DNA from: Gloeocapsopsis dulcis
Lineage (GTDB): Bacteria; Cyanobacteriota; Cyanobacteriia; Cyanobacteriales; Chroococcidiopsidaceae
Reading direction: 5' to 3'
DNA: 64,000 nt
Assembly (NCBI RefSeq): GCF_032163395.1
Contig: NZ_CP119968.1
Coordinates: 5,172,001 to 5,236,000, forward strand
A program made the position numbers and the translations under genes. Below the pieces are notes generated by a model. That model was not told the origin of the DNA, did no database searches, and saw nothing but the letters and a program-made list of their open reading frames with translations. This document shows, piece after piece, positions 1 through 64,000 of the stretch (position 1 is its first letter; each line of letters opens with the position of its first letter).

Positions 1-98
1 ACATAAAGTTACGCATCGGTGATAGCTTGATATTTGATTACTATAAAACAGTTAATTGTTTAATCTTAAGCTAACCTGGGCGTTGACTTTGTAACTCA

Positions 99-1166
99 AT
101 GGCAATACCGACAAAATTATTAATTGCGGCGAGTGGTACTGGCGGACATCTGTTTCCGGCGATCGCACTAGCTGAACAGTTACCAGATTATGAGATTGAG
201 TGGTTGGGTGTTCCCGATCGCTTAGAAACGCAGTTAGTTCCCGCACAATATCCACTCCACAACATTTCGGTTGCGGGATTTCAAGAACGCTTAGGAATTG
301 GTACGCTACGCAATCTAAGTAAAATTGCCAGTTCGGTTTTTCAAGTCCGCCAGCTACTGCAACAAAAGTCATTTCAAGGCGTTTTCACTACAGGGGGTTA
401 CATCGCCGCCCCTGCTGTCATGGCTGCGCGATCGCTGGGAATTCCGATAATTCTGCACGAATCTAACGCGATACCTGGAAAAGTCACGCGTTTTTTTAGC
501 TCATTGTGTACTGCCGTTGCGCTGGGGTTTGAACCCGCAGCCCAGTACTTACCGCGTATTCAAACAATTTATACTGGCACACCAGTGCGATCGCAGTTTT
601 TAAGTGCAAAAGAACAATTACCTCTCCTCGATCTGCCAATTCCTGACAAGGCATTCCTCATCGTTATTGTCGGTGGTAGCCAGGGTGCAGTTGCAGTTAA
701 TCAACTGATCCGTCAGTGTGCGCCAGCATGGTTTGACGCTGGTGTGTGGATTGTACATTTGACAGGAAATAACGATCCTGATGTCGCAAGTCTCCAACAT
801 CCACAGTATTTTCCCCTGCCTTTTTATGACAATATGGCAAGTTTGCTGCAAAGAGCAAATCTAGCGATCGGGCGTTCTGGGGCTGGTACTGTCACCGAGT
901 TAGCTATTACTCGCAAACCTGCAATTTTTATTCCGTTACCAACTGCTGCGGAAGATCATCAATTCTACAATGCTCAAGTCTTAGCCGCATCAGGTGCAGC
1001 CATAGTGTTTCGCCAAAAAGAATTAACTCCCGAAGTGTTGCAAACTCAGGTATTGGAGTTATTACACTCACCCGCATTGCAAAAAATGGCGGATGCTGCC
1101 GGAAAAATTGCAGTTTTTGATAGTGCTGAAAGATTGGCGAAGTTGGTGCGCGAGCTAGTACATTAG
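99..1166 (+). CDS. murG: UDP-GlcNAc:undecaprenyl-PP-MurNAc-pentapeptide GlcNAc transferase (MurG)
   Basis: MurG adds N-acetylglucosamine to lipid I to make lipid II on the inner face of the plasma membrane, the last cytoplasmic step of peptidoglycan precursor synthesis. The 355-residue protein has the usual length. It carries the N-terminal glycine-rich loop GTGGH (residues 13-17), which contacts the lipid-linked acceptor. The C-terminal half has the family's donor-binding segment GRSGAGTVTELA (about residues 258-269), followed by the EDHQFYNA stretch. The ATG at 99 directly precedes the conserved beta-strand and glycine loop, so the start is secure. The gene stands alone, with a Uma2-family gene beginning about 75 bp downstream on the same strand. 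Identification rests on family motifs and is near certain. Confidence 0.96.
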   Translation: MAIPTKLLIAASGTGGHLFPAIALAEQLPDYEIEWLGVPDRLETQLVPAQYPLHNISVAGFQERLGIGTLRNLSKIASSVFQVRQLLQQKSFQGVFTTGGYIAAPAVMAARSLGIPIILHESNAIPGKVTRFFSSLCTAVALGFEPAAQYLPRIQTIYTGTPVRSQFLSAKEQLPLLDLPIPDKAFLIVIVGGSQGAVAVNQLIRQCAPAWFDAGVWIVHLTGNNDPDVASLQHPQYFPLPFYDNMASLLQRANLAIGRSGAGTVTELAITRKPAIFIPLPTAAEDHQFYNAQVLAASGAAIVFRQKELTPEVLQTQVLELLHSPALQKMADAAGKIAVFDSAERLAKLVRELVH

Positions 1167-1239
1167 TATTATTCTCGGCAAAACGTTAAAATGTGGGATA
1201 ACGATTCAACGTAACACTGACAAGCTTTGCTTGAGAATT

Positions 1240-1857
1240 ATGCAAACACAACAGCGATACTACACTCCAGAAGAATACTTGAAGTTAGAGGAGGCTGCTG
1301 AATACAAAAGTGAATATATTGATGGGCCAATAGTTCCAATGGCAGGCGGTTCAACAAATCATAATCAAATAGCACTTAACTTTAGCACCGAGTTAAATTT
1401 TGCCTTTAAAAGACAAAACTATCGGGTATATATGGGAGATGTTCGGTTGTGGATACCCGAAAGGCGGTTTTACACCTATCCAGATGTCATGGTGATAGTT
1501 GGAGAACCAGAGTATTACAATAACCGCACAGATACAATCACGAATCCCCAAGTTATTGTCGAGGTTTTATCAGAATCGACTCAAGGTTACGATCGCGAAG
1601 AAAAATTCCGTGCTTACCGGACAATCGCTTCTTTCCAGGAATACTTACTAATTGATCAAAACTCAATTCACATCGATCAGTTGTCGCAAACAGGGAAAAA
1701 ACGTTGGGAACTACGCGAGTACGATCAAGAAGACAAAGCCCTAACTTTAACGACAGTCCCTTTTGAGATTTCCCTAGTCGATTTATATAATAAAGTCAAG
1801 TTTGAACCTAGTGCTGCGCAATACAACAATGCAGGTTCTGATATTATCTCCGATTGA
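1240..1857 (+). CDS. Uma2 family putative endonuclease (DUF820)
   Basis: This belongs to the Uma2 (DUF820) family, which is hugely amplified in cyanobacteria and has a PD-(D/E)XK restriction-endonuclease-like fold. Its biological role is not established. Visible landmarks are the N-terminal YYTPEEYLKLEE segment, the YPDVMVIV strand with the conserved Asp, and the VIVEVLSEST strand with the catalytic-type Glu, followed by YDREEKFRAYR. A TTG codon at 1231 would add three residues, but the ATG at 1240 begins exactly at the conserved N-terminus and is preferred. The gene is 205 aa, a normal length. A long perfect hairpin begins just after its stop codon. Two other members lie in the window (3695-4258 and 50429-51097); they are divergent in sequence, not recent duplicates. 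Confidence 0.85.
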   Translation: MQTQQRYYTPEEYLKLEEAAEYKSEYIDGPIVPMAGGSTNHNQIALNFSTELNFAFKRQNYRVYMGDVRLWIPERRFYTYPDVMVIVGEPEYYNNRTDTITNPQVIVEVLSESTQGYDREEKFRAYRTIASFQEYLLIDQNSIHIDQLSQTGKKRWELREYDQEDKALTLTTVPFEISLVDLYNKVKFEPSAAQYNNAGSDIISD

Positions 1858-1890
1858 GTAACTCTAGTAGTAATTCGCTACTAGAGTTAC
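1858..1890. terminator. Perfect 13-bp hairpin between convergent genes
   Basis: GTAACTCTAGTAG (1858-1870) pairs with CTACTAGAGTTAC (1878-1890) around a 7-base loop, directly after the TGA of the upstream gene. It lies between converging transcription units. There is no clear T-tract on either side, so it may act as a bidirectional terminator or as a 3'-end stability structure. Confidence 0.6.
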
Positions 1891-1921
1891 TTGCTAGTCA
1901 CTAGTCACCTTTACTCTTTGC

Positions 1922-3181
1922 TCACTCACGCCTAACATTGAATTTTTCACAGTATTTCGCAAATTGAGCATTTACCTTTTCAGGATCTAGTCCAAACTGC
2001 TCTAAAGAGTACCGATGAACTCCATGCTTATGCTGAGGATTCTGCGCTAACCAAGTTTTGATGTTTTCTGCCATTTGTGGATGAAATTCATAACCAAAAT
2101 AGGCATAGATCTGACGTACTATACCAATAGGATCTTGCACAAGGGTGTGATAGTGTACATCATAGAAACGAGAAGACTGTTCAGAATCGCGGACTTGCAT
2201 TTCTCTTACCAAAGCCTTAGCGATGCGATCGCTCCAGTATTTGCCTAGTGTTTTTGGTTCAATGCGATCGCTATAAATTCCGCGAACTATTGCAGTTAAA
2301 CTGCAGATCGAAGGAAGCACTTTCAGAGGATCGCGGTGTGTCTGCACAATACAAGCATCAGGAAAAACTTTAATCAATGCATCCAAGTAAAATATATGTG
2401 CAGGTGCTTTGAATACCCAGTGACTGTCTGGTGGGTAGTGCCATGCTAAAAGTTGCAACTGCTGCCGATAAAATTGATATGCTCTAACCAGATCGTAGGT
2501 TTCTAGCCACTCGGCGTAACACTTCACATTTGCTCGAATCTCAAAAATTGGGCTAGTGAATTCATGCTCAAATAAAGGGTTACATTCTTCAGGTCCTTTA
2601 GGATTAAGATTATGTACTGTAGTAAGTTGTGGCGCTAAAGTATTGTACCGTTTAACAAATTTCTCTACCCTTTGAATCCGAGGATCGCTATTACGGTTGT
2701 GGTACTCAGGCGGTGGTGAAGGACTTGCCATTTCCCATAAATGCAGCCAGCGACTTGCAGGATCTTGGGCTAACAAATTATGGAGTAACGTAGTCCCAGA
2801 TCTTGGCATTCCTAAAATAAATAAGGGTCGTGCGATCGGCACTTGTAATATTTCAGGATAATGTTTGAGATCTTCTTGAATACGCAATCGATTGCTCAAC
2901 AGTTGAATGCACAACTTGCGCATAAAATAGCGCCCAAATAAATTGAGTGCAGCGTCTTTTTCTAAAGATTCCAGCAGAGTCCGTAGTGGAAGACGAAAAC
3001 TTTCATCACCCCAATTAGATAATCCAGTTTTACTGCTTGCAGCAGTCAACAGCGATGCTTCGGAAAGGTCAACTAACGAAATTCCATTTTGCTTAAGAGT
3101 TTCTCCTGTCCAGTTTATCCCCCGCAACCATAAGGGACGATAAGGATGTTCAAATGTAAAGTTGTGCAAAGTGCCTGTCAT
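1922..3181 (-). CDS. Sulfotransferase family protein
   Basis: A 419-residue PAPS-dependent sulfotransferase-fold protein. The 5'-phosphosulfate-binding loop is seen as FILGMPRSGTTLLHNLL (near residue 125). The 3'-phosphate-binding segment is seen as HRDPLKVLPSICSLT (near residue 285). The length and the tail rich in Tyr, His and Asn match the large bacterial sulfotransferase group rather than the short eukaryotic type. Acceptor substrates in cyanobacteria are mostly unknown and may be polysaccharides, glycolipids or small metabolites. No polysaccharide gene cluster surrounds it, so no substrate can be inferred. The ATG at 3181 is supported by the length. The gene converges on the Uma2 gene at 1240 across the hairpin at 1858. 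Confidence 0.88.
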   Translation of the reverse strand: MTGTLHNFTFEHPYRPLWLRGINWTGETLKQNGISLVDLSEASLLTAASSKTGLSNWGDESFRLPLRTLLESLEKDAALNLFGRYFMRKLCIQLLSNRLRIQEDLKHYPEILQVPIARPLFILGMPRSGTTLLHNLLAQDPASRWLHLWEMASPSPPPEYHNRNSDPRIQRVEKFVKRYNTLAPQLTTVHNLNPKGPEECNPLFEHEFTSPIFEIRANVKCYAEWLETYDLVRAYQFYRQQLQLLAWHYPPDSHWVFKAPAHIFYLDALIKVFPDACIVQTHRDPLKVLPSICSLTAIVRGIYSDRIEPKTLGKYWSDRIAKALVREMQVRDSEQSSRFYDVHYHTLVQDPIGIVRQIYAYFGYEFHPQMAENIKTWLAQNPQHKHGVHRYSLEQFGLDPEKVNAQFAKYCEKFNVRRE

Positions 3182-3321
3182 AGGAATTTGTGAAGTTCCA
3201 CTAGTTCACATTGTTACTACAAAAGAATTTTGCCAAAATCCTTACAGATTAGTCTCGATCGTATATAAAGTTTTGCATCAAAATGATATAACTATGCAAT
3301 AGTCCTATTGCGATCGCCTCA

Positions 3322-3543
3322 ATGTCTGAGCAAAAACCTATTAGTGTCTGGAACTACAAGCCTTGGTGGTGTCAGCCTTGGTCTATCTTGCTGACTGGGG
3401 TTACACTTATCGGTGGTAGTTGGATTCTCTTCAGAATTTTTTGGTTAACGAGTCTGGTAGCTATTCCTGTACTAGCGTGGATGGGATTTTTCCTATTAAT
3501 TTATCCGCGATTAGTAGCAAGTGATGATTTGTTTAATAAATAA
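3322..3543 (+). CDS. Small membrane protein, DUF6737-like
   Basis: A 73-residue protein with a Trp-rich N-terminus (WNYKPWWCQPW, residues 10-20) and two closely spaced hydrophobic helices (about 22-43 and 45-64) with a short hinge. It resembles the cyanobacterial DUF6737 family, for which no function is known. It is single and divergent from the sulfotransferase gene (140 bp between starts), so the two may share a promoter region. Inference is limited to integral membrane location. Confidence 0.7.
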   Translation: MSEQKPISVWNYKPWWCQPWSILLTGVTLIGGSWILFRIFWLTSLVAIPVLAWMGFFLLIYPRLVASDDLFNK

Positions 3544-3559
3544 GTAGATAAAAATATCA

Positions 3560-3680
3560 GTTTTGAATTTTAAGTTTTGAGTCCTAAAGAGTTTTGAATT
3601 TTGAGTTTTGAATTATAAAGAATTTTCTTAACTCAGCACTCAACACTCATAACTCTCTTAAGCTCATAACTCTACTATTG
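3560..3680. repeat. TTTTGAGT / ACTCAAAA-type dispersed repeat
   Basis: The intergenic stretch holds several copies of a GAGTTTTGAATTTT-like unit, followed by complementary ACTCA/AACTC units (CAGCACTCAACACTCATAAC and related). The whole can fold on itself. Closely related words recur at 61667-61770 near the other end of the window, so this is a member of a dispersed non-coding repeat family. Confidence 0.6.
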
Positions 3681-3694
3681 TCCACTTCCTGAAT

Positions 3695-4258
3695 TTAACT
3701 TCCTGCTTTTAACCAACTAAACATTTGATTAACACTTAAGTTTAATTGTATATATTCTGGGACTGGCAATATATTATCATTAGTCAGTTCTATTAGTTGC
3801 TGCTCAGGGAAAAAAGCTAGTACCAACCGACTAGCTGGGTCGATCAACCATCCTAATTGAGTACCATGTCTTAAACAATGTAAGATATTACTAATGACTT
3901 TGGTAGTATTTTGATCAGGAGAAAGAATTTCAATTGTCCAATCAGGATGCACAGCAAATACATTTTCTATTTCCCCATCTCGATCAAAAGGAATTCTACT
4001 CCAAGTGAATACGGTGACATCAGGAACAAGAGATCTTCCACCAAACGTACAGCGTAACTCAGGAAATGCTAGAGCATTTTTTTTTGTTTCTGCTACTTGA
4101 TTCACTGCATCACACAGCTTGAGTTGCAATCGCGAGTGTTTACCTTGAGGCATTGGTTTTTGATGAATCTTACCATTAGCAAATTCACTAGCAGGCTTCG
4201 TTTCTGGTAGTTTGAGAAACTCTTCTAGTGTAAATTGCTGATGCAGTGTAGTTGTCAT
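3695..4258 (-). CDS. Uma2 family putative endonuclease (DUF820)
   Basis: The second Uma2-family gene of the window, 187 residues. The landmarks are FTLEEFLKLPETKPASEF at the N-terminus, a HSRLQLKLCDAVN helix, the VPDVTVF strand carrying the conserved Asp, WTIEILSPDQ carrying the Glu, and the LGWLIDP strand near residue 135. The fold is that of PD-(D/E)XK nucleases; the cellular role is unknown. It starts at an ATG at 4258 and lies 36 bp upstream of the end of the CNNM-type gene on the same strand. The sequence is well diverged from the other two copies here. Confidence 0.85.
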   Translation of the reverse strand: MTTTLHQQFTLEEFLKLPETKPASEFANGKIHQKPMPQGKHSRLQLKLCDAVNQVAETKKNALAFPELRCTFGGRSLVPDVTVFTWSRIPFDRDGEIENVFAVHPDWTIEILSPDQNTTKVISNILHCLRHGTQLGWLIDPASRLVLAFFPEQQLIELTNDNILPVPEYIQLNLSVNQMFSWLKAGS

Positions 4259-4293
4259 TTTTTTATGTTTGTAAATTGATCAATAATTAAAAC

Positions 4294-5355
4294 TTAAGGT
4301 TTATTCTTTGCAGCTTTATTGCTAAAAATTCTAAACTCTAACATTCGTTCGCGTTTTTTTCGAGCAATTTCTTGAAGATCTATAATGCGATCTGTTTCAT
4401 CGACAATTTCTCCAGTGAGCACTTCTAGCACATCTTCTAGGGTTACGACTCCAGCAACATTGCCATATTCATCAACGACAACTACTAAATGTTCGCGTGC
4501 TTCGAGAAAGTTTTTCAGTAATTTATCAGCGCGAATTGTCTCAGGAACAAAGCGTACTTTACGCGTAAGGCTAGCAATTTTTTGGTCGTTATTTCCTTCA
4601 ACCATTGCTGCTAGCAACTTTTGTTTAAGAGCAAACCCCAAAACTTGATCGATAGATTCTCCTACGACAATAATTCGGGTGTGTTGTGAACCAATAATTT
4701 CCTTTTTGCATTCAGCAAGTGTTAAATCACCCGATAGATATGTAATAATGGTTCGCGGAGTCATTAAATCGGCAGCAGTAAGATCATTTAACCGAAAGAC
4801 GCGCTGAATCATTTCGGCTTCGTCATCTTCAATAATGCCTTCTTGATACCCAATATTTGCTAATAATTTAATTTCTGCTTCATTGGTTGTTGGTCTTCTT
4901 TTACCTTTAGTAAAAGGTTGTGTAGCTTTTTCAACAATCCAAACTACAGGCTTTAATAGAAAAGTTAATCCTTTAACAGGTATCGCTGCTAGCAAAGATA
5001 TTGGTTCGGCATATCTTTCACCGACAGTTTTAGGAACAATTTCGCCAAAAATGATAATGAGAAAGGTAAGAATTGCTGAAAATATCCCTAACCATGCATC
5101 TCCTAAAACATTGGTTGCAACACCACCAATAATAATGCTACCGACAATGTTGAATATATTATTAAGAATAACAATCGTTGCAATGGGACGACTAATCTTC
5201 TCTTTGATTGACAACAGTGCAATCGTTGAAGGAATATTACTCTGTGCTAACTGACGTGCCCGAATTGTAGAGATTGATAGCAATGCGGTTTCTACACCAG
5301 AGCAGAGTGCTGAACCAGTAAGAATAATGAGTACAATGATAGCCAGAGTTAGCAT
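4294..5355 (-). CDS. CNNM/HlyC-type transporter-like protein (DUF21 + CBS pair)
   Basis: This is an integral membrane protein of the CNNM/CorC family, often annotated as hemolysin-like and now associated with Mg2+ homeostasis or efflux. The N-terminal DUF21 region has at least three hydrophobic helices, including LTLAIIVLIILTGSALCSG at the start and an FLIIIFGEIVPKTVGERYAE segment containing the conserved Glu-Ile-Val-Pro-Lys-Thr. A tandem CBS region follows (from about TAADLMTPRT to VVTLEDVLEVLTGEIVDE). The C-terminal CorC_HlyC domain of longer homologues is missing, so this is the short form. A TTG at 5379 would add eight residues; the ATG at 5355 begins at the first helix and is chosen. txlA lies 58 bp upstream in the same direction and may be cotranscribed. 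Confidence 0.88.
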   Translation of the reverse strand: MLTLAIIVLIILTGSALCSGVETALLSISTIRARQLAQSNIPSTIALLSIKEKISRPIATIVILNNIFNIVGSIIIGGVATNVLGDAWLGIFSAILTFLIIIFGEIVPKTVGERYAEPISLLAAIPVKGLTFLLKPVVWIVEKATQPFTKGKRRPTTNEAEIKLLANIGYQEGIIEDDEAEMIQRVFRLNDLTAADLMTPRTIITYLSGDLTLAECKKEIIGSQHTRIIVVGESIDQVLGFALKQKLLAAMVEGNNDQKIASLTRKVRFVPETIRADKLLKNFLEAREHLVVVVDEYGNVAGVVTLEDVLEVLTGEIVDETDRIIDLQEIARKKRERMLEFRIFSNKAAKNKP

Positions 5356-5413
5356 ATTATTTAAATTTGTTGCAGACAATTGTGAAATTGCCTGCTAGAG
5401 TGTTTGAGATATT

Positions 5414-5986
5414 CTAATTGACTACTTGACTACCATGAAGTCGCGGATTGTCTGCGTTATCAGCAGGTGTTACAGGTGCTGTAAACTTGGAAACTTGACC
5501 GCTGCTGTGTTGAGCATAAGGTAGGGGTGAGTCTGCAACCAAAGCATCTAAATTCGTTGCCATAACCATACGGGGCTGTTCGCCAACGCTTTGTGCGATC
5601 GCTTCACCCTCTTTATTCAAAAACACAAAATGGGGAATTCCATCAACACGATAATGGAGAATTTCTGGCAACCACTTGCTATTATCGACATTCAGCATGA
5701 CAAAATTTACCGATTCGCCGTATTCTTGCTTTAACTGTGCTATATCTGGTGCCATTGCCTGACAGCTAGTACACCAATTCGCATAAAATTCCATGAGCGA
5801 TGGTTTGCCATTAGTCAGTGCCACTTCTAAGGGGACAGCTTCCTCGTCTAAGTGCGTCAACGATACTGCACTCGTTTGGTTTCTTAAGCCTAAAAATAAA
5901 GCTACGCTCAGTGCGATCGCAACTAATACAATCAAAAAATTTCTAACGCGCTTTCCAGTATTCGCTTCCTGTGAACTAACACTCAT
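5414..5986 (-). CDS. txlA: Thylakoid-type membrane thioredoxin TxlA (HCF164 homologue)
   Basis: A 190-residue protein with one N-terminal membrane anchor (about residues 16-34) and a thioredoxin domain whose redox motif is WCTSC (near residue 71). The cyanobacterial TxlA/chloroplast HCF164 family keeps this layout and hands reductant from CcdA-type carriers to lumenal targets needed for cytochrome b6f assembly and photosynthetic redox balance. The family assignment rests on the anchor plus the CTSC site and the VDGIPHFVFLNKEG segment with the cis-Pro. The tail after residue 155 is low-complexity. It lies divergent from the NIL-ferredoxin gene at 6132 and directly upstream of the CNNM-type gene. 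Confidence 0.9.
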   Translation of the reverse strand: MSVSSQEANTGKRVRNFLIVLVAIALSVALFLGLRNQTSAVSLTHLDEEAVPLEVALTNGKPSLMEFYANWCTSCQAMAPDIAQLKQEYGESVNFVMLNVDNSKWLPEILHYRVDGIPHFVFLNKEGEAIAQSVGEQPRMVMATNLDALVADSPLPYAQHSSGQVSKFTAPVTPADNADNPRLHGSQVVN

Positions 5987-6131
5987 AAGGTTTCGATTAA
6001 AACTTGTTCAACCCTCATGTTAATCAGTGTAGCCGAAGGAGCAAGAAGCGATAGTATAAATCTGAGGGTTCAGAGGTTAGACAACATTTCTTCCCTAATC
6101 TCCGACCTCCAATCCCTTCTTCGCTAAAGCT

Positions 6132-6536
6132 GTGAAAAAGCGAGTTACTCTTACATTTCCTAAACGCGCAGTTCAAATGCCAGTCACTTATCGCCTGGCA
6201 AAAGATTTTAATGTTGCCGCAAATATTATTCGCGCCCAAGTCGCCCCGAATCAAATCGGTAAACTTGTCGTTGAACTATCCGGCGATATCGATCAGCTTG
6301 ATGCGGCAATTGAATGGATGCGATCGCTGCATATTGCTGTGTCACAAAGTGTAGCAGAGATTGTTATCGATCAAGATAGTTGTGTAGACTGTGGCTTGTG
6401 TACAGGTGTTTGTCCGACTGAAGCCTTAACTCTCGATCCTGAAACTTATCGCCTAACATTTACGCGATCGCGCTGTATTGTCTGCGAACAGTGTATCCCT
6501 ACTTGTCCAGTGGAAGCTATTTCAATCAATCTTTAG
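6132..6536 (+). CDS. NIL-domain 4Fe-4S ferredoxin
   Basis: A 134-residue two-domain protein. Residues 1-75 form an NIL domain, the small ligand-binding-like fold first seen in methionine ABC transporter ATPases. Residues 78-134 form a bacterial 2[4Fe-4S] ferredoxin with cysteine groups CVDCGLCTGVC and CIVCEQCIPTC. Such proteins are common in cyanobacteria and occur near sulfur-amino-acid or photosystem genes. Their electron-transfer partners are unresolved. The start is GTG at 6132, since no ATG gives the complete NIL strand. Both cluster motifs are intact. Confidence 0.9.
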   Translation: MKKRVTLTFPKRAVQMPVTYRLAKDFNVAANIIRAQVAPNQIGKLVVELSGDIDQLDAAIEWMRSLHIAVSQSVAEIVIDQDSCVDCGLCTGVCPTEALTLDPETYRLTFTRSRCIVCEQCIPTCPVEAISINL

Positions 6537-6716
6537 TAAGTAATAACATTGACACTCTCGCCGCCAAACTTACGTTATAAAAACAACTTTTAGACTTTCT
6601 GAAGCAGTTTTTACAAATAGTTTAAAATTGGAATCTTCTGAAGATATGGATAATAGCTCAATTTTTGGATAGATTGAAATTGTTAATTCTTTCAAATAAA
6701 CTAGAGACTTCTAAAG

Positions 6717-7331
6717 ATGGCGTATAGCGATTTCAGTCTTGCTAAGGTTAAAAATGAGTTTAGCTTAACACTAGACGAAAGTCGTAGCTTATTTGCTGAT
6801 ACAAAGCCAGTTTTACCGTCTGAAACATTAAAAACTCTTTTAAAAGATTATATCCCCTTAGCAACCTCTATCTCAACAGAAAAAGCAAGGTCAGAGTTTT
6901 TAATTGCACCAATTTTAGCAGAAGTGAGAAGATTACTAAATAATCAAATATCCTTGTTTTCTGGTAATGAATTTAATGTCGATTCTAACAAAGGCTTACA
7001 AGGTTTTTGCGATTATATTATTAGTGGTTCTCGGGAGCAATTATTTATTACAGCTCCTGTAGTTATTATTTTTGAGGCAAAAAAGGAAGATATAATAGGT
7101 GGGCTTGGTCAGTGCGTTGCAGCGATGGTGGCGGCTCAGTGCTTTAATCAAAATCAAGGAAATAAAGTCGAACGCGTTTATGGCTCAGTTACTACTGGAA
7201 CTAACTGGAAATTCTTAATTTTAGAAGGAACTATTGTTTATATCGATTCAATTGAATACTATATCAAAGAAGTTGAGAAAATTTTAGGAATTTTACTACA
7301 ACCATTTCAACCTGCTTTGACCACTGTTTGA
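6717..7331 (+). CDS. Conserved hypothetical protein, possible PD-(D/E)XK nuclease fold
   Basis: I do not recognise a named family for this 204-residue protein. The middle shows an arrangement reminiscent of restriction-endonuclease-like folds: GFCDYIIS (Asp near residue 102), then VVIIFEAKKEDI (Glu-Ala-Lys near residue 123), then GGLGQCVAAMVAA, a Gln-containing helix. The N-terminal 60 residues look helical and charged. The GC content is lower than that of neighbouring argJ, consistent with an accessory gene. It is solitary and tail-to-tail with argJ (15 bp apart). The nuclease suggestion is inference from spacing of D...ExK...Q only. Confidence 0.6.
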   Translation: MAYSDFSLAKVKNEFSLTLDESRSLFADTKPVLPSETLKTLLKDYIPLATSISTEKARSEFLIAPILAEVRRLLNNQISLFSGNEFNVDSNKGLQGFCDYIISGSREQLFITAPVVIIFEAKKEDIIGGLGQCVAAMVAAQCFNQNQGNKVERVYGSVTTGTNWKFLILEGTIVYIDSIEYYIKEVEKILGILLQPFQPALTTV

Positions 7332-7346
7332 GTTTGAGCGTGCCCA

Positions 7347-8687
7347 TTAAGTTGTATACTCGGCATTAATTTTGACGTAATCGTAACTTAAATCACAACC
7401 CCAAGCTTTACCAGAACCTGAGCCATTACCAATACTCACTGCAATAATTACAGGGTTATCGATTCTTTGCAATGAAGCATTTGCACGATCAAATGGTAGC
7501 GATATTCCTGCTTCAACCACAGATAAATCGTTACTCATATCTGTCGCAACAACTCCTTTAGGTAAGGAAGAAGCTTCTGCAGCTTGCTTTAAATAGGCAC
7601 TTGCACCTGCACGATCAAAAGGTAATGGTTCGCCATTTTGCATCAACTCAAAATTACCCAGTTTAATTTGCAAGTTTTCCTGCTCAAAGGGAACTCCCGC
7701 ACGTCCCGCAGCAGCAGCAATTCTTCCCCAGTTGGGATCGCGTCCAAAGATTGCAGACTTAACTAGAGATGAACCTGCGATCGTTCTAGCAACTTTCCTA
7801 GCAGATTCCTCATCAGTTGCCCCCCTAACTTGTACTTCAATTAAACACGTTGCACCTTCACCATCGCGCGCAACAGCTTTTGCGAGACGTTGACACACTT
7901 CAGTTAACATTGCTTCTAGCTTCTCAGCTTCAGCCCCCATTTCTGTAATTGCAGGAGTGCGCGATTGACCATTCGCTAGGGCAATAAGAGTATCATTTGT
8001 GCTAGTATCACCATCCACAGTAATTTGATTAAAGCTTTTATCTGCCGCACGGCTGAGCATTTGCTGCCATAAAGAAGGAGAAACTACAGCATCGCAGGTA
8101 ACAAAAGCTAGCATTGTTGCCATATTCGGATGAATCATCCCCGAACCTTTAGCAATTCCACCCATGCGCACAGGGCGATCGCCCATAGTAGTTTCTAGCG
8201 CGACTGATTTTGTGACTAAATCCGTTGTGACAATCGCTTGCGCAGCATCATCAGAACCTGTTTCAGAAGCAGCTGCGACAAGTTTAGGGATTCCAGTTTT
8301 GAGCGCATCCATGCGAATTCGACTTCCGATTACCCCTGTTGAAGCGATCAGCACTGAATCAGAAGGAATATTCAACGCTTGTCCGAGTAGCATGGCACTT
8401 TCTAAAGTATCTAGCCATCCCTGCGAACCTGTAGAAGCGTTAGCTTGTCCAGCATTACATAATATTGCTCTAGCGCTTGCTTTTGCTTGAAGGCGCTGGC
8501 GACAGTAATCGACACATGCAGCGCGGACTTGGGACGTAGTGAAAACACCTGCGGCGATCGCTTCGACATCTGACACAATCAATGCCAAATCTGGAAGTCC
8601 TGAAGGTTTCAATCCCGCCGTGATTCCTGCTGCTTTATACCCTCTGGGAGCAGTCACGCCACCCTCAATTTCTTGCCATTGTGACAT
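7347..8687 (-). CDS. argJ: Bifunctional glutamate N-acetyltransferase/amino-acid acetyltransferase (ArgJ)
   Basis: ArgJ transfers the acetyl group from N-acetylornithine to glutamate, recycling acetyl in arginine synthesis; bifunctional forms also use acetyl-CoA. The precursor self-cleaves at the conserved GMIHPNMATML segment (near residue 185), where the Thr becomes the nucleophile. The C-terminus GKAWGCDLSYDYVKINAEYT is the cyanobacterial consensus. The protein is 446 residues, about 30-40 longer than the roughly 413 expected. The excess lies near residues 363-405, between AYLKQAA and NPVIIAV. It is bounded by two near-copies of LPFDRAxAS (about 355 and 397), a sign of an in-frame insertion or partial duplication. 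Reading frame and all catalytic segments are intact. Confidence 0.95.
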   Translation of the reverse strand: MSQWQEIEGGVTAPRGYKAAGITAGLKPSGLPDLALIVSDVEAIAAGVFTTSQVRAACVDYCRQRLQAKASARAILCNAGQANASTGSQGWLDTLESAMLLGQALNIPSDSVLIASTGVIGSRIRMDALKTGIPKLVAAASETGSDDAAQAIVTTDLVTKSVALETTMGDRPVRMGGIAKGSGMIHPNMATMLAFVTCDAVVSPSLWQQMLSRAADKSFNQITVDGDTSTNDTLIALANGQSRTPAITEMGAEAEKLEAMLTEVCQRLAKAVARDGEGATCLIEVQVRGATDEESARKVARTIAGSSLVKSAIFGRDPNWGRIAAAAGRAGVPFEQENLQIKLGNFELMQNGEPLPFDRAGASAYLKQAAEASSLPKGVVATDMSNDLSVVEAGISLPFDRANASLQRIDNPVIIAVSIGNGSGSGKAWGCDLSYDYVKINAEYTT

Positions 8688-8762
8688 TCTTCCTGCCTTT
8701 GCCCGCGTGCCATATCTATAGCGTTTAGTGTCCCCGATGCCTCATTTCGCGCCATTATCAAT

Positions 8763-8792
8763 AAAAAAGGAGAGTCTTTTGTACGACTCTCC
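8763..8792 (-). terminator. Rho-independent terminator downstream of gatB
   Basis: GGAGAGTC (8769-8776) and GACTCTCC (8785-8792) form an 8-bp stem with an 8-base loop. On the minus strand the stem is followed by a run of T (the AAAAAA at 8763-8768). It lies 160 bp past the gatB stop codon and before argJ, so it should isolate the two same-strand genes. Confidence 0.8.
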
Positions 8793-8953
8793 CAATCATC
8801 AGGGTGCATCTACTCTGCAAAGTATACCAGGTTAGATACCATTGATTTACTTGTGATTCTAGATTTTTTGTTAAGTGTTGGTAACAGGTCGCGAAAAAGC
8901 GATTAGCATTTAGCGCTTAGCACTTAGCAATTACGAATCTCTGTTCGCGATCA

Positions 8954-10438
8954 CTAACCATTAAGCTTCTTCGCCAGCAATTGATTCGTCAACTTAGGAT
9001 CAGCACGTCCGCCGGTTTCCTTGAGAACTTTTCCGACAAAGAAGCCGAGGAGTTTAGTTTTACCGTTGCGGTACTGTTCTAGTTCCTTTGGGTTAGCGGC
9101 GATGACTTGATCGATGACTTGTTCTAACGCACCCGAATCCGAGATTTGACCTAGGTTATCGCGTTCGACGATCGCTTTTGGCGAACCACCTTTAGTTAAC
9201 AACTCTGGCAAGATGTCTTTGGCGATTTTACCGCTGATCGTGTTGTCTTCAATCAACGTAACGAGTTCCGCAAGGGCTTCTGGGTTGAGCGCAATTTCAT
9301 TGATGCCCAGCTTATTTTTATTCAGGTACGCTGCAATATCACCCATAATCCAGTTTGCTGCTTGTTTAGCAGATGCACCGGAGGCGATCGCTGCTTCAAA
9401 ATACTCAGCGACAGTGCGATCGTCGGTTAACACCCGTGCATCATACGGTGAAAGCCCCAGTTCGGTTTCATAACGATGGCGTTTTTGGGCAGGTAATTCA
9501 GGAAGTTCGCTGCGCCATTTTTCGAGTTGTTCGTTTGTGACTTCAATCGGTGCTAAGTCAGGTTCGGGGAAGTAGCGGTAATCGCTAGAACCTTCTTTCA
9601 CGCGCATACTAATAGTGCGTTGAGCGCCTTCTTCCCACAAGCGAGTTTCTTGAATGATTCTTTCTCCCGCTTCAACCGCAGCAGTTTGGCGTTCAATTTC
9701 GTATTCAATCGCGCGTTGAATCGCGTTGAACGAGTTCATATTTTTAATTTCTACTTTAGTGCCAAACTCTTTTTGTCCCACAGGGCGCACCGAAATATTA
9801 ACATCACACCGCAGGGAACCTTCTTGCATATTGCCGTCACTCACACCCAAGTAACGTAAAATGCGGCGGAGTTCTTGCGCGTATTCAGCAGCTTCTTGTC
9901 CCGATCGCATATCTGGTTCCGAGACAATTTCAACTAATGGTATACCCGCACGGTTGTAGTCTACTAACGAGTACGTTGAACCTGAAAGGCGATCGCTGCC
10001 AGCATGAACTAATTTTCCGGCATCTTCTTCCATGTGCAGCCGCGTGATACCGATGCGTTTGCGTACCGGATTGCCATCACCATCAACTAGTTCAACTTCT
10101 AACCAGCCGTGTTCTGCGATCGGCAAGTCGTATTGTGAAATTTGGTAGTTTTTTGGTAAATCAGGATAAAAATACTGTTTCCGGTCAAATTTGCTATATT
10201 TGGCAATCTCGCAATTGAGTGCTAAACCTGCTTTAACAGCGTATTCCAGAACTTTTTCATTTAAAACAGGTAATACCCCAGGTAAACCCATGCAAATTGG
10301 GTCAATGTTAGTATTAGGGTCAGCACCAAACTCGGTCGAGCTACTAGAAAATATTTTAGTTTTTGTACTCAGCTGACAATGGGTTTCTAAACCAATAATC
10401 GCTTCGTAATCGGTTTTTACCGCAGTAGCAGTAGTCAT
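8954..10438 (-). CDS. gatB: Asp-tRNA(Asn)/Glu-tRNA(Gln) amidotransferase subunit B
   Basis: GatB is the kinase/tRNA-binding subunit of GatCAB, which converts mischarged Glu-tRNA(Gln) (and Asp-tRNA(Asn)) to the correct amide form; cyanobacteria rely on it for Gln-tRNA. The sequence contains the GatB signature region ([20 protein letters not shown] near the start, then [20 protein letters not shown]) and the C-terminal YqeY-like helical tail ending in [18 protein letters not shown] at 10438 is preferred over the TTG at 10444. Length (494 aa) is normal. gatA and gatC are not in the window, as usual for cyanobacteria, where the subunits are dispersed. Confidence 0.96.
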
Positions 10439-10659
10439 AATCAAACCAAGCAGCTATATCTTTATTAGGCTACTATTGTAGACTGGGATTAACCGAATGG
10501 AATTTCCCTTCAGTGTTGATTAGCCACTGAGGAATCATTATTGACAATTTATGCAATTCATGCAGATGTTTTTAAGTGATTATTGTTGGGGTTTGCAGCA
10601 GCAATGCTTGAATCAATAGCAGCATTAAGATGCTGTTAACCTAAGATTTATAGCATTCC

Positions 10660-10934
10660 ATGAAGTTTGAAATTTCTACGCCTCTTGGATTTACAGTTAG
10701 AACATCCGAGGAGTATTGGCAACGGCTAATCGTCAAGCATCCTGATATTGAGGAGTTGGAGGAGCTAATTGAATTAGCTATAGCTGCGATGCAGAAGTAT
10801 TATTGTTTTATCGGGCACGGAGAGAAGAGCGTTGGGTTGTTGCGGTTGCACTGCGCTTAAATGGAGACGGATTCCTCATCACAGCTTACCAAACCGATGC
10901 GATTAAGGAAGGGGAAACAGTATGGCTCAAATAA
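10660..10934 (+). pseudogene. Decayed PBECR/RelE-like toxin-type gene (frameshifted, internal deletion)
   Basis: The first 34 codons read MKFEISTPLGFTVRTSEEYW...PDIEELEELIEL in one frame. The continuation AEVLLFYRAR...RWVVAVALRLNGDGFLITAY...EGETVWLK-stop follows in another frame from about 10788, ending at 10934. The join lacks roughly a dozen residues relative to what I remember of this small family, so a deletion not divisible by three has occurred. The family resembles phage-Barnase-EndoU-colicin-RelE-like (PBECR) nuclease domains. That assignment is from memory and moderate. The stop overlaps the start of the DUF2283 gene by 13 bp, the typical layout of a toxin-antitoxin-like pair whose first member has been inactivated. 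Confidence 0.65.
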
Positions 10935-11158
10935 AGGTGTTTTACGAAGCAGATACAGAACTATTGAGCGTATTTTGGCAAGTTCCGAGAAGGAACCAAA
11001 TTGGTACTGAGCTTGGAGACGGTGTGATTTTGATCAAGGACGGGGTAAGTGGTGAGCCAATTGGGTTAGAAGTTTTGTCCTATCGTCCTGGAGACGATCG
11101 CTTTGATGCTGTAAGTGTTGAGCTAGTGAAAGTGAGTTCGATGCAACCAACCAGCTAA
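10922..11158 (+). CDS. DUF2283 family small protein, probable partner of the broken upstream gene
   Basis: A 78-residue protein with the DUF2283 pattern: IKVFYEADTELLSVFW, a strand-rich middle, DGVILIKDGVSGEPIGLEVL and a terminal PGDDRFDAVSVEL. DUF2283 proteins are small and commonly sit beside RelE-like or nuclease-like genes, which suggests an antitoxin-like role; this is inference. The ATG lies inside the last codons of the decayed toxin-type gene, implying past translational coupling. An attC-like hairpin follows immediately at its stop codon. Confidence 0.75.
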   Translation: MAQIKVFYEADTELLSVFWQVPRRNQIGTELGDGVILIKDGVSGEPIGLEVLSYRPGDDRFDAVSVELVKVSSMQPTS

Positions 11159-11240
11159 TAACCTCGATGCAGCGAACGAACGAGAAATGCTTGGTGGGGT
11201 TGCCGAGGCTACTTGCCGCCGCTGATTGAGAACGTTATGC
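11156..11240. repeat. attC-like imperfect inverted repeat
   Basis: The 5' arm TAATAACCTCGATGCAGCG (from 11156) is imperfectly complementary to the 3' arm ending CGCCGCTGATTGAGAACG-TTATGC (to 11240). The terminal GTTATGC resembles an integron core site, and the two arms enclose a variable centre. It begins at the stop codon of a toxin-antitoxin-type gene, the place where a cassette recombination site would lie. No integrase gene is in the window, so this would be an isolated or relic site. Confidence 0.4.
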
Positions 11241-11394
11241 GTTTAGACTGTTAGGTAAGCGGTGCCCATGAAGGTTAAGATTTAATATTGTATTTTAGCT
11301 AAAGCTGTAGAACTACTGTTTTGGATATAGAAGACTAAAAAGCGGACAAACCATTACAGTAGGCTAGAATTCTCGAATACTGAATATAAGCAGA
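11241..11394. promoter_or_regulatory. Leader of the AraC-type gene
   Basis: AT-rich 154-bp non-coding stretch upstream of the regulator at 11395. I see no clear operator or hairpin. Confidence 0.3.
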
Positions 11395-12270
11395 ATGAAG
11401 GATATAGCCAACAAAATTGTGCCTGTTGCACCTCTTGTATCAAGTAGTCAGGCAGAGTGGAACAACATTTTTCTTGCTTATTACCAACTACCTGCTTGTG
11501 AGATTCCAAAGCACTTTCTCAATGAACATACACTAACAATCTGTAGCGAGTTAAGTGCGCCATCTCTAGTCGAGTGTTCCCTAGACAATCGGTTTAAACG
11601 CTATTGGTTTAACAGTGGAGACATCATCTTCTGCCCCGCAGGTATTAGCAAATCCTTAGCTTGGGAACAAAAAAATAGTTGCATATTGCTTGCCCTTGAG
11701 CCACAACTGGTTGAACTAGTTGCTTATGAATCTTTTTATGCAGATCATATTGACTTTCTGCCGCAATTTAAGATTATCGATCCGTTAATTCTACAAATTG
11801 TGTACGCTCTTAAATCTGAGCTTGAATCTGGATGTCCATCTGGTCGTTTGTACGGGGAATCAGCAGCAGCGATGCTTGCGATTCACCTACTCAAAATTAA
11901 CTCGTCTGTCAGACAACTTATTCAAGAGTATAAAGGTGGATTACCCAAGCACAAATTGTCTCAAATAGTTGAATATATTGATGAATATCTTGCTCAAAAT
12001 ATAGGACTGTCCGAACTGGCTGAAGTTGTTGGGATGAGTCAATATCATTTTACTCGACTGTTTAAACAATCAATGGGTATTACTCCGTATCAGTACTTGA
12101 TCAGACAACGTGTGGAACGAGCAAAGCGGCTACTGCTACAGGAAAAACTGAATATTGCTGGTGTTGCCCTCGAATGCGGATTTGCTAACCAAGGTCATCT
12201 CAGCTATCACTTTAAGCGTCTACTAAATATCACACCAAAAGCCTTCTCAAATAGCAGCAAGAATCTGTAA
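11395..12270 (+). CDS. AraC family transcriptional regulator
   Basis: A 291-residue regulator. The N-terminal 180 residues are a cupin-like effector region of the type found in cyanobacterial PchR/AraC-like proteins. The C-terminal 100 residues hold two helix-turn-helix units (IGLSELAEVVGMSQYHFTRLFKQ and LNIAGVALECGFANQGHLSYHFKR), with the family ending ITPKAFSN. It is paralogous to the AraC protein at 45774-46661, with which it shares the GGLPKHKLxQxxxYIxExLxQNI linker. The next gene, a RidA homologue 156 bp downstream on the same strand, is a plausible target, but nothing here proves it. Confidence 0.9.
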   Translation: MKDIANKIVPVAPLVSSSQAEWNNIFLAYYQLPACEIPKHFLNEHTLTICSELSAPSLVECSLDNRFKRYWFNSGDIIFCPAGISKSLAWEQKNSCILLALEPQLVELVAYESFYADHIDFLPQFKIIDPLILQIVYALKSELESGCPSGRLYGESAAAMLAIHLLKINSSVRQLIQEYKGGLPKHKLSQIVEYIDEYLAQNIGLSELAEVVGMSQYHFTRLFKQSMGITPYQYLIRQRVERAKRLLLQEKLNIAGVALECGFANQGHLSYHFKRLLNITPKAFSNSSKNL

Positions 12271-12426
12271 AATGAGCAACAATCTGTAAGACCGCTAATT
12301 CAGTAAAGCCGTATCCTCAGTACAACAGTTGAAGTGCTTTAGTTACCTTAAACACAGCATGTGTGACTTGCTTAGGCTTTCACTCAACTTATGTCGGTAG
12401 GTTCTTTTTTCTTAGGTAAGGCAAGC

Positions 12427-12831
12427 ATGTCAAAACAGTACATCAATCCAGCACCACTATTTGCAAGCTTAAAATTTGGTTTCTCTCAAATAGTGACGGT
12501 TCAAGGTGGTCGAACAGTATACCTATCTGGTCAAACACCGTTTAATGCCGAAGAGAAAGTAGTAGGCGTTAACCGCAGAGAACAAATGCAACAGTGCTTA
12601 AAAAACGTGAAGACGGCATTGGAAGCAGTCGGTGGTTCACTGAGCGATGTTGTGTCGCTACGCATTTATATGGTGAACTATAATCCCGATGCAGAAGTCA
12701 ATGCGATCGCACAAGGGCTGAAAGAGTTTTTTCCTGGTGAACATCCTCCTGCAACAACCTGGATTGGCATTTCCTCGCTTGCTCTTAAGGAATTCTTGAT
12801 AGAAATTGAGGCAGTAGCTGTTGTGAAGTAG
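12427..12831 (+). CDS. RidA family enamine/imine deaminase-like protein
   Basis: RidA/YjgF proteins hydrolyse reactive 2-aminoacrylate and related imines. The 134-residue product starts MSKQYINPAPLFASLKFGFSQIV and carries VYLSGQTPFNAEEKVVG, a helical middle and the terminal PGEHPPATTWIGIS...FLIEIEAVAVV segment with the catalytic-type region near residue 105. An in-frame ATG at 12391 would prepend 12 unusual residues. The ATG at 12427 matches the family length and follows a GGTAAGG element, so it is chosen. The gene follows the AraC regulator and may belong to the same response. Confidence 0.85.
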   Translation: MSKQYINPAPLFASLKFGFSQIVTVQGGRTVYLSGQTPFNAEEKVVGVNRREQMQQCLKNVKTALEAVGGSLSDVVSLRIYMVNYNPDAEVNAIAQGLKEFFPGEHPPATTWIGISSLALKEFLIEIEAVAVVK

Positions 12832-12837
12832 CATTTT

Positions 12838-13190
12838 TCACGTCTTATGCTTTTCCCTCTGTTCATAAGCAAGGTCACCATGCCAGAGTAATACTGTTGC
12901 GAAGTCCATTGAGACATCAATTGATTGTGGAAGCAGTTGCGGCATAACACCCTCGTGTACACCAACCGCCAAGAGGCGATCAACTATGAAGCAATAGTTA
13001 CTAGCGGCGGGTAATGAGCACGTTGTACTGCTTCGGTTATGAGTTTTGGAAGTTCTTGAGAGTTGGTTAGTTAGCTGTAATAAGGTGCAAAACCTCAACA
13101 GTGACTTACGATCAAATGAAGTAGTGCTAGAGTTATTGCAAGAATTTAACAATGTGAGGCAACGGACGGCAAAAAGCTTTTTTAGTTGAA
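12838..13190. other. Non-coding stretch with a possible gene relic
   Basis: This 380-bp gap between ridA and mutY shows no intact gene. On the plus strand, about 13068-13190, one frame reads VQNLNSDLRSNEVVLELLQE and on to a stop. It is coiled-coil-like and extends upstream only through a stop codon. That could be the 3' remnant of a gene, but I cannot name it. A minus-strand open frame at 12838-13152 is Ser/Thr-rich at its N-terminal end and unconvincing. Confidence 0.25.
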
Positions 13191-13220
13191 CTTAATCCTA
13201 CTCATATAAAGATGCGATCG

Positions 13221-14294
13221 CTATTTACTCTGCATCGAAAACAGTTGAAAAACTTTTTTATCCAATGTAGTAGCAAGTTTTACTACTATGTTGCTTGTTT
13301 TAATCCAGTAGATATACTCTGAAAAGCCTAATTTTTGCAGAACAAGTGCAGCATCGTTGTGTTCTTCTATTGCTTGTACAATTAAAACTTTGCCAGAAAT
13401 GCGATGATGAGTAATTGTGTGGGGAAAATTCTTTGACAATTTGAGAAGTTGTAGCTTAGGCAATGTGTCTAAAATCCTTTCTAGTTCTAAAAGTTCGTTA
13501 TTAGAAATTAAAGGAAAGCCGATAGTTTTTGCTAAAAATCCTTTTGTTCGCTTGACAAGTGCAAGTGTATCTGTTGGGGTGTGCCAAATAATCAATGCAA
13601 ACAACTCAACATTGACTGAAGTACGTCGCGGTTTTTTGGGCGGACACTGGGCAATACAATTATTGGTAAATGCGAGGCAATGTTCTTGTAAAGGGCATTG
13701 ATTGCATAGTGGGTTTGATTTTCGACAAATTGTCGCCCCCAACTCCATCATGGCTTGATTGAAATCGCCAGGACGTTCGGCAGGAATGATGTTGTTGACA
13801 TAAGCTTGAATTGCTGATTGTCCTGATTTACTCCACACATCTGATAAAGCAAGTAAACGACTGACAACGCGGATGACATTACCATCGACACAGGCAACTT
13901 TTTCGTGATAGCAGATGCTGGCGATCGCACTTGCGGTATAAGCACCACAACCAGGAATTTTAAGCCATTCCTCATACGATTGCGGAAAACGACCGTAAAG
14001 CTGTTCTACAATCAACTGCGCACCTTTTTTTAAATTACGCGCCCGCGCATAGTAACCTAATCCTGACCAAAGTTGACGTAACGTTTCCTCATCACACGCG
14101 GCGAGATCGTAAACTGTAGGCAACTGCTTAATAAAGTCGGAAAACTTAATGACAACTACAGCCATCACAGTTTGTTGACTCATCACTTCACTCACCCAGG
14201 TGTGATAAACATTTATCTCCTGACGCCAAGGTAAGAGTCGCTGATGATTGTCGTACCACTCAAGGAGTTTCTTTGTACAGGAATTTAGTGTCAT
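13221..14294 (-). CDS. mutY: A/G-specific adenine DNA glycosylase
   Basis: MutY removes adenine mispaired with 8-oxoguanine. The 357-residue protein has the catalytic Glu region (TWVSEVMSQQT, near residue 35), the helix-hairpin-helix IPGCGAYTASAIASI followed by the catalytic Asp in CVDGNVIRV, and the iron-sulfur loop with spacing C-x6-C-x2-C-x5-C (from CRKSNPLC to EHC, near residue 200). A C-terminal NUDIX-like recognition domain follows (from about residue 230). All key residues are present. It is solitary, with a small conserved gene just upstream on the same strand. Confidence 0.94.
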   Translation of the reverse strand: MTLNSCTKKLLEWYDNHQRLLPWRQEINVYHTWVSEVMSQQTVMAVVVIKFSDFIKQLPTVYDLAACDEETLRQLWSGLGYYARARNLKKGAQLIVEQLYGRFPQSYEEWLKIPGCGAYTASAIASICYHEKVACVDGNVIRVVSRLLALSDVWSKSGQSAIQAYVNNIIPAERPGDFNQAMMELGATICRKSNPLCNQCPLQEHCLAFTNNCIAQCPPKKPRRTSVNVELFALIIWHTPTDTLALVKRTKGFLAKTIGFPLISNNELLELERILDTLPKLQLLKLSKNFPHTITHHRISGKVLIVQAIEEHNDAALVLQKLGFSEYIYWIKTSNIVVKLATTLDKKVFQLFSMQSK

Positions 14295-14327
14295 CCAGCT
14301 TGAAGTATCTGTGATTTATTTTGTAGA

Positions 14328-14600
14328 TTAGCGATCGCGATCGCCTCTCACTCCAAAGAACTCATTGCAAGACACTTGCACCACATCCTCAAAACCTAAA
14401 TCTTGTAAATGTGCGATCCATCCTGCGGGTGTTCCATCATGTTCCAACGTTCCTAAAACCAGCGCTACATCAGCAATTTCTGGTAGAACGCACACACTAT
14501 AAAAGCGTGGTTCTTTAGCCGCAAACGAGAATTCGACAGATAACCAGTCAGGAATTGTGGCTAAGTCAGGTTTGCCGTTAGCTTTAAAGCACAGTGTCAT
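14328..14600 (-). CDS. Conserved small hypothetical protein
   Basis: A 90-residue acidic protein that I cannot assign to a named family. It begins MTLCFKANGKPDLATIPDW at the ATG at 14600; the upstream TTG at 14615 would add five residues. Features are a central FSFAAKEPRFYSVCVLPE strand region and a GWIAHLQDLGFEDVVQVSC segment. It is cytoplasmic by composition. It lies 33 bp upstream of mutY on the same strand, so cotranscription is likely, but that says little about function. Confidence 0.6.
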   Translation of the reverse strand: MTLCFKANGKPDLATIPDWLSVEFSFAAKEPRFYSVCVLPEIADVALVLGTLEHDGTPAGWIAHLQDLGFEDVVQVSCNEFFGVRGDRDR

Positions 14601-14664
14601 ATCTAGTTTTATCAAAGTTGTTTAGAATGACAGTAGGCGAGGGCGAATATGGTGAGTAAACACA

Positions 14665-15300
14665 TTGTTGCAGCTAAATAACTACCAAATCAAACTGCTA
14701 GCTGCAATTTTTATGGCAATCGACCATGTAGGTATTGTATTCTTTCCCAATATATTAATTTTTCGAGTTATTGGTCGCCTGAGTTTTCCGCTGTTTGCTT
14801 GGCTATTAGCCCAAGGAGAACGATATACTCGCAGCTTTCCACGGTACTTAAAAAGACTTGTACTTTTGGGTTTGTTGAGTCAGCCGTTGTATTTCCTTGC
14901 TTTATCGGGTACAAAACTTAATATTCTGTTTACACTATCACTGGGATTGATTACGTTGCGGTTGAGTCGTAGTCGAGACTATAAATATTTAATTTGGGTT
15001 TTGGGGATTGTGTCAGCAGAATTACTCCACGTTGAGTATGGTGCTTATGGTGTTGCTGCAATGTGCTTACTTTCAATCTTTACACCAAGCATTAATTGGT
15101 GGTTAGCGTGGATTGGGTTACATCTAGTTGATGCGATCGCTGTATCAAATATCTTTCAACTCCCTGCAATAGTTACTCCAGTATTTATCCATCTTGCTAA
15201 TCAACAAAGGGGATCTTCAGCGCGTTGGTTCTACAGCTTCTATCCGTTACACTTACTTGTGTTATTTCTGGTGTTTCGGCTAAATCAGGCACGGTTCTAA
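14665..15300 (+). CDS. TraX family membrane protein
   Basis: A 211-residue polytopic protein. LNNYQIKLLAAIFMAIDHVG and the following GRLSFPLFAWLLAQGERYTRS are hallmarks of the TraX/acyltransferase-3-like family. TraX of the F plasmid acetylates pilin; chromosomal homologues in bacteria are of unknown substrate. At least six hydrophobic stretches are visible. No ATG is available at the correct N-terminus. The frame opens with two consecutive TTG codons (14665, 14668), one of which must serve as start unless a 5' indel has occurred: an ATG at 14649 in another frame runs into a stop after ten codons. Confidence 0.8.
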   Translation: MLQLNNYQIKLLAAIFMAIDHVGIVFFPNILIFRVIGRLSFPLFAWLLAQGERYTRSFPRYLKRLVLLGLLSQPLYFLALSGTKLNILFTLSLGLITLRLSRSRDYKYLIWVLGIVSAELLHVEYGAYGVAAMCLLSIFTPSINWWLAWIGLHLVDAIAVSNIFQLPAIVTPVFIHLANQQRGSSARWFYSFYPLHLLVLFLVFRLNQARF

Positions 15301-15301
15301 T

Positions 15302-16741
15302 TTAGAATCCTAGTGGGCGTTGATAAGTTTCGATAACTTCAGTTATTTTTTCGGCAATATGTAATAGTTGCATATCGTACCAGCGTCTTCCCACCAACTG
15401 GATACTGATCGGTACTGCGGCTGTTTGTCCTACAGGTATGACAACGACGGGATGACCTGTTAAAGTGAATATTGCAGTGTAGGCAACACCGCCTAAGAGA
15501 TAGTTTACCTGTTGTCCATCGATGCTAATTGGTCTGCCCACAGGTTGATGACCAAACGCAGGAAAAGCAACGGTAGGACAAATCCAAGCATCGCAGTTAA
15601 CTAGAAATTGTTCGAGTTGTGCGGTGAAGCGATCGCGTCTCGCCATTGCTGATGCATACTGTTTTAAGTTAAACCTAGTTCCTCTAAGACTACTTTTGAC
15701 GACACTTCCCCCAGATATTAGCCTTCGTAAATTATCTTGAAGAAGCGGTAGCTGCGGTATCGGTCTGGTACTCATCCATGCTCCAATTAATTCACCACAA
15801 GTTTCTATTGCACCTGTGAAATCAAATGGTGAGGGATTTGCTTTTTCTACAACGCAACCATGACTTGCAAGAGTATTTGCCAGCTTTTCTAACACGGTAC
15901 GTATCTCAATAGAAACTGGAACATCACCAAAGCCATCGCTCCATGCAATACGATATTCCTTTAAAGAACGTGCATCGACAACTTCTGAATGTGTGGGTGG
16001 TACTTGCCAAGATCGCCCATCAGCACCTTCTACCAGCGATAACCATAGTTTTAAGTCTGCCACAGAGCGCGTCATTGCCCCTGCCGCGTACATATACTGT
16101 AATCCGCGATCGCCTTCTAATGGTGTAGCCCACGCACCTGCCATTGAGACACGATTTTCGGTAGGTTTCATTCCAAATACTCCACAAAAATGTGCCGGAA
16201 TTCGCCCAGAACCTCCCATCCCAGAACATAAATCTAAAGGAGATAACCCCACTGCAACTGCGGCTGCACTACCACCGCTACTTCCACCAACGGTGTATGC
16301 TAAGTTCCAAGGATTATTCGTACGTCCAAAATCCGAGTTGGTTTGCATATCCGAGGCGAGTAATGCCAAGTTGGTTTTACCTAAAATTATTGCCCCAGCA
16401 TTGCGGATACGGGACACTGCAGTAGCATCGTGTTGGGGAATGTAATTTGATAAGCCTTTATAACCACAAGTTGTCCGCATTCCTACTGTTTCATAACAAT
16501 CTTTCACGGTTACAGGGACGCCATGTAATTCTCCCCAAACTTCTCCTTTAGCTAGTGCGACATCTGCGGCTTTTGCTTTAGCGATCGCGTTTTCTTCATC
16601 GAGAGTAATAATTGCATTAATTGTGGGATTATGCTGTGCAATTTGTTGTAGATATGCTTCTAAAACTTCTAATGCAGAAACTTGGCGATCGCGGATCGTT
16701 TTAGCCAGTTGGTATGCTGGCAAGAAAACAATGTCATTCAT
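15302..16741 (-). CDS. Amidase (amidase-signature family)
   Basis: A 479-residue amidase-signature hydrolase with the Ser-cisSer-Lys triad: Lys in VPVTVKDCYET (near residue 84), cis-Ser in GGSSGGSAAAVAVG (near 158) and the nucleophile Ser in GMGGSGRIPA (near 183). The residue before the nucleophile motif differs from the more usual DTGGS, but the serine is intact. Substrates for this family are varied (aryl amides, allophanate, malonamide and others) and cannot be told from sequence alone. It converges on the TraX-like gene with only one base between the stops. It is not GatA; the region downstream of the signature does not match. Confidence 0.88.
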   Translation of the reverse strand: MNDIVFLPAYQLAKTIRDRQVSALEVLEAYLQQIAQHNPTINAIITLDEENAIAKAKAADVALAKGEVWGELHGVPVTVKDCYETVGMRTTCGYKGLSNYIPQHDATAVSRIRNAGAIILGKTNLALLASDMQTNSDFGRTNNPWNLAYTVGGSSGGSAAAVAVGLSPLDLCSGMGGSGRIPAHFCGVFGMKPTENRVSMAGAWATPLEGDRGLQYMYAAGAMTRSVADLKLWLSLVEGADGRSWQVPPTHSEVVDARSLKEYRIAWSDGFGDVPVSIEIRTVLEKLANTLASHGCVVEKANPSPFDFTGAIETCGELIGAWMSTRPIPQLPLLQDNLRRLISGGSVVKSSLRGTRFNLKQYASAMARRDRFTAQLEQFLVNCDAWICPTVAFPAFGHQPVGRPISIDGQQVNYLLGGVAYTAIFTLTGHPVVVIPVGQTAAVPISIQLVGRRWYDMQLLHIAEKITEVIETYQRPLGF

Positions 16742-16893
16742 GGGTTAGTCAAAATATTAGTTTTGATTGATGATAGCGATCGCGTTTTTCCCTTGTCTTG
16801 CCAGTTCTTCCGAAAACTATCGCCATCTTCTAAAAACTTCTAGAGTTTTCTACATATCAAGTCCAGGTTCAAGAATTATGTCTTGGGAAGACC

Positions 16894-16921
16894 TGTTATG
16901 TAATAACAATATGTAATAACA
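16894..16921 (+). promoter_or_regulatory. Tandem palindromic operator candidate upstream of prlF-yhaV
   Basis: TGTTATGTAATAACA (16894-16908) is a perfect 6+6 palindrome around GTA. A second related unit, ATGTAATAACAT (16910-16921), follows in the same phase, so ATGTAATAACA occurs twice in direct orientation. It lies 31-58 bp upstream of the antitoxin start. Antitoxin-type AbrB-fold proteins commonly autoregulate through such sites. Confidence 0.6.
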
Positions 16922-16951
16922 TTTAATTGGGTAGTAGCTTTGATAATCACA

Positions 16952-17281
16952 ATGTCGAATAAACAAAGTAAACATTACGACGCGACTTGGGCACAAATTG
17001 GTAACGCATCCGGTTTTCGCCTTAGTGCAAGATTTTTTAAAGAGAATCCTCAATTTACTGGTGCAAAAGGTGCTGTCGAGGTCATTAGTCCTGATACGTT
17101 ATTAGTACGTCTACAAACTCAATCATCCGAGCAAGTAGAAGATGAACTCATGCTGAGCTTATTTCTAGATTTCTTGATGAAGAACGCGCTTGCCAATCCT
17201 GATAGTGAGTTAGAAGCTTACACAGCCGCTATGTCAGCTGAGGATGACGAGTTGTTAGAAGGAGTCGTAGTTGATAGTTAA
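16952..17281 (+). CDS. prlF: PrlF-type antitoxin (AbrB-like) of a PrlF-YhaV module
   Basis: A 109-residue acidic protein. The C-terminal part, LMLSLFLDFLMKNALANP followed by a DDELLEGVVVD tail, matches the PrlF/SohA pattern (a FLDFL helix, Asn-Pro, then an LxxGV ending). The N-terminus is expected to form the AbrB swapped hairpin, though this region is diverged. Pairing with the overlapping YhaV-like toxin supports the call strongly. ATG at 16952 is chosen over a TTG at 16940. A tandem palindrome lies just upstream. Identity with E. coli PrlF is low; the assignment is from motif and context. Confidence 0.75.
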   Translation: MSNKQSKHYDATWAQIGNASGFRLSARFFKENPQFTGAKGAVEVISPDTLLVRLQTQSSEQVEDELMLSLFLDFLMKNALANPDSELEAYTAAMSAEDDELLEGVVVDS

Positions 17282-17714
17282 TGGCTGGCGAATCTACTTT
17301 ATTAACCGGTTATTTGGTAAACAGCGTCGAGATTTGCAAGCTGAGGTTCGCCAACTCAAGAAAAAGTTATCGTTTGAGGAATATCAGAGTCATGCCACAG
17401 TAAAACTTTATGCGGCAATTATGGTTGCTATTAAGGAGAAAATACCTCTCGATCCTTTTGCATCATACTTTGCACTTTTTGGTCTGCTTAAGAAGTACAG
17501 CCGAGTCAAAAAAATGGGGCTTCCTGATCGCTATCGTCTGTTCTTTCGTACTTTGCAAACTCCAGAACACAAAGCTATTTTTATTCTTTGGTTAGGTTAT
17601 CCAAGGAAGCAAGGAGATAAAAACGACTGCTATAAAGCTTTTACTAAAATGGTACAGAGGGGAGAATTCCCAGAATCTCTTAATGCATTGCTGCTTAATA
17701 GCGATCAGGACTAA
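17271..17714 (+). CDS. yhaV: YhaV family ribosome-dependent mRNA interferase toxin
   Basis: The RelE-superfamily toxin of the pair, 147 residues. It has the YhaV landmarks: NGWRIYF at the start, a charged LQAEVRQLKKKL helix, ATVKLYAAIMVAI, DRYRLFFRTL near residue 85 and the C-terminal GDKNDCYKAFTKMVQRGEFP. It opens with TTG at 17271, overlapping the antitoxin end by 11 bp, which implies translational coupling; no in-frame ATG exists near the N-terminus. The stop codon at 17712-17714 lies just ahead of the IS1 junction. In the reconstructed empty site it would overlap the araC stop codon tail-to-tail. Confidence 0.8.
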   Translation: MIVNGWRIYFINRLFGKQRRDLQAEVRQLKKKLSFEEYQSHATVKLYAAIMVAIKEKIPLDPFASYFALFGLLKKYSRVKKMGLPDRYRLFFRTLQTPEHKAIFILWLGYPRKQGDKNDCYKAFTKMVQRGEFPESLNALLLNSDQD

Positions 17715-17718
17715 AGTA

Positions 17719-17726
17719 GCTTTCTA
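17719..17726 (+). repeat. Left target-site duplication of the 28-kb island
   Basis: GCTTTCTA abuts the left end of IS1 copy A. The same eight bases abut the right end of IS1 copy B at 45779-45786. Eight bases is within the IS1-family range. Confidence 0.8.
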
Positions 17727-18498
17727 GGTAGTGCTAAACAAGTAATGATGCATTGTAGTAATGCACAAAATACCAAATAGCCCCAATATGATTCTCCAAT
17801 GACCTAGAAAAGGACAAGGTTTTTCGCACCAATCGAGACACCCGTTGCCTGAGCGTGTTGTTGAAGCGCTCAACATAACTGGTCTTGCCCGTCTCTTTGC
17901 CGACTGCACGATGCCGCTTATTCGGTAAAACTGCTGCGTAGGCTGCCCAAAAATCGGTGTAAGCAACTGCACATTGACGGTAGACTGGGGGCAAAGAATT
18001 CCACAATTGACGAGCTGCCGTTTCGTCTCGTGTACCAATGTAAACGCCAACAATTTCACGCGTGTCTGCATCCAGAGCTAACCAAACCCATTGTTTGTTG
18101 CCTTTGTGGTCTACAAATGACCACAACTCATCACACTGAATCGTTAGCACCCCTTTTTTGGGTGTCACCTGCACTTGCCGAGGCACCTGAGCATATTTCT
18201 GATTAACGTAGCTTTGCAGCCATTGCTCAGACACCTGCGCTACACGAGCAATTCCAGCAAGGGAAATCCGCTCCAACAGCAATCGGTCAATCCACTCCCG
18301 TGTGTTTTGGTCTATCACCTTCTTTTGGGGATGTTCTACGAATTGCCGACCGCATTCATGACATTTGAACCGTTGTTTACCGTTGTGAATTCGACCATTT
18401 TTGACTGTTTGAGAAGATGCACAAATGGGGCAGGCAGGCATGAGAGAAAAAAATCAGCAAGAGTTCTACTTCTCCATCATTACATCTTGAGCACTACC
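17727..18498 (-). mobile_element. IS1-family insertion sequence, copy A
   Basis: A 772-bp element with terminal inverted repeats starting GGTAGTGCT at both ends, about 20 of 24 bases matching. It encodes one uninterrupted transposase. By eye it is the same sequence as copy B at 45007-45778. Its right inner flank reads TAAGTTTC. Confidence 0.92.
17734..18441 (-). CDS. IS1-family transposase (single-frame type)
   Basis: A 235-residue DDE transposase. The N-terminus is a zinc ribbon (CPICASSQ and KCHECGRQF), followed by a helix-turn-helix (ISLAGIARVAQVSEQWLQSY). The catalytic core shows Asp in IQCDELWSFV, Asp in AYTDFWAAY and Glu in SYVERFNNTLRQR. Unlike classical IS1, which needs a -1 frameshift between insA and insB, the two parts are fused in one frame here, as in many cyanobacterial and archaeal IS1 members. 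No lesion is visible and the element may be active. Confidence 0.93.
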   Translation of the reverse strand: MPACPICASSQTVKNGRIHNGKQRFKCHECGRQFVEHPQKKVIDQNTREWIDRLLLERISLAGIARVAQVSEQWLQSYVNQKYAQVPRQVQVTPKKGVLTIQCDELWSFVDHKGNKQWVWLALDADTREIVGVYIGTRDETAARQLWNSLPPVYRQCAVAYTDFWAAYAAVLPNKRHRAVGKETGKTSYVERFNNTLRQRVSRLVRKTLSFSRSLENHIGAIWYFVHYYNASLLV

Positions 18499-18505
18499 TA
18501 AGTTT

Positions 18506-18967
18506 CTACACGTCTGTCTTACTCCAAGGTTGCGCTCCTTCTATACGCTTTTGTATAAGGCGTAAATACTCCCACCCTCGTTGAACTCCAACGGGACGAT
18601 TTAAAAGTTTGCTCATCCACTCGGCTACCCTCCGGCTATTCCATAAGCCTCCATCTGGTGCAGGTCCTTGCAAGGCTTGTGCAAGTTGAGCTTGTTGCCA
18701 TTTTGTGAGCAAAGTGGGTGCCCCAAGCTGGTTGCGGCGTCGGTTTCTAAGCACTTCTGGTCCATGTTGATTATATTCGCGGGTAAGGCGACGAATTGAA
18801 TTAGGAGTATAGCCAACCACCGCAGAAATATCTTTTGTCGATCTGCCTTGTGCTAATAGCCAGATAGTTTGATAATGCGTTAGTTCGATAGCATCTCTCG
18901 CTTGACGATAGCGTCTTTCCAACTCTTCTATGGTCAGGTGGGCTTTCACAGTTAAGTGTTTCGGCAT
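18506..18967 (-). pseudogene. IS630-type transposase, N-terminal part only
   Basis: The frame from the ATG at 18967 encodes the helix-turn-helix half of an IS630-family transposase: LTIEELERRYRQARDAIE, then WLLAQGRSTKDISAVVGYTP (HTH) and WMSKLLNRPVGVQRGWEYLR. After GWEYLR the sequence diverges from the family and stops within 15 codons, 8 bp before the IS1 end. The catalytic half is absent. Extending to 19024 would use an upstream non-ATG start and adds nothing family-like. It may be a first reading frame of a two-frame element or a truncation caused by the IS1 insertion. Confidence 0.7.
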
Positions 18968-19263
18968 AAAGCTTAGAGATTGCATTTTTTGTCTAAAACT
19001 GACTGCACCGAAGTAATACTTCAATCCACAGTACTACTTCAAACAACATTGTGCTTTTGATCGTCAAAATTTGTCGATATGGATTTATTCAGGAATAGTG
19101 TATAAGCTCCATTCGCACGAATCTATGTCTGCGATCGCCTTTTGACCTATTTCTCGCACCATGCGTCTGGAAATACTAGTCCATTACAAATTCCCTAAAT
19201 TTATTAAAGTTTTAGAGATAAAGCTTCTCACAATTAGAACTTTTTTTCAGTGCAGATTGTTGC

Positions 19264-20589
19264 TTAAAGCACTTTTATCACTGCTTGATATCGCTCCTCA
19301 ATATCCTTTTTATCTAACTGTTGAGAAACGCCATCGAAACTGTCGTGCTTAATCATTTCGGCATGACGACGCAGTGCTGCACGGAGTCTTGAATTTTGGG
19401 TGTAAAGAGCAATGGTTGCGATCGCCTCCAGTAAACGAATAGTGACAGCAACATCCGAAGTACTATACTGTCGAATTTGGTTAAAGGCAGCATCAGTTAG
19501 CCCTGCAAACGTCACTGGTTGAGCAATGACGCGCAAGTTGTCCTTGTCATCGTAGCGGTAGGGAGAAGGAAAATTGCGTTGGGCAAGACGTGACAGCCCT
19601 GCACTCAATCGGTCAATACACCTAATCGCAGTAAATGGATCGTTGACGGCGGGAGAAATGGCACGTAGAGCAATTTCAACTAATTGATGAATGGGAAACT
19701 CTACATCCTGCTGCTCGGTGCGTTCTCTACCTAGAATAAAGGCATCTCGAAACTCTTTAGTGAGTTTTTGATTGATCTGTTCCCCAGGATAGATCATGAC
19801 TAACTCTCTACCCTGGACGATAAACTTGCCTGGTCGAAATTCCAACCGCAGTAGCAACTCGTTCTCACAGGCAATCTGCATTAATTTTTCATCATCAATT
19901 GCTTGTAAATAACCGCTACTAGTTGCCTTAATCGGATAAGCATCTGCGTCAAAATTTGTGGGGATTTCTACCACTTGCCGCCCAGATTGAGACAAGCCTT
20001 GTCCAATTTTTTCCGGAAATAGTCGATCTATAGCACGGTCGAACTCGGTACTGACCTCTAAGATAACGTGCGATACTTGAATGATTGTGGAAGCGTGATG
20101 AATAAAGTAGATCAGCAAACTGATGCTCGCGATTGCTAACACTAAGGCAACTGTCACTGATATCTGCGGCACAAAGGAATTGTAATCATTTCCCTCTCCT
20201 CGCACTGTCCGCAGCACGAGCAAGCAGTAGATAAACGTACCAATAAATGTCCCCAGCACAACTTGATTACCAATGTCCTGCATAAAGTTACGCAGCAAGC
20301 GGGGACCAAAATTAGAAGCAGCCAGTTGCAGAGCCACAATTGTAATTGAAAAGGCAGTACCCGCAACAGTAATTACAGAACCAGCGATAGCTGAAAGTAC
20401 TGCTCTGGCTCCATTCGTCCCGCCTGTGTATATCCAGCCCCACTTTTCTAAGGGATCATAGTATCCTGCTCGGTCAAGCGTCAACATTGTAAACGCCAAG
20501 GCGATCGCGATCGTCACAATGACAGCTGGCAAGAACAAGTAGCTCGATTGGAGTGAATCCCATAGTTTAGCGATTTTGACGTTTTTCAT
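19264..20589 (-). CDS. DUF2254 family membrane protein
   Basis: A 441-residue predicted membrane protein with four N-terminal hydrophobic segments (about 20-40, 65-90, 112-130 and 145-168) and a large soluble C-terminal half. The motif TVAGTAFSITIVALQLAASNFGPRLLRNFM is the DUF2254 signature region, with related HHASTIIQVS and VNDPFTAIRCIDRL segments later. Function is unknown. The family is common in stress-tolerant bacteria and is often found near channel genes. Here it sits directly downstream of a truncated mechanosensitive channel gene on the same strand. The start at 20589 is well placed before the first helix. Confidence 0.88.
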   Translation of the reverse strand: MKNVKIAKLWDSLQSSYLFLPAVIVTIAIALAFTMLTLDRAGYYDPLEKWGWIYTGGTNGARAVLSAIAGSVITVAGTAFSITIVALQLAASNFGPRLLRNFMQDIGNQVVLGTFIGTFIYCLLVLRTVRGEGNDYNSFVPQISVTVALVLAIASISLLIYFIHHASTIIQVSHVILEVSTEFDRAIDRLFPEKIGQGLSQSGRQVVEIPTNFDADAYPIKATSSGYLQAIDDEKLMQIACENELLLRLEFRPGKFIVQGRELVMIYPGEQINQKLTKEFRDAFILGRERTEQQDVEFPIHQLVEIALRAISPAVNDPFTAIRCIDRLSAGLSRLAQRNFPSPYRYDDKDNLRVIAQPVTFAGLTDAAFNQIRQYSTSDVAVTIRLLEAIATIALYTQNSRLRAALRRHAEMIKHDSFDGVSQQLDKKDIEERYQAVIKVL

Positions 20590-20653
20590 TTGCCATCGTC
20601 CGCAGTTAGATTTTGGTTGCTGCTATTACCGTTTTTTGAGGCTCGGCTTTCAG

Positions 20654-20956
20654 CTAACCGCTCGGCTGTACTAAATCTCCGGCTTTAAATGTTGGGACAA
20701 CAATTGATAAGGCGACAAATAATCCCAAGAGAATTATAGTTCTCTGAGCTAATTGCCCTAGCACCATGCCTAAATTTCGTGCTTGCCGATGCCTGTGAGT
20801 GACACGTTGTACTACTAACTTCAGCCAGCGAGCGGCAAAGAAAAATATGATAAAAACAACGAGCGCTAATACAATGTTTGGCAGCATGATGATAAAGCCA
20901 TTAACTAGTGCTCCGATTTTATTCCATGCTGCTGTTGTTGCTGCCTGAAAATCCAT
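20654..20956 (-). pseudogene. MscS-type mechanosensitive channel, 5' fragment
   Basis: The first 100 codons match the N-terminal helices of small MscS-family channels: MLPNIVLALVVFIIFFFAAR, then VTHRHRQARNLGMVLGQLAQR, then ILLGLFVALSIVVPTFKAGD. After AGDLVQ, where intact proteins enter the pore helix, the frame ends at PSG-stop. The pore and the cytoplasmic vestibule are therefore missing. It lies 65 bp ahead of the DUF2254 gene on the same strand. Confidence 0.75.
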
Positions 20957-21228
20957 AGTTGTTTATATTAATACCCAGAGTTTTGATGTTGAACCTTATG
21001 TTTTAAATTGGCGATCGCTTCGCTTCATTAGGTGTAACTTCATTCGAATTCTACTAGTGAAACGGCGTTTTTTCTATGGTAGAAACAAAAAGATAAAAGT
21101 TTACCTTGAGTTAGGAAAAATAGCTCTTAAATAATTAGGAGTTTAATTTTGAGAACACAGAAGATAGCTCAGTATTAAAATTAATAGGCTTAGAGAAAAA
21201 ATGTATTTAACTAAACGAGCGAGGCAGA

Positions 21229-21423
21229 TTAATGTGGAGAATTCTTTTTGATATTGCCAAAATCATTTCTAAGCTGGAGTAGAGGAAATCCGACAGTATT
21301 GTAGCTCGTCGTTGCAATTTTAATCTTACTAGCATCGAAAGCCTTGAGAATATCATGGCTAACGGTATCTTTAGGATCGTGAATCCCGTGTTCTCTGACA
21401 AGAAAGCGGATAGTCAGTTCAAA
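21229..21423 (-). pseudogene. MscS-type mechanosensitive channel, 3' fragment
   Basis: Read on the minus strand, this stretch encodes FELTIRFLVREHGIHDPKDT followed by VSHDILKAFDASKIKIATTS and a stop, the C-terminal end of an MscS-type channel. An in-frame stop precedes FEL, so no start remains. It lies upstream of the 5' fragment at 20654, in the order 3' piece then 5' piece, so the two come from different tandem mscS genes or from a rearrangement. Confidence 0.6.
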
Positions 21424-21693
21424 CTAGTTGTCCGGTGGTAGCGAAAGTTGGGGTAAAAAAAATACTCTTCACAGAGTCTCCTGAATAGATATTAGTGATT
21501 GGCTCAGTATTATGTTGTCTTTGATTAGGAAAAAGCGTTGCGCGATCGCTTTGACGATTTAGCAATTTCCTATTGAAAACTTTATCTAAATCGTGACTGC
21601 GATATACAACGCTCGCAATTGGTTGAATTAAGAGATGAGTCATGAACTACAGTTAAGTGATTTAACTGTCTTTGTCTTAAAGCTAGATCTAGA

Positions 21694-21712
21694 TAGTGGA
21701 AAAGTCGGGGAG
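21694..21712 (-). promoter_or_regulatory. Island motif copy 1
   Basis: CTCCCCGACTTTTCCACTA on the minus strand, one mismatch from the consensus CTCCACGASTTTTCCACTA. It points toward the region of decayed mscS genes (21643 and below). It also lies 235 bp upstream of the plus-strand gene at 21947, for which it would be inverted. Confidence 0.7.
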
Positions 21713-21946
21713 ATTGAGTGAAATTACCAAAAAATCACTCTAACAGTTTAGCTAGGTGCAGCAATTTACTGAGGAATAACTTGTTTTTCACTTACAAACA
21801 TTCTTTACTACCCGTTAGTAAACTTGGCTTCAGTTAGATTGCCCTATCCTACAGAATTAGTAATTTAAATAATTAATCCATGGACAGAGGCAAATTTTTT
21901 CAATTTGGAAACATAGAAATAACAAAGAAATATTGAGTTAAAGAAT

Positions 21947-22318
21947 ATGAAACATAAAATTATTATCGCTGTTGTAGGAGCATTTACAGCTATTACAAGT
22001 TTCGCTAGCTCGGTTCGCGCCCAATCGATTCAAGATTTTACTTTATCTGGCGAATCGCTTGACGTTGAAAATTTAACAGTCAGAGATGATTACAAAGAAT
22101 TCTTTGGAAGAAAGAGCGATCGCGAGAACATCTCATTAAATTCTAGAAATCTTAATCCGAATCGAGATGATGGTGTATGGCAAATTTCCGAACAAGTTGA
22201 GTTACAAGTCAATGAACCAATTGCACCTCCAGTTTTTCCTGCTTTCCCACGAGAAGATGGAGCATCAATAGTCAACGATATTGACAGAGTAGAGTTACAA
22301 TACGAGCTGCTTGAATAA
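21947..22318 (+). CDS. Secreted hypothetical protein
   Basis: A 123-residue protein with a classical signal peptide (MKHKIIIAVVGAFTAITSFA, cleavage probably after SVRA near residue 25). The mature part is polar with no cysteine and no domain I recognise; it contains DDYKEFFGRKSDRENISLNS and an acidic tail. Probably periplasmic. Upstream lie about 240 bp of AT-rich sequence and one copy of the island motif in the opposite orientation. It could be one of the envelope proteins of this island, but no function can be given. Confidence 0.55.
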   Translation: MKHKIIIAVVGAFTAITSFASSVRAQSIQDFTLSGESLDVENLTVRDDYKEFFGRKSDRENISLNSRNLNPNRDDGVWQISEQVELQVNEPIAPPVFPAFPREDGASIVNDIDRVELQYELLE

Positions 22319-22324
22319 ACTGCT

Positions 22325-22595
22325 GGCTCCGCAAAAATTGCCTACCGCTTCGTGCTACCCCCATTAAACCAATTACTAGAGTCAAGCGCGCTGCTTGCTC
22401 GATGAGCGTCTCCTAGGCAATCTCCCAGCGATTGAGGTGAAGCAATCCAAAAACGGCTGGACTTAGCAGTATTCCACATGCAAGTGCCGTCAGTGGTTCT
22501 GATGCCCACCAAGTCCGTCTAAATAAGTCAGATACTAGTCCGATTAATAGCACTAGCCCACCGACAGCCACCAATGCAATATTTAGTTCGTTCAT
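22325..22595 (-). pseudogene. Cation:proton antiporter, 5' fragment with premature stop
   Basis: The 60-codon open frame starting at 22595 (LNIALVAVGGLVLLIGLVSD, then SEPLTALACGILLSPAVFGLL) is the N-terminus of an NhaP/CPA1-type antiporter. It ends at a TAG after WEIA. Reading through the stop in the same frame gives LIEQAARLTLVIGLMGVA, the next conserved block, before homology ends at about 22330. So the gene carries a nonsense codon and has lost its 3' four-fifths. It lies 16 bp after the ion-channel stop on the same strand. Confidence 0.7.
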
Positions 22596-22611
22596 GAGTT
22601 AGCCATCAAAT

Positions 22612-23418
22612 TTACGGTTCCGATCTCTGACGAGATAGCAATTGAATCTCTTGACGCAAAGCCTTAACTTCAGCGTGCAGTGCTTCTATAGATTTAGCCC
22701 CTGCTATTTCCGCTTCGTCGTCTTCGGCATCGCGACCGAGAAAAAATGTCGCGATCGCTGCTGTCAAGTAACCAAATACGGCAAAAGCATACAACGCTAG
22801 GAAAAAGCAAAGCACTCGCCCTTCTGGAGTCTGGGGCCAGTATTCCGAACCCATTGTGGTCATAAGCATTGCCGTCCACCAGAGCGCCGTACCGTAGTCA
22901 TTTAGACCGCGCCTATCAGGAGTATTGCTCTCAAAGGTATACATTCCTGCTGCTCCGACTAGGGTAATAACCAGCGTTGTTGCTACAACGTAGCCGAAGC
23001 CGCGACGACCTAAACTAGCACCGATCGCCCGCATCCCCCGATTCGTGCGTGTAATTACACGTAGTAACCTGATGCCACGAGCAACCTGTGCAGTACTTAG
23101 TACCCGTAAAACACGGACAAACCTAAACAGACGTAGTGCTGGTAGTGGTAGGGCAATAACTGTTAGCCAGTTGCGTCGAAGATAGACAAGCTTATATGGA
23201 GCTAGGGTAAATTCAAGGATGAAGTCTAGAATGAAGATTATCCAAATAACTGTGCCAAAGACTTGAAGTAAGGGGTTCAAGCCCCAGATTAGCTCAACAA
23301 TAAACAGCGCCAACCACGCAAAGCCCAGCACGAGCATTGGTGTTTCTAGCCAGTCTTCTAGCTGTTGCAAAACTTCCTGTCGTTCTCGATTGAGTACCTG
23401 TTTTTCTGAGGATTTCAT
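22612..23418 (-). CDS. Voltage-gated-type ion transporter with atypical filter
   Basis: A 268-residue six-helix channel subunit. The S4 segment is Arg-rich (LRLFRFVRVLRVLSTAQVAR, then RLLRVITRTNRGMRAIG). A pore helix and a final helix follow (ALYAFAVFGYLTAAIATFF), and the C-terminus is a coiled coil (IEALHAEVKALRQEIQLLSR). The selectivity-filter position reads MTTMGSEYWP instead of the potassium-channel TVGYG, so ion selectivity is uncertain. An island motif copy lies upstream at 23627-23645. A 54-codon open frame encoding a one-helix peptide sits in between. Inner-membrane location is clear; the physiological role is inferred only as osmotic or ionic stress. Confidence 0.85.
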   Translation of the reverse strand: MKSSEKQVLNRERQEVLQQLEDWLETPMLVLGFAWLALFIVELIWGLNPLLQVFGTVIWIIFILDFILEFTLAPYKLVYLRRNWLTVIALPLPALRLFRFVRVLRVLSTAQVARGIRLLRVITRTNRGMRAIGASLGRRGFGYVVATTLVITLVGAAGMYTFESNTPDRRGLNDYGTALWWTAMLMTTMGSEYWPQTPEGRVLCFFLALYAFAVFGYLTAAIATFFLGRDAEDDEAEIAGAKSIEALHAEVKALRQEIQLLSRQRSEP

Positions 23419-23446
23419 CTAGCAATGCTTGTTTTTCTTTTAGCGG

Positions 23447-23611
23447 TCATAGCTTCCTTTCCTCCGTCTGTTTGCATACAAGAGCAAACCGTTTTGGCGG
23501 TCGAGTAGATTGCGATCGCCCTTTTTCCAGCCGCCAAAACCGCAACACCTCGCCGACAGTTACTAGAACCAAAACGCCAATAGTTATAGGTAGAAAGGGA
23601 CATAGTTCCAC
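23447..23611 (-). CDS. Possible 54-residue single-helix membrane peptide
   Basis: From a GTG at 23611 the minus strand encodes MELCPFLPITIGVLVLVTVG, a hydrophobic helix, followed by EVLRFWRLEKGRSQSTRPPK and a basic tail, stopping at 23447, 28 bp before the ion-channel start. The composition (helix, aromatic border, positive tail) is protein-like, but there is no ATG, and homology cannot be judged. Motif copy 23627 ends only 16 bp upstream of the GTG, which is tight for a promoter driving this frame. Could be a channel-associated micro-protein or chance. Confidence 0.35.
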   Translation of the reverse strand: MELCPFLPITIGVLVLVTVGEVLRFWRLEKGRSQSTRPPKRFALVCKQTEERKL

Positions 23612-23626
23612 TTAGTTAAAACAAAA

Positions 23627-23645
23627 AAGTGGAAAACTAGGGAAT
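23627..23645 (-). promoter_or_regulatory. Island motif copy 2
   Basis: ATTCCCTAGTTTTCCACTT on the minus strand: the TTTTCCACT half is intact and the distal half is degenerate. It points toward the ion-channel gene (start 23418). Confidence 0.55.
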
Positions 23646-23804
23646 CAAACAAAGTAGTTGTCTCTTCCACGAAATCTGCACCTTTTTTCATCAAACTTTT
23701 AGATACACATAAATGGTTGGGTTCCTATTTCAGTTCCTCTTAAAGGGTATGTACCATCAGATCAGCTGGTATACTGCCGCAATTTTCCTAGCTAGCTTGC
23801 TTGA

Positions 23805-24122
23805 AATGATGCTGGAGAAGCGGCAACAAATATAGTAGATAGTTGCTCAGGTGACGGAAGTTTTCAAAATAGAAGCAGGCAAGTAGTTAAGCAAGTAGCA
23901 TACCTCACTCAACAAAGAACTTCAAAGATAACTAAACAAGTAATTTTTATAGGTGTAGAATACACCATCGATGTAATTCAAATGGCTGCTCAACAGGTCA
24001 AAAAGCATAATCTACCTACTGAAAATATAGCATTGATTAGCGTTAAAATTATGGGACTTGTTGAACCCAAGATGAAGATATATATTCCCAATCTTTATTT
24101 GAGAGTAAACATTAAACAATAG
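23805..24122 (+). pseudogene. Open frame without start, possible degraded gene
   Basis: After a TGA at 23802 one plus-strand frame stays open for 105 codons. It has protein-like content, including TKQVIFIGVEYTIDVIQMAA, then ENIALISVKIMGLVEPKMKI and YIPNLYLRVNIKQ before a stop. No ATG, GTG or TTG lies in its first half, so it is either a 5'-truncated gene or chance. I do not recognise the family. The block 23646-24213 otherwise contains only a GGCGATCGC inverted pair near 24135-24170. Confidence 0.3.
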
Positions 24123-24213
24123 TAAACTGTTATTGGCGATCGCATTTTATTTGCTAATCAGCGATCGCCTTACTAAAATTTAAACAAATCAAATTATGTT
24201 CGCTCTAACCTAC

Positions 24214-24465
24214 CTAGTAGCGGGTAGTAGTATCATCTCTTCGCTTCCTACCGCCAGTTAATCCTGCTAGACCAAATAGACCAATTAATCCTAGCCATCC
24301 CCAATCAAACCCATTATCAGCATAAACAACTCTGGGTGCAACCGTGGTTGGTGGAACAGTAGTAACTGGTCTTGGCGCACAGGAGGACAAAGTAAAAATT
24401 AAAAGTGCTGCGCTTAAGATAAGGGCACCAGTACTAACAAATTTAGATAATTTAAAACCTTTCAT
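24214..24465 (-). CDS. WGxxGxxG family small lipoprotein
   Basis: An 83-residue protein. The N-terminal hydrophobic segment ends in a lipobox (FTLSSC, Cys near residue 29), and a Pro/Val/Thr-rich linker follows. The C-terminal helix, FDWGWLGLIGLFGLAGLTGG, is capped by a basic run (RKRRDD). It therefore seems anchored at both ends, by lipid and by the Gly-rich helix. Family WGxxGxxG proteins are known only as short extracytoplasmic peptides of unknown role; the C-terminus resembles sorting or anchoring tails. Two paralogues lie in the same island (35818-36108 and 37198-37446), but no motif copy is found near this one. Confidence 0.8.
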   Translation of the reverse strand: MKGFKLSKFVSTGALILSAALLIFTLSSCAPRPVTTVPPTTVAPRVVYADNGFDWGWLGLIGLFGLAGLTGGRKRRDDTTTRY

Positions 24466-25027
24466 GGTAAAAATGTTTTTTTACTTGTAATTTACTAAAA
24501 TTCAAACAGTTTCAGCCTTATTTACCTAACTCTAAGGCTTAATCAGAAATATTATTCCTGATAATCAGTACGACGGTTTAGAGTGGGGTCTCAAAAGTAG
24601 TACGATTCCCTATTACTTGTTTGTTTTTTACCAATTTAGTAGTTAATAATCTAGATTAAATCAATCATTAGTTAGAAAGATATTTTATTGCCATATCTTT
24701 CTTAAGAAACATAGTTTTATTATTGTCAGTCATTTAGTTTTGTAAAGTAGTGTATAGGCAACAAAGCTCACGTCAACTTTTTTTACTAATTTTTAATAAA
24801 ATTACTACCTATAAAATGTTACCAGTTTTGTTTTTTAAGCATTTTAAAGCTTCTAATTAGGATTGATATCAAACAATAACAAACTAATAAGCTAATAGGA
24901 AAATGTGATAGCCACAGGAGATTTTGCTTGGTTTCATTGAATTGATCTAGTAAGATCAACTACTTTTATAGAGATTATTTTTCAGGAGTAAGCGTCTTTT
25001 GAGATAAACAAATGAAGACATCAAAAT
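24466..25027. other. 562-bp AT-rich intergenic region
   Basis: No gene is visible. AGCCTTA (24514-24520) and TAAGGCT (24533-24539) form a small hairpin whose stem resembles the terminator at 35713-35746. An imperfect ATCAG...CTGAT pair follows. No copy of the island motif was found. Confidence 0.5.
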
Positions 25028-25990
25028 TTATGTAGATTTACGTACTTGTCTAAGTGTAAAAAGTGTAATCTCAGGTGGGCAGTTAATTCGTATTGGTAGG
25101 ATACTAAAGCCAATCCCTCGGTTGACGTAAAGATGGTTTCCTTGTTCTCCATATCCATCAATCCAGCCGTCAGCATGAACCCGATCTTCCTTAGTAAAAG
25201 TCAGCCAAGACCATTCCGGAGTGAATGGCAAGCGAATTTGTCCGCCGTGAGTGTGCCCTGCTACAGCTATAGATGTGGAGCTGGCGGGAAATAGGGCAAA
25301 GGATTCAGGATGATGCATCATTACAAACCTGGGTGCTGAGTCCGGTACCTCAGCTAGCGCTACAGCTGGTTTATCTTCATTGGGCCAATGCGCTCCTACA
25401 CCTACTAAATACAAAAGTGCGTTGCGATCGCTTCTAGCTAATGTCTGACTTTGATTTTGGGACAGCACGAGCGTAACAGCCTCATTTTTCAGCACTTGCA
25501 CGCCCACCGCTTCGAGAGACTCAGCTAATTTGGTAGCTAAAGTAATGTTTGGAGGAGCATCCTTCGCTTTCATTCCATAATCGTGATTACCTAATACCGC
25601 ATAGGTTGGGATACCGGAGGCAGGTAGTGGACGCACAAGCTCGATCGCCTTACGAATTTCTGCGCTAGGGTTCTTACCTAGAGAGTAAATGAAGTCGCCA
25701 ATAATCAGCGCGATCGCTGGGCGCTCTTTAACCAGTCGCTGGACAATCCGATCGATAGTAGAGGTGTTGTCCAGCCACATTCCCACCTGCCAATCACCGA
25801 TAACCGCAACTTTTTGCCCCTCCCAAGCAGCAGGTAAACCAGGAATTGCTGCAACTTGGGGTTCTATATCGATGAGGTATGGTTCGAGCAAACCCCAAAT
25901 CAGAATTGCGCCAATCAACCCTAATAAGCTTAATAGAGCGTACTTAATTTTCTTCATGGTTCGTTTGCGAATTCTACTGTTGAGTGTCAT
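25028..25990 (-). CDS. Calcineurin-like metallophosphoesterase
   Basis: A 320-residue metallophosphoesterase with an N-terminal membrane anchor (YALLSLLGLIGAILIWGLL). The motif blocks are all present: VIGDWQVGM (Asp; the usual HxH is replaced by WQ), IIGDFIY, LGNHDYG, MMHHPES and AGHTHGGQ. The last four are the conserved metal ligands. This resembles membrane-anchored YkuE/YaeI-type phosphodiesterases acting on lipid or cell-wall substrates; the substrate here is unknown. ATG at 25990 is used. A second ATG 11 codons later, at the anchor, is also possible. Downstream neighbour on the same strand is a long non-coding gap; upstream is a PAP2 fragment. Confidence 0.85.
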   Translation of the reverse strand: MTLNSRIRKRTMKKIKYALLSLLGLIGAILIWGLLEPYLIDIEPQVAAIPGLPAAWEGQKVAVIGDWQVGMWLDNTSTIDRIVQRLVKERPAIALIIGDFIYSLGKNPSAEIRKAIELVRPLPASGIPTYAVLGNHDYGMKAKDAPPNITLATKLAESLEAVGVQVLKNEAVTLVLSQNQSQTLARSDRNALLYLVGVGAHWPNEDKPAVALAEVPDSAPRFVMMHHPESFALFPASSTSIAVAGHTHGGQIRLPFTPEWSWLTFTKEDRVHADGWIDGYGEQGNHLYVNRGIGFSILPIRINCPPEITLFTLRQVRKST

Positions 25991-26011
25991 TAATCTATTA
26001 CCTTGGAGCGA

Positions 26012-26379
26012 CTACAAAGCTCGGCGCAAATGCCCAGAAAAACCCATACTTGCAAATAACGCTGGTGCTAAGAACGCGATCCACAGTGCAACTAAACCAG
26101 ATGTCACAACCTCGCGCGTCAATCCACTGCTCAGGATGAAGCGAAACACAAGCACGAACAACACAAGTCCTCCCAAACCAATCGCAACTTTCAGCACTTG
26201 CTTTGGGAGGGAAAGTTTGGTTGGAGAGTAACGAACAAACCTATATTCTAATGGTATGCCAATTCCTAAACCGATAGCAGTACCAAATAATTCCCAAGCT
26301 CTATCAGAGAAGTTAGTGAAAGGAAACACTGCAATGGGTGCTGATAGACCAACCACCAAGAAGAAAGGAAAACGTTGCT
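26012..26379 (-). pseudogene. PAP2-superfamily membrane phosphatase, 3' fragment
   Basis: The frame reading RFPFFLVVGLSAPIAVFPF and on through IPLEYRFVRYSPTKLSL and RALSTART-less C-terminal helices resembles the last third of a PAP2-type membrane phosphatase. The catalytic PAP2 motifs that should lie upstream are missing. The open frame is closed by a stop at its upstream border. At that border the sequence switches to the 5' part of a GH31 gene in another frame, so this is a deletion or recombination scar. Confidence 0.55.
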
Positions 26380-26945
26380 AGATAGGAATTTTCATAGAAA
26401 ACCAGGTAGCTACCGCCTTGGTAAAGACCTAAGTACGTGGGAATGCATAGATAAAGCGGATCGATTCCCGATCCATATTTCCCCGGTTTGTCTGAGTTCC
26501 ACATCCGGTAGGCGGCAACTTGCTGCTTTTTACTCTTAGGTCTTCGCAGATCTAGCGATGTCGCCCGTTCTCCTAAATCATAGATGCGTTCTTCTAGTCG
26601 CAACTGTGCCTGATGAACCCATTTCTCACCTTGATCCAATGGAGGTAGTTCTTGGCGTATTGTCTGTCCGTTAGCATTCTGAAACTCCAGGCTACCATTC
26701 GTTGTAACGACGACTTTCAGCGCAGAACTAGACACAACTGAGCGTTCATCCTTTTCCAATGTTGTCTTTACTTCCGACCACTCTTGATGGACAATTCCAT
26801 AAGGAACAGGGCGTACTCCAGGCTTCCAGTCAATTTGTACTAGATCGGGAGTGAGAAAACAGATTTCTAGTTCGGCTTGCTCAAACACGAAATTTCCTCC
26901 TATTGAAGTTTGCTCAACCTGGAGGAGCTTTCCTGGTGTTGTCAA
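26370..26945 (-). pseudogene. GH31 alpha-glucosidase-type gene, 5' fragment
   Basis: About 190 codons encode the N-terminal beta-sandwich of a glycoside hydrolase family 31 enzyme. Segments are RLEERIYDLGERATSLDLR, AYRMWNSDKPGKYGSGIDPL and the following PTYLGLYQGGSYLVFYENSY. The (beta/alpha)8 catalytic domain is entirely absent. Homology ends after YENSY, and the same frame stops 20-odd codons later inside sequence belonging to the PAP2 fragment. No function is expected. Confidence 0.75.
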
Positions 26946-27192
26946 AGGTTCTGAGATTTTGTCCTTGCTAGACGATCGCGTTGAATTGGATAGATTAGCG
27001 ACCCCAAAAACGGCCGAAACTTAACGAGCCGCAAGTTTAATGATAAGAACTTACCTAAATCCATAAGGCGTAAGTATTGCTTCGTTTATCTTTGGCTAAG
27101 CAATCGCGAACAGCTGGCTGGGACATTGAATTAAGTGTTCATTGAAGCTAGGTCGTAGGTAAGTCTGTTGGAGTACAAATTATTTTGTCAAA

Positions 27193-27695
27193 TTAAAGTA
27201 TGTCACGTTTAGAACGACTTCTTCTTTCTCTTAGCCGTTCTTGATAAGTTGTAAAACTGTGGTCTTGTAGATTGTAGAAGTAAGGCTCAAGAGCATAAGT
27301 GTAGGTCGTCGCACCAATAGCTGCATTTGTAATGGGCGTCGTCATGTAAGGACGATAAACTCCTCTAACTCGCTCTTCGTAATCATTGTCTATCGCTAAA
27401 TCTTCACTGAAGTCTGGCAAGTCTTCTATCTGCTGTTTGGTTAACTGCGGAGCATATACTCTTTTATCTTCATAATCGATATTAGCCATGCTCACTGGCA
27501 GGAACACGTTCTTACCAAGCACCCATAAACCTCAACGATGAAATAACGAAAATTTCCATCCTCATCGACCATGATGTTCTTTACAGAACCAACTTTGTCA
27601 TCCTGGGCGTACACATCAAAGCTTTTGATGTCATAGCCATCAAAAATGTCGTTTTGATAGTCGGGATAATATTCATCAAGTTTGTAAAGAGCCAT
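27193..27695 (-). pseudogene. PRC-barrel domain protein, frameshifted
   Basis: From the ATG at 27695, preceded by GGAG, the frame reads MALYKLDEYYPDYQNDIFDG...DEDGNFRYFIVEV. A shift near 27530 is then needed to continue as GLWVLGKNVFLPVSMANIDY and on to the stop at 27193. The combined product would be about 165 residues and is colinear with the intact PRC-barrel protein at 32723-33163. That protein reads FRYLIIDIGFWVLGKEVLLP across the same point. A 1- or 4-base deletion explains the break. PRC-barrels in cyanobacteria are stress-induced and of unknown mechanism. An island motif lies 70 bp upstream of the start. Confidence 0.75.
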
Positions 27696-27764
27696 GTTTT
27701 TTCTCCAAAATCCTTGACAACTATCAGTCAAATTCAATTGCTATAGCTTGAACATAGAGAAAGA

Positions 27765-27783
27765 TAGTGGAAAAGTCGTGGAG
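27765..27783 (-). promoter_or_regulatory. Island motif copy 3
   Basis: CTCCACGACTTTTCCACTA on the minus strand, an exact consensus match. It is 70 bp upstream of the PRC-barrel start at 27695. Twelve bases after CCACTA comes TTCAAGCTATAGC, identical in sequence and spacing to the copy at 43226. Confidence 0.85.
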
Positions 27784-27804
27784 GAAGAACGAACTTTAAC
27801 TTAG

Positions 27805-27945
27805 GAGCGATCACGGAAAATTGTTGAATTTATAAACTGCCTAGTTTTGCCACTTCCTTGATTAACTGCTCGATGTTTAGATATAGGAATGACTTGCTCA
27901 TAGGCTAACCAAAAATCTGTATAGTAAATTGCGCCCTATTGATGC
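27805..27945 (-). pseudogene. Degenerate IS1-family transposase fragment
   Basis: Minus-strand translation gives AIYYTDFWLAYEQVIPISKH, then RAVNQGSGKTRQFINST. This aligns with the central AYTDFWAAYAAVLPNKRHRA region of the intact IS1 transposases bounding the island. The Glu-containing segment and both ends are lost and a stop lies just upstream. It is an old, divergent copy, independent of the two bounding elements. Confidence 0.6.
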
Positions 27946-28032
27946 ATACTAGACCGTAACTGCTACAATCTACGCACCTTCATAGACTTACATCCTTACA
28001 TGTGTAAAACTACCAATTTTTCGAGGTGTTCT

Positions 28033-28569
28033 CTAGTAAATTCCAGGGATGCTACCTAATACAGAGGAGTTTGCTCGTTCTCCGTCTATTCCCTTTTTAA
28101 TCACGGCGATCGTCCCAGCTGATTCCATTACGATCGCTTCTACCTCTTGTAAAGAGCCAATTCTATTTTCACGCACGGCTGCCAATAATTGTGCTTGCGT
28201 TACCCGTTGCTCTTGCATGGCTTTGCGCAAAAATTGACCTCGAAAATAAAGCAGTGATGGACTTGCTGTAGCCAAATCGTTGAATGCCGATGAGTGAGTA
28301 GTTAGCCACGAAATTAGGTATTGCAAGAAAATTAACGTAAAGAATGCCGTAACACTTTCAGCTAACGATACTCCTTTCGCTGTGATTAATCGTCCAAAAG
28401 TCGAGCCGATCGCGATCGTAATCACAAAATCAAAGGCATTCAATTGAGCTAACGTGCGCTTGCCAGATATCCGCAGCAAGATTAATAAACTAAAATAAGC
28501 TAAGGTTCCGACGACAACGATTCGGATGAGTGGTTCAATCCCTCCATAAAAAAAAATAACATTGTCCAT
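28033..28569 (-). CDS. DUF421 (YetF-like) membrane protein
   Basis: A 178-residue protein. Three N-terminal hydrophobic helices (about 12-34, 42-60 and 66-90) contain the family sequence LRISGKRTLAQLNAFDFVITIAIGS. A soluble C-terminal DUF421 domain follows, with SPSLLYFRGQFLRKAMQEQR and VEAIVMESAGTIAVIKK. YetF-type proteins are found in spore-formers and stress-tolerant bacteria; the biochemical role is unsettled. ATG at 28569 is taken over the upstream TTG. Upstream, at 28593-28606, GAGTCGTGGAATC looks like a half-copy of the island motif, but too little is conserved to call it. Confidence 0.88.
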   Translation of the reverse strand: MDNVIFFYGGIEPLIRIVVVGTLAYFSLLILLRISGKRTLAQLNAFDFVITIAIGSTFGRLITAKGVSLAESVTAFFTLIFLQYLISWLTTHSSAFNDLATASPSLLYFRGQFLRKAMQEQRVTQAQLLAAVRENRIGSLQEVEAIVMESAGTIAVIKKGIDGERANSSVLGSIPGIY

Positions 28570-28656
28570 AATCAATAGCGATAGTTTGTTTAACGTTTTT
28601 GAGTCGTGGAATCAAGCTCTAAAGCATTGGGATAAAAGCTAGACGTTACTATGGGG

Positions 28657-29646
28657 CTATTTAAAGCTGTTGCGTTCAACTAATCCTAAAAGTAGCTTGC
28701 GGCGATGGGTGAGGTCATTGAGAGATCGGGCAAATTCCTCATCACTGACGACTGGAATCCCTGCTTGCCGTAGGGGTGCAAGGTCAGGAGCGGGCGGTAA
28801 ATGATTGGCAGGATAAATGGAAGCGGATGCTAGTGTCTTTAGGTAGGTATGAACTGCTTCTCGTGCTGATTTTAGTAAGGCAGGTGCTGGACGGTATGAC
28901 TCTTGCAGCCCATATTTCAAAATAGTCAACGCATCGTCTAGAATCGCCACTGCAGGGGCACTGTCTTCTTTGGAAGATGCACCATGATAGCGGTGCAATA
29001 CAGGGTAAGCAAGCTGTTGCTCAGTTAGTGTACCAAGCTGTGATATCATAGACATCAATTGCAAATCCAGCCCAAGAAACTCTTTACCATCCCAAACGTT
29101 TAAAATAAACTCTTCAGCAGAATTTCCCAGTCCGGTAATTTGACTAGCCAACGATTGCTTAGTCGTCACGCCTCCAATCACAGATAGTAAAAAACTAACC
29201 ACCATCGTGATTAGAAACATACCGCTGAGACTTGTAAAGGAAGTAGTAATTTCCCAAGCGCCGCGATTGGGATAGAGATCGCCATTGCCCATTGTTGAGA
29301 TGGTGTAGGCAACGAAATAGATGCGATCGGTCAAAGTGCTTGGCTGTGGTTCTGGTGTACGCGTGTAAATTAGCGAAGTTGGATCAGCGCTGAACATCAG
29401 CACCCACCCTGCCCAAAGCAAACTTACCCAAATAAATACTGTCACCGTTTGAATTAACGGACCTGCTAAACTGAGCAAATAATTACGTTTGGTGCGAATC
29501 AGCTTTTGCATCACCCACCAAATCCCATTAGTAATTTGAGCTGTAACGGGACCTGCGCCTCCATCTACCCATAGGGCTGTCCATAGTGCATCGAGGAGCG
29601 ATAAAAGCACCAAGAGCAGTCCGAGAATAAATAGTAGAACATTCAC
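28657..29646 (-). CDS. Two-helix potassium-channel-like protein
   Basis: A 329-residue protein. A hydrophobic N-terminal region (first helix FILGLLLVLLSLLDALW, another near residues 60-85) is followed by a pore loop, ISTMGNGDLYP (near residue 122), and an inner helix MFLITMVVSFLLSVIGG. About 180 soluble, helix-rich residues follow. The filter reads GNG rather than GYG, so selectivity for K+ is uncertain. It opens with GTG at 29646. Second channel-like gene of the island, unrelated in sequence to that at 22612. Likely role in ionic or osmotic response, by context. Confidence 0.82.
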   Translation of the reverse strand: MNVLLFILGLLLVLLSLLDALWTALWVDGGAGPVTAQITNGIWWVMQKLIRTKRNYLLSLAGPLIQTVTVFIWVSLLWAGWVLMFSADPTSLIYTRTPEPQPSTLTDRIYFVAYTISTMGNGDLYPNRGAWEITTSFTSLSGMFLITMVVSFLLSVIGGVTTKQSLASQITGLGNSAEEFILNVWDGKEFLGLDLQLMSMISQLGTLTEQQLAYPVLHRYHGASSKEDSAPAVAILDDALTILKYGLQESYRPAPALLKSAREAVHTYLKTLASASIYPANHLPPAPDLAPLRQAGIPVVSDEEFARSLNDLTHRRKLLLGLVERNSFK

Positions 29647-29968
29647 CGCGATCTCAATGACCCAATATTAAGACTTGATTCGTGTGTAATTTTTCCCAAA
29701 AGTACAATTTACCGAATCTAGCAAAAGATATAAACCTGGAATGCCAGAGCCTTTGGAATGTCGTCTTTGCATGATTCATGTGTTTAAATTCAATTGGGGT
29801 TTCTGAGCTTGATATTCAAAGTTGTAGCCAATCAATTGCTATTTCTTGATGTGGCGATCGCAATGTCGATATTTGCTCTCAAAAAAGGTGTAATATTTTT
29901 AAGCCAGTTTTGCCCGTCGCAGCGATATCACTTTAACTTTAGTAGATATAATTCACTGTCGAAAGCCT
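29647..29968. other. 322-bp intergenic region
   Basis: No gene, motif copy or clear hairpin recognised. A plus-strand open frame crosses it into the DUF305 gene but has no family-like sequence. Confidence 0.4.
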
Positions 29969-30424
29969 TCACTGCATTAGCGCTTTCATCACTCGTATCT
30001 CCCGCTCCTGTGTTGCAACAATCTCCTCGCACAGTTGCTGGATGCGTTGGTCTGTGATAGAAGCCTGCTCGCACACGAGAATTGCCGCAGCATGATGTGG
30101 AATCATCGAACGCAAGAACTGCTGGTTTCCTACTCCCGCTTGCGTTCGGACAAGCATCCAGAATAGCCCAATTAGCGCCGCTCCTACGAAAAGAAGCACG
30201 ATATTCACCTGCTTGTTTTGATACATCATCGATCCCATCGCCGTGAGCATGATAATCAGCATTGGCGCTACCATTAGTCCTGCCATATATATCTGGTTGA
30301 GACTAAAAAACAGATTGCTCAACACATTAACCCGCGAAAGCATGATGATAGCCATGACAATGTAAGAGATCGACAGCGCAATGAATAAGCGGATATAAGG
30401 CTTCATGTCAGATTTAGATTTCAT
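29969..30424 (-). CDS. DUF305 family membrane-anchored protein
   Basis: A 151-residue protein with three hydrophobic helices in the first 95 residues (around 10-28, 46-62 and 75-92) and a C-terminal DUF305 half-domain. The hallmark is MIPHHAAAILVCEQA (His pair near residue 110) followed by CEEIVATQEREIRVMKALM. DUF305 proteins are ferritin-like helical bundles, often found with copper or other metal resistance genes. Only one HH motif is present. Context gives no metal-resistance partner. ATG at 30424; a second ATG at 30406 is possible. Confidence 0.85.
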   Translation of the reverse strand: MKSKSDMKPYIRLFIALSISYIVMAIIMLSRVNVLSNLFFSLNQIYMAGLMVAPMLIIMLTAMGSMMYQNKQVNIVLLFVGAALIGLFWMLVRTQAGVGNQQFLRSMIPHHAAAILVCEQASITDQRIQQLCEEIVATQEREIRVMKALMQ

Positions 30425-30918
30425 ATTGAATTTTCCCAGTTAGGCAAGATTGATAGGTAAAAATAACATTCGACATTCGGAATAAAGCGCGAACTGCGAC
30501 TCATAAAACTTGCGATCATCCAACAGATCTGAGCGCAATCGCGACAAAGACGAGCGCATTCTGGCATCGAGCCTAAACACTAATCAGCGCAGTGTTCGCA
30601 TTCATACGCGCAGTGAATCGCTGCGTCAATACTGGTTTGATATTGTTGATGAGGCAGATAAATCTTCCTTATCAAATGCTTACTTTGTAAGTCTATAAAT
30701 TGGAAATGTCTTATATCTCTGCCCAATGAAGTAACCGCAATTTCTAGCTGCAATCTTAATTTTTATAAGTTAATACACCATAACTTTATTTCTTTATTTT
30801 TAAACGTAAAAACAAATATAAATACATAAATGCGTAGAGATATACGTTTGTATCAGCTACGCTAATTCAATTTATGTATTTAGCAGTCAGTTATTCTAAA
30901 TGACTACTCAAATCAAAC
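30425..30918. other. 494-bp intergenic region with a weak small ORF
   Basis: A plus-strand 62-codon frame (30510-30698; charged, RSSNRSERNRDKDERILASS at its start) is the only open frame; I cannot support it as a gene. The rest, from 30700, is very AT-rich and carries no motif copy. Confidence 0.35.
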
Positions 30919-31734
30919 CTATTTAGCAGCGCTGGGAATTGCTGACGGATAAATAGATTGGACAACAAGCACGGGCTTTTGACTGTATTCTGCTTCTAGT
31001 TTTCTTTGCAGATCTAAATCCCAAGTCAAGTCGTATTCTCTTTCTAAGTCAGCCACAACAAACGAGCGGAGTACACCTGTTACAGCAACCGTCTCGTTCT
31101 GTTCAGTTGGCACATTGGTTGTTTTCGGATCTGCCACTAATACCAACAGATCATTGGCACCAAATAACTGATCTTCATCAAGCGTGAATGTAGTAGGGCT
31201 AAGTATGTTTTCAACTTCACCTGTCACAGCTAGAGTGCGTCCGTAGTATTGATTTGGATTTGAAGTAATTTCACCTGGTTCGGGTGCAGGAGCAATCGAC
31301 TGAGCAATAATTGCAGGCTTGCCCTCGTATTCTACATATAAGTTTGGCTCCAAGTCTAGAAAATCGTAATCTCTGTTGATATCAGCCACTACAAAGTTAC
31401 GTACCTGACCTGTTACTTGAACTTCTGTGTCATCAGTAGGAAGAACGACGGGCTGTCCTGAAGCATTTACAACCAAAATTGGTTCACTACCAAAAAACTC
31501 TTCATCGCTAACGGTGAAGGTATTTGCACCAATTTTTTCTACAGGTTCGCTTCTGATTGTCACAGTTTTACCAATCAGTTCAGCAGTATTATCAGTAACT
31601 TCCTCTGTCGTTACGTTTCCTGGTGAAGCTGCTGGTCTATTTGCTTCGAGTTGATTAGTGCAAGCGGGAAGAACAACCGCTGCTAGTGCTAAGGCAGCGA
31701 TCGCGCCTTTAGTATTCCACATTTTCTTTAACAT
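30919..31734 (-). CDS. Lipoprotein with two tandem OB-like repeats
   Basis: A 271-residue secreted protein with a lipobox (VVLPAC, Cys near residue 25). Two similar units follow (about 50-150 and 155-260). Each has the order LIGKTVTIRSEPVEKIGANTF / YYGRTLAVTGEVENILSPTT, then a xFTxxxxxxFG step, a VTGxxRxFVVADxxRxYD block and a VEYExKPxxxxQSI end. The unit looks like a small beta-barrel of the OB or BOF kind; that is inference. Presumably anchored to the outer leaf of the inner membrane or in the periplasm. It lies in a run of same-strand genes for extracytoplasmic proteins. Confidence 0.7.
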   Translation of the reverse strand: MLKKMWNTKGAIAALALAAVVLPACTNQLEANRPAASPGNVTTEEVTDNTAELIGKTVTIRSEPVEKIGANTFTVSDEEFFGSEPILVVNASGQPVVLPTDDTEVQVTGQVRNFVVADINRDYDFLDLEPNLYVEYEGKPAIIAQSIAPAPEPGEITSNPNQYYGRTLAVTGEVENILSPTTFTLDEDQLFGANDLLVLVADPKTTNVPTEQNETVAVTGVLRSFVVADLEREYDLTWDLDLQRKLEAEYSQKPVLVVQSIYPSAIPSAAK

Positions 31735-31818
31735 TGAAAAATCTCCTTAAACCTTCGCAGTAAGTCAAAATATCTAAACGGATTGTTGTCAGGTGCTAAG
31801 TAACCTTATTAGAGTTAT

Positions 31819-32628
31819 TTAGTTCAAAAACACTTGACCATCTTGTTGAATTCTCAAAACACCCTGGTTGCGATCGCGGGGGTTGGCATCTTCATCTAAC
31901 CCTACTTCTAACACTCCATCTTCTGACACGGACAGAGGTATAACTTCTACAAAGCCATCGTCTTGGCGCGTAAAAGTTACAGTTACAGGTACGGGCAGGT
32001 TTTGCAGTACAGTTTCTTCTCCACCTGGTAGAACTCGGCGCTGAGTGTACCCAACCGCCTCATAAGTGAGGATAGCGTTGGTATTATTCTTTAGTCTTAC
32101 GCTCACGTTGCCATTCGTGGGCATAACTTTAGCAACTGCCTGAGAGCGATTTTCTGGCAAAGGTGGCGTGACAGGTGGATTTGTCTGGTCGCGCAGTCCT
32201 GGAGAATAGTAAGGAGCTGCTGATGTAGCTCCAGGGCGGGCTGCTTGAGTCTCGCCTGGAGCAAGTGCGGGTGTAGTGGGTGCGTCAGCAGGAACGATGC
32301 GATCTGGTGTTAGGTTTGCTCCTGGTAAACCTGGAGATCTTTCACCAGCAACAGTATCACCTGCTTGTTGGTCGCTTGCGGTAATGGGAGCAGTTGTGCT
32401 GGGCACAGCCATGGTTTGTCGAGTAGCTTCGTTAGGTGGACAACCTTGAGGTACCAAATTTCTACTATTAAAGGGTTCTTCATAGTAAATGCGGGGGCAA
32501 GGGTTAAGTACCTGAGAAGACTGTGCCGATGCCACCAAGGGAATAGCTGGTATACCAATCATTAAGCTACTAAAAACGGTTCCTATTAGCCCAGTTTTTG
32601 TTGGTTGAATTCTGTTTTTTTTATACAT
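31819..32628 (-). CDS. Secreted hypothetical protein, Pro-rich middle and beta C-terminus
   Basis: A 269-residue protein with a signal peptide (VFSSLMIGIPAIPLVASA, cleavage near residue 35). A long Pro/Ala/Thr-rich linker follows (about 70-165). The C-terminal ordered region contains NVSVRLKNNTNAILTYEAVG, LPGGEETVLQNLPVPVTVTF and RNQGVLRIQQDGQVFLN. The last part looks like a small beta-sandwich domain. I recognise similar proteins in cyanobacteria but no function. Same strand as, and upstream of, the OB-repeat lipoprotein (84 bp gap), so possibly cotranscribed. Confidence 0.65.
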   Translation of the reverse strand: MYKKNRIQPTKTGLIGTVFSSLMIGIPAIPLVASAQSSQVLNPCPRIYYEEPFNSRNLVPQGCPPNEATRQTMAVPSTTAPITASDQQAGDTVAGERSPGLPGANLTPDRIVPADAPTTPALAPGETQAARPGATSAAPYYSPGLRDQTNPPVTPPLPENRSQAVAKVMPTNGNVSVRLKNNTNAILTYEAVGYTQRRVLPGGEETVLQNLPVPVTVTFTRQDDGFVEVIPLSVSEDGVLEVGLDEDANPRDRNQGVLRIQQDGQVFLN

Positions 32629-32722
32629 CTATAACTCCTTTTAAAAGTTTTTTAGTTTTATTCGTCTACCTTCTGCTTTAGCTAAAAGAGGCGATCGCGT
32701 CTGCTGCTTTCTAACGAAACAC

Positions 32723-33163
32723 TTATGATGGTTCATTTAATGTTGCAGTAGTATTAAGTAGCATTGGGTCGATAGGTGCTACTGGTGCTGGTTGTATTGA
32801 AGGATTACTATTTGCAGGTTGATAAGCATTATTGACACGAACTTCGTAGTCGCGATCAAGCTTCAAATCGTCGTTAAATTCAGGTAAATTTTTTGCTTGC
32901 TTTTTTGTTAAATCTGCAACATCTACTCTTCTTTCTGTCGTCCTAACTTGCGCTATTTCTATTGGTAGTAAAACTTCTTTTCCTAAAACCCAAAAGCCGA
33001 TATCAATAATCAAGTATCGAAACTTTTTCGTTTCCTCATCCACTAAAATTTCTTTGACTATACCAACTTTTTCATCTTTATTTGTATATATAGTAAATCC
33101 AATAATGCTACTACCTTCCGCTGCCATGTGCGGATAAACATCTGTCAGTTTCACTAAAGCCAT
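32723..33163 (-). CDS. PRC-barrel domain protein
   Basis: A 146-residue protein with a PRC-barrel of about 75 residues (LVKLTDVYPHMAAEGSSIIG to GFWVLGKEVLLPIEIAQVRT), then LTKKQAKNLPEFNDDLKLDR and a Pro-rich tail. PRC-barrels bind partners or small ligands in contexts from RNA maturation to photosynthesis. The cyanobacterial short type, with the KLxxVYP start, is associated with stress or desiccation islands. The function of this one is unknown. It is the intact paralogue of the frameshifted gene at 27193. An island motif lies 261 bp upstream. Confidence 0.87.
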   Translation of the reverse strand: MALVKLTDVYPHMAAEGSSIIGFTIYTNKDEKVGIVKEILVDEETKKFRYLIIDIGFWVLGKEVLLPIEIAQVRTTERRVDVADLTKKQAKNLPEFNDDLKLDRDYEVRVNNAYQPANSNPSIQPAPVAPIDPMLLNTTATLNEPS

Positions 33164-33423
33164 GTTCTTACCTTCCTTTTTTTCTCTATCCAGGTAGTGC
33201 CCATTGGCGTGATGAGAGACTAAACGTAGAAACTATCATTAACCTTCCCTCAACATGAAAAAGCCTGCTATAGAGATTATTGTTTGTAATTCGGGGTGAT
33301 TATTTTTGGAATTAAAGAGACAAGTTTGAGTACTCAATTTGGGAGCGCGAATGTAGATTCAATTGTTAAAACTAGGGTAGAATTCAATTACTGTGAACAA
33401 ACTATTCTTAGGCTAAATTTAAA

Positions 33424-33442
33424 TAGTGGAAAACTCGTGGAA
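33424..33442 (-). promoter_or_regulatory. Island motif copy 4
   Basis: TTCCACGAGTTTTCCACTA on the minus strand, differing from the consensus only in its first base. It points toward the PRC-barrel gene at 32723-33163. The surrounding 372 bp (33164-33535) contain no other feature. Confidence 0.8.
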
Positions 33443-33535
33443 ATCTTTTACTTTTTACTAAATCTGTGGCTTAAGGCATAGTTAGATCATGTTAACTTGA
33501 GTAGCGCTGAGGTAAGATTATCTTAAGACAAATTG

Positions 33536-34102
33536 TTAATCTATCCATTCTAGTAGTCCTAAAGAAGTAAGACTACCAACGAGGTGAGTACCAATTAAGT
33601 TGACATTCGCTAAAACAACAAGAATATCTAGCGAACGAATCACATTTTCACGCTGATAAACTGCAACACCTTGCGGTTCAGCTAGTGCTTTTGATAGCAG
33701 GGCGATTGCGCTGACTTCAGATGTTATAAAGGCTAACAACATTCCGACAAAACTGACAATTAAGCCAATTTTTAAAGCTTGAATGACTTCTTCTTTTTTA
33801 GGATGTAGTTCGCGTTCAGGTAACTGTAAGCGTCTGGCTAAATCTCGACCTCTAAATGTCCAAAATATCCTAAAGCAAGCAAGTATCATGCCAACGATGG
33901 CTAGAAAAATACTTAAACCAATAGCTGCATTGTCTGTTGCTACGCTGAGGCTGCGGCTAAAAACCGCAAATGTTAAAGCAATACCAGAAGTACTAGCCAG
34001 CGCCAACTGCATCCAGAAGCTAAACCGACTAACAACGCGAAAAGCCGCCGCAAATCGTTGTTTCGTTGGCATTGGCAGAGAATTTTGGATCAGCTCAGAC
34101 AT
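33536..34102 (-). CDS. DUF3611 family membrane protein
   Basis: A 188-residue protein with four hydrophobic helices (about 28-50, 60-80, 110-130 and 155-180). The pattern ...FRVVSRFSFWMQLALASTSG, then FRIFWTFRGRDLARRLQ and IGTHLVGSLTSLGLLEW, is that of DUF3611. The family is confined to cyanobacteria and plastids and its function is unknown. Located in the same-strand run between HtrA and the PRC-barrel gene. It has no motif copy of its own and may be read from the htrA promoter 1.3 kb upstream. Confidence 0.88.
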   Translation of the reverse strand: MSELIQNSLPMPTKQRFAAAFRVVSRFSFWMQLALASTSGIALTFAVFSRSLSVATDNAAIGLSIFLAIVGMILACFRIFWTFRGRDLARRLQLPERELHPKKEEVIQALKIGLIVSFVGMLLAFITSEVSAIALLSKALAEPQGVAVYQRENVIRSLDILVVLANVNLIGTHLVGSLTSLGLLEWID

Positions 34103-34199
34103 GATTTTCTCCTACAAGGGTAAGCCCATTTTTCCTAACAAGTTCTCAAAAGAAATAATCGACTAGAAGTTGAGCTAATGCTCCATAAGCAAAGATTTC

Positions 34200-35366
34200 T
34201 TATCTGGAAGCAGTTGGTAACTGTTCTGGTTGCAAAGTTAGTTCTTGAGGCAAGCCATTACGGTTGACTGTAATTTGTAATGTCTTACCTAAATCTGTTG
34301 CTTCTACAGAGTCTTGTACTTGGTCAGCATTTTGAATTTCTACTCCATTGATTTGAGTAATAATGTCACCTGGACGTAGACCAGCACGGGCTGCTGGCGA
34401 GTTGGGAGCAACTTCGACTATTAAAACTCCCTGTTCTCGTTCGACTTTAAAACCAAGGTTACTCTGATTAATTTCCTGTTGGATTTCCGGTGTCAGTTCA
34501 ATCAGTCGCACGCCTATGTATGGGTGTTCGACTCGACCTGTTGTAATTAACTGATTTGCAATTCTTTGTGCAGTATTAACCGGAATGGCAAAGCCTAAAC
34601 CTTGCGCTCCACCAATAATAGCAGTGTTCACTCCTACAACTTCGCCTTGAGCATTGAGCAAAGGTCCACCAGAATTACCAGGATTAATTGCTGTATCAGT
34701 TTGCAGAAAATCAAGTCGCTTGTCGTTAACACCGATATCTGAGCCACTTCGTCCTATGGCGCTGATAATTCCTTGAGTCACGGTATTATTTAGACCTAGA
34801 GGATTACCAATTGCGATCGCCCATTGTCCGACAACAATATTGTCAGAATCAGCTAGCTCAACTACAGGTAAGTTTGCCCCCTCGACATCAATAACTGCTA
34901 CATCTGTTACTGGATCTGCACCTAAAACTTTTCCAGCAAAACGCCGCCCATCTCTTAACACAACTGATACTTCATCGGCATCTTCTACTACATGGGCATT
35001 AGTGAGAATGTGACCATCTTGGCTAATAATAAATCCGGAACCAATACCTTGTTGAACCCGCTGTTCTGGTGGAAACAGTTCTTCACCAAAAAATCGCTCA
35101 ATTAGCGGGTTACTAGCAGCAGGTACTTCAACTGTACGGGTAGCATTAATTCTCACAACTGCTGATCCTACTTCTTGGACAACCTCAGTAACAAAGTTGG
35201 CATTGTTCTGCAAATTAGCTACTGGTTGAGTAGGTAAAGGTTGGACTTGGGTATCTCTTCCTAAAGAGTCGCATCCAGCACTACCAATTATGAGTATTCC
35301 TAAATATAATGCTGGTTGTTTGGAAATTTGCTTGATTGTCTCCCCACGCAATTTTTTCAACTCCAT
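34200..35366 (-). CDS. HtrA/Deg family serine protease (HhoA/HhoB type)
   Basis: A 388-residue trypsin-like periplasmic protease with one PDZ domain. The catalytic triad appears as TNAHVV (His, near residue 120), DVAVIDV (Asp, near 150) and GNSGGPLL (Ser, near 230). The PDZ region spans about 285-380 (VAPNSPAARAGLRPGDIITQ). The N-terminal hydrophobic segment ends in IGSAGC, a good lipobox, so this member seems to be a lipoprotein. HhoA/HhoB/HtrA proteins degrade damaged proteins at the cell envelope during heat and light stress. Because three paralogues exist in most cyanobacteria I do not pick a symbol. A motif copy lies 85 bp upstream. Confidence 0.92.
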   Translation of the reverse strand: MELKKLRGETIKQISKQPALYLGILIIGSAGCDSLGRDTQVQPLPTQPVANLQNNANFVTEVVQEVGSAVVRINATRTVEVPAASNPLIERFFGEELFPPEQRVQQGIGSGFIISQDGHILTNAHVVEDADEVSVVLRDGRRFAGKVLGADPVTDVAVIDVEGANLPVVELADSDNIVVGQWAIAIGNPLGLNNTVTQGIISAIGRSGSDIGVNDKRLDFLQTDTAINPGNSGGPLLNAQGEVVGVNTAIIGGAQGLGFAIPVNTAQRIANQLITTGRVEHPYIGVRLIELTPEIQQEINQSNLGFKVEREQGVLIVEVAPNSPAARAGLRPGDIITQINGVEIQNADQVQDSVEATDLGKTLQITVNRNGLPQELTLQPEQLPTASR

Positions 35367-35450
35367 AACTGAAAGCCTACTGGTTCTGAAAAGCTTTAAC
35401 TAACTCTAGAACTACTAAGGCAGTGCTAACTTGATAACTTTAGACCGCAA

Positions 35451-35469
35451 TAGTGGAGAATTCGTGGAG
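35451..35469 (-). promoter_or_regulatory. Island motif copy 5
   Basis: CTCCACGAATTCTCCACTA on the minus strand, 85 bp upstream of the htrA-type gene. Both TCCAC half-sites are intact with 11-bp period. The rest of the gap (35470-35712) shows nothing I can name. Confidence 0.85.
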
Positions 35470-35712
35470 ATGGGATAAGCTATGGCACTTGTCACCAGTG
35501 TCAAAAACTTTGATTATATCTGTCGTAGGACGCAATCCCCTAGATGTTGATTGAAGCGGATGTAGTCAAGGGACGTCTCTGCATAATTGCAATAACCAAG
35601 TCTCTGCAACAGATTCCAGGAAGCTTAAGAGCGATCGCTACCTTACTCGTTAATCCTACAGAGCTATGACACCGCTCTACATAAAGCCTAAGATTACTAA
35701 CTAATTTCTCGA

Positions 35713-35746
35713 TAAAAAAACAGCCTTAGATGATATTTCTAAGGCT
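35713..35746 (-). terminator. Rho-independent terminator of the WGxxGxxG gene
   Basis: AGCCTTAGA (35722-35730) and TCTAAGGCT (35738-35746) make a perfect 9-bp stem with a 7-base loop. On the minus strand a run of seven T follows (35714-35720). It lies 72 bp past the stop of the minus-strand gene at 35818. Confidence 0.85.
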
Positions 35747-35817
35747 TGCTGCTTATTTACTGACGTTTTCCCATTTGGCAACTATTTCTCTCGTCTACGC
35801 TATAAAAGTCAAAAATT

Positions 35818-36108
35818 TTATTCTCGATAATCGGTACGACTGACTATGTCAGGATCTCGGTATGCATTAGTCTCTGTTCGGCGTTTTTTACCAGTTAAAC
35901 CAAACAAACCAAATAGACCAATTAGTCCTAGCCAACCCCAATCAAAACCATCGTCAGCATACACAACTCTTGTAGGTGGAACTACAGGAGCGGCTGGAAC
36001 AGTAGTTACTGGAGCTGGAGCGCAAGCAGAGAGAGTAAGAAACAATACTGCTGTACTCAGCATCAAAGCGCCAGCACTAACAATTTTAGAAAATTTAAGA
36101 CGCTTCAT
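35818..36108 (-). CDS. WGxxGxxG family small lipoprotein
   Basis: A 96-residue paralogue of the gene at 24214. The N-terminal hydrophobic segment has a lipobox (LTLSAC, Cys near residue 28), then a Pro/Val/Ala linker. The C-terminal block is DDGFDWGWLGLIGLFGLFGL, followed by basic residues and a polar tail with YRDPDIVSR. The tail is shared in part with the third paralogue (YRDPEVRR). An IS5-type element is inserted 12 bp upstream of the start codon, which must separate the gene from its native promoter. A strong terminator follows. Confidence 0.82.
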   Translation of the reverse strand: MKRLKFSKIVSAGALMLSTAVLFLTLSACAPAPVTTVPAAPVVPPTRVVYADDGFDWGWLGLIGLFGLFGLTGKKRRTETNAYRDPDIVSRTDYRE

Positions 36109-36119
36109 CTTTAGAGTGT

Positions 36120-37063
36120 ATTTCTAAAAAAAAGATTAACTGAAGGGCAGGAGTACGCTAGTTAGACCAGGATAGGTTAGTTGTGAATTCAAAGTTGGAC
36201 GATGGTTCTCTCCCCGCAAACTCGCCAGTTTTATCGAGCTAAAGAACGTGCTGCCAAGCGCTATAGCAGTGATTTAACAGATCAAGAATGGGAAGTGATT
36301 CGCCCCCTGCTGCCCTCTCGTTCTCAAGGTCGAGGTCGCAAACAACAGGTCGATGAACGAGAGATCCTTAATGGTATCTTCTACCAACTTCGCAATGGTT
36401 GTATCTGGAGTGATTTGCCCAAAGACCTGCCTGCTTGGCAGACGGTGTACAAGTATTTTCGGCGTTGGCAACGCAAGGGGGTATGGCAGCAGATCCATGA
36501 CCAACTACGGCAATCAGTCCGGGGTGCTGCTGGAAGAAATCCTCATGCTAGTGCAGGTTGTATCGACAGTCAAACCGTCAAAACGACGGAAAAAAGGGGA
36601 GGTCTACGGCTTCGACGGTGGCAAATTAGTGAAAGGACGCAAGCGCTTTATCCTAGTGGACACGTTGGGACTGCTGATCTCAGTACTGGTAATCAATGCC
36701 AATTGCTCAGAACAAAAAGGGGGGCGTTTGTCGTGCATGAAATGGCTCAAGCAGACGCACAGACACTGCAATTGGTCTGGGTGGATCAGGGCTATCAAGG
36801 GGAGAACTTTGCGCGTGTGATTGAACAATTGTGTGGTGCGAAAGTCGAGGTAGTCAGGCGCTCTGAAGCAGGATTCGTTGTCCTACCGAAGCGGTGGGTT
36901 GTAGAGCGAACTTTTGGTTGGCTCAATCAGAATCGCCGTTTGAGCAAGGATTATGAACTGTTACCTGAAGTGAGTGAGGCAATGATTCAGGGAGCCATGA
37001 TCCGATTGATGCTGCAACGTTTGGGGGAACAGTATGAAGCTACTTCATCTTTTATTTAGAAAT
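36120..37063 (+). mobile_element. IS5-family insertion sequence
   Basis: A 944-bp element. The left end ATTTCTAAAAAAAAGAT (36120-36136) is the inverted repeat of the right end ATCTTTTATTTAGAAAT (37047-37063), 16 of 17 positions matching. It contains one transposase gene with two compensating frame changes. The flanks show no convincing target duplication longer than 2-3 bases, as is common in this family. It sits immediately upstream of the WGxxGxxG gene at 35818. Confidence 0.8.
36202..37059 (+). pseudogene. IS5-family transposase with two compensating frameshifts
   Basis: The N-terminal part (SDLTDQEWEVIRPLLP, then EILNGIFYQLRNGCIWSDLP, then CIDSQTVKTTEKR with the first catalytic Asp) and the C-terminal part (LVWVDQGYQGENFARVIEQL with the second Asp; VVERTFGWLNQNRRLSKDYE with the Glu) are in one frame. 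The stretch between, about 36597-36720, reads as family sequence only in another frame (EVYGFDGGKLVKGRKRFILV, then DTLGLLISVLVINANCSEQK). The changes lie at GAAAAAAGGGG and at CAAAAAGGGGGG. The homopolymers suggest slippage mutations or, less likely, recoding. The main frame is open but gives a wrong centre, so activity is doubtful. Confidence 0.8.
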
Positions 37064-37197
37064 GCGCTCTTAATGTCCCTTCTCATTACTGAACTATCAA
37101 ACCAATTGTTTTTCAGCATTTTAAAAAATTAACAAAGCTCTTCTACTAATATTTGAATACCTAGTTAGTAGAGTTGTATAAAAATCTGCGCTTTGCT

Positions 37198-37446
37198 CTA
37201 TCTTCTTACTTCAGGATCGCGATAAGCTGTGGGTTCGGAACGCTTTTTCCCTGCTAGACCTGCTAGACCTGCTAAGCCAATTAATCCCAACCAGCCCCAA
37301 TCAAAATCATCATCTTCATAAATTTCTTCTGCTTCCACTTCAGGTGTAGTTACTTGAGCATTAGCAGATAGAGTTAATGGTAAAATCGCTGTAGTTGCTG
37401 TTAGCAAGCTTGCTGCAGTGACTTTAAGTAAAAAAGAGTTCTTCAT
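37198..37446 (-). CDS. WGxxGxxG family small secreted protein
   Basis: The third WGxxGxxG member, 82 residues. Here the N-terminus is an ordinary signal peptide (KVTAASLLTATTAILPLTLS, cleavage probably after SANA near residue 30), not a lipobox. The mature part is acidic (VEAEEIYEDDDFDWGW), followed by LGLIGLAGLAGLAG and a basic end with YRDPEVRR. An exact copy of the island motif lies 306 bp upstream. With the copies at 24214 and 35818 this makes a small family within one mobile block. Function unknown. Confidence 0.8.
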   Translation of the reverse strand: MKNSFLLKVTAASLLTATTAILPLTLSANAQVTTPEVEAEEIYEDDDFDWGWLGLIGLAGLAGLAGKKRSEPTAYRDPEVRR

Positions 37447-37945
37447 AGTTGTTTTCTCGTTGTGAAAATATTACAAAAACTATCTAATAATCTATCACTT
37501 AAATATTTAGTTAGAATCAATCTTCGGCTATAAAATCGAAATTCATATTCCAACTAAAGGTAGACAAATAATATATCTTTCTTGCACTAACTGTAACAAT
37601 TTTTACTTACTTTTATTATCAAATAAGCTTGGAAAATCATAAATGCAGAGAGTTTTCATGCCCTAAAAAAAGACGCTTTCTCAAATCAAACTGTATTTCA
37701 CGAAATGCTGCATTAATTGATTTATACTAACTTTCAAATGATAATTTGAGATAGTGGAAAACTCGTGGAGAAATGATGACTAGTTACTAAAATACGACTA
37801 AAGAGATAGCCAGCTATATCAATAGGAATATAAATATCTTCAGCATTCTTAAAACTCATTGACAACGCATAGGCAACACAATGAGTGCAGGATAAACTCA
37901 AAACTACTTAAAGGCGATCGCTATTAAATTTACAGAGCAGCACTA
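37447..37945. other. 499-bp intergenic region holding a motif copy
   Basis: AT-rich, no open frame of note. It contains the motif copy at 37752-37770. No terminator with a clear T-tract was found between the two minus-strand genes. Confidence 0.5.
37752..37770 (-). promoter_or_regulatory. Island motif copy 6
   Basis: CTCCACGAGTTTTCCACTA on the minus strand, an exact consensus match. It points toward the WGxxGxxG gene at 37198-37446 (306 bp). Confidence 0.85.
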
Positions 37946-38506
37946 TTAAGAACATTCGCTCAGGTAATTGGCAAGCACATAACCTTTCAGAGGAATTGAA
38001 ATAGGTACCCAACCATTGCTACTTTGATTTTCAATCAAGACATAGCGTCCACTCGCTATGACACCGACAATAGCACTCTTTGCTAAGGGTTGTTGGTAGA
38101 CATATACACCATTAGTAGCTACAACTTGACGGCAATTTGGCGGTGGCGGCGGTGCAGGTGCGCAAGAGGTAAGATAACCCGTAAATATATAACCTTTCAA
38201 AGGAATTGAAATAGGCACCCAATCATTGATGCCTCCCGATTCAATCATCACATAACGTCCGCCAGCAATGCTACCGATTACGGAGCCGTAGACTGTTGGC
38301 TGACTGTGAACATATGCTCCTTCTGGAGGGAACACTCGGCGACAACTATCCGCAGCCTGCGCAAGTTGGTTTTCTTCGCTATTTGCGAGGTCTGAATTCT
38401 CCGCATTGGCGCTAACATAAGGGGCAATAAATGTGGTTGCAGCTATTGAAATTGAAGCAGCTAAGACCTGTAACTTTAGCTCAAGCCTACGTTGTTTCAT
38501 TGGCAA
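37946..38506 (-). CDS. Secreted protein with two SH3-like repeats
   Basis: A 186-residue protein with a signal peptide (QVLAASISIAATTFIAPYVSA, cleavage near residue 33). Two near-identical bacterial SH3-type repeats follow (about 52-115 and 122-186), each ending VPISIPLKGY...YLxxC and separated by a short Pro run (APPPPPNC). Cys pairs at matching places suggest disulfides. Such repeats bind peptidoglycan or other wall ligands. No catalytic domain is attached, so it may be an adaptor or a wall-associated protein. Upstream is the single-domain receiver gene on the same strand, 176 bp away. Confidence 0.75.
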   Translation of the reverse strand: MPMKQRRLELKLQVLAASISIAATTFIAPYVSANAENSDLANSEENQLAQAADSCRRVFPPEGAYVHSQPTVYGSVIGSIAGGRYVMIESGGINDWVPISIPLKGYIFTGYLTSCAPAPPPPPNCRQVVATNGVYVYQQPLAKSAIVGVIASGRYVLIENQSSNGWVPISIPLKGYVLANYLSECS

Positions 38507-38682
38507 ATTTCCTATGTGGATTAGTTAAAATACGACCTTGAATTTATGAAATCCAGTATTGCGCGATCGCATAACCTCTCTGTAGTTATCTTCATTTAAA
38601 TATCAACACGCACCCTGTCATGGCGCTTTAGCAGATTGTTAAAGTAAATGAAAATAATATAAATAATATTTAATAATATGGT

Positions 38683-39051
38683 TTATTTTAAAGCTGTGTT
38701 TACTTGGTCAGCAAGTTTTAGGGGATTAAATGGTTTATTGAGAACACCCTTAACACCCAATTCTCTAAATTTCTGCTCAATAAAGCGCCCCTTAGCTGTC
38801 AGTAGAATGACAGGAATAGCGCTAGTTATTGTACTAGATTGGAGTTTTTTTAAAGTAGTCAGTCCATCCTCATCTGCCATCATTACATCTAAGAGAATTG
38901 CGTCGGGTTGATTATTCTGGGCTAAGTGTAAGCCTTCACGACCCGAGTGAGCAGTTATTACCTGCCATCCGCCCATAATTTCTAGGCAAGTTTGAATCAA
39001 TTGTAGAATATCATCTTCATCATCAATAACTAAGATTCTCTTTCTTGTCAT
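38683..39051 (-). CDS. Single-domain response regulator (CheY-like)
   Basis: A 122-residue receiver with the acidic pair (VIDDEDD, residues 8-14), the phosphoacceptor Asp in AILLDVMMADEDG (near residue 56), the conserved Thr (VILLTAKG) and Lys (GVLNKPFNPLKL). No output domain follows, so it must act through protein contact or a phosphorelay. A strong AGGAGGT ribosome site precedes the ATG at 39051. A 59-residue membrane protein gene ends 21 bp upstream on the same strand, so the two probably form an operon. A motif copy lies further upstream (39478). Confidence 0.9.
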   Translation of the reverse strand: MTRKRILVIDDEDDILQLIQTCLEIMGGWQVITAHSGREGLHLAQNNQPDAILLDVMMADEDGLTTLKKLQSSTITSAIPVILLTAKGRFIEQKFRELGVKGVLNKPFNPLKLADQVNTALK

Positions 39052-39072
39052 TGCGCTTTTCTACCTCCTGAT

Positions 39073-39252
39073 CTAAGTTGTTACCTCAATAAGCGCGAGT
39101 GCGTATTGTTTCTCATATAGTCTTAATTCTTCCTCATTGTCTGTAGATCGAGAAAGATGATAGATGAGCACACCAACTGCGAAAAAAGCAAACAGAAGGG
39201 CAATTGCGATCACTACGCGAATTATGACGTTGCTAGGATGAGGGTTTTGCAT
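39073..39252 (-). CDS. 59-residue single-helix membrane protein
   Basis: From the ATG at 39252 the minus strand encodes MQNPHPSNVIIRVVIAIALL and on to VGVLIYHLSRSTDNEEELRL, ending ALIEVTT at 39073. There is one strongly hydrophobic helix (about residues 9-31) with a charged acidic C-terminal tail. The frame lies 21 bp before the receiver gene, in the same direction, with only short opposing frames across it. It resembles small helix-plus-tail proteins that modulate kinases, but no homology is claimed. The ORF was found by reading the strand directly. It is short, yet its position and composition support it. Confidence 0.55.
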   Translation of the reverse strand: MQNPHPSNVIIRVVIAIALLFAFFAVGVLIYHLSRSTDNEEELRLYEKQYALALIEVTT

Positions 39253-39477
39253 AAATTTTTATTATTTCATGAGACTAATTATTCCAAGTATGACAACCGC
39301 CATCACTATGAATGTTGCCTAGTTGTTAGATTTAGAGTCATACCATAGAGTATTGCTGACTCCAAAGTTAATGTTTAGGTGTAGCAACAGATTTAAGATC
39401 TGACTACCTGTAATGCTGCTAAACTTTAGAAACACGTAAGTATTGAGTATTATTACGTTTCCTAAGATAAGGTGAAA

Positions 39478-39496
39478 AAGTGGAAAAGTCGGGCAG
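39478..39496 (-). promoter_or_regulatory. Island motif copy 7, in the divergent region of regulator genes
   Basis: CTGCCCGACTTTTCCACTT on the minus strand: the proximal half is intact and the distal half has drifted. It points toward the small membrane protein-receiver pair (start 39252). It is also 88 bp upstream, inverted, of the hybrid kinase gene at 39585. The remaining gap from 39253 holds no gene. Confidence 0.65.
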
Positions 39497-39584
39497 GAAA
39501 CGATGAAAGATAAATTACTTAGCTGTCATGATAAACAGTAAACGTATTACGGCAACATAGAAAAGCAAGCCCAAACCCCAGAAG

Positions 39585-41666
39585 ATGCTTAGAAGAATAG
39601 GTTTTCACTATAAGGGCTACAGCGTTGCTGTTATCGCCGTTGCGATCGCTTTTCTCCTAACAAATCTCCTGTGGTTGCTAATTCAGCCTCATCTGTACCC
39701 ACTGTTTCTCGCTGCGGTGATGGTGAGTTCCTGGTACGGTGGCATGAGGTCAGGTTTGTTTGCTATTGGTATGTCTGCTGTACTATGCGAGTATTTCTTT
39801 GTCCCTCCACTTTATACACTGCTACCTAGCCGAGATGGAATTGTTGGGGTAATCCAATTTGTACTAGTAGCAGTACTCATTAGTTACCTCAACACAAGAC
39901 TGCGCTCGACTCAAAAACTAGCCCAACGCAATTATGAGCATCTACGTCAAAGCCAAGAAAGCTTGCGCTACAGCGAAGAACGTTATCGCATTTTAGTAGA
40001 AGGGGTAACAGACTATGCGATCTTTATGCTCGACCCAAATGGTGTTTTTGCTACTTGGAATGCAGGTTCAGAAAGGATGTTAGGCTATCAGGAGGCAGAA
40101 ATTATCGGTCAGCCTTTTGAACGGATTTTTACGCCGGAGGCAATACGGCAAGGCTTACCCAAGCAAGTTTTGCAGACAGCGATCGCAGAGGGTTTTTCAA
40201 GAGAGAATCGCTGGCACATTCGTAAGGATGGTACGCACTTTTGGACTCATTGTATTGTCACCGTGTTACGCGATGAGAGTGGAAATCTGCGGGGCTTTGC
40301 CAAAATTATGCAAGACATCACTCAGCGCAAACTAGCTGAGGAAGAACGGGAACAGTTATTGCTGCGCGAACAAGCTGCCCGCGCCGAAGCAGAAGCCGCC
40401 AACCGTGCCAAGGACGATTTTTTGGCAATAGTCTCGCACGAACTACGTACCCCAATGACGGCAATCATTGGTTGGGCAGGGATGTTGCAAACAGGAATGC
40501 TAGATGAAAGTCGAGCAGTTCTAGCAATGGAGACAATTGAACGCCATGCCAACTTGCAAATGCAACTGATTGAAGATCTACTTGATATTTCCCGCATAGT
40601 CAGAGGAGATATTTCATTAACTTTTGGTAGAGTCGATTTGGTGAGAGTTATTGTCGCCGCAATCGAAGTTGTGCAACCAGCCGCTAATGAGAAAGCAATT
40701 GATTTAGAGTTTGTGCAGGAGTCGGGAGCAACCAGCGATCGCGAAAATGTTCTACCTTTCCTTGTATCTTCTGCTTCCCCTGTCTTAGTCTGGGGTGACT
40801 CAGAACGCATGCAACAAGTGGTATGGAACTTACTTTCCAATGCGATTAAGTTTACACCTGAAAGAGGAAAGGTAACAGTTAGACTGTCAATTGTTCGTGG
40901 TTCGTCATTAACGAATAATAGCAATCAACAATCAACTATCAACAACTATGCTCAAATCCAAGTCAGCGACACAGGCATAGGTATCAGTCCTAATTTTCTC
41001 CCCTATGTTTTCGATCGCTTCCGTCAAGCGGATAGCACCAGCGCCAGAACGAATAAAGGGTTGGGTTTGGGTTTAGCGATCGCGCGTCATTTAATCGAAT
41101 TGCACAGCGGCACTATCCAAGTAGATAGCCCAGGTATAGAACAAGGAGCGACATTCACGATTAACTTGCCATATCAAACTACGTTACCACCAGAGGATTT
41201 TATTGTTAGCAATCCAGAGCAGATGCAGTCTTACACAACTGGGAAAAATACTACAATATTAAACAATCCACCAAGGCTTGATGGCTTGCGCGTACTGATT
41301 GTAGATGATGAAGCTGACGCGCGGCAGTGGATTACTGTCGTACTCGAAGAGTCTGGTGCGGAAGTTATTGCCGTTGCTTCCGTCGGTGAGGCACTTGAGG
41401 CACTTGCACAACAAAGACCAGATGTAATGGTTAGTGATATTGGAATGCCAGGAGAAGACGGCTACGCGCTAATAGGTAAAATTAGAGAATTAGAATCGAA
41501 AATGGGTGAAACAATTCCCGCTATAGCATTGACAGGATACGCTAGGGAAGAAGATTACGCAAAGGCTCTAGCAGCAGGTTTTCAGCTCCACGTTGCCAAA
41601 CCAATTAGGGCTGCTGAGTTAATTGCCGTTGTTGCTAGCCTTGCTAGAATGCCTAGAAAATTTTAA
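39585..41666 (+). CDS. Hybrid sensor histidine kinase (DUF4118-PAS-HisKA-HATPase-REC)
   Basis: A 693-residue kinase. Residues 13-110 form a KdpD-like DUF4118 membrane domain with four closely packed helices (SWYGGMRSGLFAIGMSAVLC). A PAS domain follows at about 132-255 (YRILVEGVTDYAIFMLDPNG). HisKA has its phosphoacceptor His in IVSHELRTPM, near residue 285. The HATPase has the N-box LLSNAIKF, DTGIGI and GLGLGLAI. The C-terminal receiver has the Asp in VMVSDIGMPGEDG, near residue 617. The DUF4118 module suggests a membrane-borne cue such as turgor or ions, in line with the channel genes around it. The OmpR-Hpt gene follows 163 bp downstream, completing a His-Asp-His-Asp relay. Confidence 0.93.
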   Translation: MLRRIGFHYKGYSVAVIAVAIAFLLTNLLWLLIQPHLYPLFLAAVMVSSWYGGMRSGLFAIGMSAVLCEYFFVPPLYTLLPSRDGIVGVIQFVLVAVLISYLNTRLRSTQKLAQRNYEHLRQSQESLRYSEERYRILVEGVTDYAIFMLDPNGVFATWNAGSERMLGYQEAEIIGQPFERIFTPEAIRQGLPKQVLQTAIAEGFSRENRWHIRKDGTHFWTHCIVTVLRDESGNLRGFAKIMQDITQRKLAEEEREQLLLREQAARAEAEAANRAKDDFLAIVSHELRTPMTAIIGWAGMLQTGMLDESRAVLAMETIERHANLQMQLIEDLLDISRIVRGDISLTFGRVDLVRVIVAAIEVVQPAANEKAIDLEFVQESGATSDRENVLPFLVSSASPVLVWGDSERMQQVVWNLLSNAIKFTPERGKVTVRLSIVRGSSLTNNSNQQSTINNYAQIQVSDTGIGISPNFLPYVFDRFRQADSTSARTNKGLGLGLAIARHLIELHSGTIQVDSPGIEQGATFTINLPYQTTLPPEDFIVSNPEQMQSYTTGKNTTILNNPPRLDGLRVLIVDDEADARQWITVVLEESGAEVIAVASVGEALEALAQQRPDVMVSDIGMPGEDGYALIGKIRELESKMGETIPAIALTGYAREEDYAKALAAGFQLHVAKPIRAAELIAVVASLARMPRKF

Positions 41667-41829
41667 GTTGCAGCGTTTCGTGGCTTTATTTACTCTTTTA
41701 AGGATTAGCCTATACATCTCGATTCTAGTGTATCCCTTTTGATAGATGTTTTGTGCAGCTAAATCAAAGTTTGATGAGGATTAGAGCGTCTGTTGCCATA
41801 TGTAACTCCTTGCGACGCAAGTACTTGTC

Positions 41830-42903
41830 ATGAAAATTCTCGTGGTTGAGGATGATACTTCGATAGCTCAAGCCATTGCAACAGTGCTTGCGCAACAGCA
41901 GCGTTGTCTAGTTGATATTGCCGCTGACGGTCAAGAAGGTTGGGAACTAGCAACAGCATTCAGCTACGATTTAATTTTGCTTGATGTGATGTTGCCCAAA
42001 ATAGATGGCATGAGTTTGTGTAGGCAACTTAGGCAAAAAGGCGATCAAATACCAATTCTCATACTGACAGCGAAAGACTCTAGCACAGATAAGGTCATAG
42101 GTTTAGATGCTGGTGCAGATGATTATGTCGTCAAACCCTTTGACTTTCCAGAGTTAGTTGCTCGCGTCCGCGCTTTATTACGTCGAGGGGCTTCCACGCT
42201 ACCCCCAGTGCTGCAATGGGGTGACTTGCGCCTCGATCCCAGTAGCTGTGAAGTGACATATGAGCATCAAGTTTTGCATTTAACTCCAAAGGAGTATGCA
42301 CTGTTAGAGTTGTTTCTCCGCGACGCTCGGCATACATTTAGTCGGAGTACGATCGTCGATCGCCTGTGGAATTTGGAAGACCCGCCTCAAGAAGATACGG
42401 TCAAGTCTTACATCAAAAGCTTGCGTCAAAAACTTAAAACCGCAGGTGCGCCTAGTGACTTTATTGAAACTGTTTACGGTCTGGGCTATCGCCTGAACCC
42501 GCTATTGCAAGATTCGCATCCAGAACCAACAGCGTCAGATTTAGACGAGATGCAACAAGAGATTTTATCAGCAGTAGTCAAGTTTAGGGAAGTTTTTACA
42601 GCAGGAATGAGCGATCGCCTAGCGGTGTTAGCGCAAGCAGTAGAAGCTTTATGTTCTGGCACGCTTAGTCATCAGCTGCGATCTCAGGCTATTCGAGAAG
42701 CTCACAAACTCGCAGGTGCTTTAGGTAGTTTTGGTTTCGCTGAAGCTTCGCAATTGGCTCAAGAAATCGAGTCTTTATTGGAGGACAAAACTGATAATAA
42801 CTTCACTCACTGTCTGCGGTTATGTCAACTTCTAAAAGAGTTAGAGGGACAAACAAAGCAAAACCCAGACAAGTTAATTATGGGTAAACTATTTACTAGT
42901 TAA
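41830..42903 (+). CDS. OmpR-family response regulator with C-terminal Hpt domain
   Basis: A 357-residue protein. An N-terminal receiver (Asp in DLILLDVMLPK, near residue 51; Lys in VVKPFDF near 102) is followed by an OmpR-type winged helix at about 128-222 (LTPKEYALLELFLRD, then DTVKSYIKSLRQKLK). A Hpt domain follows at about 245-340, with His near residue 292 in AHKLAGALGSFGFAEASQLA. This fusion places relay phosphotransfer and DNA binding in one protein. It lies 163 bp downstream of the hybrid kinase, same strand. OmpR-type regulators bind tandem half-sites with about 11-bp period, which is what the island motif shows; that link is inference. Confidence 0.92.
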   Translation: MKILVVEDDTSIAQAIATVLAQQQRCLVDIAADGQEGWELATAFSYDLILLDVMLPKIDGMSLCRQLRQKGDQIPILILTAKDSSTDKVIGLDAGADDYVVKPFDFPELVARVRALLRRGASTLPPVLQWGDLRLDPSSCEVTYEHQVLHLTPKEYALLELFLRDARHTFSRSTIVDRLWNLEDPPQEDTVKSYIKSLRQKLKTAGAPSDFIETVYGLGYRLNPLLQDSHPEPTASDLDEMQQEILSAVVKFREVFTAGMSDRLAVLAQAVEALCSGTLSHQLRSQAIREAHKLAGALGSFGFAEASQLAQEIESLLEDKTDNNFTHCLRLCQLLKELEGQTKQNPDKLIMGKLFTS

Positions 42904-43376
42904 CGAATACTATTCGTCTTCTTCCCCTACTACACTATTGACTGCTAAGCTACAGTACGAAAGCCCACAGATTAACTGTGGTGAATGAATATCATTTCAC
43001 TAGCAAAATTCGTTTGGTTTATTAACAAATATACTTGCTGATACTAAGACAATATCAGAACTTTACTTCGTTCAGCACAATAAAATATAACTCTTCTCTT
43101 ATGGAAGTAAATACCATTTTGGAAGGATGACAACGAATTTTCGATTGCTGTTTCTAATCTAAAAATTAATATGTCTTTACTGGCAAGGAATCTGCAAAGC
43201 ATTTTTTTGATAGACGCTTCAATTTCTCTACTAGTTTTCCACTATTAAGGCTTAACTTCAAGCTATAGCTAGTTTATTCAACAACTGATGCTCTAAAAAT
43301 TGAGCCATCAATCTTTAGAGCTTGATTTGGCATTTATAAAAACTTGACTAAACCAAACTTAACGAAAAAGGTAATC
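42904..43376. other. 473-bp intergenic region with a motif copy
   Basis: Upstream region of the SLH-fasciclin gene. It contains motif copy 8 at 43226-43244 and the TTCAAGCTATAGC element (43257-43269), and otherwise no open frame or hairpin of note. Confidence 0.6.
43226..43244 (+). promoter_or_regulatory. Island motif copy 8, plus orientation
   Basis: CTCTACTAGTTTTCCACTA on the plus strand, 132 bp upstream of the SLH-fasciclin start. It is the only copy on this strand and precedes a plus-strand gene, so the orientation rule holds. Twelve bases after CCACTA comes TTCAAGCTATAGC, as at copy 3. Confidence 0.75.
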
Positions 43377-44633
43377 ATGAATAGTTTATTTCGTCGCTCC
43401 TCTTCTTTAAGTGTTGCCTTACTAGCTTTTGGAGTATTAGTTGGTGCTGTAAGTCCAAACACAACTTCTGAATCTGCTTTTGCACAATCTTCTGGAACTC
43501 CGGCTTCTCCATTCCCTGCTCAAGGTGCAGCAACAAACTTTTCTGATGTTGCGGCTAACTATTGGGCGCAACCGTTTATTCAAGCCCTAGCTGCTAGAAA
43601 TATCATCGCTGGTTTTCCTGATGGCACTTTCAAACCAGAACAACCAGTGCAGCGGGCTGAGTTTGCTGCCATGATTCAGAAAGCTTTTAATCAAAATCGC
43701 CTGCGCCAGTTAGAAGGCGCTGGATTTAGAGATGTCCCACCTGACTACTGGGCCGCTGCTGCGATTGAGGAAGCATACGAAACAGGGTTTATGGGAGGCT
43801 TACCTGGGGGAGTTTTTCAGCCAGCGGAAGAAATTACGAAGTTGCAAGCGATCGTTGCTTTAGCAAATGGCTTGAACTTGACTGCTAACAGTTCTCTCCA
43901 AAACATTATCAGTACTTCTTATTTAGATGCTGAAGCAGTTCCAGCTTATGCTACGGATGAAGTCGCAGCAGCAACCCAAGCTAACCTTATTGTCAACTAT
44001 CCAATGGTCAGGCAATTAAATCCGCAACAACCACTGACAAGAGCAGAAGCCGCAGCCCATTTATATCAGGCACTAGTACGACTAGGACAAGTGCAACCTT
44101 TAGCTAGTAATGTAGCAGCTACTCAGTATATTGTGGGTCGTGTTGCTCAGGATGGTCAAACCACTGCAAATACTCAAACTCCCAGTACGGCAGCCTCTAA
44201 CAATTTGGTTGCAGTAGCAGCATCGAATCAATCTTTTTCTACACTGACTTCTTTATTAAAAGCTACAGGGTTAGCAGAAAGTCTGCAAAGACGAGGACCA
44301 TTTACAGTTTTTGCTCCTACAGACGAGGCATTTGCAGCTCTACCTGAAGGGACTTTGGAAAAGTTGCAACGACAAGAAAATAGCGAAGTCCTAATACAAA
44401 TTTTGATGTATCACATCGTTCCTGGGCAACTAAGTGCCAGCGAACTCTCGGCTGGAGAGTTGAAAACGCTTGCTGATAGACCTGTAAATATTCAAGTCGA
44501 TCCAGCTCAAAACCAAATTGCTATCAATGATGCCAGAGTGGTTCAATCAAATATTCAAGCCACCAATGGAATTATCCATGCTGTTAATGAAGTTCTCCTA
44601 CCCCCCAACTTGAACCTGAGCAGCTTGCAGTAG
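43377..44633 (+). CDS. SLH-domain and fasciclin-domain surface protein
   Basis: A 418-residue secreted protein. A signal peptide (SLSVALLAFGVLVGAVSPN, cleavage near residue 37) precedes two clear S-layer homology repeats (FSDVAANYWAQPFIQALAAR and FRDVPPDYWAAAAIEEAYET) and a weaker third one. A Thr/Ser/Gln linker follows, and then a fasciclin domain (VAVAASNQSFSTLTSLLKAT, FTVFAPTDEAFAALPEGTLE, NGIIHAVNEVLLPP). SLH repeats attach to cell-wall polymers and fasciclin domains mediate adhesion. The ATG at 43377, after an AAGG, is chosen over a TTG at 43344. A motif copy lies 132 bp upstream. Confidence 0.9.
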   Translation: MNSLFRRSSSLSVALLAFGVLVGAVSPNTTSESAFAQSSGTPASPFPAQGAATNFSDVAANYWAQPFIQALAARNIIAGFPDGTFKPEQPVQRAEFAAMIQKAFNQNRLRQLEGAGFRDVPPDYWAAAAIEEAYETGFMGGLPGGVFQPAEEITKLQAIVALANGLNLTANSSLQNIISTSYLDAEAVPAYATDEVAAATQANLIVNYPMVRQLNPQQPLTRAEAAAHLYQALVRLGQVQPLASNVAATQYIVGRVAQDGQTTANTQTPSTAASNNLVAVAASNQSFSTLTSLLKATGLAESLQRRGPFTVFAPTDEAFAALPEGTLEKLQRQENSEVLIQILMYHIVPGQLSASELSAGELKTLADRPVNIQVDPAQNQIAINDARVVQSNIQATNGIIHAVNEVLLPPNLNLSSLQ

Positions 44634-44678
44634 TTTAGGTAGTGACATTAGACAAATATAACTTTTTTGGAATTGGTT

Positions 44679-45011
44679 ATGTTACAAACTAGTAGTTTTG
44701 ATGCGATCGCCCACTCGACTAGTATTCATTCAATAGATATGAATATCAGCAATTCGATGGAAAATATGGCAGCAATTCAGACAAATTTTCATAGAGAAGC
44801 TTTGAACTTAAAAATTTTGGATGGAACAAATCTAATTGTAGAAAAACCAGAGGGAAGACAGACAAATAGAGAAAAAATAGATTTAGTAAATCCTCCTGAA
44901 TTTGCAGGGAGTGTCTTATCTGTTTACTTAATAATAGCAGCTGGGGCGTTGATTATTTTTCAGCTCTTATGTAAAAGAGAACAAATCTATACTGCTACTG
45001 ATTTTCGGTAG
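44679..45011 (+). CDS. Hypothetical protein with C-terminal helix, 3' end replaced by IS1
   Basis: From the ATG at 44679 (a TTG at 44667 would add four residues) the frame gives about 110 residues: a polar, Ser/Asn-rich N-terminal two-thirds, then one hydrophobic helix (SVLSVYLIIAAGALIIFQLL) and a short basic tail. The stop codon TAG at 45009-45011 belongs to the inverted repeat of IS1 copy B, so the natural C-terminus is lost or was here by chance. No family recognised. It is the last gene of the island and follows the SLH-fasciclin gene by 45 bp. Confidence 0.5.
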   Translation: MLQTSSFDAIAHSTSIHSIDMNISNSMENMAAIQTNFHREALNLKILDGTNLIVEKPEGRQTNREKIDLVNPPEFAGSVLSVYLIIAAGALIIFQLLCKREQIYTATDFR

Positions 45012-45778
45012 TGCTAAACAAGTAATGATGCATTGTAGTAATGCACAAAATACCAAATAGCCCCAATATGATTCTCCAATGACCTAGAAAAGGACAAGGT
45101 TTTTCGCACCAATCGAGACACCCGTTGCCTGAGCGTGTTGTTGAAGCGCTCAACATAACTGGTCTTGCCCGTCTCTTTGCCGACTGCACGATGCCGCTTA
45201 TTCGGTAAAACTGCTGCGTAGGCTGCCCAAAAATCGGTGTAAGCAACTGCACATTGACGGTAGACTGGGGGCAAAGAATTCCACAATTGACGAGCTGCCG
45301 TTTCGTCTCGTGTACCAATGTAAACGCCAACAATTTCACGCGTGTCTGCATCCAGAGCTAACCAAACCCATTGTTTGTTGCCTTTGTGGTCTACAAATGA
45401 CCACAACTCATCACACTGAATCGTTAGCACCCCTTTTTTGGGTGTCACCTGCACTTGCCGAGGCACCTGAGCATATTTCTGATTAACGTAGCTTTGCAGC
45501 CATTGCTCAGACACCTGCGCTACACGAGCAATTCCAGCAAGGGAAATCCGCTCCAACAGCAATCGGTCAATCCACTCCCGTGTGTTTTGGTCTATCACCT
45601 TCTTTTGGGGATGTTCTACGAATTGCCGACCGCATTCATGACATTTGAACCGTTGTTTACCGTTGTGAATTCGACCATTTTTGACTGTTTGAGAAGATGC
45701 ACAAATGGGGCAGGCAGGCATGAGAGAAAAAAATCAGCAAGAGTTCTACTTCTCCATCATTACATCTTGAGCACTACC
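45007..45778 (-). mobile_element. IS1-family insertion sequence, copy B
   Basis: The second 772-bp copy, same orientation and same terminal repeats as copy A (17727-18498). Outer flank GCTTTCTA, inner flank TGATTTTC. With copy A it bounds the 28-kb island. Confidence 0.92.
45014..45721 (-). CDS. IS1-family transposase (copy B)
   Basis: The 235-residue product is the same, residue for residue, as that of copy A, with zinc ribbon, helix-turn-helix and the DDE residues (CDELWSF, YTDFW, VERFNN) intact. Identity at this level implies recent duplication or a single event that produced both copies. Confidence 0.93.
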   Translation of the reverse strand: MPACPICASSQTVKNGRIHNGKQRFKCHECGRQFVEHPQKKVIDQNTREWIDRLLLERISLAGIARVAQVSEQWLQSYVNQKYAQVPRQVQVTPKKGVLTIQCDELWSFVDHKGNKQWVWLALDADTREIVGVYIGTRDETAARQLWNSLPPVYRQCAVAYTDFWAAYAAVLPNKRHRAVGKETGKTSYVERFNNTLRQRVSRLVRKTLSFSRSLENHIGAIWYFVHYYNASLLV

Positions 45779-46661
45779 GCTTTCTATATACTTTTGGTGT
45801 AGTTGCAGTGTATTTACGAAAGACTTTTGTGAAATGACTTTGGCTTTGAAAGCCGACTTGCTGACAGATTTCTACAATAGTTAGTTCTGGATTAGCCAAG
45901 AGCTTTTTTGCTTGTTCAATTCGACATTGAGTAATATACTGATGCGGTGCAAGTCCTGTAGATTGCTTGAAAAGCGTAGCAAAATAGTGCGGGCTCATTT
46001 GTAGTAAATTGGCAATTTCAGCTAAAGTTATATTTTGTTCGAGATGCTCATTGATGTAGGCGATCGCTTCCCGCAATTTATACTTAGGCAATCCACCTGG
46101 GTAATCTTTAATAACTTGCTGATGTGCTGAATATCTCCGTAATAAATGTACCGATAGTGCTGTCGCCATCGACTCTGCATAAAGTTTACTATCCAATTCG
46201 CTCGATTCAAGTTCGTGCTTAAGTGCTAAGCTCATTTGATAAATTAACGGATCAAATCCCCAAATTTGTGGCACAATTTCTATGTTTTCTGTATCAATTG
46301 ATTCATAAGCAGTCTGCGCAAATTGAGTAGGATCTACTGTCAGTAAAATAAACTCGGCGTTGCCATAAGCTTGAGTTGATAAACTCTGATTTGCTGGACA
46401 AATACCAACATTACCTACAACAAAATCTCTAAGTAAGTGCCCATTAACTCTAAATTCTTTTGCCCCATATCTTAGCCCAATGCTGAGCGTATGATGAGGA
46501 ATGCAATATTCTGGCATTTCGTGCGCGGGTTGACGGTGATACTCTAAATGAATGCCATTCCAGCCAGCGTGATGACTTGAGATTATAGGCGATCGCGGTA
46601 AAATCTGCGCAATGGGATTTTGGTGAGAAGCATCAATTGTTAGCGGTTGTTTTTGTTGCAT
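45774..46661 (-). CDS. AraC family transcriptional regulator, last residues rewritten by IS1
   Basis: A 295-residue regulator with an N-terminal cupin-like effector part and two C-terminal helix-turn-helix units (ITLAEIANLLQMSPHYFATL; LTIVEICQQVGFQSQSHFTK), paralogous to the protein at 11395. The current frame ends Val-Tyr-Arg-Lys-Arg-stop, the last Arg and stop lying in IS1 copy B. In the reconstructed site it would end Val-Tyr-Arg-Lys-Leu-Leu-stop. Loss of the last two residues is probably harmless. ATG at 46661 is preferred over the GTG at 46709. It is divergent from the peroxiredoxin-glutaredoxin gene (168 bp between starts), a likely target. Confidence 0.9.
   Translation of the reverse strand: MQQKQPLTIDASHQNPIAQILPRSPIISSHHAGWNGIHLEYHRQPAHEMPEYCIPHHTLSIGLRYGAKEFRVNGHLLRDFVVGNVGICPANQSLSTQAYGNAEFILLTVDPTQFAQTAYESIDTENIEIVPQIWGFDPLIYQMSLALKHELESSELDSKLYAESMATALSVHLLRRYSAHQQVIKDYPGGLPKYKLREAIAYINEHLEQNITLAEIANLLQMSPHYFATLFKQSTGLAPHQYITQCRIEQAKKLLANPELTIVEICQQVGFQSQSHFTKVFRKYTATTPKVYRKR
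45779..45786 (+). repeat. Right target-site duplication of the 28-kb island
   Basis: GCTTTCTA, identical to 17719-17726, abutting the outer end of IS1 copy B and lying in the last codons of araC. Confidence 0.8.
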
Positions 46662-46829
46662 TTTTCTACTAATTAACTTGGCGCAGATTTGCTCATAATG
46701 CACCAACACTAAATTTCTTACCGCTTATAATTATCCAATAATGCATTAGTTAACTGATTTTGCCCTTGACAAATCATAATCGTGATGAGTACGCTTTGCT
46801 TATGACGATTTGTAAAGGGAGTTAAATTG

Positions 46830-47564
46830 ATGTTGTCAAACCGAGAAGGACAAAGAGTTCCTAGCTGTACCTTTCGTACTCGTCAAGATAATGAGTGGAT
46901 CGATATCACGACAGATGATTTGTTTAATGGTAAAACTATCGTTGTATTCGCCTTACCAGGCGCGTTTACTCCCACTTGTTCATCAACTCACCTTCCTGGT
47001 TACAACCAAATGGCAAAAGCTTTTTATGAAAACGGTGTAAACGATATAGTTTGCATTTCTGTCAATGATGCTTTTGTAATGAACGAATGGGCAAAGTATC
47101 AAGAAGCAGAGAATATCAAAATGATTCCTGATGGTAATGGAATATTTACCGAAGGCATGGGAATGCTGGTAGATAGGACAAATTTAGGATTTGGCAAGCG
47201 TTCTTGGCGCTATTCGATGTTGGTGAAGGATGGCGTTATTGAAAAGATGTTTATCGAACCAGAAGAACCTGGCGATCCTTTTAAGGTGTCTGATGCCGAA
47301 ACAATGCTCAACTATATTAACCCAGAAGCAGCTAAGCCCCAATTAGTCTCTCTATTTGCCAAAGTAGGTTGTCCTTTCTGCACTCGTGCTAAATCAATGC
47401 TAAAAGAACGTGGCTTGGACTATGAAGAGATTATTCTTGGTAAAGATGTGACAACTCGTTCCTTACAAGCAGTTGCAGGTGCAGCTACAGTACCACAAGT
47501 GTTTATTGATGGTAAATTGATTGGTGGTTCAGAAGCACTAGAAGCTTACTTTGCGGCTTTGTAA
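46830..47564 (+). CDS. Peroxiredoxin-glutaredoxin fusion
   Basis: A 244-residue hybrid enzyme. Residues 1-165 are a Prx5-type peroxiredoxin (peroxidatic Cys in [17 protein letters not shown], near residue 48; the conserved Arg in RSWRYSMLV). Residues 170-244 are a glutaredoxin with CPFC ([13 protein letters not shown]) and the GSH-site [18 protein letters not shown]. Such fusions reduce hydroperoxides using glutathione without a separate reductase module. ATG at 46830 follows an in-frame TTG by one codon and is preferred. It is transcribed divergently from an AraC regulator, suggesting local control by oxidative signals. Confidence 0.92.
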
Positions 47565-47621
47565 TGAGTTAGTTTTGTATAGATTCGTAATTCGTGAATT
47601 AATTTAATGCGAATTACGAAT

Positions 47622-48080
47622 TTACTTTTGATAATCCTCAATTACCTTTTCGATAAATTGCTGCCAAGTTTCATTTGGTTGCCAAATTTTTTGTAAATCT
47701 TTTTTTGCTTCTTCTGTATTTATGTGTTCGTGAATGATGCGATATAAGTATATAAAAGCTGAAACTCGCATATTCATTGCACAGTGAACAAATACATTTT
47801 TATCTGCATTTGCTTGCATTACATCAAAAAAACGCTCAATATCTTCTAAAGTGGGTTTTTCCCAAAGTACAGGAATGTGTACATACTCCATTCCTAAATC
47901 TTCTACTATTTTTTTCTCATTAGCTATCGCATTAGTTGAAGTTGGTAAAGCAAGGTTGACAACAACTTCATACCCTGCTGTTTTAATATCGGTAAATTGT
48001 GATTCTACAGGTTGCCCTGCAGTTGCAATAGAATCAGATAATTGAAGAAAATTGGAGATATTTTCAAGTTGTATAGACAT
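47622..48080 (-). CDS. Tyrosine-phosphatase-fold protein with short signature loop
   Basis: A 152-residue member of the small bacterial PTP/DSP-like group (DUF442-type). It has SIATAGQPVESQFTDIKTAG near the start, VVNLALPT, a FFDVMQANADKNVFVHC strand and then AMNMRVSAFIYLYR. The signature is C-x4-R (CAMNMR) rather than the canonical C-x5-R of phosphatases, so activity may be altered; I believe this spacing recurs in relatives. Helix-rich C-terminus (DLQKIWQPNETWQQFIEKV). Converges on the peroxiredoxin gene, 57 bp apart. Confidence 0.75.
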   Translation of the reverse strand: MSIQLENISNFLQLSDSIATAGQPVESQFTDIKTAGYEVVVNLALPTSTNAIANEKKIVEDLGMEYVHIPVLWEKPTLEDIERFFDVMQANADKNVFVHCAMNMRVSAFIYLYRIIHEHINTEEAKKDLQKIWQPNETWQQFIEKVIEDYQK

Positions 48081-48118
48081 AATTACCGTAAGTTGTATAT
48101 TTTGTTATGAACAGCTAG

Positions 48119-48552
48119 CTACACTGTCATTCTTTCAACTTTCTGTAAGGCAACATTAGCGCGAAATAAAGCTGGAAGTCTTTGTAAAATGTTCTGAAAG
48201 GGAACAAGTAAGTAGGTAATTGTGAGAATATAGGCAGAGAGTATCGGAGTAGAAACGGTGGCTAATTGAGGAAGAACAAAGAGTAACAAACCAACAATCG
48301 TAAAGAAAAGCAGATTTCCCCAGCCAGTGGCGATCGCAAACGTTTTAAACGCTGTCAAATGACGCTGGCGAACAAAACAATAAGTGCAAGTCCGACAAAG
48401 TACCACAAGAGGTTATCTGTTGACTGATTATTTACAGCACTATTAATTAACGCTATAAGACGGGCGCTACAACCACCGCTAATCAAACCTGTCAAAACAG
48501 CGATCGCAACATTTACCCGAGAAGCCCGCAGTAGTAACCAGATGAGATTCAT
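48119..48552 (-). pseudogene. Cyclic-peptide-export-type ABC transporter, relic
   Basis: Two partial frames remain. The first (start 48552) reads MNLIWLLLRASRVNVAIAVL then LISGGCSARLIALINSAV and WYFVGLALIVLFASV. The second (about 48119-48375) reads FVRQRHLTAFKTFAIATGWG, then LLFFTIVGLLLFVLPQLATV and TYLLVPFQNILQRLPALFRA. These are the start and the last third of the membrane domain of a SyrD/PvdE-like exporter. The middle of that domain is deleted, and the ATPase domain is missing entirely after LQKVERMTV. No function is possible. Confidence 0.75.
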
Positions 48553-48589
48553 CGCTTACGCTTTTGGATTGAGATATGTTGTTTTGATG

Positions 48590-48973
48590 TCATTCATAGC
48601 TATCAGGAATTTGCACACTGCTACGCGGGCGAAAAGAATCTTCATCAGCTTCGTTGTTCTGACTATCCAAAGCCATATTCTCCGAATACAGAACAAAACC
48701 ATTACCAGCATCGACGATAACTCTTGTATTACCGACGATCACCTCATACACCAAACCGCCATTTCTATCAGCTAGATTTACTCTGCTAGCAGTACCTCCC
48801 ATTGCAGATTCTGCTGTTTTCCTTGCTTGTGCTGATGAGATTTTTGTCAGCGATTGCCATCGTGCAGCTTGGGCTACCTGGATGTTACTTTGAGATCGTG
48901 CAACATGAGTGCTGAATGCTAATTCACTCAAACTCAACGTGGTGAGTAAAATAATAGCTAGTAAATTTTTCAT
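48590..48973 (-). CDS. Secreted PepSY-domain protein
   Basis: A 127-residue protein with a signal peptide (NLLAIILLTTLSLSELAFS, cleavage near residue 28) and one PepSY domain at about 43-100 (ISSAQARKTAESAMGGTASR, VNLADRNGGLVYEVIVGNTR, VIVDAGNGFVLYSE). PepSY units are thought to inhibit proteases or bind metals in the periplasm; specific function unknown. A polar acidic tail follows. The gene is single, with the ABC-transporter relic just downstream. Confidence 0.8.
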   Translation of the reverse strand: MKNLLAIILLTTLSLSELAFSTHVARSQSNIQVAQAARWQSLTKISSAQARKTAESAMGGTASRVNLADRNGGLVYEVIVGNTRVIVDAGNGFVLYSENMALDSQNNEADEDSFRPRSSVQIPDSYE

Positions 48974-49215
48974 GATTTGGGATAGTTATTTTCATTAACT
49001 AGGGCTTGTTCATTTCACCTGAACCATGAATGCGTTATAGTCAACTCCCACACAACTTTTAGCTAAAATAGCAGTCTTTGACTTATATCAGCAACTCCGG
49101 CAAATACAGGAACTTGTGCTGTATCCTCAAAGTCAGTACCACCTTGCTTTTCAGCACATAACTAGGTAGCAACTATGCTTTTATACCGCAACATGGCATT
49201 ATTTAAATTAGGGTA

Positions 49216-49974
49216 ATGCGTTTTCTAGATATTGGGAGTGCGATCGCACTTAAAATCTTTTTTGTGGAACTCGACAAAGTACGACAATACTTTGAACAAG
49301 AAGCCTTCAATTACGATTCTTTAATTTCTAAATTAATTCCTTACTATCACGAACAACATCGTTTAATGTTGAATTTGATTTCTTTTGCGAGGACTGCTGA
49401 AATAAAAGTCCTAGATTTAGGAACAGGAACAGGTATTTTGGCATATTTGATTCTGAAAAACTTTCCACAGGTATAAGTCACCACCTTTGATATAAATCAG
49501 AATATGTTGACAGCTTGCCAACACAACTTAATAGAATACAGTGATCGCTTAATATTGCAGCAAGGCAACTTTGCGATAGATGATTTTGGTTCGGAATATG
49601 ATTTAGTTGTTTCTGGGCTAGCTGTTCATCATCTAGAAATCGAAGGTAAAAAAGAACTTTTTACAAAACTGTTTCAAGCAATCAATCCAGGAGGAATCTT
49701 ACTCATTCGTGATATAGTACTTGGTGCTACTTCGCATCTCACGCAGCAATATGAGCGATTGTGGCGGGAATACATGAAAAATAACGGAGAAGATGATACT
49801 CATTGGTTTTCAAAGTATCTAGAAGAAGATCTTCCCGCTTCGGTTGAAGAACAACTTATGTGGTTGTCTAATGTTGGCTTTGCAGACGTAGGTTGTCACT
49901 GGCGATATTTAAATTTTGCGATCTTTAGTGGAAAAAAACTTGAAGCAGGCGGCGATCGCATTACATCGCACTAA
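49216..49974 (+). pseudogene. Class I SAM-dependent methyltransferase split by one in-frame stop
   Basis: A methyltransferase of about 250 residues. The N-terminal part carries helix FEQEAFNYDSLISKLIPYYH and the SAM loop VLDLGTGTGILAYLIL. After FPQV comes TAA (49474-49476), then in the same frame VTTFDINQNMLTACQHNL, with the acidic residue binding SAM ribose. The rest of the domain follows (LVVSGLAVHHLE, INPGGILLIRDIV) to the stop at 49974. A single G-to-T change from GAA would explain the break. Nothing else is wrong, so this is a recent lesion, a read-through case or a sequencing error. The substrate is unknown. Confidence 0.8.
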
Positions 49975-50065
49975 TTCAGCATCAGTTTGATGGGAAAAAG
50001 CAGTTTAGCAGTTACTACATAGATACAACATCTTTTTACAGCTTCTGTAACCCTTCTTTTTTATT

Positions 50066-50092
50066 AGTCCACGCAGGTGGACTTTGTTTTTC
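50066..50092 (+). terminator. Rho-independent terminator after the methyltransferase
   Basis: AGTCCAC (50066-50072) and GTGGACT (50077-50083) form a 7-bp stem with a GCAG loop, followed by TTGTTTTTCT. It lies 92 bp past the methyltransferase stop. Confidence 0.8.
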
Positions 50093-50111
50093 TAGCTGCG
50101 AATTCATTCGC

Positions 50112-50372
50112 TTAAGCGTGTAAATTTGCTTGTTCTTGCAACCAAGGATCGATAGGTTGTCCATCTTTACGCCGCAACTCGATTTCAATCGCAATGACTT
50201 CTTGAGAACCAGGAGGCGCGGGTTTTTGATGAAAAATAATGTCGTAGTCTGTGGGATTTTGATTGCGTTCTTTCAACCAATCTTGTACCTTTGTTGTAGC
50301 AAAAAATGATTGCCCTTGCTCGAACATTCTAGTAATCTGCATTTGTAGAGTATATGGATTTAGACGTCCCAT
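50112..50372 (-). CDS. Conserved small hypothetical protein
   Basis: An 86-residue protein that I do not recognise. It has MGRLNPYTLQMQITRMFEQG at the start, a FFATTKVQDWLKERN helix, then strands DYDIIFHQKPAPPGSQEVI and AIEIELRRKDGQPIDPWLQE. It looks like a small cytoplasmic alpha/beta domain. It lies 57 bp downstream of the Uma2 gene on the same strand and may be cotranscribed with it. Confidence 0.55.
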   Translation of the reverse strand: MGRLNPYTLQMQITRMFEQGQSFFATTKVQDWLKERNQNPTDYDIIFHQKPAPPGSQEVIAIEIELRRKDGQPIDPWLQEQANLHA

Positions 50373-50428
50373 TGTTTCCTCTTTATTTTTGAGTAATTGG
50401 TAATAGGAGAGAAGATAAATACCCAGTA

Positions 50429-51097
50429 CTACAATTCTTCAGGATTAATACCTAATTTTCTGAGTTTGGCTGCGAGTTGTTGAGAACGTGCTTTTTCTTG
50501 TTCTAACTGTTGTATGACTTGTTCCCGTGAAGTTGCTAACTCAACATAAGTTGCAAATCTTTCTCCATCGGGGCGATACAGCACAAGATCAGTTTCCGAC
50601 ATCTCAAATCGAATACCGAGTCGCGGACTCACCCAACCGAGGATCGGTTCAATCACATCTAGCCGATCTTCTTGGCGCAACCAACCACTAAAATCGCCTT
50701 TATCAGGATCGTACAGGTAATATTCTTCTACACCATAGCGGTCATAAAATACTAGCTTTTTATCCATCTCTGTTTGGGTATTACCTGGCGATCGCACTTC
50801 AAACACCACTTGTGGTGCGATATGATCTTCTTTCCATTGTTGATAAGAACCTCGATCTCCTTTAGGTCTACCGAAGACTACCATGACATTTGGCGCAGCA
50901 CGAGTTACGTTGTTTCCTTCAATTGGATACCAAAGTAAGTCACCCGCAACAAATACATCAGGATCGTCTTTAAGTAACCACTCCAGCCCTTCTTTGATGG
51001 TGACAATCCAACGGAACTGTTTAGTATTATCTGCTATTGGCTGACCGTTACTGTCAGGATAAATAACATCTGACAGTGTGGATTGTACTTGTGACAT
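50429..51097 (-). CDS. Uma2 family putative endonuclease (DUF820)
   Basis: The third Uma2-family gene, 222 residues. DVFVAGDLLWYPIEGNNVTR is followed by APNVMVVFGRPKGDRGSYQQ (conserved region with Asn in place of the usual Asp), then VVFEVRSPGNTQTEMDKKL (Glu) and YYLYDPDKGDFSGWLR. The last 40 residues form an extended coiled coil (REQVIQQLEQEKARSQQLAA), frequent in this subgroup. Because the Asp is replaced, nuclease activity is uncertain. Located directly downstream of alaS on the same strand, with 64 bp between. Confidence 0.85.
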   Translation of the reverse strand: MSQVQSTLSDVIYPDSNGQPIADNTKQFRWIVTIKEGLEWLLKDDPDVFVAGDLLWYPIEGNNVTRAAPNVMVVFGRPKGDRGSYQQWKEDHIAPQVVFEVRSPGNTQTEMDKKLVFYDRYGVEEYYLYDPDKGDFSGWLRQEDRLDVIEPILGWVSPRLGIRFEMSETDLVLYRPDGERFATYVELATSREQVIQQLEQEKARSQQLAAKLRKLGINPEEL

Positions 51098-51160
51098 CAG
51101 CGTATCTCCACATAAAGCAATCAGCGGTTAGCTATTGAAACATACCCACCTCTCAACAAA

Positions 51161-53797
51161 TTATTGACTCAAAGACCGCAGTTGTTCGCGGGCGTTTTCT
51201 AAAGCTTCAGGTAGTTTACTTGCATCACGTCCACCAGCTTGGGCGAGGTTGGGACGTCCCCCACCACCACCACCGCAGATTTTGGCGATCGCCCCGATGA
51301 ATTTCCCTGCTTGTAAGCCTTTGTTATTCACCTGCTTACTAAATGCCGCTACTAAACTGACTTTTCCAGCTTCGGGAACTGAACCTAAAACAACTGCACC
51401 ATTACCGAGTTTCTGCAATAAACGTTCAGCTGCGGTTTTGAGTGCTTCAGCATCGACACCTTCTAATTGCGCGACAAGGATTTTGTATTCACCTACCGCC
51501 TCGGCTGATGATAACAGCGTATCAGATTTAGCGATCGCCAGTTCTGCTTTGAGGCTTTCGAGTTGTTTTTGCGTGTTTTTGAGTTCATGCTGTAATCCCG
51601 TGATGCGATCGCTGAGTTCTTCAGGTTTGGCTTTAAAGCGATCGCCCAGTTCGCGCACGACTTTATCGCGGACATTTAAGTAATCTAATACTGCTGCACC
51701 CGCTACAGCTTCGATTCGCCGTACTCCAGAAGCAACGCCTGATTCTGAGATAATTTTGAAAACGCCAATTTCTGCGGTGTTACTGACGTGTGTTCCTCCA
51801 CACAGTTCCATTGACACGCCAGGGAAATCTAAGACACGCACTTGTTCCCCGTACTTTTCCCCAAACATCGCGATCGCACCTTTTGCTTTTGCTTCGGCTA
51901 ATGACATAATCGCAACATCAGCTTGAACCGCCCATGTAATCCAAGCATTAACTTGTTCCTCGACTTGTTGAACTTCCTCCGGTGTTAGCGCCCGTGGACA
52001 ATTAAAATCGAACCGCAGGCGATCAAACGCTACCAAAGAACCTGCTTGCGAAATCGAGTCATCAACAATTTTCTTTAAAGCTGCTTGCAACAAGTGTGTT
52101 GCGGTATGATGGGCTTGCACGCGACGGCGACACGCACTATCAATTTGCGCATTGACTTTATCTCCAACACGTAACGTTCCTCGTACAATGCGCCCAATGT
52201 GGATATAAAAATCTGACTCGCGCTGTACGTCTGTAACTTCTACTAATGCATCCTCGCTACTGATATACCCGCGATCGCCAATTTGTCCTCCCGATTCGGC
52301 ATAAAATGGCGTGGTATCGAGAACAACTTGGATATCCGTTCCGGCTTCTGCTGACTCTACTGATTCACCATTGAGTAAAATCGCTTCAACAACTCCTGGG
52401 CTAGAAAACTGCGTATAACCGACAAACTCCGTAACCTTGATCTCTTCTGCAAGTTTATCCAGCGAACCTTGAACAGTTAAATCAACTGTTTCGTGGGCTT
52501 CTTGCGATCGCGTTTGTTGTTCTTCCATCGCCGCATTGTAACCAACTTCATCAACTGTGAGATCGTGTTCTGCTGCGATTTCTTGTGTCAGTTCTACTGG
52601 GAAGCCGTAGGTATCATATAAAGTAAACGCATCGCCTCCCTCAATTTGAGTTCTTCCTTGTTTCTTGACTTTTTCGATGACTTCTGCTAGCAGATCTTCA
52701 CCCCGTGCCAAAGTCTTGAGAAAGCGTGATTCTTCGCGTTGTAATTCGGCTTTAATAGCATCTTCTTGTTGACGCACTTGGGGGTAAGCTGATTCGGAAA
52801 GCGCGATCGCACTTTCTGCAACTTGCGTTGTAAATTCCCCCTCAATCCCAATTAATCTTCCATGACGCACAATTCGCCGAATCAAGCGTCGTAAGATATA
52901 ACCGCGCCCCACATTAGAAGCATGAATTTCGTCAGAAATCATGTGGACAACTGCACGAATGTGATCCCCAATTACCTTGAGAGATACTTGCGTTTTTTCA
53001 TCACTCTGGGCGTAGTTAATTCCGGCAATTTCTGCTACGGTTTTGATAATCGGGAAAATCAAGTCAGTTTCGTAGTTATTTGGAACTGCTTGCAAAATTT
53101 GTGCCATGCGTTCCAAACCCATTCCCGTATCAATATTTTTGTTTTGTAGAGGTGTTAAATTACCATCAGCATCGCGGTTGTATTGCATGAATACCAGGTT
53201 GTACAACTCAATAAACCGTGTGTCATCTTCTAAATCAATGTCATCACCGCGTTCTGGGTAAAAATCGTAGTATATTTCTGAACAAGGACCACACGGACCT
53301 GTAGGACCTGACGCCCAAAAGTTATCCTCTTCTCCCATACGTTTGATGTGAGTTTCAGGAACGCCAATTTGATCGCGCCAAATAGCGTAAGCTTCGTCGT
53401 CATCTTCAAACACGCTGACAACGAGACGTTCAGCAGGTAAGCCAAAGACTTCCGTAGAGATTTCCCAACCCCAAGCGATCGCTTGTTCTTTAAAGTAATC
53501 GCCAAAGCTAAAATTCCCTAGCATCTCAAAAAACGTGTGATGTCGTTTTGTGCGCCCGACATTTTCGATATCATTGGTACGGATACATTTTTGGGATGTT
53601 GTCGCTCTTTTAAATTCTGGCGATCGCTGTCCGAGGAATATCGGTTTAAATGGTAGCATTCCCGCGATCGTCAGCAGCACGGTGGGATCTTCAGGTACTA
53701 GAGAAGCACTAGGCAAAACGGTATGTCCTCGTTGTGCATAAAAATCGAGGAATTTTTGCCGAATGTCATTACCGCTGAGATACTGGGGAGAAAACAT
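51161..53797 (-). CDS. alaS: Alanyl-tRNA synthetase
   Basis: AlaRS charges tRNA(Ala) and edits mischarged Ser or Gly. The 878-residue protein has all expected parts: the class II catalytic core ([20 protein letters not shown] and [20 protein letters not shown]), the tRNA-recognition helical region, the editing domain with the zinc-binding HxxxH ([13 protein letters not shown], near residue 570) and CGGTHV (near 670), and the C-terminal DHHA1/C-Ala domain with the [15 protein letters not shown] loop (near 845). Full length and undamaged. Confidence 0.97.
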
Positions 53798-54022
53798 GGG
53801 TTCTTTCGAGTGGCTAGTGACTAATGGCTAGAGATAATGGCAGTCTAGCGTATCAGTTGATTTAACTTAAACTTTTATATATTTTTGCATTTTGATTGTT
53901 ATTGTAGCCACTTGTACTGAATGTATCTCAAATAATCTAGCTAAGGGTTCATGAACTCAACGCGATCAGAACTGTAAAATAATCATTTGGAAAATTCTGA
54001 ATTTGCTCAATTTTATTTAGTT

Positions 54023-54232
54023 ATGGCTCTTAAACTCAACGTTCCAAGTATTGTCTGTGATGGTTGTGCGCAAACGATTACTGAATCTATCAATACAATG
54101 GAACCCGACGCGCAAATCAATGTCGATGTTAAAGCAAAGACAGTGACAGTAGAATCTGAAGCCTCTGAAGAAACAATCAAACAAGCGATCGTTGCTGCTG
54201 GTCACACAGTTGAAGGTTATCAAGCAGGTTAA
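54023..54232 (+). CDS. HMA-domain metal-binding chaperone
   Basis: A 69-residue heavy-metal-associated domain (ferredoxin-like fold). ALKLNVPSIVCDGCAQTITE carries the metal-binding Cys pair in the order CDGC (the usual motif is MxCxxC; here Met is replaced by Val). NVDVKAKTVTVESEASEETI and AAGHTVEGYQ follow. This is the general plan of small copper or nickel chaperones such as CopZ/Atx1. No partner ATPase is nearby. A TTG at 53987 would add twelve residues; the ATG at 54023 starts exactly at the first beta-strand. Confidence 0.85.
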   Translation: MALKLNVPSIVCDGCAQTITESINTMEPDAQINVDVKAKTVTVESEASEETIKQAIVAAGHTVEGYQAG

Positions 54233-54350
54233 GATTTGATAAGATAAGCTCACCTCGCAATAAGCTAAAACCACCTAAAAATAAGTGATGAGTGGAAAAT
54301 CACTCATCACATTGATAGATAGTATTAGATTGTATCGACTTGTTACAAAG

Positions 54351-54878
54351 TTACTTCTTCGGAGCTATCAGCATCATCATATTTTTGCCTTCTTTTTTCG
54401 GCGCTTGCTGGACTTCTCCAACTTGCTCTAGGTCTGTAGCCATCCGCTTTAGTAAAGTTTCTGCTAGGTCGCTGTGTTGAATTTCACGACCTCGGAACAT
54501 TACCGTTGCTTTTACCTTGTCACCGTCTTTGAGAAAGCGTTGGGCTTGGTTAACACGTACTTTGTAGTCGTGTTCCTCAATCTTATAGCGCATTTTAACT
54601 TCTTTGACGTCAGCCGTATGCTGTTTCTTTCGAGCTTCCCGTGCTTTCTTTTCTTGCTCGAATTTATACTTGCCGTAGTCCATAATCCGACAAACTGGGG
54701 GATCGGCTTTGTCGCTGAGAAGAACGAGATCAAGCTCTTTCTCTTCTGCTATTTGCAAAGCTTCTCGTGGCGATAGAAGTCCAAGTTGCGCTCCATCGGT
54801 GTCTATGACCCGAATTTTGGGAAAGCGAATTTGTTCGTTAGTTAAAGTAAGATCGCGATTTTTTCTTTTGTCAATCAC
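54351..54878 (-). CDS. infC: Translation initiation factor IF-3
   Basis: IF-3 keeps ribosomal subunits apart and proofreads the start codon. The 175-residue protein has the N-terminal domain ([40 protein letters not shown]), the linker ([20 protein letters not shown]) and the C-terminal domain ([38 protein letters not shown]). The start codon is GTG at 54878. infC in many bacteria uses a rare start for self-control. GTG is weaker evidence than AUU, but no ATG lies upstream in frame. rpmI and rplT are not adjacent. Confidence 0.96.
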
Positions 54879-55213
54879 AGGCGTTAATAATCAAGAGCAA
54901 CTGTTTGGAAAAACCAGCCTTCACTTTTAGCTTAGATGAGCAAAGAATAATGCTTGTGGCACTATAGTTAATTTAAAGTTTAGCTAAACTCAGCAAAAAG
55001 TGGTATTGAGTGTCATTAATCTTTAGCAAACAGAAGACTATGTTGGTACTCGAACAACACTTTAGCAAATTTTTAAGCTAAGTGGGAGTAGGGTAAATCC
55101 TACATTTTAGGACGGGCAAACAGCATTATCTAAAATAAGTACGATTGTTTGTTCGCTTTTCGCTAGAATTTGAATAAAAGAGATTTTGTAAATTTATTTT
55201 AAACAGAACGAGT
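54879..55213. other. 335-bp intergenic region between divergent infC and hydrolase genes
   Basis: AT-rich, no open frame or hairpin that I can support. It must hold the infC leader and the promoter of the plus-strand hydrolase. Confidence 0.4.
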
Positions 55214-56158
55214 GTGACCAGGTCTGAGCGTTGGCAACAAAGAATTGGCAGTCAAAGAGACTGGGTTTGGCGGGGATGGCAAACTCGCTATACTTATATT
55301 CGACCACAAAAGCAACTTCCTGAAACAAAACCGATTCTTTTACTTCATGGGTTTGGGACTTCAATTGGGCACTGGAGACACAATCTCAGCGTTCTTGGTG
55401 AACTTCATACTGTTTACGCAATTGATATGCTCGGTTTTGGCGCTTCTGAGAAAGCTGCAGCAAACTATCGGATTACGCTTTGGGTTGAGCAGGTTTATGA
55501 CTTTTGGCGGACTTTTATTCGCCATCCGGTTGTTTTAGTTGGTAATTCCATTGGGTCACTCGTATCGCTGGCGGCGGCTGCACTGCATCCAGAGATGGTA
55601 CAAGGAATTGTAATGTTAAGTTTACCCGATCCCTCTTTGGAAGAAGAAGTCATTCCTTCTGCTTTAAGACCAGTTGTGCGAACAATCAAGTCACTGATTG
55701 CTTCACCACCAGTACTAAAAACTGCGTTTCGCTTAGTCAACCGACCATCCGTCGTCCGGCGATGGGCATCACTTGCCTATGCTAATCCTACGGCAGTCAC
55801 TGATGAATTAGTAGATATACTACTAGGTCCAGCCCAAGACCGAGGTTCGGCGCAAGCATTTTATGCAACTATTAAAGCAGTATCGAGTGCTAATGGCATT
55901 AGTGTCAAAAAATTACTACCCTCTGTTAACGTACCAATGTTATTAATTTGGGGAGAGCAAGACCGGATGGTTCCTCCAAAACTAGCACAAAAGTTTATAG
56001 CATATAATCCTAATGTGCAGCTTTTACAGCTGAAGAATGCAGGACACTGCCCACATGATGAATGCCCAGAGGAAGTAAACTCAGCAATCTTAAATTGGAT
56101 AAACAGTTTTTTAAAGACAGCGAACGACGCAAAGACTTCTTTTGCTTCTATTACATAA
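55214..56158 (+). CDS. Alpha/beta-fold hydrolase
   Basis: A 314-residue alpha/beta hydrolase. The oxyanion-hole region is LLLHGFGTSIGHWRHN (HGF, near residue 46). The nucleophile elbow is VLVGNSIGSLVSL (Ser near residue 113). The acid is Asp in LIWGEQDRMVP (near 255) and the catalytic His is in NAGHCPHDECPEEV (near 282). The overall plan resembles cyanobacterial/plastid members related to pheophytinase-like hydrolases, but no substrate can be assigned. Start codon GTG at 55214. Confidence 0.88.
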   Translation: MTRSERWQQRIGSQRDWVWRGWQTRYTYIRPQKQLPETKPILLLHGFGTSIGHWRHNLSVLGELHTVYAIDMLGFGASEKAAANYRITLWVEQVYDFWRTFIRHPVVLVGNSIGSLVSLAAAALHPEMVQGIVMLSLPDPSLEEEVIPSALRPVVRTIKSLIASPPVLKTAFRLVNRPSVVRRWASLAYANPTAVTDELVDILLGPAQDRGSAQAFYATIKAVSSANGISVKKLLPSVNVPMLLIWGEQDRMVPPKLAQKFIAYNPNVQLLQLKNAGHCPHDECPEEVNSAILNWINSFLKTANDAKTSFASIT

Positions 56159-56307
56159 AAATCATTACTAAAGCTGTCAACTCATTTATAAAATAACTCT
56201 CTACAAAAAATTACCGTAGAGAGTTACACAAAATAGAAAACTTATTGCCGCATGGTTTGATATTTGCATTGCTTGGCTATTCAACTTTCCAACAAATTTA
56301 AAACAAT

Positions 56308-56655
56308 TTAGCCAATTGTCACTTGATTAGTCTCTACAGAAGTTGCGCCGTGAACTCCTCGTGCGACTGAAATCATTTTATTAAGAATTTGTTGGTTAGG
56401 AACTCTACCTTTTAATACAACTGTGCTACCTGTTTGTGCTACGTACAGAGTATTAATATCATCAATAGTTGAATCTTGATCAAATGCTAAGGCAACTCGT
56501 TTTGCCAAACCGCTTTGATCGTATTCTCCATTTAGTCCCATACGTTCAGGGGGAATTTGCTGAGTAGTGGCTCCTGCTTGCGGTTGTGGTCTTGTACTAA
56601 AAGACGGTGCATTCTTTGGTTTATCAAGTCCAAAAAGTCTTTTTAGCCAACTCAT
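56308..56655 (-). CDS. BON-domain protein
   Basis: A 115-residue protein: a short basic N-terminal part (MSWLKRLFGLDKPKNAP), a Pro/Gln linker and then one BON domain at about 40-115 (SGLAKRVALAFDQDSTIDDI, LYVAQTGSTVVLKGRVPNQQ, ISVARGVHGATSVETNQVTI). BON domains bind phospholipid or other membranes and occur in stress proteins such as OsmY. No signal peptide is visible, so it is probably cytoplasmic, possibly membrane-associated. ATG at 56655 is taken over a TTG at 56682. Confidence 0.83.
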   Translation of the reverse strand: MSWLKRLFGLDKPKNAPSFSTRPQPQAGATTQQIPPERMGLNGEYDQSGLAKRVALAFDQDSTIDDINTLYVAQTGSTVVLKGRVPNQQILNKMISVARGVHGATSVETNQVTIG

Positions 56656-56882
56656 AATTTTTCTTGTAACTAAACTATTCAATGATTATTATTAAATCAA
56701 GTTTTGGCATGAGCCATATCTACCTACGAAAAGATCTTATGGTAAGTATTGACTAACCCAGGAGATATATGTTGGTAAATACACAAAAAAACATTGCTAA
56801 AAAAATTAGAAATTTTAGGTGTCAGAATAGCCATATGATTTGGTAAGATGACCAAAGTTTTGATTGCAGTGATTGTTAGGTT

Positions 56883-57614
56883 GTGAAACTATTCATTTAC
56901 CACACTCCCGAACTGACTCCAGAAGATAAAGTACCAGATTGTGCGATCGCAGTCGATGTACTACGTGCAACAACGACAATTGCTACCGTGTTGGCAGCTG
57001 GAGCTGAAGCAGTGCAAGTGTTCAGCGATTTAGATCAGTTGATACAGGTAAGTGAAGCTTGGTCAGCCGAAAAAAGACTGCGCGCTGGAGAACGTGGCGG
57101 CGCTAAAGTTGCGGGCTTTGACATGGGCAACTCTCCACTCGATTGTACACCAGAGCGCGTTCAAGGACGGCGATTGTTTATTAGTACGACTAATGGTACT
57201 CGCGCACTACAGCGAGTACAACATGCTGCTGCTGTGACGGCTGCTGCTTTTATTAACCGTGCGGCTGTTGTGAAGTATATTATGACTCAGCAACCAGAAG
57301 TCTTATGGATTGTTGGTTCGGGTTGGGAAGGAAGTTTTTCACTTGAAGATACAGCATGTGCTGGAGCGATCGCCCATAGTATTTGGCAACAAACCGAATT
57401 ACCTTTAGCAGAATTAGCCGGAAATGATGAGGTAATGGGAGCGATCGCACTTTACACTCAATGGCAAAATAATTTATTAGAGTTATTTCATCATGCCAGT
57501 CATGGCAAGCGATTACTACGCCTTGATTGTTATGAAGATTTAAAATACTGCGCTCAAACAGACATAGTTGATGTGCTGCCTTTACAAAAAGAGCCAGGAG
57601 TTTTAAAAGTGTAA
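56883..57614 (+). CDS. comB: 2-phosphosulfolactate phosphatase family protein (ComB)
   Basis: ComB dephosphorylates 2-phosphosulfolactate in coenzyme M synthesis in methanogens; cyanobacteria, which lack coenzyme M, carry homologues of unclear substrate. The 243-residue protein has [20 protein letters not shown] near the start, [38 protein letters not shown] and [20 protein letters not shown], all blocks of this family. GTG at 56883 begins the protein at the usual place. It is a single gene, 73 bp ahead of the convergent hicAB pair. Confidence 0.88.
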
Positions 57615-57691
57615 ATAGGAGATCCTGCGCGCTACCACTGTGCTAATCATCTACTGTGCAATGCCAAATTTGTGTACCAATAGTACACAAA

Positions 57692-57898
57692 TTATCCTGC
57701 AAGTGCTGGTTGTGGTAGTGCTTTGCCTTGGTCTTGGTAGTGCGAGCACATTGTTTCTAAAAGTTCCTCCGCACTTTCTAAGGCCTCTTTATAAGTATTG
57801 CCATGAGTACGAACGTATGGGCCAAACTCAGGTAACGAAGCGATATATACTTGGTCTTCGTCACTCCACTGAATAAGAATACTATAGTGTGGTGTCAT
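57692..57898 (-). CDS. hicB: HicB family antitoxin
   Basis: A 68-residue HicB of the short type: YSILIQWSDEDQVYIASLPE, YVRTHGNTYKEALESAEELL, then a helix (ETMCSHYQDQGKALP). It has the partial RNase H-like fold of HicB without a recognisable DNA-binding tail, so autoregulation may depend on HicA. It overlaps the end of hicA by 17 bp, toxin first, as typical of hicAB. Confidence 0.88.
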   Translation of the reverse strand: MTPHYSILIQWSDEDQVYIASLPEFGPYVRTHGNTYKEALESAEELLETMCSHYQDQGKALPQPALAG

Positions 57899-58112
57899 CT
57901 TCCCCTCCAGGCTGTTTCACTTCTTGCAAAGCATTACGAACATCTTTTTCTTGATAACGCTGTGCCTCGTCTCCGTCATTACCAGCTAGGGTAATGTTGT
58001 ATGGCAGCAATGGATGTTGCCATACTGAATGGCTTCCTTTACCCCGTTTTGGCAAACAAATAAAGCCTGCCTTCCTCAACATTGCCTTAAGTTCTCTAAT
58101 CTTTTTGGGCAT
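57882..58112 (-). CDS. hicA: HicA mRNA interferase toxin
   Basis: A 76-residue double-stranded-RNA-binding-like toxin: MPKKIRELKAMLRKAGFICL, then PKRGKGSHSVWQHPLLPYN with the catalytic His in GSHSVW, then KDVRNALQEV. HicA cuts mRNA independently of the ribosome. The open frame extends upstream to 58292, but that part is not HicA-like. The ATG at 58112 begins at the usual first helix and is chosen. It lies about 155 bp downstream of the radC stop. Confidence 0.88.
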   Translation of the reverse strand: MPKKIRELKAMLRKAGFICLPKRGKGSHSVWQHPLLPYNITLAGNDGDEAQRYQEKDVRNALQEVKQPGGEDDTTL

Positions 58113-58267
58113 ATATTCTAAAGTACAAGAAAATGTTTGCCATTTTGGTAAGTATTTTTTATCTAGTATAATGTTTACGTTTATTATGCAGGATATGAGA
58201 CGTCTAAAGAATGCTGACTCAGCATTCCCTTTACTATTAAAAGCCTTATAGGAAAAGAAGTTTAGAT

Positions 58268-58996
58268 TTATTCCTGTGGGTATTCGTCCCACAAAGTTGT
58301 TATTTCGCGCAGACTTTGATGATTACCGTCACCTAAAATGAGATGATCTAACACTGGAACATCAAGAAATTGCGCTCCAGCTAAAAGTTGTCGTGTCAAT
58401 TCAATATCTTGGGGACTTGGCTCTACATTTCCTGAAGGATGGTTATGAGCAACAATGACTCTTGTTGCACCCTGACGAATGACTTCTCGAAAAATTTCTC
58501 GGGGAGAGGCTAGAGTTTCTGTTGCTGTACCAATTGTAATAACCTGAGTACCTATTAGTCGATTTTTGACATCCAAAAGCAACACAGCAAAACGTTCTTG
58601 TGCTTGCCACATTAAGTCTTGACTCAAAGTCGCTGCTGCAGCTGCCGGACTATCAATTATAGTACGTTCCAGAGGACGAGATTGAAACGCTCGTTTACCT
58701 AGTTCAACCGCAGCAATAATTGTTGCAGCTTTAGCTGATTTAATTCCGTGAATTTGCATAAGTTCTTGAGGCGTTATCTCTCTCAGCACTGCCAAAGGAT
58801 CGCGTTGATTTTTTCCTAGCTCTTGTAGAATATACTGTCCTAAGCCTACCGCTGAAAGCTTTCCCTGTCCTTGACCTGTACCTAGTAAAATAGCAATTAG
58901 TTCCGCTGTAGCTAGATTTTTAGCACCATGTGCTAGCAAACGCTCTCGTGGTCTTTCAGTTGTTGGTAAATCGGCAATCCTCAAACAATAGGTCAT
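58268..58996 (-). CDS. radC: RadC family protein (JAMM-type)
   Basis: A 242-residue RadC: helix-hairpin-helix-like N-terminus ([60 protein letters not shown]) and the C-terminal JAMM metalloprotease fold with Glu and the motif [16 protein letters not shown] (His pair near residue 190). Despite the name, a role in DNA repair is not established for the family. Frame and motifs are complete. Confidence 0.92.
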
Positions 58997-59112
58997 AGCA
59001 ATTAGGCAATCAATAGTTACAGTGAGACTACCTTTATTTATGCCCTTTTTTGTCTAAAAAGTTACATTCAAAATGATAAGTGGTCAGACCAGTATAGTGG
59101 CTAATAGCAACC

Positions 59113-59754
59113 TTAGTGATGAACTGTACCATCAGGCATAATCGCTCCTGTAAGGCGAGCACCCGTCAGTTTTACTAAAATGCGATCGCCAACTCCCATC
59201 TGCGCCCCACGCAAATCAGCACCACTTAAATCACAACCACTTAAGTCAGCACCTACTAAATTGGCTTCTTGGAGGTTAGCATGACTGAGGTTAGCTTGCA
59301 GAAGATTTGCACGAAACAAATTTGCTTGAAACAAAATTGCGCCACTGAGATTGACTTTATGCATAAACGCATCACTCAGATTCGCGCCTGTAAAGTCAGC
59401 ATTGCGAAAATCTCTCCCTGAGAGATCCTTTTCTTTCAAGTTGGCTCTTTTAAAATCTGCACCCCAATATCGAGTATCACTTGCGTGTGGGCGAGAAGGG
59501 CGATATGACGGCGGTGGTGAGGTTGGCGGTGGAGTCACTCTGGTTTTCTGTTGCAAATGCGATCGCAGGCGATCGCGTGCCGTGTTGATTTCTTTGAGGA
59601 ACTCGTTCGCTTTTTGTTGCAGTCGCGGATTATCTTTAGGAATGCGATCCGGATGCCAAATAAATGCCAAATCTTTATAAGCTTGGTTAATTTCTTCGAG
59701 TGTTGCGCCTGGTTCTAGTCCCAGAACTCTGTAGTATTGCTCGTTGGCACTCAT
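59113..59754 (-). CDS. DnaJ-domain protein with pentapeptide repeats
   Basis: A 213-residue fusion. Residues 4-65 form a J-domain (YYRVLGLEPGATLEEINQAY, then KDLAFIWHPDRIPKDN with HPD intact). A Pro-rich linker follows, then A(N/D)LxX pentapeptide repeats from about residue 98 to 200 (FKRANLKEKDLSGRDFRNAD, ANLFRANLLQANLSHANLQE). The J-domain should recruit Hsp70; the right-handed helix is a binding scaffold. J-pentapeptide fusions are common in cyanobacteria and lack known clients. Confidence 0.88.
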   Translation of the reverse strand: MSANEQYYRVLGLEPGATLEEINQAYKDLAFIWHPDRIPKDNPRLQQKANEFLKEINTARDRLRSHLQQKTRVTPPPTSPPPSYRPSRPHASDTRYWGADFKRANLKEKDLSGRDFRNADFTGANLSDAFMHKVNLSGAILFQANLFRANLLQANLSHANLQEANLVGADLSGCDLSGADLRGAQMGVGDRILVKLTGARLTGAIMPDGTVHH

Positions 59755-59882
59755 CTACGTTCTTTACCCTGCATGGTTGCTATTTTTTATCTAGCATAAT
59801 TCGATGCAGCAATTGATCGCTCCACTTACCCGAAGCGGCTTGCATTTCATTATAAATATAAAGATGTGATACACAATATTTT

Positions 59883-61625
59883 ATGCAATCTCTTAACCGC
59901 GTCCTAGGAAGTCTCAAACCTTACTGGCTGATTGCCACTGGAGCATTGGTTAGCTTGTTGCTACTAACAGCTGCGAATGCGATTACGCCGCAACTCTTCC
60001 GCTGGGGCATTGATGATGGTATTGCCCGCTTTGACTATCAAGTGATTTTTAAAGTTGCTGGCGCGATGGTTGTAGTGGCGATCGGGCGGGGTTTATTTAA
60101 TTTTGGACAAACTTTTTTAGCAGAAAAGGTGTCTCAAGGAGTTGCCTACGACTTACGCAACAAAATTTTTAGAAAGATCCAAAATCTCAGTTTTAGTTAT
60201 CACGATCAAGCACAAACTTCGCAGCTACTAACGCGCATCACTAGTGATGTCGAACAAATTCGTACATTCGTTGGTACGAGTTTGATTCAGGTAGTTGGTG
60301 CTATTGTGACGTTAGTAACCATTGCAACAATTCTCATTTTGATGAATTGGCAACTAGCGTTGATTACGCTGAGCTTAGTTCCCATTGCAGGACTGATTTT
60401 AGCAAGATTTCTGACTAAGAATCAAAAGCTGTTTGCTCAAGTGCAAGAACGACTAGGAGATCTAAACGCTGTTTTACAAGAAAATATTTTTGGTGTTCGC
60501 GTTGTTAAAGCCTTTGTCCGCGAACCTGTAGAAATGACACGCTACACTCAGCTGAACAACGAATTAATCAACGTCAGTATGCAAACGATCGCAGCAATTC
60601 GTAATGCCTTCCCGTGGATCTTTTTGCTCAGTAACCTGATTACAGTTGTTGTTATTGGTGTAGGTGGAATTCAAGTCATTGGTGGTACATTCTCGATTGG
60701 GGAATTAGTTGCGTTTAACTCCTACCTATTGTTTATTCTCCAACCAATTTTACTGATTGGTTTTGCAGCTCCGGCGATCGCCCAAGCTGCCGCTTCCGCC
60801 GAACGAGTCTATGAAGTCGTCGATGCAGAAATTGAAATTCGCGATCGCCCTGGTGCTGTGCCGTTTGAAAAATGCGGGGGTCGTATTACCTTTGAAAATG
60901 TCCATTTCCGCTATCCAGGAGCGACGACAGAAGCTCTTAAAGGCATTTCTTTTGAAACCAAGCCTCAAGAATTAATTGCCATTCTCGGCATGACTGGTTC
61001 GGGTAAAAGTACGATTATGAATTTGATTCCTCGCTTCTACGATGTCACCGCAGGTGCAGTCAGAATTGATGGACGTGACGTCCGCGACTTCTCTTTAGAA
61101 AGCTTGCGATCGCACATCGGAATTGTCTTTCAAGAAACAACACTTTTTTCTGGTACGCTTCGGGATAATATTGCCTATGCTGCACCTGATGCTCCTCTCG
61201 AAAAGGTTATCGACGTTGCGAAAACTGCCCAAATTCACGACTTTATCGCCAGTTTACCCGATGGCTACGACACGATTGTCGGCGAACGAGGTGTGGGGCT
61301 ATCCGGAGGACAAAAACAAAGAATTGCGATCGCGCGGACTCTCCTCACCAACTACCGGATTTTAATTCTCGATGATAGTACCTCAGCAGTGGATGCTAAA
61401 ACGGCTGCTGATATTCAAGATGCTTTAGATGACTTAATGCGACGTAAGACTTGCACTTCGTTTGTCATTGCCCAAAGAATCAGCACGATCCGTAATGCAG
61501 ATCGCATTTTACTCATGGATAAAGGACACTTAGTCGCCCAGGGAACTCATGAAGACTTAATGCGTACCAGTAACCTTTACGGATCAATTCTAGAATCACA
61601 AATGAAGCAACCGACAACCGTCTAA
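59883..61625 (+). CDS. ABC transporter, fused permease/ATPase
   Basis: A 580-residue half-transporter of the exporter type: a six-helix membrane domain (1-310) and an ATPase domain with Walker A GMTGSGKST (near residue 370), the signature LSGGQKQRIAIART (near 477), Walker B LILDDSTSAVD (near 498) and the His switch (IAQRIST). It resembles MdlB/MsbA-like homodimeric multidrug or lipid exporters; the substrate is unknown. The ATG at 59883 places the first helix at the N-terminus. A heptamer tandem repeat follows its stop codon. Confidence 0.92.
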   Translation: MQSLNRVLGSLKPYWLIATGALVSLLLLTAANAITPQLFRWGIDDGIARFDYQVIFKVAGAMVVVAIGRGLFNFGQTFLAEKVSQGVAYDLRNKIFRKIQNLSFSYHDQAQTSQLLTRITSDVEQIRTFVGTSLIQVVGAIVTLVTIATILILMNWQLALITLSLVPIAGLILARFLTKNQKLFAQVQERLGDLNAVLQENIFGVRVVKAFVREPVEMTRYTQLNNELINVSMQTIAAIRNAFPWIFLLSNLITVVVIGVGGIQVIGGTFSIGELVAFNSYLLFILQPILLIGFAAPAIAQAAASAERVYEVVDAEIEIRDRPGAVPFEKCGGRITFENVHFRYPGATTEALKGISFETKPQELIAILGMTGSGKSTIMNLIPRFYDVTAGAVRIDGRDVRDFSLESLRSHIGIVFQETTLFSGTLRDNIAYAAPDAPLEKVIDVAKTAQIHDFIASLPDGYDTIVGERGVGLSGGQKQRIAIARTLLTNYRILILDDSTSAVDAKTAADIQDALDDLMRRKTCTSFVIAQRISTIRNADRILLMDKGHLVAQGTHEDLMRTSNLYGSILESQMKQPTTV

Positions 61626-61628
61626 CTA

Positions 61629-61663
61629 GGGGTGAGGGGTGAGAGGTGAGGGGTGAGGGGTGA
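61629..61663 (+). repeat. Heptamer tandem repeat GGGGTGA, five units
   Basis: Five consecutive 7-base units, four GGGGTGA and one GAGGTGA, 4 bp after the ABC transporter stop codon. It matches the short tandemly repeated repetitive (STRR) heptamers known from cyanobacteria. Confidence 0.9.
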
Positions 61664-61666
61664 GTG

Positions 61667-61770
61667 AAAGAGTTTTGAATCAAACCTTCTTAAGCTCAAT
61701 ACTCAAAACTGAGAACTCATAACTCTCTTAAACTCATAACTCAACACTCAAAACTGAGAACTCATAACTC
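61667..61770. repeat. ACTCAAAACTGAGAACTC-type duplicated repeat
   Basis: A 25-bp unit beginning ACTCAAAACTGAGAACTCAT occurs at 61701-61725 and again, identically, at 61746-61770, with ACTCATAACTC words between. The upstream part has GAGTTTTGAAT. The same word family occurs at 3560-3680. Confidence 0.75.
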
Positions 61771-61802
61771 CTAGTCTCTCTTAGCTTTCCCAACTCTAAA
61801 CC

Positions 61803-63320
61803 TTAACCAATCATAAATCTCTCGATCTGTCTAACTACTGTTAATGCAGAGTAACTGACACCGGCAGTTCCTTCGCCTGGATGCGTTGAGTCACCGACTA
61901 ACCATAAGTGCTTAATAGGAGTCCGATTGGCAAAGCCAAAAGGACCAAAAGTCGGTATTCGTTGACCAATACCACCCACAATACCTTGATCTCTTGCTGT
62001 GTACCGGGCAAAGGTGCGCGGTGTTGCGGCTTCTACATGAATAATAGTTTCTGGTGTTAAATGAAAGAATTGACCAAGTTTAGTAATTGCCTCTTGGGTA
62101 TACTTCGCTTTCATTGCCTCATAATCATGACAACGCCACCAAGGTAACGGATCGACAAATGAAGAAGCGATAATTGTTCTTTTCCCTACAGGGGCACGAC
62201 CATCACCTGGACGACTGACAGACACAAACAGTGAATTATTATCTCCAATCGGACCATCGGCATCATACATAAATTGCAGATGGGGCGGACATTCAGCGGG
62301 AATCGCACTTTCTCCTACACCCAAGTACACCACAAAGGCACCTGATGCTTGCGGTAATTTGTCTACTCGTTTTTTATAACCATGAGGAGCATTTTCACTC
62401 AATAATTCTACTAAGTTCTGTACTGTGACGTTAGCAATTACATGATTGGTTAATTCTGTCCAAGTTTTACCCGTTTTTTGATCGCGAATGACGACAGCAG
62501 TTGCTTTGTTATTTTGTACTTGAATATGTTCTACCGTATGGCGCATCAGGAGTTTGCCGCCATCTCTTTCTAAAGCAGTTACTAGGCGATCGCTCAACAC
62601 CTGCATACTACCTTCCAAATGATACAAACCCTGTGGCAGCTGCGATACACTCAATGCAGTCGCGGCATAAAGTAACGCGGTTTCTTCTGCATCTACCTGC
62701 GAATATAGCTTCAATTGCAAGTCTAAAAACGTTCTCAAGCGATCGTCTCCTAGTCCATACGCCCGCAACGTATCGCCTACTGTCATCAAGGTAAATGGCA
62801 AAGTAACTAAAGTTCCAGGACGTACCGCCGTTGTCAGTTGCCACAAATCCCAAAGGTTGCGCGGTGGTAAAACAGGATCGCGTCCTTGAAATGCCCAGCT
62901 TGCTTTAAATAAAGTTGTGATTAACTGCCAAAACGGTTCGCTACCAGGAAATTGTCGCTGACGTTCTGCTTGCCACTTTTGGGCATCGCGCCAGACATTA
63001 ATTGGTTGTGTTTCTCCTGGAAGGTACACCGCACACGCCGGATCGCAAGGAGTTGCTGCGGGCAAATCGATTTCGAGTTCGGAAAAGATGCGATGATGAA
63101 TTCCGCCTGGTTCGAGTCCTGCTACTTGTGTTGCGCCTACATCAAAGGTAAATCCTTTGCGCTTAAAGGTAGAAGCACAGCCGCCAGGAACTAATGCCTG
63201 ATCGACAACTAGCACTTGATAGCCTTGATGTGCTAGTAATGCACCTGCAGTAAGTCCACCAATTCCTGCACCAATGACAACGATCCGAGATTTGCTATTG
63301 CCTTTTTGACGGCTGGGCAT
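61803..63320 (-). CDS. crtD: C-3',4' desaturase CrtD (carotenoid)
   Basis: A 505-residue FAD-dependent carotenoid desaturase family protein. The Rossmann dinucleotide motif IVVIGAGIGGLTAGALLAHQ is at residues 13-32, with VVDQALVPGGCASTFKRKGF following. The C-terminal HLWLVGDSTHPGEGTAGVSY is the FAD-contacting tail. In cyanobacteria CrtD introduces the 3',4' double bond of myxol/ketomyxol glycosides; the nearest alternative is CrtH/CrtO-type isomerase-ketolase. The name is from overall resemblance and length. It is a single gene, transcribed away from the riboswitch. Confidence 0.83.
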   Translation of the reverse strand: MPSRQKGNSKSRIVVIGAGIGGLTAGALLAHQGYQVLVVDQALVPGGCASTFKRKGFTFDVGATQVAGLEPGGIHHRIFSELEIDLPAATPCDPACAVYLPGETQPINVWRDAQKWQAERQRQFPGSEPFWQLITTLFKASWAFQGRDPVLPPRNLWDLWQLTTAVRPGTLVTLPFTLMTVGDTLRAYGLGDDRLRTFLDLQLKLYSQVDAEETALLYAATALSVSQLPQGLYHLEGSMQVLSDRLVTALERDGGKLLMRHTVEHIQVQNNKATAVVIRDQKTGKTWTELTNHVIANVTVQNLVELLSENAPHGYKKRVDKLPQASGAFVVYLGVGESAIPAECPPHLQFMYDADGPIGDNNSLFVSVSRPGDGRAPVGKRTIIASSFVDPLPWWRCHDYEAMKAKYTQEAITKLGQFFHLTPETIIHVEAATPRTFARYTARDQGIVGGIGQRIPTFGPFGFANRTPIKHLWLVGDSTHPGEGTAGVSYSALTVVRQIERFMIG

Positions 63321-64000
63321 GGGTTAAACGACAGTATTCACTTACCTTATTTTAATATTAAGTTATATTAATAACCTCGGCTTTTTCCTCATATAGCCAT
63401 CCTGTTTGAGTTGTAAAGCTTTTTTAGAAACGAATTACATAAGCGAAGCCTTCCCGCTTCTTAGGCGGTAAAGTCCGGCTTCTTATAGTCTGAAAATCTA
63501 TTCGTACATTCACACTAAAACGTATTATTTTCTAGTTAGATTGCGCAAACGGTGAACTATAAATCATGCTATTATGAGGCAATCAATTCGGTTCTGGTGG
63601 GGGTCAGCCATCAGAGGTAACGGGGAAAGCTCGGTGTAAATCCGGCATTGTCCCGCAGCTGTGATGAGATTTATCTTCTCAAAGTCAGAATGCCCGCCGA
63701 AAACAAAAAACTCTATCTATCTGCGAGGTACAGATGATTTTTAGCAAAAGAATTTATACAGTCTGCCTGAAATTATATCATGAAGAATACGCTATAAACT
63801 ACTGACCAGAAAGCAATTATTTGTTAGTAGTTAGTTAATTGCAAGTGTCGAATTATCCGCCTTTACTCAAGTTAATGACTCAAAATGCGTAGCTTGAATA
63901 CACGCCACTATTTTAATTGTGGGGTTTAGCCAAGAGTTAATCGCTTGTTTTTCTTATCAACCGTAGTGTCTGCTAGCCGGCGATCGCATTAAACGGTTGC
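63321..64000. other. 680-bp right-edge intergenic region with a cobalamin riboswitch
   Basis: Upstream of crtD on one side and of an off-window plus-strand gene on the other. It holds the riboswitch. After 63710 I find no open frame with a start that I can support, and a hairpin candidate for the expression platform cannot be singled out by eye. Confidence 0.5.
63585..63705 (+). ncRNA. Cobalamin riboswitch
   Basis: GGTTCTGGTGGGGGTCAGCC is followed by AACGGGGAAAGCTCGGTGTA, AATCCGGCATTGTCCCGCAG and, after a variable arm, CAAAGTCAGAATGCCCGCCG. These match the order of the conserved blocks of adenosylcobalamin-type riboswitches, including the AATCC-GG core and the terminal GTC-GAATGCCCGCC box. 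It should regulate a plus-strand gene beyond the window, probably for B12 synthesis, B12 or cobalt uptake, or a B12-independent enzyme. Confidence 0.88.

Follow-up and report, generated by a model that had tools for sequence, protein, structure and literature searches.

The locus described here raises the question whether a phosphorelay encoded on a putatively mobile block of DNA also reads a sequence motif that recurs within the block. The window, i.e., the whole stretch of 64,000 nucleotides of Gloeocapsopsis dulcis DNA that was analysed, contains the features listed in Table 1. Our overall reading, in which we have considerable confidence, is that a 28-kb composite-transposon-like insertion bounded by IS1-family elements carries a self-contained regulon; binding, activation, phosphate flow and the stimulus are inferred. 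The original prediction that a mobile block brings sensor, relay, regulator and targets together is supported by co-occurrence across genomes and by the IS evidence. Genomes and contigs are given below by our own handles (G001, C129 and so on).

Table 1. Positions of the IS copies, boxes and genes in the window, in order along the forward strand
Feature	Position	Strand	Details
8-bp target-site duplication GCTTTCTA, left outer copy	17719-17726		exact match to 45779-45786
IS1-family element, left copy, 772 bp	17727-18498	-	transposase 17734-18441; DDE_Tnp_IS1; ends GGTAGTGCT...AGCACTACC
Box	21693-21711	-	32.1 bits; -10 TAGCTT
Box upstream of ion-channel gene 22612-23418	23626-23644	-	22.1 bits; without TAnnnT -10
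Box upstream of PRC-barrel-type gene, split into 27492-27737 and 27193-27522	27764-27782	-	33.2 bits
Box upstream of PRC-barrel gene 32723-33163	33423-33441	-	34.3 bits
HhoA/HhoB/HtrA-family serine protease (predicted target)	34200-35366	-	NCBIfam NF041521 above cut-off
Box 84 bp upstream of HtrA-family gene	35450-35468	-	27.9 bits
Box 305 bp upstream of WGxxGxxG-family gene 37198-37446	37751-37769	-	34.3 bits
Single-domain receiver	38683-39051	-	Response_reg only (Pfam)
59-aa small hydrophobic protein, receiver operon	39073-39252	-	hydrophobicity judged by eye
Divergent-region box, facing receiver/59-aa operon	39477-39495	-	24.3 bits; TGCCC-N6-TCCAC; -10 TATCTT
Hybrid sensor kinase DUF4118-PAS-HisKA-HATPase_c-REC	39585-41666	+	Pfam
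357-aa regulator REC-Trans_reg_C-Hpt (OmpR-type DNA-binding domain)	41830-42903	+	Pfam
Box upstream of SLH-fasciclin gene	43227-43245	+	26.8 bits; -10 TAACTT
SLH-fasciclin surface protein (predicted target)	43344-44633	+	Pfam
IS1-family element, right copy, 772 bp	45007-45778	-	same orientation as left copy
8-bp target-site duplication GCTTTCTA, right outer copy	45779-45786		

The four relay genes lie within 4.2 kb, and the ORFs and Pfam matches agree with the domains first assigned to them. HisKA, receiver, Hpt and receiver domains were all found with their acceptor residues (Pfam and residue patterns). The set had been called a complete phosphorelay: this holds for the parts, all of which are present by domain, but phosphotransfer has not been shown. 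The regulator scored above cut-off for both PF00072 and PF00486 and thus meets the criterion for an OmpR/PhoB-family response regulator; its PDB matches include DrrD, MtrA, RegX3 and PhoB. Pfam placed its sole receiver at the N-terminus and found none C-terminal after the Hpt domain. The receiver Asp and the Hpt His motif are kept in all 14 regulator orthologues identified in the genome survey described below. The motif SHELRTP is present in 11/11 kinases examined (of 14 regulator-carrying genomes), and the receiver Asp pattern in 9/11, the window kinase included; a simple pattern for this Asp gave no match in the kinases of G006 and G146. The long regulator orthologue of G174 reads REC-DBD-Hpt plus two more REC domains, and the G379 regulator is probably built in the same way, judged by length only. 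For the 59-aa protein, Pfam and NCBIfam scans gave no match.

The motif proposed for the block, TCCAC-N6-TCCAC, proved real, with four exact matches in the window vs 0.01 expected (0/100 shuffles reached four) and eight weight-matrix sites. When one mismatch was allowed, eight matches were found vs 2.1 expected, and 1/100 shuffles reached eight; this excess is modest, so it is the longer consensus that carries the case for the motif. As a search tool, the one-mismatch motif was too weak and was replaced by a weight matrix, built from 78 sites of seven related genomes plus G000, in regions surrounding the regulator or a pattern hit. On reversed sequence, none of 1,072,256 positions scored at least 15 bits. 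All eight window sites of at least 18 bits (hereafter boxes) fall between positions 21693 and 43245, and seven of them have a -10 element. The consensus is YTCCACKAKTT-TTCCACTATT, in which two copies of a 7-bp element are separated by a 4-bp spacer; TCCACKA-N4-TCCACTA, a direct repeat of 11 bp with a -10 at a fixed distance, describes the motif better than the form first proposed. Self-similarity within the box is strongest at lag 11 (0.59; lags 6-16 tested). Across 114 sites, pairwise identity is 0.80 inside the box and only 0.28 in the flanks, so duplication of a single stretch does not account for the sites. These 114 sites come from 28 fetched regions, which were chosen for a regulator or pattern hit and do not constitute a genome-wide census. 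The last box in the window (43227-43245) has a counterpart just downstream of the regulator gene in other family-f1 carriers of the regulator; in G001 the counterpart is on a separate contig, at its end.

Regulator and motif occur in the same genomes. Among 60 relatives, eight have the regulator at 70% identity or more, each with 4-18 pattern hits, and the remaining 52 have 0-2; the reversed control gave 0-3 over all 60. We drew a wider sample of 388 genomes from the order and counted a genome as a carrier if it matched the regulator at E ≤ 1e-115. Carriers numbered 14, spread over six families. Fourteen genomes had at least four pattern hits, 13 of them carriers; the one carrier below four was G174, with three hits. 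Fisher's p for the association is 3e-22, uncorrected for kinship. The finding that was to refute the original prediction, the motif without the regulator, was thus sought in 388 genomes, and the prediction was not refuted (13/14 both ways), with the reservation that G012, G008 and G332, which have no orthologue, hold one plausible site each with the right -10. The G012 site precedes an SLH-fasciclin gene and is 18 kb away from relatives of HtrA and DUF3611; we read it as a remnant. G224 has four pattern hits without a regulator orthologue; two of the sites were fetched and both lack a -10. Non-carriers with at least three pattern hits are G150, G207, G224, G243, G332 and G358. Non-carrier sites were judged on 50 chosen loci at 14 bits or more, carriers at 18 bits or more; those 50 loci gave 53 sites, seven with a -10. 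Nostoc favosum CHAB5714 (L076) is also a carrier, its regulator being 60% identical (among the matches listed, which are mostly distant paralogues); one of its sites scores 28.8 bits and has a -10, another scores 18.6 bits and has none. The kinase follows the regulator: at E < 1e-240, relatives occur in exactly the 14 carriers of the 388 genomes. Kinase matches at E ≤ 1e-150 were found in 23 further genomes, where the best matches skip the first 102-122 residues (the DUF4118 region), except in the non-carrier G117, whose match is full-length at 48%.

In all 14 carriers a box adjoins the kinase gene and is directed away from it. The next gene past this box encodes the receiver, or a small protein before the receiver, in G000, G001, G002, G014, G006, G060, G174, G353 and G379. 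An extra gene of ∼295 aa comes first in G003, G009 and G013, where a second box precedes the receiver (for G013, as taken from a relative); in G146 other genes lie between kinase box and receiver, and in G183 a 1606-aa gene is next to the box, with the receiver ∼7.5 kb off. Relatives of the 59-aa protein (53-72 aa), placed behind a box, were found in G001, G002, G009 and G014. In G353, kinase and receiver share a contig with the box between them, and the regulator is on another contig of 13.6 kb, on which no box of at least 14 bits was found. The box is kept there though the regulator is on the other contig: the pairing outlasts linkage. The motif copy claimed for the divergent region of the window is real, but it is degenerate and faces the receiver/59-aa operon, not the kinase. 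Since no box of at least 18 bits in the window faces the kinase-regulator operon, there is no sign that the regulator controls the operon that encodes it. Its expected target is the receiver/59-aa operon, an expectation without binding data.

Could a different, unlinked regulator read the box, with the kinase-regulator pair a mere hitch-hiker in the gene cluster? Because the cluster stays together in most carriers, co-occurrence by itself cannot tell its members apart, and the OmpR family has many paralogues (34 scored matches in G000). Within residues 120-226, in the DNA-binding half of the regulator, only K192, S193, S197 and L225 are invariant in the 14 orthologues while occurring in under 35% of 32 paralogue rows (a set that includes one carrier, L076); K192, S193 and S197 each occur in 16-19% of those rows. 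In the HMMER alignment, T190, S193 and S197 correspond to T194, V197 and R201 of PhoB, for which base contacts are reported in the available portion of PMC3973317 (PhoB numbering was fitted to the residues named there). Judged from these alignments, carriers share a distinct reading helix together with a distinct box, which is a correlation and not binding. That the recognition-helix residues differ from those of most paralogues in all carriers speaks against a hitch-hiking pair, as do the presence of a box next to the kinase in every carrier and that of sites far from the gene cluster in G013, G003 and G006. Moreover, no other DNA-binding gene among the annotated ORFs of the block is conserved in the regions of other carriers; the HTH gene at 18506-19024 was found in none of them. 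An unlinked reader is improbable on these grounds, although another co-inherited regulator elsewhere in the carrier genomes cannot be excluded. An AraC gene at 45774 was also considered as the box reader and rejected: it lies outside the IS pair and in no compared carrier region, and the homologous DNA of G001 is at the empty site described below, apart from the system. Most likely, the eight control sites are read by the block's own regulator; there are no binding or expression data.

The geometry of the sites indicates how the box may act. A TAnnnT sequence follows the 19-bp box at one fixed offset in 83/94 sites, none of the 79 other offsets exceeding 8/94; with divergent genomes added, the count is 101/114, and among sites outside the matrix training it is 18/20. 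The nearest downstream gene is on the box strand at 105/113 sites, the upstream neighbour at 60/113 (gene neighbours were taken from simple ORF calls). The conserved part spans ∼22 bp and includes an 11-bp internal repeat, the second repeat being 10 bp from the -10. The box thus occupies the -35 position and meets the criterion of an activator site that overlaps -35 with the -10 downstream (start sites are unmapped). The fixed spacing between box and -10 would also suit the -35 part of an alternative-sigma promoter in place of an activator site. We dropped this interpretation on the box/-10 geometry and give it little credence: the ∼22-bp conserved part and the 11-bp repeat argue against it, the 10-bp gap to the -10 is too short for the second repeat to serve as an ordinary -35, and the layout matches that of OmpR/PhoB activator sites overlapping -35. 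According to the portions of the papers available, PhoB sites overlap -35 (PMC3348028) and M. tuberculosis PhoP binds as a tandem dimer on 7-bp repeats with a strict 4-bp spacer (PMC4832192). By analogy, the layout would be that of a PhoB-type activator site; activation is inferred, as there are no expression data.

The idea of a mobile block now has stronger support than when it was first proposed, from the IS pair, the outer 8-bp duplication and an empty site. A new finding is the pair of insertion sequences at the two ends of the block, which are in direct orientation and match each other at all 772 bp (100% identity). All eight boxes and the phosphorelay genes sit between them, and neither copy alone has an exact target duplication of 4 bp or more. 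In the congener G001 the two outer flanks adjoin each other (C36 near 34283), and 2/8 bases of its target are different; the G001 regulator is on C129 and its boxes are on C129, C1, C74 and C40. G002, G014, G004 and G010 showed only the right flank in the fetched stretch, so G001 is the only genome to support the empty site. At the right edge, homology with G002 and G014 ends at 45005, adjoining the IS, and the ORF at 44667-45011 is cut at the IS edge (114 aa vs 163 aa in its G002 relative). Because the duplication is found at the outer flanks only and a congener has the empty site, we concluded that the block arrived as an IS-bounded unit. Two IS copies flanking cargo, an outer-only duplication and an unoccupied site in a relative meet three criteria for a composite transposon. 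The 28-kb segment could have entered by transposition of the IS pair, or as an IS-carrying circle integrating into a resident IS copy. Independent insertion of two IS copies beside an old, immobile resident block is very unlikely; single IS1-family copies do occur (a third copy stands alone at G000 C1:7752-8523), but the window copies are identical, in the same orientation and without duplications of their own, and the outer duplication, the site unoccupied in G001, the truncated right-hand ORF and the end of G002 homology all disagree with it.

Evidence on a wider scale comes from the trees. The regulators of G060 and G353, which belong to different families, are 87% identical and their alanyl-tRNA synthetases 76%. 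G002 pairs with G014, from another genus, in the regulator tree (95/94), and with G001 in the synthetase tree (98/96); we count this conflict as wider-scale transfer of the system. The whole control circuit appears to move between genomes together with its targets. A bolder formulation, for and against which the case is about evenly balanced, is that the phosphorelay, carried on a transposon, passes from one cyanobacterial family to another together with its cis-regulatory code, governs its own relay operon and captures distant promoters in each recipient, so that a complete stress response is gained in one step.

Target families were scored by the first gene downstream of a box. Predicted targets include PRC-barrel/DUF2382 proteins in 12 genomes, a merged SLH-fasciclin cluster of 13 genes in 9 genomes (with unrelated small ORFs mixed in), HtrA in 7, a serine beta-lactamase-family membrane protein in 6 and an ion channel in 4, together with the relay operon; M48 peptidase (G003, G009 and G013), Nramp, HlyD and rhodopsin were found in few genomes. 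The HtrA protease, channels and surface proteins suggest an envelope or osmotic stress regulon. The signal itself is a guess based on the families of targets; channels and surface proteins would be in keeping with osmotic or desiccation stress. A light-acclimation module of the RcaE/RcaF/RcaC or FaRLiP type has the same types of part (kinase, single-domain receiver, winged-helix regulator), and a rhodopsin gene with a box occurs in G001, but such an assignment is hardly credible, as the window kinase has only DUF4118 and PAS matches in Pfam, with no phytochrome or GAF match, and the annotated targets include no phycobilisome or photosystem genes.

The stress regulon proposed here would work as follows. 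The DUF4118-PAS membrane kinase would sense an envelope or osmotic signal, and phosphate would pass via receivers (the single-domain receiver, the one within the kinase, or both) to the Hpt and receiver domains of the 357-aa regulator. The phosphorylated regulator, as a head-to-tail tandem dimer, may then occupy TCCACKA-N4-TCCACTA boxes that replace the -35 element and activate transcription from a sigma70-type -10. Putative targets are the HtrA protease, SLH-fasciclin, PRC-barrel and WGxxGxxG proteins, the channels and the receiver/59-aa operon; since this operon would itself be a target, we propose feedback on the relay. A literature search (open-licence papers; subscription papers were mostly outside it) returned no description of a signalling system or regulon of such make-up, and for this system a regulator, a likely box and a promoter geometry are now given. 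Gene deletion by conjugation has been published for Chroococcidiopsis thermalis PCC 7203 (PMC4658448, available in part). As a case of regulon evolution, the block illustrates how a complete control circuit can be passed on along with its targets; this genus, which has both occupied and empty sites, allows the question to be tested.

Among known systems, RcaC has a related domain order with an Hpt domain, followed by a C-terminal receiver, and its L-box differs in sequence from the window box. RcaE is reported to phosphorylate RcaC via RcaF, and RcaC to act at L-boxes (PMC8256508). The window system resembles RcaE-RcaF-RcaC in having a kinase, a single-domain receiver and a DNA-binding regulator at promoter boxes (PMC8256508; PMC8739951, both as far as available); it differs in its DUF4118-PAS hybrid kinase as sensor, the lack of a C-terminal receiver in the regulator, and its envelope-gene targets. 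The L-box sequence was found neither in the available portions of those two papers nor by literature search. RfpA/B/C control a gene cluster (PMC4658448) and their genes lie within the 21-gene FaRLiP cluster (PMC4390838, in part). Like the window block, that cluster has its own kinase, single-domain receiver, winged-helix activator and target genes; unlike it, FaRLiP has a phytochrome sensor, photosynthesis targets and, in RfpB, two receivers flanking the DNA-binding domain, with no Hpt mentioned in the part of PMC4658448 at hand. A literature search found no FaRLiP binding motif.

CpxR belongs to the OmpR family. E. coli CpxR recognizes GTAAA-N5-6-GTAAA, and its targets include degP and htpX (PMC9600279, available in part). 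CpxA-CpxR and the window system are alike in the spaced direct repeat and in protease targets (here HtrA, plus the M48 peptidase of three genomes); box, sensor and most targets differ, and no orthology is claimed. The 7-bp direct repeats with a 4-bp spacer are shared with M. tuberculosis PhoP (PMC4832192), and the site overlapping -35 with PhoB (PMC3348028), the same partial sources applying; the recognition helix can also be aligned with that of PhoB. The window regulator is set apart from both by its added Hpt domain, box sequence and phosphorelay input. The block is like IS1-family composite transposons in its identical direct copies, outer target duplication and empty site in a relative. 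Precedents for mobile two-component systems that travel with targets are VanRS on Tn1546 and PcoRS/SilRS, with fewer promoters. The cargo of the window block differs from that of IS1-family composite transposons in being a whole signalling circuit with eight boxes.

The regulator (REC-Trans_reg_C-Hpt, 357 aa) has long orthologues in two other genomes, the G174 protein bearing three REC matches (Pfam), and on this sequence evidence the 357-aa protein appears to have been shortened from such a longer form. In G013, which also carries the regulator, a second kinase, 58% identical, is encoded close to further boxes (predicted regulatory sites); this kinase is possibly a duplicated input. In the congener G001, a box of 28.3 bits lies 93 bp upstream of a bacteriorhodopsin-family gene, and a light-driven pump may therefore be under control of the regulator there.

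Coordinates of the genes discussed
Feature	Location	Genome	Length
Long regulator orthologue	L227 6152-8029	G174	625 aa
Long regulator orthologue	L228 2662-4383	G379	573 aa
Second kinase	C1:4441921-4443948	G013	
Bacteriorhodopsin-family gene	L177 14143-15069 (C74)	G001	
PRC-barrel-type target gene	window 27193-27737	G000	81 + 109 aa
IS4/5-type transposase	window 36202-37059	G000	

In the source genome (G000), the PRC-barrel-type target gene consists of two overlapping ORFs and its counterparts in G001, G002 and G014 are single ORFs of 166-167 aa; the G000 gene seems to be frame-broken. Within the block, the IS4/5-type transposase is flanked by two WGxxGxxG genes, and the block therefore seems to have received a further insertion. 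Outside the IS pair, G000 has three additional boxes of at least 18 bits (C1 5297978 and 6238-7672; L178, L179). One, ∼80 kb to the right of the pair, precedes an Nramp-like gene; the other two are near the contig start, ∼90 kb away if the contig is circular, and one of these shortly precedes the third IS copy (99.87%).
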